Of a DNA stretch of 32,562 bases, positions 1 to 32,562 are shown piece by piece. A model generated the notes under the pieces. That model ran no database searches, was not told the origin of the DNA, and saw only the letters and a list, made by a program, of their open reading frames with translations. Numbering within the stretch: the first letter of the stretch is position 1; each line of letters opens with the position of its first letter. A program made the position numbers and the translations under genes. Where the stretch lies: positions 1 to 32,562 of the forward strand of contig CAISWQ010000039.1 in NCBI GenBank assembly GCA_903889245.1, read 5' to 3'. This DNA is from an uncultured Lentisphaerota bacterium (GTDB taxonomy: Bacteria > Verrucomicrobiota > Kiritimatiellia > CAIQIC01).

Positions 1-83
1 AGTCGGCGTGCCCATGACGCTGCGTGGCGTCAGGCCGTCGAAGCCTGGCTGCTGGAGAACGGCTTCCTAGAAGTCCTCCAGCC
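1..83 (+). repeat. Inverted repeat, left copy
   Basis: Bases 1-83 match the reverse complement of 4593-4675 with no gaps and about 10 mismatches by eye (about 88% identity). A weaker match continues to the stop codons of both copies, through a shared GGTCTCAA. The left copy is cut by the window edge, so its true length is unknown. Confidence 0.85.
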
Positions 84-126
84 GAAAAAGTGTTACCCGA
101 TTTTCGATGCAAACGGTCTCAAATGA
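1..126 (+). pseudogene. 3' end of an unidentified reading frame cut by the window edge
   Basis: The frame starting at base 1 is open to a TGA at 124-126 and encodes a 41-residue tail containing RQAVEAWLLENGF. The first 83 bases have an inverted copy at 4593-4675, whose reading frame gives RQAVEVWLLEPDL before a 2-nt length difference breaks it. I do not recognise the family. The fragment could be the end of a real gene that begins left of the window, or debris from a rearrangement. The toxin-like ORF that follows starts inside this frame in another phase. Confidence 0.3.
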
Positions 127-757
127 CGGTTGGCGCTACACGGGTGAGATTCCGCGAGCCACTGACGATGAAATGGCAAACCGCCGCCGAGGGGCGGAGG
201 CTATACAGTCTGTTGTGGAAATATTTGTACCGCTTGATTCCATCAATGATTTAAAAGAGGGCAAAGTATTTGCTGCTACCGGCAATTTCCTTCTCGGGAA
301 AGTAAGACTGTTAAAGAGAGTTGGTTCTGCGATCAAAAAAGGAACAGACTGCTGCGTTAAGGCGATGGTTGAAATTAAATGGTTTAGAAAGCCCATTCAG
401 TCCGTTGGTAGAACGGAACTTAAATTGTGTGAAGGTACCGCAAAGAGTGAATTCAATTCATTGCAGCATATCCTGGGAGCAAAGTCGCAAACAGGTAACT
501 TCAACATAGGATCGCTCTCTCGTACGCAGATGGACCAAGTTGGACTCGACTGGGTCGGGAAGGGCGCCAGCCCGATGATGAAAGGAAGTGAGCAGATTGG
601 GTGGGTTGCCGAGGGAGGGATGAAAACATACAGATTTCCGGCGCTGAAACAGAGCGGTGTAGCCGCTGGAGAGGTCCAAGGGAATCTGACCGAATATGTC
701 ATGGAAGGCGGCAGGAAAGTGGTTCTCAGGAACGCCCACATCAATCTTGTCAAGTGA
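107..757 (+). CDS. Orphan polymorphic-toxin C-terminal domain (toxin tip)
   Basis: This 216-residue protein has no signal peptide and no carrier repeats. What is seen: a C-terminal block with WVGKG near residue 148, then GWVAEGG, TYRFPALK, VQGNLTEY and NAHINL. From memory this layout resembles toxin tips with a W-V-G-x-G, YR-P and QxN pattern at the end of large secreted polymorphic toxins. The strongest support is the next gene, an Imm8-like immunity protein starting 8 bp downstream. No ribosome-binding site precedes the ATG at 107, so the domain may be a displaced tip whose delivery module lies upstream or was lost. The catalytic activity cannot be read from the sequence. A plain hypothetical protein is the alternative. 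Confidence 0.6.
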   Translation: MQTVSNDGWRYTGEIPRATDDEMANRRRGAEAIQSVVEIFVPLDSINDLKEGKVFAATGNFLLGKVRLLKRVGSAIKKGTDCCVKAMVEIKWFRKPIQSVGRTELKLCEGTAKSEFNSLQHILGAKSQTGNFNIGSLSRTQMDQVGLDWVGKGASPMMKGSEQIGWVAEGGMKTYRFPALKQSGVAAGEVQGNLTEYVMEGGRKVVLRNAHINLVK

Positions 758-765
758 GGTCAACA

Positions 766-1116
766 ATGGCCGCTACCGCGATTCTCAAAGCGATATTCAG
801 TCCGGACCTGCCTGCTGGTGAACCATCGTTGCCGCCAGACCCATCCAATTGCTGGGTGGTTATCCATGCAGATATTGGTCTTCCGGGTTCGGGGGCGGCA
901 GATACGTTCACGTTTTTTGTCACTACGACGTCATTCTTGAAACGCGAACTCGAATGTTCAACGTATCAGATCGGAAGGGGGCTTATTGTTTTGAGAGAGT
1001 TCTCTTGGCCCCATGTGTCTGCTGCCATAGAGGATGTCATAGGCAGATGCGCCGGGAAGACGTGGGTGGAGATCGCTGCCAGGCTTTCGCAATATGGTGA
1101 ATCCGAGTATGCGTAG
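766..1116 (+). CDS. Imm8-family immunity protein
   Basis: This 116-residue cytosolic protein should bind and neutralise the toxin encoded just upstream. It matches the Imm8 pattern I recall: an N-terminal LKAIFSPD segment, a first strand around HADIGLPGSGAADTFTFFV (residues 34-52), a central GRGLIVLREF, then a helix and the closing TWVEIAARLSQYGESEY. The length is usual for Imm8. The ATG at 766 follows GAGGTC, a good ribosome-binding site that overlaps the toxin stop at 755-757, so the two genes are probably translated together. A second ATG overlaps its own stop (ATGCGTAG) and opens a further short frame. Confidence 0.78.
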   Translation: MAATAILKAIFSPDLPAGEPSLPPDPSNCWVVIHADIGLPGSGAADTFTFFVTTTSFLKRELECSTYQIGRGLIVLREFSWPHVSAAIEDVIGRCAGKTWVEIAARLSQYGESEYA

Positions 1117-1381
1117 ATTTCTTGCTGCGACACTGGCGCTGTTTGGCGCTCTTGCCTTGCCGTGGGTACCTGTGCCTACGACTGCTTCCTATGCCTCCGT
1201 ATTCCCGATAACGTACGATTCTTTTCGCACTTTCCAGGTGGCCGTTCTCCCGCGGGGCCTCTTTCGAAGGGCTACACTTCTGGAGCAGGATTTTGAACGT
1301 CGTAAATTCTCGCTTCGACCAAAGATCCCGCATCTTTTTTTACTATTGTCGGCCTTATCCATCGGAGAACCACAAGCGTAA
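1109..1381 (+). CDS. Possible small secreted protein
   Basis: The frame starts inside the end of the immunity gene (ATGCGTAG) and gives 90 residues. The first 28 residues look like a signal peptide: two arginines, a hydrophobic run LAATLALFGALALPW, then a small-residue region. The rest matches nothing I know. Its last 110 bp overlap the 3' end of the convergent gene 1272-2354, whose conserved C-terminus lies there, so both ends are unlikely to be intact genes. It may be a truncated third member of the toxin cassette or a chance ORF. Confidence 0.25.
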   Translation: MRRFLAATLALFGALALPWVPVPTTASYASVFPITYDSFRTFQVAVLPRGLFRRATLLEQDFERRKFSLRPKIPHLFLLLSALSIGEPQA

Positions 1382-2354
1382 GGCCTACCCCGTGGCGCTG
1401 CCTGCGCCAGTGGCCACGCCTCCAATGCGCTCGCGGAGATTTCCCGCGGTCAGTAACACCTGACGGGGCATGATCTTCGAATAGGTCTCTTCCACAGATT
1501 CTGATCCTAGTGAAATCACCGCTCTCAAGTGTTCGTAGGGCTTCTCGTTTTCTGTCGCGATTGCGGCGAGTAGTCTCGGCGTCATTTGCGGCTTCAAGCA
1601 CCGTTATGGGGGGCTCTCCCGCCCACCCCTCAAAGATATCCTCGGGCCGAAAGGCGATAAAACATGCCGCATTAACAATGATGTTGAGACAAGCCCGAAA
1701 GACAGGTTCTTGGGATCGGAAGGTCTCAATCCGTCTTTGCCGGCTCTCGGCCCGTATGTCGACAAGCGTTGAAACGTTGCCTTCGGGAGATTCGACCCGC
1801 GTGCTGAAATTATCTTCTGGTGGAGCATTCTGCGCCAGAAACTCCTTGATTCCGAACTCAATGGCATCGTTGACACACAACCCCGCCTCTTTGGCCGGCA
1901 AATGAAGACTGAACGTCGGATCAAGACAGGTCAGGGAAAGTGAACGAGGATAATCGATGCCATTCAGCCGCGCTGTGAGCATGAAAAGATACTCGTCAGC
2001 TTGCCTTACCACGTAGCATCCATCTACCGGAGCCTCGTCCGCAAGATAAAGCGGCTGTGGTGGCGTAAAACTTAGGAAGATGTTCGGAAAAGGAAGCTGT
2101 ATATCCCCGATTTGCACCTCGGTACAATCTGTCTTATCGAACTCTTCCACCAAGCGGTCAGGAAGAGTGTAGATGGCCCCGCCGTGCTTACAATGGATGA
2201 ATGCGGCCATGCTGGCGTTAGTATCAGCCTGATAGATAGCCAACGCATGTGGCCGAACCCGCCGAGCAAACGCGAGCATATGCCCGTTTGCTTCCCGTTG
2301 CCGCGTTTCTACCACACGCTGGAAGTCTTCCATTTGCAACAGGCCATCTACCAT
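1272..2354 (-). CDS. Hypothetical protein with HWRRGHWRRQRHG C-terminal motif
   Basis: This is a 360-residue protein of unknown function with no signal peptide or membrane segment. The C-terminus carries AHWRRGHWRRQRHG followed by RWIRPTIV. From memory, this histidine/arginine/tryptophan block recurs at the ends of uncharacterised proteins in mobile regions of diverse bacteria; I know no biochemical role. The N-terminal half contains aromatic-rich strands (GAIYTLPDRL, FLSFTPPQPLYLADEAP). The ATG at 2354 overlaps the TAG of another frame (ATGGTAGATGG), as at an operon junction. Only about 110 bp of the original upstream sequence remain before the IS3 element, so the gene has probably lost its own promoter. 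Confidence 0.6.
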   Translation of the reverse strand: MVDGLLQMEDFQRVVETRQREANGHMLAFARRVRPHALAIYQADTNASMAAFIHCKHGGAIYTLPDRLVEEFDKTDCTEVQIGDIQLPFPNIFLSFTPPQPLYLADEAPVDGCYVVRQADEYLFMLTARLNGIDYPRSLSLTCLDPTFSLHLPAKEAGLCVNDAIEFGIKEFLAQNAPPEDNFSTRVESPEGNVSTLVDIRAESRQRRIETFRSQEPVFRACLNIIVNAACFIAFRPEDIFEGWAGEPPITVLEAANDAETTRRNRDRKREALRTLESGDFTRIRICGRDLFEDHAPSGVTDRGKSPRAHWRRGHWRRQRHGVGLTLVVLRWIRPTIVKKDAGSLVEARIYDVQNPAPEV

Positions 2355-2465
2355 CGGTTTTGACGATAGACTTGCCCGTAGGGCGGGGCGAGTTCGTAGC
2401 GTTCGGGATGGATGAAACTGCGCCCACTTCGGATTATTTTGTCCAGCGGAGAGAAGAGTCGGTTT

Positions 2466-2469
2466 GAAG
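2466..2469. repeat. Target-site duplication GAAG, left
   Basis: GAAG directly abuts the left IS end and is repeated as GAAG at 3772-3775 after the right end. A 4-bp duplication is what I expect for IS407-type members of the IS3 family. Confidence 0.8.
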
Positions 2470-2481
2470 TGACCTTCCCCC
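2470..2481 (+). repeat. Left terminal inverted repeat of the IS
   Basis: TGACCTTCCCCC is the exact reverse complement of 3760-3771. The similarity continues imperfectly inward through ACTGGA. Confidence 0.85.
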
Positions 2482-2547
2482 TTAAAACTGGAGCATTTTC
2501 AAAGCGAGTTCTCTGGTCTACAACAGCGACGAGACGGAGGACAAGCG

Positions 2548-2814
2548 ATGAAAGGAAAGCGGTTCAGCGAAGAGCAGATTATTGGGGTATTGAAGGAAGC
2601 CGAAGCGGGTTTGCCATTGCCGGATCTCCTGCGGAAGCACGGGATTGCCCAAGGCACCTTCTACCGCTGGAAGGCCAAGTTTGGCGGGCTGGAGATCAGT
2701 GACGCCAAGCGGCTCAGGGCGTTGGAGGACGAGAACCGGCGCCTCAAGCGGTTGGTCGCCGAGCAGGCGCTGGATATTCAGATTCTCAAGGATGTCACCT
2801 CAAAAAAATGGTAA
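2548..2814 (+). CDS. IS3-family transposase OrfA
   Basis: This 88-residue DNA-binding subunit recognises the element's ends. Residues 1-50 are a helix-turn-helix of the IS911/IS3 OrfA type: [17 protein letters not shown], then [20 protein letters not shown] leucine-zipper-like helix follows ([20 protein letters not shown]), used in this family for multimerisation. The frame ends TCA AAA AAA TGG TAA at the slippery run, so a fraction of ribosomes should slip -1 to make an OrfAB fusion transposase. OrfA alone usually acts as a regulator of transposition. An AGGACAAGCG stretch precedes the ATG. Confidence 0.93.
2802..2808 (+). promoter_or_regulatory. A7 programmed -1 frameshift site
   Basis: In the orfA frame the run reads A-AAA-AAA. 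A -1 slip here enters the orfB frame at ATG 2808. This is the classic way IS3 elements make the OrfAB transposase. I have not identified a downstream pseudoknot. Confidence 0.7.
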
Positions 2815-3743
2815 TGCCCACAGCACGGCGGGAAGTGGTGACGTATGCGAGCACGACGTATGGGATCAGCGTGCGCCGCGGTTGTGGGCTGATGAATTTC
2901 CGCACCAGCAGTTTCTATTATGCGACCCAGCCCAAGCAGGAGGGGCCTCTGCTGCAAGCGATCCGTCAGTTGGCGCAACGCTACCGGCGGTGGGGCGTGC
3001 CACGGATTGTGGACCGGTTACATCGGGAAGGTTGGCCCGATAATCACAAACGGATCGAACGGCTTTACAGCGCAGCTGGTTTGCAGGTTCGGCAGCGACG
3101 ACGTAAACGCTTGGATCGTGGAGCCCGGGAACCGCTTCTGCAGGCCACTGGCGTGAATCAGATCTGGGCGATGGATTTCATGAGCGATGCGCTGGCTGAT
3201 GGCCGTAAAATCCGGCTATTAAACATCCTCGATGTCTATAACCGTGAATGTCTGCGCATCGAAGTGGACACCTCGTTGTCCGGCGTACGAGTGGCCCGTA
3301 TCTTGGAGGAGTTGTATGCAGCCCGTGGGCTACCGCGGCAGATCATGGTCGATAATGGCCCGGAGTTTACCGGACGTGCTTTGGACGCTTGGGCCTACAC
3401 CCGTGAGGTGAAACTCTGTTTTATCGAACCAGGGAGACCCATGCAGAACGGATACATCGAAAGCTTCAATGGCAAACTGCGGGATGAGTGCTTGAACGAA
3501 CATTGGTTCACGAGCGTGACGGAGGCCCGCTGCGTGACTGCGGGCTATCGGCGACACTACAACACAGAGCGCCCGCACAGTGCGCTGGGCCAGCTGACCC
3601 CGATTGAGTTTGCTCGAGCGGAGTTACCCACAGCCGCACGTTCGGGCTGTGGGACGCCCTCCCGTGCGGCTATGGATAACTCCTTGAACAAAGAAACCAG
3701 TGTGATAACAATGCAGTCAAACACCGACCGGGACTCACTCTGA
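2808..3743 (+). CDS. IS3-family transposase OrfB (DDE integrase core)
   Basis: This is a 311-residue catalytic subunit. Visible blocks: an N-terminal HTH_21-like region ([17 protein letters not shown]), then a retroviral-type rve core with [10 protein letters not shown] (first Asp), IMVDNGPEF (second Asp) and [18 protein letters not shown] (catalytic Glu), closing with [12 protein letters not shown]. All three acidic residues of the DDE triad are present. The frame overlaps orfA by 7 bp in the -1 phase, so the active enzyme is probably the OrfAB fusion. The tail past GQLTPIEFA is about 40 residues longer than the conserved core and ends close to the right inverted repeat. Confidence 0.93.
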
Positions 3744-3759
3744 ATCTGTTCCAGTCCGC

Positions 3760-3771
3760 GGGGGAAGGTCA
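3760..3771 (-). repeat. Right terminal inverted repeat of the IS
   Basis: GGGGGAAGGTCA mirrors the left end exactly over 12 bp. Its last three bases read TGA on the minus strand and terminate the interrupted ORF at 3769-4455. Confidence 0.85.
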
Positions 3772-4455
3772 GAAGGCCTGCAATTGTTGCGCCGACAGAA
3801 AGGGCATTCCCTTTAGGCGGGCTTGATTCAGATAAAAGAGTGAATGCAGGGCATAGCGGCAGAGAGGAATATCCACCATTTGAACCGACGCTATGCGGTA
3901 TTTCTGGATGGGGAGCCCTTCACCGTTCAGTAAATCGGTGTAGGTCGCAACGAAACGGGACTCATCGCGGACCTGTTCGTGGAAAATACAGTAGCATTGG
4001 ATGTACCGTGGGGTTGCATTCTCAGGTCCCGGTATGGGATCCGATGACGCAGCTTGTGTTCGTAACATTTCAAGCCGTTTCTGACTCGCGGCATCTCCAC
4101 GTTCTTGGGATAGGATAGATATTAGCGGATTGTTTGTTGCAGACCAACTCAGGGGATCGGCCTCTCTATTAGGAATGTCTTCTCTCAAGACAATAATACC
4201 GCACGCTCCTGACATGGTGTCTTGCGAAAGAGGGAATTCGACCCAAGTTGAACGACACGGCCATCGGGTATCGCCATACAGATGCCAATCGGTTTCCTGC
4301 TTCTCAATGACCATGCGCGCGGCAGAAACGTCTTCGGGTGCCATGAAAACTAATCCGTCGCACGCCATCAGGACGGAGCAGGGAAGTTCAGCGCACGCTG
4401 ATAGAAGAGGGAAACGCGCCTTATCTGTGAGCGGACGAAAGAGATTCTCATTCAT
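3769..4455 (-). CDS. Hypothetical protein, 3' end truncated by the IS3 insertion
   Basis: This is a protein of about 228 residues from the ATG at 4455, which has AAAGAG nine bases upstream; the longer frame to 4488 would need a TTG start. There is no signal peptide and no family I recognise. Features seen: a cysteine-containing early block (LLSACAELPCSVLMACDGL), and a C-terminal RYIQCYCIFHEQVRDESRFVATYTDLL. The stop codon comes from the IS right end. Removing the IS and one GAAG copy lets this frame run without stops straight into the ORF at 1272-2354. In another phase the same stretch reads IHPERYELAPPYGQVYRQNRW and ends at a TAG overlapping that gene's ATG. Either way the original C-terminus has been lost. 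Confidence 0.5.
   Translation of the reverse strand: MNENLFRPLTDKARFPLLSACAELPCSVLMACDGLVFMAPEDVSAARMVIEKQETDWHLYGDTRWPCRSTWVEFPLSQDTMSGACGIIVLREDIPNREADPLSWSATNNPLISILSQERGDAASQKRLEMLRTQAASSDPIPGPENATPRYIQCYCIFHEQVRDESRFVATYTDLLNGEGLPIQKYRIASVQMVDIPLCRYALHSLFYLNQARLKGMPFLSAQQLQAF
3772..3775. repeat. Target-site duplication GAAG, right
   Basis: GAAG abuts the right IS end and matches 2466-2469. Pairing these two copies reconstructs the pre-insertion sequence. Confidence 0.8.
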
Positions 4456-4570
4456 AGCAGCACACTCTTTGGAACTTACCAAGGTCAATTTGGTCGCCGC
4501 CTGAAGATGTTCAAGAATTTGCTACTCGAACAGCCCCTGTGGGACCGCCTTTTACTTGAGACCATTCACT

Positions 4571-4687
4571 TCAAAAGGAGCCCTGTTCCTTTGGCTGGAG
4601 GACTTCATGTAAGTCAGGCTCCAGCAGCCAGACTTCAACGGCCTGACGCCCCGCAGCGTCATGGGCACGCCGACTAACGGCTCGCAT
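4571..4687 (-). pseudogene. Frameshifted second copy of the tail fragment seen at 1-126
   Basis: Read leftward from an ATG at 4687, this 38-codon frame gives SRRAHDAA, RQAVEVWLLEPDLHEVLQP and ends early at a TGA. Shifting phase near the end recovers FEVNGLK, which corresponds to FDANGLK of the first copy. No ribosome-binding site precedes it. It is best seen as the remnant of a duplicated gene end rather than a working gene. Confidence 0.3.
4593..4675 (-). repeat. Inverted repeat, right copy
   Basis: This is the reverse complement of 1-83 at roughly 88% identity without gaps. Weaker similarity continues leftward to about 4552. Together the two copies bracket the toxin/immunity genes and the IS-interrupted genes in opposite orientations. 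Confidence 0.85.
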
Positions 4688-4760
4688 ATTGAGGAGTATA
4701 GCTCGCGGGCAGTTTTCGATCCAGCTTTTTGACCGTATGAGACGAGAGCGAGAGTTTCAC
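4674..4760 (-). CDS. Very short frame after the cysteine-rich gene
   Basis: A GTG overlaps the stop of the upstream gene as GTGA and opens 28 codons containing HTVKKLDRKLPASYTPQYAS, ending exactly where the inverted repeat begins. The 4-bp overlap suggests a genuine last gene of the integrative operon cut short by the rearrangement that brought in the repeat. At this length it could equally be chance. Confidence 0.3.
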   Translation of the reverse strand: MKLSLSSHTVKKLDRKLPASYTPQYASR

Positions 4761-5308
4761 GCCGCAGTTCCTTGGGAAGCCTCTGGCCGTGGTGTGTCAG
4801 CAGTTAAGGCCCCGTTTTGAGGGGTGTGGCTATCCTGATATGGATTTTGCGTGGAGGCCGAAAAAGCGCCCGATTTTCCTAAGGAATTCGGGTCATTATT
4901 TTCAAGGAATGCTGACAGGCCAACGTCTGTTGTGCGTCGCCGACGTTGCGCCTCCCGATTGGAGGCTTTCCGCTGACGTTCGGCACAGGTCGGGCAAAAG
5001 CTTTTCCCTGGTTGGCGTGGCTGCTGGCACAGGCGGCAGGGCTTGGTCTTTTCAACCGTCTGGGTCATGCGCCGGTACTCCAAGACCGCCGCGTGTAATT
5101 CGGCGACGCGTTTGGCGTCGGTCACAATCTCCACCATCGGCATGACGCAATCTTCAAAATAGGGGCAGCGTTTGCCGTCGGCTATCAGACAGTGCGGCTT
5201 GGGCCGGCAACCGGTGGGGCGCAGTTGTTCATCGAACGTTGCACCCAGACACGAGCCGTCGGCCTGATGATTGGCACATTCGATCTTCGCGAATTGTAGC
5301 GGTGTCAT
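4757..5308 (-). CDS. Cysteine-rich, putative zinc-binding protein of the integrative element
   Basis: This is a 183-residue protein. Cysteines cluster in the N-terminal half (residues 11, 20, 34, 40, 48 and 54, the last within RCPYFEDC). A second cluster, CRLC followed by KSFCPTC near residues 92-109, looks like a zinc ribbon or knuckle. A basic segment (ERQRKASNREAQRRRR) follows, then a low-complexity polar tail. The function is unknown; nucleic-acid binding is plausible. Its ATG overlaps the stop of the HTH gene upstream (ATGA), so the two are translationally coupled in one leftward operon. Confidence 0.6.
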   Translation of the reverse strand: MTPLQFAKIECANHQADGSCLGATFDEQLRPTGCRPKPHCLIADGKRCPYFEDCVMPMVEIVTDAKRVAELHAAVLEYRRMTQTVEKTKPCRLCQQPRQPGKSFCPTCAERQRKASNREAQRRRRTTDVGLSAFLENNDPNSLGKSGAFSASTQNPYQDSHTPQNGALTADTPRPEASQGTAA

Positions 5309-5631
5309 TGGACACCGCCGGTGATCTTGTCCAATCCTCGCGTCGCGAATTGCTCAATCTCTTCGCGGCGGTAGCGCGTGCAACCGCCGATGAGCACCGG
5401 CTTGAGGATACCTTGGCGAGTAAGTCGCCAGATGGTCTGGCGGGAGAGCCGCAATTCCCGCGCGGTCTCGGTCGGCGTCAAGAGCAGCGTCGCCGGCCGG
5501 TTGGTACGGGCGTTCTCCAGGGCCGCCAGCATGGTGGCGCGTTTCGCAGGCGATGCGGTCAACAGTTCGCGGATCGCTTGTTCAGGGGTCATTCCCGCCT
5601 TGTCGTTCTTCTGCATGGTTTCCATCTTCAT
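5305..5631 (-). CDS. Excisionase-like helix-turn-helix protein (MerR/Xis type)
   Basis: This is a 108-residue protein. The C-terminal half is a helix-turn-helix_17/excisionase domain: LTPTETARELRLSRQTIWRLTRQG, then the wing VLIGGCTRYRREEIEQF. The N-terminal 50 residues are helical and not part of that family. Next to a tyrosine integrase such a protein typically acts as recombination directionality factor or as transcriptional regulator of the element. It overlaps the downstream cysteine-rich gene by 4 bp. The start could also be the ATG at residue 3 or 6. Confidence 0.72.
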   Translation of the reverse strand: MKMETMQKNDKAGMTPEQAIRELLTASPAKRATMLAALENARTNRPATLLLTPTETARELRLSRQTIWRLTRQGILKPVLIGGCTRYRREEIEQFATRGLDKITGGVQ

Positions 5632-5671
5632 CTCTCACAGTTCCCGGTTCACACAGCGGGCGGCAGGTGGC

Positions 5672-5830
5672 ATGGCCTTTACTCCTTGCGAAGTGCTGGG
5701 CGAAACCGGGCTGGTTGTTCATCGTGGTTACACGATGCCCTTTACCGCCTATACGGTTGGGGAGTTTCAAAACGGGCGGGAAATGAAGCGTCAGAAATTG
5801 CGGCAAGCCCTGCAAATCAAGGCGAAATAG
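5672..5830 (+). CDS. Possible small protein (52 aa) opposing the integrative operon
   Basis: The ATG at 5672 has GCAGGTGG just upstream. The product has an N-terminal beta-like part (GETGLVVHRGYTMPFTAYTV) and a basic C-terminal helix (GREMKRQKLRQALQIKAK). It lies in the gap of about 210 bp between two leftward genes and overlaps neither, which makes it more credible than the antisense shadows elsewhere. I know no family for it. It could be an antirepressor-like or control protein, or chance. Confidence 0.4.
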   Translation: MAFTPCEVLGETGLVVHRGYTMPFTAYTVGEFQNGREMKRQKLRQALQIKAK

Positions 5831-5835
5831 AAATG

Positions 5836-5859
5836 TGAAACTGTTTCAAGAAAGTTTCA
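5836..5859. promoter_or_regulatory. Inverted repeat TGAAACT / AGTTTCA
   Basis: Seven-base perfect arms flank a 10-base centre. The repeat overlaps the end of the leftward gene 5846-6496 and lies just past the end of the small plus-strand ORF. It could be a weak bidirectional terminator or an operator; there is no U-tract on either side. Confidence 0.3.
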
Positions 5860-6496
5860 TGGGGTTACTTACCGTTAGGTTCCGTTGCCGCAGGGGACCG
5901 TTCTTGCCGTGTTTATAGGTGTTGCCGGCGTGTTCGCCTTGTGCCCAGACGCGGCGCATGATGGGGATGTTCTGATCGATCTCGACTTCGTGGAGGAGCT
6001 TGTATGCCTTGCCTACAGAAAACCCAGTACGTTTGGCAGCCTTAGCGATATTGTGGGTATCCAAGTAAGCGGACAGGATGGCTGCTTTCTCGGGATTCTG
6101 GGTTTGTTGGTAAAGTTTGGCGGCGGCATTGAGGAGCGTGGTGGTGTTGGCATTGGCGCGTTCGCGCAGCGGGCCGACACCGGCGTTAATCGCTTGAAGA
6201 GCCTGATGAACCAGCGCCAATAGTTCTTGGGGATCGAGCTGCGGTTCCGCGGGAGGTTTTGTTAAAAGGGCGACAGCATCACGACATTCTTTTACGGCAT
6301 CCTGATAGGAGGGGAGATCGGGATGCAGGTCGCGCATGCCCTCGGACCAAGTCTGAAGTTGCTGAAGACCAGCGAGATCACGCGTGGCACTGAGCGCTAT
6401 AATTTTCTGCCGAGTGTTGGCTAGGTAGCGGGCGGCATTTGAGGCGCGGATGGACTGTTCCATCATCTGCCGACCGCGAGTTTGGTAATCATACAT
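5846..6496 (-). CDS. Helical protein with C-terminal HTH-like segment, integrative element
   Basis: This protein of about 216 residues is predominantly helical and has no signal peptide. Near residues 145-172 it reads AYLDTHNIAKAAKRTGFSVGKAYKLL, which has the spacing of a helix-turn-helix as in terminase small subunits and transposon regulators. The start at 6496 is chosen because GGAGATTTGAGCCC precedes it; an in-frame ATG seven codons earlier lacks such a site. An AT-rich gap (6497-6663) separates it from the integrase upstream and contains TAAAAT (6558-6563, minus), which could be a -10 box without a clear -35. The function is unknown. DNA binding in regulation or replication of the element is an inference. 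Confidence 0.55.
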   Translation of the reverse strand: MYDYQTRGRQMMEQSIRASNAARYLANTRQKIIALSATRDLAGLQQLQTWSEGMRDLHPDLPSYQDAVKECRDAVALLTKPPAEPQLDPQELLALVHQALQAINAGVGPLRERANANTTTLLNAAAKLYQQTQNPEKAAILSAYLDTHNIAKAAKRTGFSVGKAYKLLHEVEIDQNIPIMRRVWAQGEHAGNTYKHGKNGPLRQRNLTVSNPMKLS

Positions 6497-6663
6497 GGGC
6501 TCAAATCTCCATGGCAAATCCGCCAGGCTGACCTGTGGTCTTGATGTGCACGGCCCTATTTTAGCAGACTATTTTTAAACGCAAGCAAGGCCGCGAAACA
6601 GCGGGGAAAAGGCAGGAAATTCCTGGGGAATACCACGTGTTTATGGAAGTCAGCGGCAGAATT

Positions 6664-7851
6664 TCAGACTGCGGCAACTGGCGCAAACGTGATCTCCGGC
6701 AGCGCGGCAATCGCGGCTCGCTTCTGGTCGAAGTCGGCGTGACTGTAGAGCGCGGTCATGGCCGGACTGCCGTGGCCGACCAGATCTTGGATGGCCACCT
6801 GCGGGACGCGGTTAACCGCACAGAGGCTGACGAAGGAATGCCGCAGGCTGTGGAAGCCCTTGCGGACGATGGCGCGCTGGCGGTGCCCGGTCGCCTGCTC
6901 AAAGGTCGCGATACCGCACTCACGCAGGAAGTTCTGGAAGCGTTTGGAGAACGCCGACACCTCGCGAATATATTCGGCGGCTTCTTCGGGGAAGACGTAG
7001 TCCTCACTCTGCGCGACTTGGCGGCGGCGTTCTTCCAACAGTGCGGCCAGAACCGAATGCAAGGGGATCGTCACGGTCTTACCCTTGCGACGGGTCTTGC
7101 GCGGCGTCAGCTCGATCCGTCCAGGTTTGATGGCAGACCAGCGCAGCGTGAGCACGTCACCCAGTCGCAGACCGGTGTAGAGACCAATGGCGAGCATGTA
7201 GCGCATGGTGCCCCGTGCCTTGCGACAGAGCGTCGCCAACTCGTCGGGCGTGAAGTTCAGGCGTCCTTGCGTTTCCTTTTCCAGTTTGCGGATGTGCAGC
7301 CAGGGATTGTCCAAGAGTCCGGCCTTCACACGCAGGGTGGTGAATACCGAGCGCAGGAACTGGATGTGACCATTGAACGAGCGTGGCGAGAACTTGCCGC
7401 GCCAGAGATCCCGCGCGTAGTCATCGGCGTGGGCGTCACTGACGTCGTGCAGATGTTGGATGTTATGGAGCTTCGCCCAGTCAATGAACCGCTGCCACGT
7501 GGCCCGATAGCCGGCGATGGTCGTGGCGCAGGGGTTACCCTTCTGCGGCGAGGCGAGCCATTCCTTCCAAGTATCATCGAGCGTGATGGGCGTCAGCGCC
7601 ATCGCGCTAAGCTGGCGCGACAGGCGTAACCGCATCTCAATCTGTTCTTTGGTGGGCAGGCGGCCGATGCATTCCTGCAGCACGATGAACTGTTTGATGA
7701 TCGTGCCCTCACCGCGCGCCGCGGCCTTGGCCGCGTTGGCAATGTCTTGGGCGGAACTGCGGTCGGTCTCGCCCGTGCTGACCCAGGCTTGCCGCCCATT
7801 CCGCGACAAGCGGTACCAGTAAATCTTTCCACGTTTGAAAACTTTCGGCAT
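6664..7851 (-). CDS. Tyrosine recombinase/integrase of a mobile element
   Basis: This 395-residue integrase catalyses site-specific integration and excision of the element. An N-terminal Arm-type region (KRGKIYWYRLSRNGRQAWVSTG) comes first, then a SAM-like core-binding domain at about residues 90-185 (DTWKEWLAS through RKLEKE), then the catalytic domain. All active-site residues are visible: Arg229 in GLYTGLRLGD, Lys256 or Lys258 in TRRKGK, His334 and Arg337 in HSLRHSF, His360 in LVGHGS and nucleophile Tyr369 in ALYSH. GGGGA precedes the ATG. The gene faces away from the fucosidase cluster, at the right edge of the island, as integrases usually do next to their attachment site. Confidence 0.92.
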   Translation of the reverse strand: MPKVFKRGKIYWYRLSRNGRQAWVSTGETDRSSAQDIANAAKAAARGEGTIIKQFIVLQECIGRLPTKEQIEMRLRLSRQLSAMALTPITLDDTWKEWLASPQKGNPCATTIAGYRATWQRFIDWAKLHNIQHLHDVSDAHADDYARDLWRGKFSPRSFNGHIQFLRSVFTTLRVKAGLLDNPWLHIRKLEKETQGRLNFTPDELATLCRKARGTMRYMLAIGLYTGLRLGDVLTLRWSAIKPGRIELTPRKTRRKGKTVTIPLHSVLAALLEERRRQVAQSEDYVFPEEAAEYIREVSAFSKRFQNFLRECGIATFEQATGHRQRAIVRKGFHSLRHSFVSLCAVNRVPQVAIQDLVGHGSPAMTALYSHADFDQKRAAIAALPEITFAPVAAV

Positions 7852-7891
7852 AATGTCCCCGCTCGGTTGTTCAATACGGTTTCAAAAAGTT

Positions 7892-7919
7892 TCTATAGCA
7901 TGCTTTCAAAAAAGGTCAA
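7892..7919 (-). promoter_or_regulatory. Predicted sigma70-type promoter of the integrase
   Basis: On the minus strand TTGACC (7919-7914), a 16-bp spacer and TATAGA (7897-7892) precede the integrase ATG by about 40 bp. The -35 matches 5 of 6 consensus bases and the -10 matches 4 of 6. The surroundings are AT-rich. Confidence 0.42.
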
Positions 7920-7974
7920 AAATAGTGGCTGCAATAATAGCAGCACCGAGGATTCTAACGGCAGGAATAACAAA

Positions 7975-8004
7975 TGCAAGTAATTTATTTACAAACTACT
8001 TGCA
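7975..8004. repeat. Inverted repeat TGCAAGTA / TACTTGCA at the island edge
   Basis: Perfect 8-bp arms flank a 14-bp AT-only-rich centre. The repeat lies between the integrase gene and the first host gene. It could be the core-type attachment site of the integrase or an operator for the fucosidase promoter that overlaps its right arm. Confidence 0.4.
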
Positions 8005-8015
8005 AAAGATATACG
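7988..8015 (+). promoter_or_regulatory. Possible promoter of the fucosidase cluster
   Basis: TTTACA (7988-7993), a 16-bp spacer and TATACG (8010-8015) resemble a sigma70 promoter. Transcription would start near 8022, placing the palindrome at 8033-8049 in the early transcribed region, about 30 bp before the start codon at 8080. Confidence 0.35.
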
Positions 8016-8032
8016 GCAACCTAAATGAAGGA

Positions 8033-8049
8033 TTTCCAATCCTTGGAAA
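8033..8049. repeat. Single copy of the TTTTCCAAG-type intergenic palindrome
   Basis: TTTCCAA and TTGGAAA form 7-bp arms around TCC. This is the leftmost member of the family found at 14018, 16792, 21557 and 30025. It stands alone here: I see no partner 31 bp to either side. Confidence 0.75.
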
Positions 8050-8079
8050 AGTGCGCCGCGCTTTACGAAAGGAATGATT

Positions 8080-11000
8080 ATGAAGGCGAACGGCTGGCTG
8101 GCGGGTCTGGTTTTTCTGGCGATGACGGGCGGCGCGCAGGCGGAAGGGCTGGCGCTCAAGCAGGATGGACCGCTGTTCGAGGTCGCGCCGTGCAAGGCGC
8201 TCGACCAGACCGAGGAGCTCACGCTCGAAGCCTGGGTCCAGGCCGAGAGGATGAAGGGCGGCGGCGGGCGGATTCTCGATAAGTCCACTTCCGGCACGTC
8301 CGAGGGCTACATGCTCGACACGCATCCGGGCAACTCGCTGCGCTTCCTGACCATGGGCGGCACGCTCACGTTCAAGGCGAACCTGCCGGCGAAGAAGTGG
8401 AGCCACGTGGTCGGCGTCTTCAGCGTGGCCCAGAAGAAAATGCAGCTCTTCCTCGACGGCAAGGAGGTCGCCAGCCGCAAGGGCGACCTCAAGCCGATGA
8501 CGGTCACCAAAAATCCGCTGCGCCTCGGCAGCGATCCGCGCGGCGACAACCGCTTCCACGGGCGCCTCGCGCGCGCGGCGGTCTATGGCCGCGCGCTGAC
8601 GGTGGAAGAAGTGACGCAGCGTTGCACGGCGGGGGCGGCCAACGCCGCGGCGCTGCCGGGCGTGCTCGGCGACTGGAAGTTCACCGCCGAACCAACGGGC
8701 GAAATCAAGCCGGTCGCGGGCACGCTCGCCCTGCGGCAGGCGCGGGGCGATAGCAGCGCCGTGGCGAGCGGGCCGAGCGCGGAAATTTCCGGCGCGGCCG
8801 CGGCGCCGGAAGCGCCGCTCTGCCTGTGGTATCGCCAGCCCGCCAAGCAGTGGGACGAGGCGTTGCCGGTCGGCAACGGCATCATGGGCGCGATGGTCTA
8901 TGGCGGCGCGCCAACCGAGCACATCCAGTTCAACGAGCACACGGTCTGGACCGGCCAGCCGCATTCCTACGCGCACACGAACGCCGTCGCCACGCTGCCG
9001 AAAATCCGCGCGCTGCTCCAAGAGATGCGCGCGGCACACCGCGCGGCGAGCAAGCTGGACCCGAAGTGGGAAGCGAAAGCGGCGCAGGAGAAGGTCAAGG
9101 AGGCGCGCGCCAAACAGAAGGAAGCCGATGACCTCGCCATGCGGGAATTCATGAGCGAGCCGCTGAAGCAGAAGGCCTATCAGCCGTGCGGCGATCTCTT
9201 CCTCGACTTCGCCGGACACGACAAGGTGAGCGACTACCGCCGCTGGCTCGATCTCGATACGGGCGTAGTGGCCACCGAATACAAGGCCGGCGGCGTGGCC
9301 TTCCGCCGCGAGGTGTTGGCCTCGCATCCCGACCGCGCGGTCGTCGTGCGCGTGACGGCCGACCAGCCGGGCAAACTCGACTGCGTCATCCGCCTCGGCA
9401 GCGCGCATAAGGACGTGAAGTACAGCGTGGAGGGCAGCGACACGCTCGTGATGAACGGGCTGGTGGAGGAAGGCGGCATCCGCTTCGAGGGCCGCGCCGT
9501 GGTCGCGGCCGAGGGCGGCCGCGTCGCGGCGGAGCCGGAGGGCGTGAGGGTCGCGGGCGCGAGCGCGCTCGTCATCAGGCTGGTGGCGGCGACGAACTTC
9601 AAGAATTTCCGCGACCTCGGCGGCGACCCGACGGCGGGCGCGCAGGACCTGCTGAAAATTTCCGCGGGCAAGCCGTGGGCGCAGTTGCGGCAGGCGCACG
9701 TCGCGGATCACCAGACGCTGTTCAAGCGCGTCGCGCTCGACCTGGGCCGGACCGCCGCCGCGCAGTTGCCGACCGATGAGCGCATCAAGGCGTTCGCCAC
9801 CGGCGATGATCCCGCGCTCGCCACGCTGCTGTTCCAGTACGGGCGCTACCTGCTGATCGGCTCCAGCCGCGAGGGCGGCCAGCCCGCGAACCTGCAAGGC
9901 ATCTGGAACGACAAGCTGCGCCCGCCGTGGGACAGCAAGTACACCTGCAACATCAATACCGAGATGAACTACTGGCCCGCCGAGCCGGCGGCGCTCGGCG
10001 AATGCCACGCGCCCCTGTTCGTCGCGCTCGGCGAACTCGCGCAGTCGGGTGCGGAAGTCGCGAAGGAGCACTACGGCGCGGGCGGCTGGGTGGTCCACCA
10101 CAACTTCGACCTCTGGCGCGGCGCGGCGCCGATCAACGCCGCCAACCACGGCATCTGGGTCACCGGCAGCGGTTGGATGGCCACGCACCTCTGGGAACAT
10201 TTCCAGTTTACGCAGGACCGCGACTTCCTCGCGAAGACCGCCTATCCGCTGATGAAGGGCGCGGCGCAATTCTACGCCGACTTCCTCTTCGAGGATCCGC
10301 TCACCGGCTGGTTGGTCAGCGGCCCCTCGAATTCGCCGGAGCAGGGCGGACTCGTCACCGGCCCGACGATGGACCACGCGATCATCCGCTGCCTCTTCCA
10401 GCAGACCGCCGAGGCCGCGCAACTGCTCGGCACCGATGCCGACCTCGCCGCGAAACTCACCAAGCTCGCCAAACGCATTGCGCCCAACCAGGTCGGGCAG
10501 TTCGGCCAGTTACAGGAATGGGTCGAGGACCGCGCCGACCTCGATAATCCCAAGAACCAGCACCGCCACTGCTCGCACCTCTGGGGCCTTTATCCCGGCG
10601 ACGACATCACGTGGCAGGACAAGAAATTCTTCGAGGCTGCCAGGCAATCGCTGCTCTACCGCGGCGACGCCGCGACCGGCTGGAGCATGGGCTGGAAGGT
10701 CAACTTCTGGGCGCGCTTCCTCGATGGCGACCACGCGCTCGTCATCCTGAAGAACCTGATCACGCCGATCTGGCTGAAGAAGGGCCATGGTGGGCTTTAC
10801 GCGAACATGTTCGACGCGCACCCGCCCTTCCAGATTGACGGCAACTTCGGCGCCGCCGCCGGCATCGCGGAGATGCTGCTGCAGAGCCACATTCGGATAC
10901 CTGAGACCAGGGACCTGAAACCTGAAAACGAGCCCGCCGGACTTCAGGTTTCAGGTCTCAAGTCTCAAGTTTTCCTTCTGCATCTGCTCCCTGCCCTGCC

Positions 11001-11175
11001 CTCGACATGGCCGACCGGCTCCGTCACCGGCCTGCGCGCGCGCGGCGGCTTCGTCGTGGATATCGCCTGGAAGGATTGCAAAGTCACCAGCTACCGCATC
11101 GCCTCCGCCACGCCGCGCACCGTGCAGGTCAAGGTCAATGGCGAACTGAAGAAAGTCCAAGCGGATAAATTGTGA
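8080..11175 (+). CDS. Secreted GH95 alpha-L-fucosidase with N-terminal LamG-like domain
   Basis: This 1031-residue inverting fucosidase should remove terminal alpha-L-fucose, typically alpha-1,2-linked. Residues 1-22 are a signal peptide (cleavage near AQA-EG). A LamG/concanavalin-like module spans about 25-200 ([36 protein letters not shown]). The GH95 part runs from [19 protein letters not shown] near 245 to the end. Catalytic motifs agree with the family: Asn624 and Asn626 in [12 protein letters not shown], the acid Glu754 in SNSPEQG and Asp920 in FQIDGNFG. The ATG at 8080 is chosen because AAAGGA lies 6 bp upstream; an ATG two codons earlier is too close. A repeat-derived insert of about 28 residues lies at 10894-10975. 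Some GH95 enzymes act on L-galactosides, so the substrate is not certain. Confidence 0.92.
10894..10975 (+). repeat. In-frame hairpin insert of 7-bp word repeats, copy 1
   Basis: GACCTGAAACCTGAA and TTCAGGTTTCAGGTC form a 15-bp perfect inverted repeat around a 16-base GC-rich loop. The segment encodes RIPET, DLKPEN and [10 protein letters not shown], splitting the usual GH95 sequence between LLQSH and LLPALP. An almost identical segment occupies the same place in the second GH95 gene. Confidence 0.85.
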
Positions 11176-13172
11176 AGCTGACCTGGCGATGGCTGATGAT
11201 GAGTCTGTTGTTGCTCACGCACGCCTGGGCCGCGCCCACCATCTTCTGGGTCTCGCAGCCGGTCCAACCCAGCGAAACCGTGCTGGCGCAGGGCGGCGGC
11301 TGGGATTCCAACGTCGTCGTCGAAATCTCGCGCGGCGCTGGCTGTTGGACCACCGCGGAGGTTATGCAGGTCACGGCCCGCTCCTTGAAGTTCGTGCTGC
11401 CGGTGGACTGGCCGACGGGCGCGAGCGCGTGCCGCGTCCAAGGCGGGCCCGCGGTTCCGCTCAACGCGCCGGAAGTGTGGTGGGTGCAGGGCGACCGCGG
11501 TGGCACGGCCACGCCCGGGGGCTGGATACGCGCCTTCGGCACCTGCCTGACCGCGACCAACAGTTATGCGGCGAGCTTCCGCGTGCCGCAGGATACGCCG
11601 CTGGGCCTGCTGGTCACTAACGGCATTGCCTGCGCAGTGGCCAGGCCACAACCGTGGCCGACCAATGTTTTCATGGTGCTCAACGGCGATCTTCCCGCCG
11701 CGCTCGCTGCCGCCGCCGCCAATGGCGGTGGCCGGATTCGCCTGCCGGCCGGCACCAACGAAGTGCGGCAGCCGCTCGTGCTTCCGCCGCGGACGATGCT
11801 GGAAGGCGCGGGCCGCGAAGCCACCGTACTGTTTTGGCCGGAGCCCGGCGCGGGCGCTGGCAGCAAGCCGGCCGGCCTGCTTTCCGGCACCTCGTTTGTG
11901 CTCGCCGATCTCACGCTCGCGGCACTCAAGCCCCACGCCGGCCCCGGGCTCTGCCGCACCCCGGATAGCAACGGCTGGGCGCGCATCCACCGCGTGCGCG
12001 TGGCGCTCGCCAACGAACCCAAGCCCGGCCGGCACGGCATCTATATTGACCGCGCCGATAACACCGAGATCACCGGCTGCGTCGTCACCGGCGTCCCGCG
12101 CGCCATCGGACTGAACAAGGCGCGCTACGCCTGCATCGCCGGCAACGAACTCCACTATGGCTGGAACGGCGTGACGATGAACGCGACCCGCGCCGTCATC
12201 TTTGAGGAGAACCAGCTCTGCGTTTCCTACACAGGCGAGAAGCGCGACACGGGCAGCAACTTCACGGCTTACGGCGCGCCGGTCGCCCGCGACCTCTACT
12301 TCGCCCATAACCGCCTCTGGTCGCCGGAGCATCATGACAACGGCTTCACCTTCGATGGCGGCGATGGCCTCTATCTGGGCAAGATCGAGCGCGCCGAGGG
12401 CACGCGGGTCACGCTGCCGCAACCGCCGATGCGCCGGCAGGGCGAGACGCTGGCGCCTTTTGCCGACTGGCCCGGCGCGAGCCTGCACGTCATGGAGGGC
12501 GCCGGCGCGGGCCAGTACCGCCACGTCGTCGCCATCCGCGGCGCGGTGATCGAGGTGGACCGGCCGTGGGATGTGCCGCTGGGCGGTGACTCGCTCGTCA
12601 CGCTGGTGAACTTTATCGGGCGCGTGCTGCTGGTGGAAAATGAGTTTGCGGACGCGCTCTGGACCAAGGCCTATGCGATGACCGCGGATGTGATCTTCGC
12701 CGGCAACCGCATGAGTCACCACGGCACGGCCTGCGGCAGCCTCGATGCCGATGCTGGCACGCACAACATCGGGCTGCTGCCGGGTTTTCACTTCCAGGCG
12801 CTCGACAACCTCCTTGTGCGCGGCCCGACGCGCATCGGCTGCAATGGCCGCCACATCACCAATAAGCGCTCGGCACGGGTCGGTTTGGACCATGTCTGGT
12901 ACACCGGCCCCGTCATGCTCGGCAGCGTCTTCCGCCGGAACAGCGCGCGGCCGGAGGCCGCCGCCGGCAGTTCCATCACCATTGGCTCCTCGCATCCCGG
13001 CGTCAGCCCGGTCGCCGATATTCTCATCGAGCGCAACACCGTCCCGGTGGTCCGCATCGAAAAAAACAACCACGATATCCTGCTGCGCGAGAACCGCTGG
13101 CAGCACAACCCGCCCGCTTACACCGGCCCCGGGTTCGCCGCGCCCACCGTCCGCATCGTCCAACAACCCTGA
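11172..13172 (+). CDS. Secreted right-handed beta-helix protein (pectate-lyase-like fold)
   Basis: This is a 666-residue exported protein. Residues 1-20 are a signal peptide ([16 protein letters not shown]). The middle and C-terminal parts carry the short strand-turn units of parallel beta-helix proteins: [72 protein letters not shown] and [10 protein letters not shown]. Such folds hold polysaccharide lyases, GH28-like hydrolases and sulphated-glycan enzymes; I cannot assign a catalytic triad. The GTG start overlaps the fucosidase stop as GTGA, so it is coupled to that gene. The context suggests it cuts or binds the fucose-containing backbone. Confidence 0.75.
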
Positions 13173-13182
13173 AGGAGAAAAG

Positions 13183-14010
13183 ATGAAAAACCACATCGCC
13201 TGCTTGATCATCCCCGCGCTGTTGCCCCTGCTGGCCATGGCCCAGACCGCGCCCAAGGGCGAGCCGACCAACGCGCAGGAAGCCGCGCTCCAGAAAAAAT
13301 ATGGCGACAAGCTCAAGGTGCAGGACTACGCCGCTTACCAGCAACTCGTCGCCGCGCTGCCGCCCGATGAGCAGGCGTGGGAGAAAATTCTGGAAGACCA
13401 GCTTGGCGGCTTCTACTTCCCCATCCACGTCAGCGAGCGCCTGAAAAAACGCATCACCGCGTGGAGCTTCGTCAGGGATGACCCCGCCCTGCCGCGCGTC
13501 CTGCTGATCGGCGACTCCATCTCGCGCTCCTACACGGTGGACGTCCGCCGCCTGCTCGCCGGCAAGGCGAACGTGCACCGCGCGCCAGCCAACTGCGGCC
13601 CGACCGATAACGGGCTCAAGAACATGCCGGTCTGGCTTGGCGACGGCAAATGGGACGTGATCGTCTTCAACTTCGCCATCCACGACCGCACGAAGAAACC
13701 GGAGCAGTACGCGGCGAACCTGGAGAAGGTCATCGCGCTGCTGGAGGCGACCGGCGCCAAACTCGTCTGGGCGCGCACCACACCCTTCCAGAGCAAGGGC
13801 AGCAAGAACACCGACGACAGCCCGGCGCTCAACGCCGTCAGCGACCCGGTGATGAAGCAGCACAACATCCCGCTGACCGATCTCCACGCCGCGGTCAACG
13901 GCGTGGTCGCCACCGCCCGCAGCAGCGACAACTGCCACTTCAACGAGACCGGCATCAAGCTCCTCGCTGCCGCGGTCGTCAAAACCCTCGATCCGCTGCT
14001 GAAAAAGTAA
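13183..14010 (+). CDS. Secreted SGNH/GDSL hydrolase (probable carbohydrate esterase)
   Basis: This is a 275-residue esterase-type protein with a signal peptide (residues 1-20, ending in LLAMAQ). SGNH blocks: VLLIGDSIS with nucleophile Ser112, an Asn-containing region around PANCGPTDNG, VIVFNFAIHD, and the final DNCHFNETG supplying Asp249 and His252 with DxxH spacing. It probably removes acetyl or similar groups from a glycan so that the neighbouring GH95 enzymes can act. That role is inferred from context. GAAGGAG stands 5 bp before the ATG at 13183 and overlaps the stop of the beta-helix gene, so the three genes form one operon. Confidence 0.82.
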   Translation: MKNHIACLIIPALLPLLAMAQTAPKGEPTNAQEAALQKKYGDKLKVQDYAAYQQLVAALPPDEQAWEKILEDQLGGFYFPIHVSERLKKRITAWSFVRDDPALPRVLLIGDSISRSYTVDVRRLLAGKANVHRAPANCGPTDNGLKNMPVWLGDGKWDVIVFNFAIHDRTKKPEQYAANLEKVIALLEATGAKLVWARTTPFQSKGSKNTDDSPALNAVSDPVMKQHNIPLTDLHAAVNGVVATARSSDNCHFNETGIKLLAAAVVKTLDPLLKK

Positions 14011-14017
14011 GCGTTGC

Positions 14018-14069
14018 TTTTTTCCAAGGCTTGGAAAAAATCCGGCCGCGTTTTCCAAGCCTTGGAAAA
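14018..14069. repeat. Two phased copies of the TTTTCCAAG palindrome
   Basis: Copy one (14018-14040) has 11-bp perfect arms around a single G. Copy two (14051-14069) has 9-bp perfect arms around a C. Their CC steps are 31 bp apart (14024 and 14055), with spacer TCCGGCCGCG. The array ends 16 bp before the ATG of the second GH95 gene. Confidence 0.9.
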
Positions 14070-14085
14070 ATGGGAGACATGACCT

Positions 14086-16782
14086 ATGCACAACAGGTAT
14101 CTGGCGGTCGCGGTGGTGATGTTGGCGGGGATGGCGCAGGCGGGCGACCCGCTGACCCTGTGGTATGACAAGCCGGCGCAGGATTGGCAGAAGGAGGCGC
14201 TGCCGGTCGGCAACGGACGCCTCGGCGCGATGCTCTTCGGCGGCGTACAGCGCGAGCACATCCAGTTCAACGAGTCCACCCTCTGGCTTGGCGACGAGAA
14301 CGACACCGGCGCCTACCAGGCTTTCGGCGATGTGTTCGTTGATTTCGGCGGCGGGCCGATGTCGGCGGAGTGTGCGAGCGGGCAGGCATCGCCGGGCGGT
14401 CAATCGGTTGAGGCCAGCGTTGACGGCAAGCCGGCGACGAAGTGGTGCATGGAGCATGGCGGCAAGCCCGCCGTGTGGATCGGACACTTCGCGAAGGAGA
14501 CGGCCATTCCCTCGTACGCCTTCACGTCCGGCGGCGACATGCCGGCGCGCGATCCGAGGTCGTGGACGCTGGAGGGCTCGAACGACGGCGCGACGTGGAA
14601 GCTGCTCGACAAGCACGAGAACGAGCCGCCGTTTGCGGAACGCGGACAGCGGAAGGAATACACGTTCGCGAACGACGCGAAGTTCCTGCACTACCGCTTC
14701 ACGTTTTTCGATCACGGATCGAAGACGCATTTCCAGGTCGCGGAAATCGAGCTTGGGCCGCAACGGAACGCGAAGGCCGCTCCCGCAAAGTACCGCCGCG
14801 AACTCGATATCGGCCGCGCGGTCCACACGGTGACCTACGAGAGCGGTGGCGTGCAGTTCCGCCGTGAGGCTTTTGCCAGTCACCCGGCCGAGGTGGTGGT
14901 GTTCCGCTTCACCGCCAACCAGCCGGGCGCGCTCACCGGCTCGGTTGCGCTGACCGACATGCACCAGGGGAAGATCGTCGCGGAGGGCAACCGGCTGACC
15001 GCGTCGGGCTCGCTCGCGGGCTATGCCTATAAGGAAGGCTCGGCGCAGGCCGAGTCGCCGCACAAGCCGTACAAGCTCGCGCTCGACTACGAGGCGCAGG
15101 TGCTCGTCCGCAACACGGGCGGCACGTTGGCGGCGGCGGATGGAAAGCTCGTGTTCACGGGCGCGGACAGCCTCACGATCTTCCTCAACGCGGGCACGGA
15201 TTTCGTCCAGGACCGCGCGCGGGGTTGGCGCGGCGAACACCCGCGCGCGAGGATCGCGCGCCAGTTGCAGGCGGCGTCGGAAACGCCGTTCGAGAAATTG
15301 CGCGCGGAGCACGAGGCGGATCACCGGAAGCTCTTCGACCGCGTCACGCTGACGCTGGGTCAGCACCCGGATACGACAGAGCAGACCAATCCGACGGATA
15401 TGCGACTCCTGCACTACACGCAGGGTACGCCCGACCCCGGACTGGAGGCGCTGGTCTTCCAGTACGGCCGCTACCTGCTGATCAGTTCATCGCGCGAGCT
15501 GCTGCCGGCGAATTTGCAGGGCGTCTGGAACAACTCGATCCGCCCGGCCTGGCGCTGCGATTATCACACCGACATCAACGTGCAGATGAACTACTGGCCC
15601 GCCGACGTCGCGAACTTGTCCGAATGCTTCAGGCCCTACGCGAAGTGGCTCAACTCGATCCGCGAGGTGCGCAAGGAGGCGACGAAGGCGGAGTTCAAGA
15701 CGCGCGGCTGGACGATGCGCGCGGAGAACGGCGTCTTCGGCGGCTCGACGTGGCAGTGGGTCGAGTCGGGCAGCGCGTGGTGTATGCAGAACATCTGGGA
15801 GCATTACGCGTTCACCGGCGACAAGGAGTATCTCCGCGCGCTGGCCTACCCGATGATGAAGGAGGTCTGCGAATTCTGGCTCGACCGGCTCAAGGCGCTG
15901 CCCGATGGCACGCTCGTCGCGCCGAACGGCTACTCGCCCGAGCACGGCCCGCGCGAGGACGGCGTCGCGCACGACCAGCAACTGGTCTGGGACGTGTTCA
16001 ACAACACGGTCGAGGCCGCCGACGCGCTCGGCGTGGACCGCGAGTTCCGCAACGAGCTTGCCGCGAAGCGCGATAAACTGCTCGGACCGAAGATCGGCAA
16101 GTGGGGCCAGCTTCAGGAATGGATGGTGGATCGCGATGACCCGAAGGACACGCACCGCCATCTCTCGCATCTCGTCGCGGTGCATCCCGGCCGGCAGATC
16201 ACGCCGGCGACCACCCCGCAGTGGGCCGAGGCCGCGCGCGTCTCGCTCAACGCGCGCGGCGATGTCAGCACCGGCTGGAGTACCGCGTGGAAGATCAATC
16301 TCTGGGCGCGGCTGGGCGATGGCGAGCGCGCCTACAAGCTCATGCACAACCTGCTCCGCCTCGTCGGCGATACGCGCATGAACTACAACCGCGGCGGCGG
16401 CCTCGCCGCGAACCTCTTCGACATGCATCCGCCGTTCCAGATTGACGGCAACTTCGGCTACACCGCCGGTGTCTGCGAAATGCTGCTGCAGAGTCACACC
16501 CGGATACCTGAAACCGGAAACCTGAAACCTGAAAATGAGTCCGCCGGACTTCAGGTTTCAGGTCTCACGCCTCAAATTTCCCTGCTACACCTTCTCCCCG
16601 CCCTGCCCAAGGCGTGGTCCTCCGGCGCCGTCACCGGCCTGCGCGCGCGCGGCGGTTTCACCGTGGACATCGAATGGAAGGACGGCAAGGTCACCGGCTA
16701 CCGCATCACCTCGCCCCACCCCCAGCCGGTCAGGCTCCGCCTCGGGGACAAAGTGCGCACCATCACCTCCACGCCGCCCTGA
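14086..16782 (+). CDS. Secreted GH95 enzyme with nested discoidin-like domain
   Basis: This 898-residue enzyme has a signal peptide ending in MAQAG. The GH95 N-terminal sheet starts at [12 protein letters not shown] and is interrupted at about residues 92-234 by an F5/8-type C (discoidin, CBM32-like) module: [31 protein letters not shown] and FQVAEIEL. It resumes at [11 protein letters not shown]. Catalytic positions: Asp496 and Asn498 in [11 protein letters not shown] (the first is Asn in the other copy), acid Glu619 in YSPEHG and Asp787 in FQIDGNFG. The repeat-derived insert (16501-16582) lies before [14 protein letters not shown] precedes the ATG. Amino-acid similarity to the first GH95 is moderate, so the two may differ in linkage or sugar (fucose or L-galactose). 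Confidence 0.9.
16501..16582 (+). repeat. In-frame hairpin insert of 7-bp word repeats, copy 2
   Basis: ACCTGAAACCTGAA and TTCAGGTTTCAGGT form 14-bp perfect arms. The loop contains the smaller palindrome GTCCGCCGGAC. It matches 10894-10975 at about 72 of 82 bases by eye and encodes RIPET, NLKPEN and LQVSGL at the same place in the GH95 fold. Confidence 0.85.
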
Positions 16783-16791
16783 TGGCGGGAA

Positions 16792-16900
16792 TTTTTCCAA
16801 GGCTTGGAAAAAAAGCTGTGATTTTTTCCAAGGTCTGGAAAACTCGCCGCGCTTTTTTCCAAGGTTCGGAAAAACATGGTAAAAATTTCCAAGGTTCGGA
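16792..16900. repeat. Four phased copies of the TTTTCCAAG palindrome
   Basis: Copies begin their CC step at 16797, 16828, 16859 and 16889, giving periods of 31, 31 and 30 bp. The first is a perfect 21-bp palindrome. The next three keep CCAAGG but change the right half to TCTGG, TTCGG and TTCGG. The last copy ends 3 bp before the ATG of the transporter gene. Spacers differ in sequence. Confidence 0.9.
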
Positions 16901-16903
16901 CTC

Positions 16904-17791
16904 ATGAAGTTCGCGGGTGAACTGGCGGCGCTGGCGACCTCGGCCTGCTGGACGGCGAGCAGCCTGTGTTTCGCGCTGGCCGGCGCGCGCGTCGGCTCAC
17001 TGGCGGTCAATATCATCCGCCTCTCACTCGCCTTCGCGGGCTTCGTGGTCCTAGGCTTGGTGTTGCAGGGCGAGGCGCTGCCGTTCTCCGCGACCCCGGC
17101 GGCGTGGTTCTGGCTTTCGCTCTCCGGCCTGGTGGGTTTTTTCTTCGGTGATCTGTTTCTTTTCCGCGCCCTTATCGAAATCGGCCCGCGCTTGAGCATG
17201 CTGATCATGGCGCTGGCACCGCCGCTGACCGCGCTCGGCGGCTGGCTGACGCTCGACGAAAAGCTCACCGGCCTGAATCTGCTGGGCATGGCGGTGACGC
17301 TCGCCGGGGTGATGTGGGTGGTGACGGAGACGCCGGAACACGGGACGCGGCACACGTTCACCTGGCGTGGTGGGTGGCTGGCGTTCGGCGGCTGTCTCGG
17401 CCAGGCCGCGGGCGTCCTGTTGGCCAAGCCGGGCCTCGCTGGCGTGCCCTCGCCCTTTGCCGCGACGCAAATCCGGCTGGTCACCGGCCTGGTGTGTTTT
17501 CTCGCGCTGGGGGCGGCGCTGGGCTGGTATCCGCAGGTGCGCAAGGGCCTGCGCGACCGCCGTGCGCTGGCGCAGATCAGCCTGGGCGCGCTGGCTGGTC
17601 CCTTCCTCGGCGTCTCGCTGCTGCTGTTTGCGATCACGCGCATCCCGACGGGCCCGGCCCAGACCTTCGCCTCGCTGGCGCCGGTGATGATCATTCCCTT
17701 TTCCGCCTGGCTCTATCACGAGCGCATCACCTGGCGCGCGCTCGCCGGCGCGGTGCTGGCCTTTGCCGGCATCGTGCTGTTGTTCCACTGA
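16904..17791 (+). CDS. EamA/DMT-family membrane transporter
   Basis: This 295-residue inner-membrane protein has about ten hydrophobic segments and the internal two-fold repeat of the drug/metabolite transporter superfamily. Typical sequences: an LAALATSACWTASSLCF start, IIRLSLAF, GFFFGDLFLFRALIEIGPR at the end of the first half, and FASLAPVMIIPFSAWLYHERITW in the second EamA half. The substrate is unknown; in this setting export or uptake of a sugar or metabolite is conceivable but unproven. The only ribosome-binding candidate, AAGG at 16891-16894, belongs to the last palindrome of the upstream array. Its stop abuts the stop of convergent rmlC in TGATCA. Confidence 0.85.
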   Translation: MKFAGELAALATSACWTASSLCFALAGARVGSLAVNIIRLSLAFAGFVVLGLVLQGEALPFSATPAAWFWLSLSGLVGFFFGDLFLFRALIEIGPRLSMLIMALAPPLTALGGWLTLDEKLTGLNLLGMAVTLAGVMWVVTETPEHGTRHTFTWRGGWLAFGGCLGQAAGVLLAKPGLAGVPSPFAATQIRLVTGLVCFLALGAALGWYPQVRKGLRDRRALAQISLGALAGPFLGVSLLLFAITRIPTGPAQTFASLAPVMIIPFSAWLYHERITWRALAGAVLAFAGIVLLFH

Positions 17792-18364
17792 TCAACGCGC
17801 CTGAAAAACCGGCAGGCGGTCGGCGGGGATGTCGGCGAGGCAGGGATAGGAACTATCCTTGCCGGAGAGAATGGGCTGGGTGACCGGCCAGGCAATCCGC
17901 AAGGCGGGATCGTTCCAGGCAAGGCCGCCATCGTCAGTGGCACGGTAAAAGTCACTGCACTTGTAATGGACGTCGGCCAGCTCGCTCATGACGCAGAAGC
18001 CGTGCGCAAAGCCCGCGGGGATGAACACCAACTGCTGGTTTTCATCGGATAGCGGAAAACACGCCTTCTGTCCGAACGTGGGTGAACCCCGACGGATATC
18101 CACGACCACATCAAAAACCTCACCGCGGATGACGCTGACCAGCTTGGCCTGCGGATGCCGCACCTGATAATGCAATCCGCGCAAGGCGCCGCGGATGGAC
18201 CGCGAATGATTATCCTGCACAAAGGCACAGGTCACCTGCTGCGCGGCCAGTTTGTCGGCGTGATACGTCTCGCGAAAGTAGCCGCGCGGGTCGTGATAGG
18301 TTTGGGGCGTGAACAACAGCACCCCCGGCAGGACCGTCGGCTGGCAGAGCAGATCAGACATCAT
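17792..18364 (-). CDS. rfbC: dTDP-4-dehydrorhamnose 3,5-epimerase
   Basis: RmlC, 190 residues, a cytosolic cupin that epimerises dTDP-4-keto-6-deoxyglucose at C3 and C5, the third step of dTDP-L-rhamnose synthesis. Family marks: DPRGYFRETYHADK, FVQDNHSRS, RGLHYQ with the catalytic His, EVFDVVVDIRRGSPTFG, IPAGFAHGF and VHYKCSDFY. The length is normal. Two adjacent ATGs follow CCAGGATGGA; the second (18361) has the better spacing. It is the last gene of the leftward operon, 11 bp after rmlA. There is no room for a terminator between it and the convergent transporter. Confidence 0.95.
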   Translation of the reverse strand: MMSDLLCQPTVLPGVLLFTPQTYHDPRGYFRETYHADKLAAQQVTCAFVQDNHSRSIRGALRGLHYQVRHPQAKLVSVIRGEVFDVVVDIRRGSPTFGQKACFPLSDENQQLVFIPAGFAHGFCVMSELADVHYKCSDFYRATDDGGLAWNDPALRIAWPVTQPILSGKDSSYPCLADIPADRLPVFQAR

Positions 18365-18375
18365 TCCATCCTGGT

Positions 18376-19242
18376 TCAGTTTTGCAGCAACCGCAGCAGG
18401 TAACGGCCATAGTCGGTTTTGCCCAGCCCCTCGGCCAGCCGGCGCAATTGCGTCCGGGTGATATAACCCTGGCTGTAGGCGATCTCCTCCAGACAGGCGA
18501 TCTTCAGCCCCTGCCGCTCCTCGATGGTCTGGACGAAATTCCCCGCCTGCAACAGCGACTCGTGCGTACCGGTGTCGAGCCAGGCCAGCCCGCGCCCGAA
18601 CAACTCGACCCGCAGCGCGCCGCGTTTGAGGTACACGCGGTTGAGATCGGTGATCTCCAGTTCGCCCCGCGCCGAGGGCTTGAGTCCGGCGGCAACCTGG
18701 ACCACGGAGTTGTCATAGAAATAAAGGCCGGGCACGGCGAAGTTCGACTGGGGCTGCGCCGGTTTTTCCTCGAGGCCCAGCACCCGGCCGCGCCGGTCGA
18801 ACGCCACCACGCCATAGCGCTCGGGGTCGCGGACGGGATAGCCGAAAATCAGGCCGCCCTTGCGCAACCGGCCCGCGCGCCGCAGCACCGCGGAGAAACC
18901 GTGGCCGAAGAAAATGTTATCGCCCAGGATCAGGCAGACGCTGTCACGCCCGATGAACGAACGGCCGATGATGAACGCCTGCGCCAGCCCCTCGGGGCGC
19001 GGCTGTTCGGCGTAGGCGAACCGCAGCCCCCATTGCGTGCCGTCGCCCAGCAACTCGCGGAAGCGCGGCAAATCCTGCGGCGTGGAAATGATGAGAATGT
19101 CGCGTATGCCGGCGAGCATGAGCACCGACAGGGGATAGTAGATCATCGGTTTGTCATACACCGGCAGCAGTTGCTTGCTCACGACGCGTGTGATGGGATG
19201 CAGTCGCGTGCCCGCCCCGCCTGCCAAGATGATACCCTTCAT
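18376..19242 (-). CDS. rfbA: Glucose-1-phosphate thymidylyltransferase
   Basis: RmlA, 288 residues, makes dTDP-glucose from dTTP and glucose-1-phosphate, the first step of dTDP-L-rhamnose synthesis. The start [18 protein letters not shown] holds the nucleotide-binding GGxGTRL. Then come [33 protein letters not shown] and [10 protein letters not shown]. The ATG at 19242 overlaps the rmlD stop as ATGA and is preferred over an upstream in-frame extension that lacks family similarity. The length is typical of short-form RmlA. Confidence 0.96.
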
Positions 19243-20144
19243 GACGTCTGTCCTTTTGCTGTTAGCCACGCCCGCGCCTCTTCTAACAATTCGTCCCGAT
19301 GCCGCGCAACAAATTCCGCGAGTTCCGCCTCCCACGACCGCATCACATGTAAGCCGGCCTGCTTCAGCCGGGCATTTTCCAGGATCGAGTTCAGCGGCCG
19401 CCGCGCGGGCAACGGGTAAGCGGCCACCGTGCAGGGCGCCAGTTTGTGCGGCACCGCCAGCGCCGTCAGAAACTTCTCCGCCAAGTCGAACCAGGTGGCG
19501 TGGCCCCCGGCGGTCGCGTGGAAGACACCTGTGGCGCCCGCGCTGATGACAGTCTCAATCTGCTCCGCCAGCCGCCAGGACCAGGTCGGCGAGCCCCATT
19601 GCTCCGCGATGACCGGGCGCTCGCGCTCCGGTTCCGCGAGGGCGAGGCGCAGCATCGTCTTGGGGAAATTGCCGCCGTACCGCCCATAGAGCCAGGCCGT
19701 CCGCAGGATGGCAAAGCGGGCGCCGCTGGCCTGCACGGCCTGCTCGCCGGCCAGCTTCGAGGCGCCATAGGCCGAGAGCGGGTGCGGCGCGTCGTTTTCC
19801 TGGTAGGGCTGCGGTACCGGCCGCGCGCCATCAAACACATAGTCGGTGGAAATCTGCACCAGCAGCGCTCCGGCCGCGCGCGCCGCCGCGGCCAGGAGCC
19901 GCGGGGCCTCGGCGTTGACGCGCAAGGCCAGTGCGCGCTGCACCTCGCAGGCATCCACACGCGTGAACGCCGCACAGTTCACGATCACGTCAGGCCGCGC
20001 CGCGGCGACGCGGTCGCGCACCTGCGCGCCAGCGGTGATGTCGAACTCCGGGAGATCGGTGGCGATAAGCTCGTGGCGCGCCCCGAGCACCGCCTGACAA
20101 TCGCGGCCCAACTGGCCGCGCGCGCCGGTGAGCAGGATTTTCAT
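19239..20144 (-). CDS. rfbD: dTDP-4-dehydrorhamnose reductase
   Basis: RmlD, 301 residues, NAD(P)H-dependent short-chain reductase for the last step to dTDP-L-rhamnose. It starts [15 protein letters not shown] (nucleotide-binding GxxGxxG) and carries [21 protein letters not shown] and the catalytic [10 protein letters not shown]. It overlaps both neighbours by ATGA. dTDP-glucose 4,6-dehydratase (RmlB), needed between RmlA and RmlC, is not in this window and must be encoded elsewhere. Confidence 0.95.
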
Positions 20145-20701
20145 GGTGGGGACGCGGGTGGCTTGGGGTCCTCGGGCCGGGTGCGCTCCAGCGCCTCCAG
20201 GCGTTGCTCGAGCAGCGCCACGCGTCGCGCGGTGCGCGCCACATCGTCACGCGCGCGGGAGAGCATGATGGAAAAGTGGAAGGACACCAGCAGCAGGAAG
20301 GCAAACACCACGATGACAATGGCGGTGACATACTGCATGCCGGTGACACGCTGAAGCCAGGCCAGGATGGTCGTGGGATAGAGCGCAAAAACCAGAATGA
20401 CCAAGCCGGTGGCGACCCAGAGCAAGGCATAGCGCTCGTGCATCTGGGTCCGGCGCACCGCCTCCAGCGTGGCGATGAGCATCAGGAAGCTCAAGAGCCC
20501 GGTGACCACCCGCAGCTTGAGTTCCATTGTCACCCGGTCCGCCGTGAGTCCCGGCGTGATGCCCGACAGGAACAGCACCAGCACAATACCGAGCAAGAGT
20601 CCTGCGATGGCCAGCCCACGCCGCCGTTTGCGCAACGCGACGAAGGCCAGCCCGCTGACCAGCACCAGTACGCCGCCCAGGATGGTAAGCAGATGCGTCA
20701 T
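20141..20701 (-). CDS. DUF2304 membrane protein
   Basis: This is a 186-residue inner-membrane protein with about four hydrophobic segments: LLTILGGVLVLVSGLAFVAL, GLAIAGLLLGIVLVLFL, LLWVATGLVILVFAL and TAIVIVVFAFLLLVSFHFSI. The ERYALLWVATGLVILVFALYPT block and the C-terminal coiled helix VALLEQRLEALE are typical of DUF2304, which commonly accompanies DPM1-like GT2 enzymes. It is sandwiched by 4-bp overlaps between the GT2 gene and rmlD. A role with the GT2 partner in moving or using a polyprenyl-linked sugar is inferred from this pairing. Confidence 0.8.
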   Translation of the reverse strand: MTHLLTILGGVLVLVSGLAFVALRKRRRGLAIAGLLLGIVLVLFLSGITPGLTADRVTMELKLRVVTGLLSFLMLIATLEAVRRTQMHERYALLWVATGLVILVFALYPTTILAWLQRVTGMQYVTAIVIVVFAFLLLVSFHFSIMLSRARDDVARTARRVALLEQRLEALERTRPEDPKPPASPP

Positions 20702-21450
20702 GGGTGGCCGTCCCCCGTCAGCGCCTGCCGCGCCAGCCGCGCATCCACAGCCCGCGCACGATCCACGAGCAGGGCCAGGGTCACCTTGAGCGCATAATAG
20801 AACGCGGTGCGCCGGCCGATGCTCGAACGCCCCGCCTGGCGCTCCCGGAAGGCGACCGGCGCCTCGGCGACGCGATAGCCCTGCCGCGTCAGCAGCGCCA
20901 GCGATTCCGGTTCGGGGTAGTCCGCCGGGTAGGTCGCCGCGAAGAAGCGGAGGGCATGGTGGTTGACCAGTTGAAAACCGCTGGTCGGGTCGGTGATGCG
21001 CTGGCGGCAGGCATAGGTCAGCAGGCGGGCCAGCGCGCCGATCGCCACACTGCGCCAGCGCGTGCTGGTGACCGCGCCCTGGCCGAGGAAGCGCGAACCG
21101 ATGACCACGTCGGCGCCCATCTCGCGCTGCGTCGCGAACAGCCGGGGAATTTCCGCGGGCGGATGCTGACCATCGCCATCAATGCGGAGGGCATAGCGGC
21201 AGCCGCGCGCCACCGCCAACGCAAACCCCGCCTGCATCGCACCGCCGACCCCGAGGTTGCAGGGCAGGTCGAGCACCAAGGCTCCGCGCGCGCGGGCGAC
21301 GCCGGCGGTGTCATCGCTGGAACAATCGTTGATCACGGCCACCGGCAGCCCGGGGTAGAGCGCGGCCACCTCGTCCAGCAGCGGGCCCAGCGCGGCCGCC
21401 TCGTTGAACGCGGGAATGAGCAGTATGGTTTCGCGTTGCCAGTGATCCAT
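20698..21450 (-). CDS. Family 2 glycosyltransferase (DPM1/polyprenyl-phosphate type)
   Basis: This 250-residue transferase probably moves a sugar from a nucleotide donor onto polyprenyl phosphate or a glycan. GT-A features: ILLIPAFNEAAALGPLL, the nucleotide-binding AVINDCSSDDT, the metal-binding RIDGDGQH near residues 98-105 and the VIGSRFLGQG block of DPM-like enzymes. It has no long C-terminal membrane region. The DUF2304 partner may supply the membrane anchor. The start at 21450 follows GAGGCAAGACC. It heads the five-gene leftward operon. Confidence 0.85.
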   Translation of the reverse strand: MDHWQRETILLIPAFNEAAALGPLLDEVAALYPGLPVAVINDCSSDDTAGVARARGALVLDLPCNLGVGGAMQAGFALAVARGCRYALRIDGDGQHPPAEIPRLFATQREMGADVVIGSRFLGQGAVTSTRWRSVAIGALARLLTYACRQRITDPTSGFQLVNHHALRFFAATYPADYPEPESLALLTRQGYRVAEAPVAFRERQAGRSSIGRRTAFYYALKVTLALLVDRARAVDARLARQALTGDGHP

Positions 21451-21556
21451 GGTCTTGCCTCGTGCCGTCGGCGGGAGGATAGCGGCTCCGGCGTAGCGCC
21501 ACAAACAAGAAAACGGGGCGCCATCAGGCTGCCGCGCCGGCGCGACCGGGGCCGAC

Positions 21557-21604
21557 GTTCCAAGGTTGGGAACGGCAGGCCGGTTGTTTTCCAAGGCTTG
21601 GAAA
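21557..21604. repeat. Two phased copies of the TTTTCCAAG palindrome
   Basis: GTTCCAAGGTTGGGAAC (21557-21573) is degenerate. TTTCCAAGGCTTGGAAA (21588-21604) is perfect. Their CC steps are 31 bp apart. They lie in the divergent region between the leftward GT2 operon (start 21450) and the rightward regulator/export operon (start 21729), so they could affect either. Confidence 0.85.
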
Positions 21605-21728
21605 TCCCGCTGCCGCCGGACGGGTGAAATTGGGGCTCGACAACCGCGTCACCGCCGGTTACAAGTTTCACACTTTTCTGAAAGTTCACAATGCCGCGGC
21701 CGACCGCGGCGGCGGGAAAGGCGGGCCT

Positions 21729-22259
21729 ATGGGACGAACAACCAAGGACACAAGCGAAACGGCGGCGCGACCGCTGGCGCGCGAGGTGCGCCGGCGCCTG
21801 GCGGCCGCCGGCGGCCGGACCTCGCACGACCTCGGTCTCGGCCGCATCGTCGGGCAGATGGTGGTCTATCTCTATCTCTGGGAGGGCGACTGCTCCCTGG
21901 ATCAGATCGCGGAGGAACTGGGCTTGAGCAAGGCGGCGGTCAGTGTGGCCGCACGCCAGCTCGAACACCTTGGCCTGATCCGCCGGACGTGGCGCGAGGG
22001 CGACCGGCGCAAGTACTACCGGACCGCGGACAACATCGGCATCGCCCTGCGCCAGGGCCTGTTGAGCATCGTCCTCAACAAGATCGAGGCCATGGCGGGC
22101 GAGTTGGATGCCGCGCAGGCCGCCCTGGCCGCGGGCTCACGTCAGGAGGCCGACCTCCAGTTTCTGGCGGGGCGCGTGAAGCGCGCCCAAGTGCTGCGCG
22201 AGCGGGCCGACAAGATGCTCGGTCATCCGTTGCTCTCCCTGCTCATCCCGAACCGGTGA
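21729..22259 (+). CDS. GbsR/MarR-like winged-helix regulator
   Basis: This is a 176-residue DNA-binding protein. The winged helix spans about residues 40-110: GQMVVYLYLWEGDCSLDQIAEELGLSKAAVSVAARQLEHLGLI, then the wing RRTWREGDRRKYY. The GRIVGQM lead-in and the C-terminal helices resemble the GbsR subgroup. The ATG at 21729 is chosen because GGGAAAGGCGGG precedes it. It opens the operon for polysaccharide export, 5 bp before the permease, and faces the GT2/rhamnose operon across a 278-bp divergent gap. Control of one or both operons is likely by position. The effector is unknown. Confidence 0.78.
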   Translation: MGRTTKDTSETAARPLAREVRRRLAAAGGRTSHDLGLGRIVGQMVVYLYLWEGDCSLDQIAEELGLSKAAVSVAARQLEHLGLIRRTWREGDRRKYYRTADNIGIALRQGLLSIVLNKIEAMAGELDAAQAALAAGSRQEADLQFLAGRVKRAQVLRERADKMLGHPLLSLLIPNR

Positions 22260-22264
22260 ACACG

Positions 22265-23143
22265 ATGCCAGCCCGTTCTCCCATGAAAACGGCCGCGAGT
22301 GCGGTGGTGCTCTATACCGCGGACTCGCGGCGGCGCACGGGTTTCTGGCGCAGCCTGGCGGGCATGGCGGGCAATATCTGCCGCGCCCGCGAGCTGATCC
22401 GGCAACTGTTCATTCGCGACTATCTGGCGGTACACAAGAAGTCCTTCCTCGGCCTGGCGTGGATCGTTCTCGCGCCGGTGGTGGCCACCTTGTCATGGCT
22501 GTTCATGAACGCGGCGGGCGTCCTGCAGCCGGGGACCACCGGCGTTCCCTACCCCGTTTATGTCCTGCTGGGCACAACGCTGTGGGGCCTCTTCACCGGT
22601 TTCTACCAATCGGCCACGCAGACCCTGACGGCGGCCCAGAGCTACATTCTCCAGGTCCGCTATCCACACGAAGTGTTGCTGGTGAAACAGGCGCTGGAAC
22701 AAACGGTCAATTTCGCGGCGGCGCTGGCGGTCAATCTGCTGGCGTTCCTGTGGTTCGGCGTGCGGCCCAGTTGGCTGCTGCTCCTGTTGCCGCTGACCAC
22801 CCTGCCGTTGTTCTTCCTGGGCGCGGGACTGGGTTTGATCATGGCCGTGCTGGGCGTGGTGGCCGCGGAATTCAAGCGCCTCTGCGAGGTCGCACTGGGC
22901 CTGATGTTGTTCATCACGCCGGTGCTCTACAATCCGGCCGCGCTCGGTCCGCGCTTTCAGGAGGTGCTGCGCTGGAATCCGCTGACGCACCTGCTCGACA
23001 CGGCGCGCAGCACGATGCTCGCCGGCACGGTGCCGGACCCGCTGGCGTTCGCCTGCTCCAGCCTCTTTGCCCTGGCCGTCTTTCTGCTGGCCTGGCGGTT
23101 GTTTTATGTCTCGGAACACCGCGTGATCGAAAAGCTCTTTTGA
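22265..23143 (+). CDS. wzm: O-antigen/polysaccharide ABC exporter, permease
   Basis: This 292-residue ABC-2 type inner-membrane protein moves a finished polyprenyl-linked polysaccharide across the membrane. The start LIRQLFIRDYLAVHKKSFLGLAWIVLAPV is the amphipathic entry helix of Wzm/TagG permeases, followed by six hydrophobic segments and a late FITPVLYNP with RFQEVLRWNPLTHLLDTAR. The ATG at 22265 lies 5 bp after the regulator stop; an ATG six codons later is an alternative. Its ATPase partner begins 6 bp downstream. Confidence 0.9.
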   Translation: MPARSPMKTAASAVVLYTADSRRRTGFWRSLAGMAGNICRARELIRQLFIRDYLAVHKKSFLGLAWIVLAPVVATLSWLFMNAAGVLQPGTTGVPYPVYVLLGTTLWGLFTGFYQSATQTLTAAQSYILQVRYPHEVLLVKQALEQTVNFAAALAVNLLAFLWFGVRPSWLLLLLPLTTLPLFFLGAGLGLIMAVLGVVAAEFKRLCEVALGLMLFITPVLYNPAALGPRFQEVLRWNPLTHLLDTARSTMLAGTVPDPLAFACSSLFALAVFLLAWRLFYVSEHRVIEKLF

Positions 23144-23149
23144 GGACGC

Positions 23150-24394
23150 ATGGAACTCGCGCACGACACCGTCATTCAGGTTGCGGGGCTGCACAAGAAA
23201 TTCTGCCGCCACCTGCGGCGCAGCATGTTCTATGGCACGCTGGACGTGACGCGCGACATGCTCGGCTGGCGCTACGCAACCGGTGTGTTGCGGCCGCGTG
23301 AGTTTTGGGCGCTGGAGGACGTGAGCTTCGAGCTCAAGCGGGGCGAGGCGCTGGGCATCATCGGGCCGAACGGCTCCGGCAAGACCACGCTGCTGCGCAT
23401 TCTCAACGGCATTTTCCCGCCGGACCGTGGCTGGGCGGCGGTCCGGGGCCGGATCGGCGCGCTGATCGCCGTCGGCGCCGGCTTCCACCCCAACATGACC
23501 GGCCGGGAGAACATCCGGCTCAACGGCACGATTCTGGGCCTGACCCGCCGCGAGATCGAGGAGCGGTTCGAGGCGATCGTGGAGTTTGCCGACATCGGTG
23601 AATTTCTCGACGCCCCGGTGGCCACCTATTCCTCCGGCATGACGGTGCGGCTGGGTTTTGCCATCGCGGTTCACGCCACGCCGGAAATCCTGCTGGCCGA
23701 CGAGGTGCTCGCCGTCGGCGACCTGCGTTTTGCGCTCAAGTGCTACCGCAAGATCGCGGAATACCGCCGCAACGGCGGTGCGTTGCTGCTGGTCAGTCAC
23801 TCGATGCAACTGGTCCGCAACGTCTGTCACCGGACGCTGTGGCTGGAGCACGGGCGCGTCCGGCAGTTGGGCGAAACCCAGGCGGTCTGCGACGCCTACG
23901 AACGCGACGTGCTGCAGCGCAGCGCCACCGCCACCAGCCGCGAGGACATCGTGCGCATCAATCACGATCCACTGGTGCAGATCGAGCGGGTGGAGTTTCT
24001 CGATGAACAGGGCCGGGCCTGCGCGGCCTTTCCCGTCGGCGCGCGGTTCCGTGCCCGCATCCATTACCACTGCCGGCGCCAGGTGACCGCGCCCATTTTT
24101 ACCCTGGCCCTGACCACGGTGGAGAACATCACCGCCGTGGCGAATTACTCCAACCTGGACGCCCCGCATCTGCTGGCGACCGCCGCAGGCCGCGGCTGGG
24201 TGGATTTTGAAATTGCCCAGCTCGCCCTCAAGCCGGGCAACTATGACTGCACGGTCAATCTCGAGGAACAAGCGCTGGACAACGTGCTCGACTGGCATGA
24301 GCGCGCCTACCGGTTTGCCGTGATCAGCGCCGAAAGTCCGTTGATGCACGGGTTGTTCCAGCCGTCCGTCCGGTGGGAGGCGGGCCGTCCATGA
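23150..24394 (+). CDS. wzt: O-antigen/polysaccharide ABC exporter, ATPase with C-terminal glycan-binding domain
   Basis: This is a 414-residue ATPase. Walker A is GPNGSGKTT near residue 75, the signature is YSSGM, Walker B is ILLADE and the H-loop is LVSHSMQ. The TGREN and GAGFHPNMTG strings are typical of the Wzt/TagH branch. Residues from about 275 form a Wzt_C beta-sandwich (VGARFRARIHYHC, PGNYDCTVNLEE) that in studied systems reads the capped end of the chain. Its presence suggests that export needs a terminal modification, fitting the methyltransferases downstream. The stop overlaps the next ATG (ATGA). Confidence 0.93.
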   Translation: MELAHDTVIQVAGLHKKFCRHLRRSMFYGTLDVTRDMLGWRYATGVLRPREFWALEDVSFELKRGEALGIIGPNGSGKTTLLRILNGIFPPDRGWAAVRGRIGALIAVGAGFHPNMTGRENIRLNGTILGLTRREIEERFEAIVEFADIGEFLDAPVATYSSGMTVRLGFAIAVHATPEILLADEVLAVGDLRFALKCYRKIAEYRRNGGALLLVSHSMQLVRNVCHRTLWLEHGRVRQLGETQAVCDAYERDVLQRSATATSREDIVRINHDPLVQIERVEFLDEQGRACAAFPVGARFRARIHYHCRRQVTAPIFTLALTTVENITAVANYSNLDAPHLLATAAGRGWVDFEIAQLALKPGNYDCTVNLEEQALDNVLDWHERAYRFAVISAESPLMHGLFQPSVRWEAGRP

Positions 24395-25332
24395 TGTGCG
24401 CCTGCCCAGCTTGCGACGCCGCCCTCGCCCAGAAGGCCAGCAACGCCTACGTGGTCTGCCCCGCCTGTGGCACGTGGGTGTTGCAGGCGGACGCCCCGGC
24501 CGGGGAGGACAACGCGGCGTATTTCAACGCGCACTTCCGCGAGAAAGCCTCGGCACAGCCCGATGAGCGCAAGCGCCGCATTTTTCAGGCGGCCGAGCAA
24601 CGCGACCATGCGCGGCGGGCTGCGGAGCAGGACCGCTTTCTGACCCACGTGCAGAACCTGCAGGCGCAACTCCTGCAGCCGGGCCAGCGTGTGCTTGAGA
24701 TCGGCTTCGGAGACGGCGACGTGCTCGCCCGCCTGTTGCAGTCCGGCGTGGACGCCTGGGGTGAGGACCTCGCGTTGACCGCTGTGCGGAATTTCCAGGA
24801 GCAGCATCCGGGTTATGCCCGGCGTGCAGGCCTTCCGGGCGCCACGGCGGGCGCCTTCCACCTCATCTATGCCGCCGCCCTCTTTGAGCATCTGGATGAC
24901 CCGCGGGTTTTTCTGCATGACATCCAGAAGCGGCTGCAGCCCGGTGGCCGGCTGGTGTTGGACCAGATTCCGCTGGCCAGCGCCGGCCCCGCCGATCTCT
25001 CGCCGGCCGATGACATCTGTTTTTGGAAACCCTGTCATCGCGTGTTGCACTCGCTGGCCGGCCTGCAACAGTTGGCGGGCGCGACAGGTTTCCGCGTGCT
25101 GGCCGTGGCCGCGATGGATAGCTTCAACTACCGCGTCTTGAGCCTGCATCGCCGCGCCGGTTATCCGGCCATCGAAACCTTGCGCAATGCCTGCCTGGTG
25201 GACGCGCGCCTGCCGGGACTCCTGCGCTACCGCTGGCTGTGCTGGCGCGCACAACACATCCGGTCACGCTGTCAGGTGGCCTCGGTTGTTTTGCAACCCC
25301 TGGCAGCCGATACACAGGGAGCACCGACATGA
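24391..25332 (+). CDS. SAM-dependent methyltransferase with N-terminal zinc ribbon
   Basis: This is a 313-residue cytosolic enzyme. Residues 3-30 hold two CxxC pairs (CPAC near the start and CPACGTW), a zinc ribbon. The class I Rossmann core begins at RVLEIGFGDGDVLARLL (SAM-binding glycines), with an LPGATAGAFHLIYAAALFEHL motif and RLQPGGRLVLDQIP. The arrangement resembles sugar or glycan methyltransferases with zinc-binding N-termini. Next to Wzt_C it could add the chain-terminating cap. The target atom is not evident. Both ends overlap neighbours by 4 bp. Confidence 0.8.
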   Translation: MMCACPACDAALAQKASNAYVVCPACGTWVLQADAPAGEDNAAYFNAHFREKASAQPDERKRRIFQAAEQRDHARRAAEQDRFLTHVQNLQAQLLQPGQRVLEIGFGDGDVLARLLQSGVDAWGEDLALTAVRNFQEQHPGYARRAGLPGATAGAFHLIYAAALFEHLDDPRVFLHDIQKRLQPGGRLVLDQIPLASAGPADLSPADDICFWKPCHRVLHSLAGLQQLAGATGFRVLAVAAMDSFNYRVLSLHRRAGYPAIETLRNACLVDARLPGLLRYRWLCWRAQHIRSRCQVASVVLQPLAADTQGAPT

Positions 25333-26201
25333 GCTGGCTGGAACCTCTGCGGCAACGTCTGGATGCCTTGCTCCTCAAGCGCGTCCCCTTCCGGCCCGCC
25401 CTGCGCCGCGACCTGGCGCGGTATTTCATCGGCGATGCGCAGGCGTTCAGCGAAGTGCTGGAGGTCGGCCGGCAGCAGACCGGCGACGCGCCCTTGCGCG
25501 CGTTCGATGCGGCGCTGGCCCGGCACGGCGGGCAGCTCAGTTTTTCCCAGACCGGCGAAGACCTGATCGTGGACTACATTTTCCGCGTCCTGGGCATCAC
25601 ACGCCCGACCTATCTCGATCTGGGCGCCTTCGATCCGTGGGCCTTGAGCAATACCGCCCGCCTCTATTTGCGTGGCTCGCGGGGCGTCAACATCGAGCCG
25701 AACCCGGAGCAGTTCCAGCACTTTCTGCGCAGCCGCCCCGACGATCAAAATCTCAACGTGGGCATAGCCGCCGCCGCCGGTACGCTGACCTACCATGTCC
25801 TGGACGCCGCCACCTTGAACACTTTCTCGCGCACGGAGGCCGAGCGCTGTGTCCGCGAGGAGGGGCATCGGATTCTCAAGGAGCTGCCGATCCCGGTGCT
25901 CACGTTGACCGAGGTTCTCGCAAAGCATTGTGGTGGCGTCTGCCCGGATTTTCTGTCGGTGGACATCGAGGGCCTGGATCAACTGGTTGTCGCCACCCTC
26001 GCCGCGCAGGCCGCCAAGCCCAAGGTCGTCTGCATCGAAACCATCTCCTATTCGCGCGGCGGCCAGGGCCGCAAGGACGAGGCCCTCGTGCAGGCCCTGC
26101 GGGCGTGCGGCTATCTGCCGTTCGCCGATACCAACATCAACACGATCTTCGTGCTGGAGTCTCTGTGGCGGGGCGGGGCCGGCGCCACTGGGCACACCTG
26201 A
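25329..26201 (+). CDS. FkbM-family methyltransferase
   Basis: This is a 290-residue O-methyltransferase of the FkbM type. Marks: SFSQTGEDLIVDYIF, PTYLDLGAFDPWALSNT (SAM-binding strand 1), GVNIEPNPEQF (strand 2 acidic residue) and the later PDFLSVDIEGLD. Such enzymes in polysaccharide loci methylate sugar hydroxyls. The ATG at 25329 overlaps the upstream stop as ATGA. The next gene starts 3 bp after its stop, so all six rightward genes behave as one operon. Confidence 0.87.
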   Translation: MSWLEPLRQRLDALLLKRVPFRPALRRDLARYFIGDAQAFSEVLEVGRQQTGDAPLRAFDAALARHGGQLSFSQTGEDLIVDYIFRVLGITRPTYLDLGAFDPWALSNTARLYLRGSRGVNIEPNPEQFQHFLRSRPDDQNLNVGIAAAAGTLTYHVLDAATLNTFSRTEAERCVREEGHRILKELPIPVLTLTEVLAKHCGGVCPDFLSVDIEGLDQLVVATLAAQAAKPKVVCIETISYSRGGQGRKDEALVQALRACGYLPFADTNINTIFVLESLWRGGAGATGHT

Positions 26202-26204
26202 ACC

Positions 26205-29200
26205 ATGAGCGCGCCCCTTGTCAGCATCATCCTGCCCATCTACAATGGCGAAGCCCACCTCCGTGAAGCCGTGGAGAGCCTGCTGGGCCAGACGCACCGT
26301 GAGTTTGAACTGCTCATCGTGGACGACCAATCGCCCGATGGCAGCCGCGCCATCGCCGGGGAATTTGCCCGGCGTGATGCGCGCGTCCGGGTTTTGGAGA
26401 ACACGCAGGGCAAAGGGCTTGCCGGCGCGCTGAACACCGGCCTGCTGGCGGCGGCGGGTGTGTTTGTGGCGCGCATGGATCAGGACGATCTCAGCCTGCC
26501 CACGCGCCTCGAGCGGCAGGTCGCCTACCTGCAGGCGCATCCCGAGGTCACGCTCTGCGGCACGTGGGTGCGGTTGATCGGCGAGCAGGCCGGCGCCGAG
26601 TGGCATCTGCCCACCGACTGGGACAGCATCCGCTGCACGATGCTCTTCTGCGGGGCCCTTGCCCATCCCACCGTGATGTGGCGGCGCGCGGAGTTTGAGC
26701 GCCACCAGTGGCACTATGATCCCGCGTTCAGCACCGAGGATTATGAGTTGTGGACACGCATCGCCGAAACGGCCTGGCTGGCGAACGTGCCGGAGGTGCT
26801 CTTCCTCTACCGCACCCACGCGCAGAGCTACACCAAGGCATTTTTCCAGCGGCAGCGCGCGGATGATCGCCGGCTGCACCTGCGCCAACTGGAACGCATG
26901 GACCTTCAGCCCACGCCCGCCGAAATGGACGTGCATGAACGCTTGAGCCATTGGGAGGGACAGGTTGAGCCCACCTTCATCCGTGACGCGCTCGCTTGGC
27001 TGGAGAAACTGCTGGCGGCCAACCACGGCTCCGGTTTTCTCCCGGAAGAGGCCTTTGAGCGCTGCGTGGCCGGCCAGCGGACGCAACTGCGGGCGGTGCT
27101 GCCGTGGAGCGCCGCCGGCACCCTCGGCCACGCGGTGCTGCTGGGCAAGCTCAAGGACGAAATCAAGCGCGTCCTGCCCCAGCCCGCCACCGATAACCTG
27201 ATCACCCGCCTTCGCCGTTGGGGGCAACACTGCCGCCGCGCGCCCGCCGCCTTGCTCGCACCGCGCCCGGCGGTCGTGGAACCGGGCGACCTGACGCCCA
27301 AGGCGCCACCGCCCACGGCGCCCGGCACTCCGCCGCGCCTTTCTGTGTTGATGCCCATGTACAACGCCGCCGCCCATCTGCCCGCGGCCATCGAGAGCAT
27401 CCTTGCGCAAACCTTCACCGACTTTGAACTCCTGCTGATTGATGATGCCTCAACCGACCACAGCCTGCAGATCGCGGAAACCTACCGGCAGCGCGACCCG
27501 CGCCTCCGCGTGGTGGCCAACCCGCAGAACCAGGGCGTGGGCGCTCTGCGGAATCAAGGCTTGGAGCTGGCCCGCGGCGACTACCTCGCCTACATGGATG
27601 CCGATGACGTCAGCCTGCCGGAGCGGCTGGCCGCGCAGGTCGCCTACCTCGACGAGCATCCCGAGGTGAGCGTCTGTGGCACCTGGGTCCGCTTGCTGGG
27701 CGAACAGGCCGGCACCGAATGGCATCTGCCCACCGACTGGGACACCATCCGCTGCACGATGCTCTTCTACGGCGCGCTGGCCAACCCGACCGTCATGCTG
27801 CGGCGCGCCGCTTTCATCCGCCACTCCTGGCAGTGTGAAGGCCGCGTCGCCGAGGACTATGACCTCTGGACGCGCATCGCCGCCACGGCGCGCATGGTCA
27901 ACCTGCCCAGGGTGTTGCTGCTCTACCGCCAGCATCCCGCCAACTCGACCAAGGTGCAGCAGGCCCGCCTGCGTTACGCCGACCGGCGTATCCATCAGCG
28001 CCAGCTTGCAAGCCTGGAACTGACCCCCAGCATCCCGGAATTGGCCATCCATGAGGCCCTCAGCCATCACCGGTTGTCTGCCAGCGCCGACTTCGCCGGC
28101 CGGGCTCAGGCGTGGCTGGACCGGCTGCTGGTCGCCAACCGGCGCACGCACTGCTTCCCCGAGGCCGCCTTCGAGCGCGTCATCCTGCAACAGCGTCTGG
28201 CCATCCGCGCCGCCATGTCGTGGCGCGCCGCGCGCGGCCAGGGCTGGCTGACGGTACTGGGCAAGGCCAAGGACCACGTGAAGCCGCTGCTCCCCCGGCG
28301 CACGGCGGAACAGTTGAACCAGCTTGCGCTGCGCTGGTGGCCGGTCTGCCAGCAACTCGCCACACGCGCCCGCGGCCTGCGCGAAAGAGCGCGTTCCCTG
28401 CTGGGCCTGGGCTATAAAGTGCAGAAAACGGTGCCGCCGAAATGCAAGATCGGCATGGCCATCCTCGCCCACGAACGACCCGACTACCTCGCACTCTGCC
28501 TCGACTCCCTCTTCAAGACCAACCTCCACGACTACGACATCACCTTCCTCATCAGCGACGATGGCTCGCAGGATCCGCGCGTGCGCGAGCTCATCAACCG
28601 CCCGCGCGACCCGCGCTATAAAATCGTCCGTGCCTTCACGCCCAAGGGCCCGAACAATGCCGGCGCCGCCATCAACAAGGCCGTCCGCCGTCTGCTCGCA
28701 CTGGGCGACTTCGACATCATCGGCTGGTGCGATCCCGACGCGCTCTTCCATCCCGACTGGCTCGACCAGACCATGAAGATTTGCCTCTGGGCCAAGCGCC
28801 ACCACAAGCTCCACGTCCTCGGCCCCTTCTCCTCGTTCAATTCCAGTGATTATCTTTATCACCGCATCCTCGGCACCTATCGCTCGCCGCACGGCAACTT
28901 CGTCGTCAAGCGCCAGATGGGCATGGTCAACTATTTCTATTTCCGCGAGGACTTCCTCAAGCTGGGCTTCTTTGCCGAGAATCCCGACGAGGAAACGCTG
29001 ATGACGCAGCACTTCGACCGGCTCGGCGTCCGCAACTTCTGCACCGCGACCAGCTACATCGAGCACCTCGGCCAGGAATCCGTGCTCAACCAGTGGCGAC
29101 CCACGCCCGTCCGCCGCCTCCCGCACGGTCTGAACCTCGCGCCGGCCGGCTGGGGCTATGACCTGGAAGCCTTGAGTCCCTTCGCCTACTACCGCTACCT

Positions 29201-30002
29201 GAAAAAGAGCGCGACCTCCGGCCCGGACCTCGTCCCCAGTGCCAGGCCGCTCGATGTCCTGATGCCCGTCATCCGCAAGGACCTCGACACGCTCCCGCTC
29301 GCCGTCGCCGGCCTCCGCCAGCACCTCCGCCATCCGCTGGGCCGGATCATCCTGGTCAGTCCGCCCGACGAAACCATCCGCGACTTCTGCCGGCGGCACG
29401 ACTGCGCCTGGCGCGATGAGAACAGCATCCTGCCGCTGCGCAAAAGCGACCTCCACTACACCGTCAACGGCCTCAACCGCGCCGGCTGGCTTTTCAAGCA
29501 ACTGCTCCAGCTCTACGCCGACCAGATTTCCGACGCCGGCCACATCCTCCTCTTCGACGCCGACACCATCCTGCTCCGGCCGCAAAAGTTCGAGGTGGCC
29601 GGCCGCAGCCTCATGGTCATCTCCGACGAATACCATTGGCCCTACTACGTCATCATCCAGAAACTCTTCGGCTTCCTCCCGCCGGCCCGCTTCTCGCTGA
29701 CCTCGCACCACCTCTGCGTATCCCGCCCGCGGCTCGCCGAACTGCGCGGCGAACTGGAGCGCCGCCACCAACGCCCCTGGTATCAGGCGATCGTGGATCA
29801 GCTCGACCCGCACGAAGGCTCCGGCTTTTCCGAGTACGAAACCTACGGCCAGTGGCTGCTGCAACGCCACCGCGACGAGGTGGAACTCGAATACTGGTTC
29901 AACATCGCCGTCCCGCGCCGCAAACTCTGGCGGCACGCCTGGGACCTCCCGCGCCTCGGCCGCCACTACCGCGCCGCCTCCTATCACCACTACCATGTCT
30001 GA
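26205..30002 (+). CDS. Four-domain glycosyltransferase (two GT2 copies, a third GT-A-like domain, DUF6492-like C-terminus)
   Basis: This 1265-residue protein probably assembles several units of the exported polysaccharide. Domain 1 (about 1-230): VSIILPIYNGEAHLREAVES and metal site MDQDD near 91. Domain 2 (about 378-620): LSVLMPMYNAAAHLP and MDADD near 464; it repeats domain 1 closely, sharing CGTWVR and TEWHLPTDWD or AEWHLPTDWD. Domain 3 (about 746-1010): GMAILAHERPDYLALCLDS and DPDALFHPDW near 842. Domain 4 (about 1014-1265): PLDVLMPVIRKDLDTLP and LLFDADTILL near 1117, resembling DUF6492. There are no membrane segments. Linkers around 300-370 and 680-740 are basic and proline-rich. Acceptors and donors cannot be deduced. 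Order of action along the chain is inference. Confidence 0.87.
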   Translation: MSAPLVSIILPIYNGEAHLREAVESLLGQTHREFELLIVDDQSPDGSRAIAGEFARRDARVRVLENTQGKGLAGALNTGLLAAAGVFVARMDQDDLSLPTRLERQVAYLQAHPEVTLCGTWVRLIGEQAGAEWHLPTDWDSIRCTMLFCGALAHPTVMWRRAEFERHQWHYDPAFSTEDYELWTRIAETAWLANVPEVLFLYRTHAQSYTKAFFQRQRADDRRLHLRQLERMDLQPTPAEMDVHERLSHWEGQVEPTFIRDALAWLEKLLAANHGSGFLPEEAFERCVAGQRTQLRAVLPWSAAGTLGHAVLLGKLKDEIKRVLPQPATDNLITRLRRWGQHCRRAPAALLAPRPAVVEPGDLTPKAPPPTAPGTPPRLSVLMPMYNAAAHLPAAIESILAQTFTDFELLLIDDASTDHSLQIAETYRQRDPRLRVVANPQNQGVGALRNQGLELARGDYLAYMDADDVSLPERLAAQVAYLDEHPEVSVCGTWVRLLGEQAGTEWHLPTDWDTIRCTMLFYGALANPTVMLRRAAFIRHSWQCEGRVAEDYDLWTRIAATARMVNLPRVLLLYRQHPANSTKVQQARLRYADRRIHQRQLASLELTPSIPELAIHEALSHHRLSASADFAGRAQAWLDRLLVANRRTHCFPEAAFERVILQQRLAIRAAMSWRAARGQGWLTVLGKAKDHVKPLLPRRTAEQLNQLALRWWPVCQQLATRARGLRERARSLLGLGYKVQKTVPPKCKIGMAILAHERPDYLALCLDSLFKTNLHDYDITFLISDDGSQDPRVRELINRPRDPRYKIVRAFTPKGPNNAGAAINKAVRRLLALGDFDIIGWCDPDALFHPDWLDQTMKICLWAKRHHKLHVLGPFSSFNSSDYLYHRILGTYRSPHGNFVVKRQMGMVNYFYFREDFLKLGFFAENPDEETLMTQHFDRLGVRNFCTATSYIEHLGQESVLNQWRPTPVRRLPHGLNLAPAGWGYDLEALSPFAYYRYLKKSATSGPDLVPSARPLDVLMPVIRKDLDTLPLAVAGLRQHLRHPLGRIILVSPPDETIRDFCRRHDCAWRDENSILPLRKSDLHYTVNGLNRAGWLFKQLLQLYADQISDAGHILLFDADTILLRPQKFEVAGRSLMVISDEYHWPYYVIIQKLFGFLPPARFSLTSHHLCVSRPRLAELRGELERRHQRPWYQAIVDQLDPHEGSGFSEYETYGQWLLQRHRDEVELEYWFNIAVPRRKLWRHAWDLPRLGRHYRAASYHHYHV

Positions 30003-30024
30003 CACCCCTCCAGCGCGCGCGGTG

Positions 30025-30076
30025 TTTTTTCCAAGCCTTGGAAAAAACGGCATCGTCACTTTCCCATCCTTGGAAC
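30025..30076. repeat. Two phased copies of the TTTTCCAAG palindrome
   Basis: Copy one (30025-30047) has 11-bp perfect arms around C. Copy two (30060-30076) is degenerate, TTTCCCATCCTTGGAAC. CC steps at 30031 and 30063 are 32 bp apart. They lie in the 150-bp gap between the large glycosyltransferase and the fucosyltransferase genes; nothing else is recognisable in that gap. Confidence 0.85.
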
Positions 30077-30152
30077 GAACTGACGGGAGGGCGAGCGTAC
30101 CCGCGAGCCGCTCGAGTGGCGCCCGGCGCACGCTTCCCGGCGGAGGCGCGCC

Positions 30153-31013
30153 ATGATCCTCGTGCGACTCATGGGCGGGCTGGGCAACCAGATGTTCCAG
30201 TACGCGTGCGGCCGCGCGCTGGCCTGGCGCACCGGCCACGCGCTCGTGCTGGACCCCAGCCACCTCGCTACGCGCCACCCCACCGCGCCGCGCCGGTTCA
30301 GCCTCGACGCCTTCCCCATCGCCGCGCGCCTCGCCACCCCGGCGGACACTGCGGAGGCGCAGTCCCTGCCCGCCTTGCTCTGGCGGCGGTTCGGCCGCCC
30401 CCTCGCCTCAGACCTGACCATGGCCTGCGAACACGGCCTGCGCTTCCAGCCGGACCTCTTCCCCGCGCGCTTCCAGCGCCTCTGCCTCGTCGGCTACTGG
30501 CAGACCGAGAAATATTTCAGCGACTGCGCCGACCTCATCCGCCGCGACTTCGCCCCGCGCACCGCCCCCGACCCCGCGCTGGCCGCGCGCCTGGCGGCGG
30601 CGCCTTCCGTGGCGCTGCATATCCGGCGCGGCGACTACGCGGCCGACGCCACCATCAACAGCGTCCACGGCCTCTGCCCGCTCGACTATTATCACCGCGC
30701 GGCGGCGCACCTCGCGGAGCGTGTGGGCCGGCCGCAGTTCTTCCTCTTCTCCGATGACCCGGACTGGGCGCGGGCGCACCTGCAACTGGAGCACCCCCTG
30801 CACGTCATCTCCGACGGCCGGCGCGCGCCCGCGGAGGAACTGGCGCTGATGACCTGCTGCCGCCACCACATCACCGCGAACAGCAGCTTCAGTTGGTGGG
30901 GCGCGTGGCTCAATCCGCGGCCCGATAAACTCATCTGCGCGCCGCGCGCCTGGTTCCGCGACCCCGCGCTCGACGCCACCGACCTCGTCCCCGCCACCTG
31001 GCTGCGCTTGTGA
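30153..31013 (+). CDS. GT11-family alpha-1,2-fucosyltransferase
   Basis: This 286-residue enzyme transfers L-fucose from GDP-fucose to galactose-like acceptors. Family motifs: an ILVRLMGGLGNQMFQYA start, LVGYWQTEKYF, the donor-binding HIRRGDY near residue 153, LFSDDPDWAR and SSFSWWGAWLN. The length is typical. It completes the polysaccharide locus and implies a GDP-fucose pathway elsewhere in the genome. A GGCGGAGGCGCGCC stretch precedes the ATG. The next gene's upstream in-frame GTG overlaps its stop. Confidence 0.92.
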   Translation: MILVRLMGGLGNQMFQYACGRALAWRTGHALVLDPSHLATRHPTAPRRFSLDAFPIAARLATPADTAEAQSLPALLWRRFGRPLASDLTMACEHGLRFQPDLFPARFQRLCLVGYWQTEKYFSDCADLIRRDFAPRTAPDPALAARLAAAPSVALHIRRGDYAADATINSVHGLCPLDYYHRAAAHLAERVGRPQFFLFSDDPDWARAHLQLEHPLHVISDGRRAPAEELALMTCCRHHITANSSFSWWGAWLNPRPDKLICAPRAWFRDPALDATDLVPATWLRL

Positions 31014-31024
31014 GGACACCCCCG

Positions 31025-31999
31025 ATGCCCACCCCGCCCCCATCCGCCAGCGACCCCTTGCTCGAACACTTCCTGCGCTACCTGCAGGGCGAACGCGATG
31101 CCTCGCCCCACACCCTGCGCAATTACCGCCTGGACCTGCTCCAGTTCGCCGCCGGCCAGTGGGGCGCCGACGCGCCGCCGCCCTTCCGCTGGCGCGAGGC
31201 CGACCGCTACGCCGCCCGCCGCTTCCTCGCCAGCTTCCAGCGCGCGGGCCAGAAGGCCACCACCACCAACCGCAAACTCTCCAGCCTGCGCTCGTTCTAC
31301 CGCTTCCTCATCCGCGAAGGCCACACCGACCTCAACCCCTTCCGCGCCGTCCAGTCCCCCAAGCTCCCCAAGCGCCTGCCCCAGGTCTTGAGCGTCGTGG
31401 ATGTCGGCCGCCTGCTCGATGCGCCGCGCAAGGCCGGGCCCGCCCCCGGCGTCGCCGAGAGTCCCAAGTGGAAGGCCTTCGATGACTACGCCCGCCACCG
31501 CGACACCGCCATCCTCGAACTCCTCTACAGCACCGGCATGCGCGTCAGCGAACTCACCGGCCTGACCGCCGACCGCCTTGACTATCTCTCCGGCGTCATC
31601 AAGGTCCGCGGCAAAGGCAAGAAGGAGCGGCTGTGCCCGATGGGCAACCCGGCGGCGCGCGCGCTCAAGGCCGCGCTGGCCGCGCGCGAGCTCTGGTTGC
31701 TGGTGCTCGGCCAACGCGGCGGCAGCGCGCTCTTCCTCAACTGCGATGGCGGCCCGCTGACGGTGCGCTCCATCGAGCGGATGCTGAAGAAGTACGCCGT
31801 GCTCGTCGGCCTCTCGCCGCGGCTTTCGCCGCACACCCTGCGCCACAGCTTTGCCACGCACCTGCTCGATGCCGGCGCCGACCTGCGTAGCGTGCAGGAG
31901 CTGCTCGGCCACGCCAGCCTCTCCACCACCCAGATCTACACCCACGTCTCCATCGAGCGCCTCAAGGCCGTCTACGACCAGGCCCACCCCCGCGCGTGA
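31025..31999 (+). CDS. XerC/XerD-type tyrosine recombinase
   Basis: This 324-residue recombinase probably resolves chromosome dimers. The core-binding domain spans about 10-100 ([22 protein letters not shown], then [14 protein letters not shown]). Catalytic residues: Arg173 in [10 protein letters not shown], a lysine in VRGKGKKER, His270 and Arg273 in [19 protein letters not shown], His296 in LLGHASLS and Tyr305 in QIYTHVS. The strong [28 protein letters not shown] block separates it from the mobile-element integrase at 6664. An insertion with [20 protein letters not shown] lies before the Arg motif. The ATG at 31025 follows TGAGGAC; a GTG five codons earlier overlaps the fucosyltransferase stop. 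XerC and XerD cannot be separated from sequence alone. Confidence 0.9.
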
Positions 32000-32035
32000 G
32001 CGGGACCCGAAATCAGCGAGAGCAGAATCCATTAT

Positions 32036-32088
32036 CCTCTGACTCCTGTTCCCTGACCTCTGACTTCTGATCTCTGACTTCAATCTCT
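32036..32088. repeat. Degenerate 7-bp word repeats (CTCTGAC type)
   Basis: The stretch is built from variants of CTCTGAC, TTCTGAT, CCCTGAC and CTCTGAC in near 7-bp steps. The opposite strand translates to SEIRSQRSG-like strings, a pattern I recall from PVC-group intergenic regions. It fills part of the gap between the recombinase gene and the last gene. Confidence 0.7.
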
Positions 32089-32099
32089 CCCTTTGGGGC

Positions 32100-32128
32100 T
32101 TAACACCAACCAACCGGCGGCGTATATT
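32100..32128 (+). promoter_or_regulatory. Strong sigma70-like promoter, close to the start codon
   Basis: TTAACA (32100-32105), a 17-bp spacer and TATATT (32123-32128) each match 5 of 6 consensus bases. Transcription would begin around 32135-32136, right at the ATG at 32137, giving a leaderless or nearly leaderless mRNA. No ribosome-binding site precedes that ATG. Confidence 0.6.
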
Positions 32129-32136
32129 CCGGCGCG

Positions 32137-32562
32137 ATGCAGACGTGGCTCAAGCTGGGGCTGGTGGCGGCGCTCCTCTCCGGGGGGGAGGCGGGCGCGG
32201 TCAAGCTGGGCGCTACGCGCCTGGACGTGGTCGCCGAGCTGGGCGCGCCCAGCGGCTTCATCCGCTGCGGCACCGGCGAAACGCTCTACTACGAACGCGG
32301 CACCATCCAGCTCCAGAACGGCAAGGTCGCCAACTTCGAACTCCTGTCCCCCGACCAGCTCCGCGAGAAGAAAGCGGCCGAGGCCAGGACGCGCGCGGAA
32401 CAGGCGGCCCGGACCGCCGAGCTGCGCGCCCAGCTCAAGACAGAGGGCGAGTCCGTACTGGCCAAGCTGCTCGCCGACCCCGACTTCGTCAACGCCGGCG
32501 CCGCCGCGCAGGTCGCCCGCTGGCGCGAGTTCATGAAGAAATATCCCGACGTGCCCGTCTCG
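32137..32562 (+). CDS. Secreted SmpA/BamE-like small protein, 3' end outside the window
   Basis: The frame is open for 142 codons to the window end. Residues 1-20 are a signal peptide (MQTWLKLGLVAALLSGGEAG). The next 50 residues, TRLDVVAELGAPSGFIR, TLYYERGTIQLQNGKVANFEL, follow the pattern of SmpA/OmlA (BamE-like) domains, in which a VxxxLGxP motif and a short sheet precede a G-x-V strand. An alanine-rich charged helix follows (REKKAAEARTRAEQAAR). The family call is tentative; the role is probably at the cell envelope. The ATG is chosen because of the promoter just upstream and the good signal peptide. Confidence 0.6.
   Translation, partial: MQTWLKLGLVAALLSGGEAGAVKLGATRLDVVAELGAPSGFIRCGTGETLYYERGTIQLQNGKVANFELLSPDQLREKKAAEARTRAEQAARTAELRAQLKTEGESVLAKLLADPDFVNAGAAAQVARWREFMKKYPDVPVS

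Follow-up and report, generated by a model that had tools for sequence, protein, structure and literature searches.

Heptanucleotide repeats have been described in several bacteria, among them the STRR heptamers of cyanobacteria, GGGAATC in Xanthomonas and TAACTGA in Beggiatoaceae (PMC4692102, PMC4679880). They lie mostly between genes and are depleted inside them (PMC4692102, PMC4679880), and polymerase slippage has been proposed as their cause (PMC4679880). Coding DNA is expected to carry repeat units whose length is a multiple of three (PMC4679880), and heptamers are reported as avoided there because seven is not such a multiple. Palindromic repeats, in turn, can lie in frame within unrelated proteins and are apparently tolerated at the surface, as are the Rickettsia palindromic elements (RPE; Ogata et al. 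2000, 2002), which form families of about 150 bp with a conserved sequence and peptide (summarized in PMC10969869). In the open papers that we searched, we found no report of heptamers in Verrucomicrobia; heptamer arrays and in-frame palindromes are each known, and we did not find the combination described.

We analyzed a window of 32,562 nucleotides that carries two genes of the GH95 family of fucosidase-type enzymes, Wa and Wb (Table 1), whose products would act as alpha-1,2-fucosidases or L-galactosidases. Both genes probably encode exported enzymes, as their N-termini resemble signal peptides. The N-terminal, catalytic and C-terminal Pfam domains of GH95 are present, and the fold matches Akkermansia FucOB, an alpha-fucosidase of the same family and fold (PDB 7znz, E 2e-56). 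A sequence-only reading had reported an 82-bp repeat in both genes. The copies are located at 10894-10975 and 16501-16582, as it stated, and are identical at 72 of 82 bases (88%). They are indeed far more alike than the paralogs themselves: codon alignment gives 84% identity within the insert loops compared with 54% for the parts of Wa and Wb away from the site. Each copy lies between LLQSH and LLPALP in a single open frame, with the catalytic domain before it and the C-terminal domain after it. The longest perfect inverted repeat is 15 bp in Wa (10912/10943) and 14 bp in Wb (16520/16550), and as single-stranded DNA both copies fold better than 200 of 200 shuffles (z -5.8 and -4.6). The insert falls in the turn where the catalytic barrel gives way to the C-terminal beta-sandwich, and the catalytic aspartate of the DGNFG motif (FucOB D699) is present 19-20 residues ahead of it. 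In the predicted structure, which was built from few sequences, is unreliable over its N-terminal 230 residues and is used here for its local strand-loop-strand picture alone, the insert forms a low-confidence loop (residues 804-825) flanked by strands 797-802 and 827-832.

Table 1. Positions of the two GH95 genes, their expanded loops and the heptad arrays in the window
Feature	Position	Strand	Basis
GH95 gene a (Wa): Laminin_G_3 (lectin-like) plus GH95 N-terminal, catalytic and C-terminal domains	8074..11175	+	ORF, Pfam
Expanded loop of Wa: 96 nt, 32 codons; 12 codons in Wa orthologs	10888..10983	+	
Left heptad arm of Wa: ACCTGAG ACCAGGG ACCTGAA ACCTGAA	10899..10926	+	sequence, inverted-repeat arm
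Right heptad arm of Wa (inverted): TTCAGGT TTCAGGT CTCAAGT CTCAAGT	10943..10970	+	sequence
GH95 gene b (Wb): F5/8 type C domain within N-terminal part; GH95 catalytic and C-terminal domains	14086..16782	+	ORF, Pfam
Expanded loop of Wb: 96 nt; usual loop 6 codons (HTGEIE in Wb ortholog L100)	16495..16590	+	
Left heptad arm of Wb: ACCTGAA ACCGGAA ACCTGAA ACCTGAA	16506..16533	+	sequence
Right heptad arm of Wb (inverted): TTCAGGT TTCAGGT CTCACGC CTCAAAT	16550..16577	+	sequence
Third heptad array, different heptad (CTGACCT/CTGACTT, GTCAGAA type), intergenic	32036..32088	.	

The sequence-only reading had described the insert as a hairpin-forming repeat. The inverted repeat is real, but it is not a unique hairpin: the element consists of two degenerate heptanucleotide arrays in inverted orientation, in which a spacer of about 16 nt separates the ACCTGAA units from the TTCAGGT units, and such arrays have many more copies in the genome. 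TRF run on the window placed period-7 arrays at 10913, 10943 and 16506, and each of the heptad inserts had 7 or 14 as its best period. The insert has 24 partial matches across the genome, and heptad triplets matched 77 times genome-wide compared with 6 times for a reversed control. In 400 kb of unselected DNA from the genome, seven was the commonest short tandem period, with 7 arrays of several heptads, whereas other periods gave 0-3 arrays each and shuffles gave none. Period 7 was likewise the commonest in DNA of the family. A 200-kb sample of the related genome G003 contained no period-7 array at the threshold applied, which suggests that heptad load is unequal among close species. The arrays resemble the known heptamer repeats in being seven-base, degenerate and dispersed, with several heptads per genome and an excess of period 7. 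They differ in lying in frame within conserved enzymes, repeatedly in the same loop and often as inverted pairs.

In LeuS and topoisomerase VI-B (Top6B), too, the corresponding loop is filled with period-7 arrays, and the heptads differ between genomes. None of 400 codon shuffles of these loops was equally periodic. Across all GH95, LeuS and Top6B genes looked at, period-7 arrays in the loop compared with elsewhere in the gene numbered 7 vs 0, 4 vs 1 and 8 vs 0, respectively, and none of these loops showed a period from 5 to 11 other than 7. Inverted pairs were found in five GH95 genes and in Top6B, and one-sided arrays in LeuS, kinases and Rhs. We conclude that, in this genome and its relatives, heptad runs have landed repeatedly at one loop of GH95 and of two unrelated essential-type proteins. 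The arrays nearly always keep the frame, and therefore a genomic repeat has repeatedly been translated rather than excluded from genes. The stop phase was occupied in 0 of 9 in-frame heptads, compared with 49 of 85 TGA-bearing units in arrays that were assumed, without annotation, to be non-coding. This comparison is in part circular because open frames were selected, and we do not count it among our principal evidence.

All five full GH95 genes of the genome (Wa, Wb, C28x, C28y and C79) carry the insert at the same point. The 80 GH95 loci kept span many phyla and mostly have a loop of about 6 residues, lengths of 4 being an artifact of the search expression; FucOB and the other solved members that we found are without the insert. 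The best matches among named genomes were mixed, and came from Akkermansiaceae, Planctomycetota, Limisphaerales and others. In a tree built with the insert removed, orthologs of Wa, Wb, C28y and C79 have loops of 6 or 12 residues, and one of the two C28x orthologs lacks the insert. The short loop across phyla, together with sister-species orthologs without the insert, indicates that the insert is neither an ordinary family loop nor older than the gene duplications, the latter having been one of the origins proposed from the sequence. Repeated entry at one site, another of those proposals, gained strong support from sister species that hold other heptads exactly there. In one ortholog trio, drawn from three species, the site is empty in L061, whereas L089 carries ACCTGAA heptads (+168 nt, in frame), and L088, which is 92% identical to L089, carries unrelated CGAGTGA/CACTCGA hairpin heptads (+107 nt, out of frame). 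The genomes are drafts, mostly metagenome assemblies in which repeats are error-prone, and misassembly could account for the broken frame of L088. Still other heptad-like inserts occupy the site in L085 (genome G005) and L134 (Limisphaerales UBA7542).

Several explanations were weighed against these observations. The five paralogs are alike in the position and layout of the insert, as they would be if it were ancestral to them and lost from most orthologs. That history would require many exact losses, each restoring a 6-residue HxGxIx turn; the tree instead places inserts at scattered tips, and the insert is absent from the 80 kept loci (over 500 other GH95 loci were matched). We rejected it on the tree and consider it extremely improbable. 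Gene conversion, which the sequence-only reading had also raised, does appear to act. Between the neighboring genes C28x and C28y it is well supported by sequence identity, which is 84% in the insert and 84-92% over about 120 bp of right flank compared with 52% gene-wide. Between Wa and Wb it is likely, because the 45-nt right flank of Wb is 78% identical to Wa and 62% identical to its own ortholog. Conversion alone, however, with a single GH95 insertion spread to the other four genes, is quite improbable: the right flank of C79 tracks its orthologs (84-89%) rather than its paralogs (60-73%), other species hold other heptads at the same site, and LeuS, Top6B and kinases carry related arrays without GH95 homology.

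A unique hairpin or MITE was our first idea, and was dropped once the heptad arrays emerged. In a broader form, a single palindromic mobile element, MITE-like or similar to the Rickettsia palindromes, would have GH95 and Top6B as preferred targets and the heptads as mere internal sequence. Left arm, spacer and right arm recur in all six copies, five in GH95 and one in Top6B; the stretch TCCGAATTTCAGGTTTCAGGTCTCAAGTCTCAAGTTT occurs in both C28y and Top6B; and the genome contains two Y1 (IS200/RAYT type) transposase-like genes, the kind that REP/RAYT systems pair with short palindromes. Yet each arm is a tandem run of heptads whose number varies, the added length ranges from 78 to 168 nt with unconserved ends, and no target-site duplication is seen against empty orthologs. 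In addition, sister species hold unrelated heptads in the same architecture at the same site, and most arrays outside the GH95 loop are one-sided. We therefore regard such an element as quite unlikely. The inserts resemble the RPE (PMC10969869) as palindromes lying in frame within unrelated protein genes, but differ from them in having a heptad as unit, a variable length and sequence, no common ends and different sequences at the same site in related species. Selection for the insert, with the extra hairpin serving GH95 as a binding surface or interface, would explain its presence at a single site in five of five genes, and the kept frame and avoided TGA agree with it, although these are partly a consequence of choosing open frames. 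Against selection, sister genomes have as many as a dozen GH95 genes and mostly lack the insert, its sequence varies freely among species, and the loop is predicted with low confidence. Moreover, heptad load tracks the share of GH95 genes with inserts across six family genomes (rank correlation 0.84, hand-tallied, p 0.04), which fits supply rather than demand. We consider selection unlikely.

We favor, as probably correct, a model in which heptad arrays spread by the lineage repeatedly reach a tolerant turn of GH95, with conversion between neighbors in addition, and those that keep the frame remain. The lineage would generate and disperse arrays at many places, with the period of seven constant and the sequence not. 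Occasionally arrays would reach the turn between barrel and beta-sandwich, the gene and the heptad differing from case to case, because the turn tolerates extra residues. Neighboring GH95 genes would also copy arrays by conversion, and in working genes the survivors would be arrays that preserve the frame and are free of TGA. Slippage or template switching may generate the arrays, the inverted arm may derive from fold-back, and the insert presumably persists through tolerance and not benefit. What the sequence-only reading saw as a genomic repeat tolerated in an exported enzyme appears to be just that, a dispersed repeat in frame at the same site in both genes. The tandem structure of seven bases, the occupancy of five of five genes and the parallel in LeuS and Top6B were not part of that reading. 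A stronger proposal is that an active process writes period-seven, often inverted, sequence-changing arrays into chosen turns of conserved proteins. We think this doubtful, but if true the process would be a standing supply of new in-frame loops and a genome-driven maker of protein variants.

Here heptamers have repeatedly entered conserved enzymes, an aminoacyl-tRNA synthetase among them, each at a single loop and with a constant period and changing sequence. A period of seven is useless for the reading frame, which argues that the period originates in the DNA rather than in selection acting on the protein. Empty, in-frame and out-of-frame orthologs provide a natural experiment on how non-coding repeats become protein, and the same set bears on the preference for period seven in many bacteria. 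It would be a mistake to take such loops in PVC-type genomes for conserved domains or to rely on them as signatures.

Five inserts add 84, 84, 84, 105 and 168 nt to the 6-codon loop, all multiples of 21, and C28x exceeds C28y by 21 nt. The lengths added in Wa, Wb and L085 do not divide evenly by 7, indicating that some steps did not involve whole heptads.

The two copies in GH95 genes a and b, which the sequence-only reading had described as 82 bp long and alike, are real: 72 of 82 bases are identical, the perfect inverted repeats span 15 bp and 14 bp, and both copies lie in frame within genes that have complete catalytic and C-terminal domains. As claimed, the insert is far more alike than the rest of the gene pair (loops 84% identical vs 54% elsewhere). 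Each copy consists of seven-base units, or heptads (ACCTGAA, ACCGGAA, ACCTGAG and others), then a spacer of ~16 nt and inverted units (TTCAGGT, CTCAAGT), and each folds much better than its shuffled versions. The observation was confirmed, and its interpretation held only in part. The pattern is real and uncommon, and is best called a new heptanucleotide-repeat variant. Bacterial heptamer repeats are over-represented and mainly intergenic (PMC4692102, PMC4679880), and the arrays here behave alike and qualify as heptamer repeats. They also behave like the palindromes found in frame within Rickettsia proteins, as summarised in PMC10969869, but lack Rickettsia's fixed-family feature. In the open-access literature, we found no paper on sequence-changing heptad arrays recurring at homologous protein loops.

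Coordinates of the features discussed (window, forward strand, unless a locus is named)
Feature	Position	Strand
GH95 gene a	8074..11175	+
GH95 gene b	14086..16782	+
Insert copy in gene a	10894-10975	
Insert copy in gene b	16501-16582	
Integrase core of an IS3-type transposase, and a recombinase gene of phage-integrase type, both upstream of genes a and b	2808-3743 and 6664-7851	
Integrase-like gene	31010-31999	
Intergenic GTCAGAA-type heptad array (CTGACCT/CTGACTT), adjoining the integrase-like gene	32036-32088	
Palindrome TTTCCAAggcTTGGAAA	8033, 14021, 14052, 16794, 16825, 16856, 21588, 30028, 30060	
Heptad insert of L088 (G002:C101:31041-33000)	about 1237-1365 of the locus	

The insert occupies the loop between LLQS/LMQS and LLPALP in all five full GH95 genes of the genome, namely a, b and three outside the window (C28x, C28y and C79). 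GH95 proteins elsewhere do run on directly here, as had been stated: the loop is usually 6 residues in the other genomes compared (e.g. HTGEIE), so the insert is no general family loop. One proposed origin, an insert predating the GH95 duplications, was examined in a tree built from the catalytic and C-terminal regions with the loop taken out. Gene a clusters with two orthologues whose loops have 12 residues each, gene b, C28y and C79 cluster with orthologues whose loop is 6 residues, and C28x has one orthologue without the insert (L060) and one with it (L084). Because of these orthologue loops, we conclude that the insert is not older than the duplications. Repeated entry at one site, also proposed, is supported by unrelated heptads at the GH95 site in sister species. 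In one orthologue trio, the catalytic domain of L088 (genome G002) is 92% identical to that of L089 (G003) and 80% to that of L061 (G001). The L061 loop has 6 residues; L089 carries ACCTGAA-type heptads (+168 nt, frame kept); L088 carries CGAGTGA units and then inverted units, CACTCGA (+107 nt), an insert that folds as a hairpin (z -4.5). The C-terminal domain of L088 is in another frame than the upstream part, and the break at its heptad insert could be either real or an assembly error. GTCAGAA/TTCAACC-type (L085, G005) and ACTCCGA-type (L134, Limisphaerales UBA7542) inserts occupy the same site. The same architecture with unrelated sequences therefore leaves the period as the common factor, with inverted arms in several cases.

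Gene conversion, the remaining proposal, is supported for some of the genes. C28x and C28y lie 2.5 kb apart and are 52% alike overall, yet their insert and ~120 bp of right flank are 84-92% alike, and the C28x flank is only 64-76% alike to its orthologues; thus, gene conversion is well supported for this pair. Conversion is also likely for genes a and b, since the first 45 nt of the gene b right flank are 78% identical to gene a vs 62% to the gene b orthologue. The C79 flank resembles that of its orthologues (84-89%), so the insert of C79 arrived separately or through a tract limited to the insert.

Structure modelling of the gene b protein (mean pLDDT 66, N-terminus poor) shows the insert as a loop of low confidence at residues 804-825, flanked by strands 797-802 and 827-832. 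The catalytic Asp of FucOB, an Akkermansia GH95 enzyme (7znz), is D699, and its catalytic barrel ends at 712 with the C-terminal beta-sandwich starting at 713 (PMC10063614), which places the insert at the barrel/beta-sandwich junction. By alignment, the catalytic Asp of gene b is D783, ~19 residues ahead of the insert, and the helix that begins at this Asp has the insert at its far end. We infer that the insert is positioned away from the active site. The insert probably stays because it is tolerated, and a function for it would be putative.

Arrays are dispersed through the assembly, with 24 places found using the insert as query and 77 matches to a degenerate three-unit heptad pattern vs 6 for the reversed control. 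Outside GH95 they are mostly one-sided and in intergenic or uncertain context, and some are in frame within leucyl-tRNA synthetase (LeuS), topoisomerase VI subunit B (Top6B), two kinase/FGE-sulfatase proteins, one Rhs-repeat protein and one Mu-like prophage protein. In 400 kb of the genome, taken regardless of repeats, seven outnumbered every other short tandem period, with several different heptads among the arrays. The LeuS loop, in the editing domain between GAEV and TTRPDT, is filled with TTTCAGG (G000), CCGCCAT (G002 and G003), AGCCTTC (G005), GGTTCAG (G004), CCGAATG (G012) or CGGTTCA (G014), and LeuS orthologues of most other genomes examined have no such periodicity in the loop. For Top6B, the loop contains ACCTGAA pairs in three genomes (G000, G001 and G005) and arrays of different heptads in three more (G003, G004 and G012). 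Counting whole genes, period-7 arrays at the loop vs elsewhere numbered 7 vs 0 for GH95, 4 vs 1 for LeuS and 8 vs 0 for Top6B, and the other periods from 5 to 11 gave none at these loops. In the genome's own LeuS (L018, C33) and Rhs-repeat locus (L012, C45), heptads seem to replace a native stretch of equal length rather than add to it; this LeuS has 42 nt between GAEV and TTRPDT, as does G001.

Beyond the observed heptad structure, dispersal, recurrence, orthologue comparison and conversion-like flanks, we propose that heptad units may multiply through slippage or template switching, processes that have been suggested to favour a seven-base unit in bacteria (according to PMC4679880). The inverted arm may arise by fold-back synthesis, and length-tolerant turns would retain whatever stays in frame. 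Five GH95 inserts lengthen the loop by multiples of 21 nt, the result expected from whole-heptad growth under frame constraint, and three others do not fit. An ACCTGAA-direction array would yield TGA once per 21 nt; in coding copies this phase is occupied by ACCGGAA or other variants, as any open frame would show.

The palindrome TTTCCAAggcTTGGAAA has 9 sites in the window vs 0.04 expected, mostly intergenic and paired or tripled at 31-32 nt spacing. Genome-wide there are 1959 sites with at most one mismatch (1010 exact; control 0), or about one every 2.7 kb, which makes this a very dense REP-like family. Relatives within the genus carry 712, 507 and 162 exact sites; the sister genus has 5 and 1, and one more distant genome has 452.

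Follow-up and report, generated by a model that had tools for sequence, protein, structure and literature searches.

The 32,562-nucleotide stretch of DNA analysed here, hereafter the window, comes from an uncultured Lentisphaerota bacterium and contains two genes coding for GH95 family proteins. The first (8074-11175, + strand) encodes a protein with an N-terminal LamG domain (PF13385, residues 40-180, E 2e-25), as an earlier note on this DNA had proposed, and, according to Pfam and alignment, without a nested module. The second, an open reading frame at 14086-16782 on the + strand, encodes an 898-amino acid GH95 family protein, identified by Pfam and by a fold match to FucOB (7zo0), in which a CBM32-like module is nested. 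With LamG in the first enzyme and CBM32 in the second, it is plausible, judging from sequence, that the two target glycans differently. An IS-type transposase and a phage-type integrase (2808-7851) lie upstream of the GH95 block, another phage-type integrase occupies the other end (31010-31996), and the GC content is 0.51-0.59 before position ~8000 and 0.64-0.72 after it. Since the window is the whole contig, both a genomic island and a chimeric contig are possible.

The second GH95 protein starts with a signal-peptide-like N-terminus (residues 1-20, 14086-14145), recognized by eye and modelled with pLDDT below 50 at residues 1-16. The N-terminal beta-sandwich is encoded in two halves: residues 24-89 (14155-14352), delimited by PF14498 and by model strands up to the one at residues 81-86, and residues 236-375 (14791-15210), delimited by the model and by a PF14498 stretch at 215-375. 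The (alpha/alpha)6 catalytic domain follows at residues 402-800 (15289-16485; PF22124, E 1.1e-157, 525.7 bits for a cut-off of 27), and the C-terminal domain at residues 833-892 (16582-16761; PF21307, E 8.2e-20). Between the two stretches into which PF14498 is split lies a match to the discoidin profile PF00754 (residues 98-201, E 1.8e-7, 31.8 bits, above the cut-off of 28.2). Combining Pfam, phmmer and the models, we assign the nested CBM32/F5-8 type C module to residues 90-226 (14353-14763, + strand), and the alignment of homologues with and without the insert places a linker leading into the GH95 sheet at residues 227-235 (14764-14790; mean pLDDT of 71 for the block of residues 221-230 in the AlphaFold2 model).

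The existence of a discoidin-like module inside the GH95 N-terminal sheet had been suggested from the letters alone, and the profile searches bear this out: the N-domain is broken after residues 80-89 and resumes at YRRELDIG (236-243), and the F5/8-type C motifs named at the time are present in the segment. The insert is as large as claimed, give or take a few residues (146 instead of 140), and the proposed span of 14358-14790 covers most of the module, missing its first residues and including the downstream linker. A domain search on the inserted segment alone, advised in the earlier note, returned PF00754 (E 5.6e-8, 33.4 bits) and PF22633 (E 1.2e-6). The nearest solved sequence by phmmer is that of 7nsn (E 3.9e-30, well outside what chance would give; runner-up at 0.56).

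Structure prediction, also called for at that stage, presents the segment as a separate domain and not as a part of the GH95 sheet. The AlphaFold2 model of the full protein, built from an alignment of 73 out of 81 sequences, has a mean pLDDT of 89.4 and a pTM of 0.89. The predicted fold is an (alpha/alpha)6 barrel between two beta-sandwiches, with Z scores of 39.5-46.0 to six solved GH95 proteins; the highest corresponds to FucOB 7zo0 (1.5 A over 686 residues of the predicted model). In this full-length model, residues 89-227 align separately to CBM32 domains with Z scores of about 17-18. Modelled alone, the module reaches a pLDDT of 92.8 and matches residues 94-223 of 7nsn with a Z of 21.1 and an rmsd of 1.5 A over 130 residues (34% identity), the next-best match being 2j1a (Z 17.3). 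According to these comparisons of models, the segment is a separate domain, inserted where the strand at residues 81-86 turns into the one at 234-241. The two ends of a CBM32-type fold are close together, and such a module can therefore be spliced into a hairpin while both folds stay intact.

The host itself is probably active, judging from its sequence, since the equivalents of FucOB N387, E541 and D699 (N498, E619 and D787, respectively) are kept in each of 85 GH95 proteins compared, namely the best 80 of 531 candidates from a contig scan for relatives, four other full GH95s of the same genome and the window protein (among the first 88 loci, the window gene itself, L083, and the weak or partial GH95 matches L086-L088 were left out). 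FucOB N385 corresponds to D496 (15571-15573). The first base residue is Asn in FucOB and AfcA according to the available part of the FucOB report (PMC10063614); at this position, 52 of the 85 sequences have Asp and 33 have Asn, and both occur in insert-bearing and in insert-free rows. On sequence features, the protein is a putative GH95 exo-alpha-L-fucosidase that is probably secreted.

The turn that hosts the module is a recurrent insertion site. Among the 85 proteins (best 80 of 531 plus five), the stretch between the two strands measures 148-170 residues in 28 and 8-24 residues in 57, with no intermediate length, and insert-free relatives (among the best 80 of 531) reach 69% identity over the best segment. 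Structure prediction and homologues with and without the insert both support a module that is nested rather than appended, as first proposed. That the 146 residues could be an elaboration of the GH95 sheet instead of a separate domain has virtually no chance of being correct: the segment does fall within the Pfam boundaries of the N-domain, but Pfam, the AlphaFold2 models and the fold comparison concur on a separate CBM32 sandwich, and the short turns of the homologues likewise refute it.

Presence and absence of the insert alternate along the GH95 family. On a core-only tree computed with a quick method, 13 changes are counted, at least 10 of which are forced by starred branches. When a careful tree was computed for 26 rows taken from it, constraining the four nearest insert-bearers to group together was rejected (p 1.9e-8), as was the same constraint on all ten insert-bearers (p 5e-161), both p-values being flattering because the rows and the tested groups were picked after viewing the core tree. 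Module and core identities are correlated across pairs of the 28 insert-bearers (Pearson 0.74), and the main module groups correspond to the main core groups in the trees. These two observations favor an old acquisition followed by many losses over fresh gains, in trees that by themselves give no direction of change. L004 combines a window-type module (65-68% identical) with a core that falls in another group of the tree. The case that it makes for an exchange of modules among GH95 backbones is weakened, as a tree in which the L004 core is forced to join the insert-bearers of the window's group passes the AU test (p 0.109); the p-value of 8.2e-7 from the 26-row tree does not single out L004, because the group of four rows that leaves L004 out is already rejected at 1.9e-8. 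On sequence, L004 may possibly represent a module exchange. Of the repeats detected, a 15-nt imperfect direct repeat within the module and a 12-nt inverted pair, neither occurs at both borders of the insert. Position 750 is the only core residue among the 85 rows to pass a loose filter for segregation with the insert.

The closest solved relative of the module is the CBM32 of NnGH92, whose structure (7nsn) shows contacts with mannoimidazole via Glu105, Phe122, Asp148 and Arg152, according to the accessible portion of the report (PMC10167667). In the alignment to 7nsn, these residues correspond to Q106 (14401-14403), E123, D151 (14536-14538) and R155 (14548-14550). In 61 GH95-hosted module rows, which include genes present in both genome collections (L025/L094 and L028/L116, for example, are pairs with identical modules), the R155 position is always Arg, the D151 position is Asp in 57 and the Q106 position is Glu or Gln in 56. 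The equivalent of Phe122 is absent, with Glu found in 46 of the 61 rows. At the sequence level, conservation extends to the polar side of the pocket but not to its aromatic side. D113, conserved in 60 of the 61 rows, is one residue that we presume to be a candidate ligand of the buried metal ion of F5/8 type C and CBM32 modules. The sugar-binding face attributed to the segment from its motifs thereby gains indirect support.

Conservation of the pocket bears on the possibility that the module is mainly structural, stabilizing or shielding the enzyme or keeping it at a distance from a surface, with weak sugar binding or none. Domain deletions in NnGH92 lowered the Tm by about 10 C and impaired the integrity and the activity of the enzyme, whereas mannan binding was little affected (PMC10167667, as available), so that a structural or minor role is conceivable here too, and the absence of Phe122 points in the same direction. 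Against this stand the conserved Arg, Asp and Glu/Gln equivalents in the GH95-hosted modules, and the existence of GH95s about 69% identical that do without the module, which implies that the module is dispensable for the GH95 fold. We regard a mainly structural role as rather unlikely, while giving it real weight as the chief alternative.

The distribution of the module class was explored with a profile of 27 GH95-nested modules, which by construction favors GH95 hosts, in two overlapping sets: 145 relatives (E 1e-8) and 387 genomes of the phylum (E 1e-20). Matches were found in 24 of the 145 relatives and, with up to ten candidates scored per genome, in 41 of the 387 genomes. The GH95 catalytic domain is detected in 201 of these genomes (E 1e-50, up to four candidates scored per genome), and at least 16 of the 387 code for a module-bearing GH95. 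Across both searches, the same turn hosts the module in 33 of the 34 GH95 proteins examined, including L123, L126 and L161, in which a longer stretch of N-domain precedes it; in one GH95 (L170, 2865-5822, genome G278), a module of the same class is instead attached to the N-terminus (residues 39-179).

Among the 145 relatives, all 21 matches of at least 143 bits fall in GH95 (17) or GH29 (4) proteins. In the 387 genomes, the 34 matches of at least 130 bits are distributed among GH95 (26), GH29 (2), esterases (3) and PSCyt1/WD40 proteins (3). BLAST to the window protein or to L091 identified the majority of the GH95 hosts and part of the GH29 hosts; L163 and L179 were assigned from their position in the module tree, and L159, L160, L177 and L178 were checked with Pfam. 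The hosts of the 70 matches listed in the 387-genome search were examined with the exception of 8, all below 91 bits. The BD-FAE/GDSL double esterases (L159, L160 and L163) carry close copies of the module at their C-terminus, and the PSCyt1/WD40 proteins (L177, L178 and L179) around residues 566-708; these hosts rule out the idea that the module marks fucosidases only. Weaker matches correspond to more distant modules in sulfatases, GH92, TIM-barrel and other proteins.

Nesting also occurs in an unrelated fold. The GH29 alpha-L-fucosidase L091, encoded by the same genome as the window, and module-bearing GH29s of three other genomes (L122, L124 and L125) were aligned with 8 of 12 module-free matches. 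In all four, the C-terminal region is interrupted by the module, and the last ~25 conserved residues follow it. This region of GH29 is a beta-sandwich in structures described in the available text of PMC10154630. A ThuA-family gene (L091:310-1296) adjoins the module-bearing GH29 gene. In the module tree (quick method, 141 columns, 90 rows, 31 open forks), the four modules from GH29 cluster together (100*) within a starred clade that also contains nine GH95-nested modules. Given this mixed clade and the nesting in GH29, a transfer of the module between two fucosidase folds that are unrelated to each other is most likely.

In the 5.26-Mb genome to which the window belongs (G000), only three of 43 F5/8 type C matches are of this module class, namely those of the window gene, of the GH95 L085 and of the GH29 L091. 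Downstream of the GH95 genes in the window lies an O-antigen-type cluster (17795-31010) composed of rmlC, rmlA, rmlD, GT2, an ABC-2 transporter, Wzt, a methyltransferase and a protein with three GT2 stretches, and closed by a GT11-family glycosyltransferase (30153-31010). GT11 is a family of alpha-1,2-fucosyltransferases, which carry out the reverse of the removal catalyzed by GH95. Such a cluster, located about 1-14 kb downstream, could be taken to mean that the module binds the surface polysaccharide of the bacterium itself, from which the enzyme would trim or recycle alpha-1,2-fucose instead of acting on a foreign glycan. We consider this scenario improbable: an integrase gene at each end of the glycan-related genes and several strand changes make it conceivable that the adjacency is accidental, and the genome's 43 F5/8 type C matches, together with its 8 matches to the GH95 profile (seven over the cut-off), look like equipment for polysaccharide degradation.

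In our view, the sequences and models make it fairly likely that a nested, early-acquired CBM32-type module tethers a probably secreted exo-fucosidase to fucosylated glycan. A complete CBM32-type module is hosted in the turn between two strands of the N-terminal beta-sandwich, and the loop would act as a permissive docking site. The module would most likely bind a sugar of a fucosylated polysaccharide through its conserved Glu/Gln-Asp-Arg pocket, in the manner of the NnGH92 CBM32; the two main hosts make a fucoglycan the best guess for its ligand. Once bound, it would keep the enzyme in contact with its substrate, from which the barrel would take off terminal fucose. The module would have been gained early in these GH95s, largely inherited with its host, many times lost or replaced, and passed at least once between GH95 and GH29 fucosidases. 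Several observations count against tethering, including the 57 of 85 GH95s that have no module (best 80 of 531 plus five), the appended module of L170, the missing Phe122, and the close copies found in three esterases and three PSCyt1/WD40 proteins.

More tentatively, and with more doubt than conviction, we suggest that these modules form a CBM32 subclass specialized for nesting, at a single strand turn in the GH95 N-domain and a single turn in the C-terminal region of GH29, copied between both unrelated folds and switched on and off in close relatives. Bacteria might then tune their fucosidases for polymer-bound versus free substrates by means of an exchangeable fucoglycan-binding cassette. 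The GH95s that are about 69% identical, with or without the insert, constitute natural matched pairs for studying the function of nested CBMs, a question left open by the NnGH92 deletions because the host lost its integrity (PMC10167667, as available). Should the module bind fucoglycans, it would offer a ready cassette for fucosidase engineering and would serve, in Verrucomicrobiota and Planctomycetota, to annotate enzymes that degrade fucoglycans. Should it not bind them, it would be a warning against taking every nested discoidin for a working CBM.

Several known systems help to situate this architecture. First, the alpha-1,2-mannosidase NnGH92 of Neobacillus novalis (PDB 7nsn) contains the CBM32 closest to the module in both fold and sequence, likewise set in a loop of a host beta-sandwich domain according to the available text (PMC10167667). 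The equivalents of Asp148 and Arg152 are identical and Glu105 is replaced by Gln, but Phe122 is not kept; moreover, the host of that module is a GH92 and its split domain is CBM-like, whereas here the GH95 N-domain is split. Nesting may, as the earlier note suggested, bring the sugar-binding face close to the active site. In NnGH92, the CBM32 ligand lies ~35 A from the active-site ligand, and about 50% of activity remains without the entire N-terminal part (PMC10167667, available portion). Second, the alpha-1,2-fucosidase FucOB of Akkermansia muciniphila (7znz/7zo0) shares the GH95 core and the equivalents of E541, N387 and D699, but shows nothing equivalent to the module in the alignment and has Asn385 where D496 is found here. 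Its groove-lining loops, to the extent that the accessible text lists them, fall within residues 357-699, in the catalytic domain and outside the N-terminal sandwich (25-260; PMC10063614).

Third, SusG with its CBM58 and GH10 xylanases with CBM4 also have a CBM inserted at a permissive host loop, as summarized in the available part of PMC7848910. Unlike in those enzymes, in which the insertion interrupts the catalytic part (the B domain of GH13 and the TIM barrel of GH10, respectively), the module studied here interrupts an accessory sandwich, and the host folds and CBM families differ from GH95 and CBM32 (PMC7848910). Fourth, AmGH29C and AmGH29D also combine a fucosidase with CBM32, and mucin binding was reported for them, but their CBM32 is appended at the C-terminus, whereas it is nested here in GH95 and GH29 alike. 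In the same Akkermansia study, CBM-bearing fucosidases and sialidases bound mucin, and GH95 enzymes did so weakly or not at all (PMC10067855, as available). No description of a CBM32 nested in GH95 was found in the literature covered, which takes in few subscription journals, nor does one appear in the available text of PMC10067855, PMC10167667, PMC10154630 and PMC8395109. Nested CBMs as such have precedents, and within this coverage we rate a CBM32 nested in GH95 as a new variation on them.
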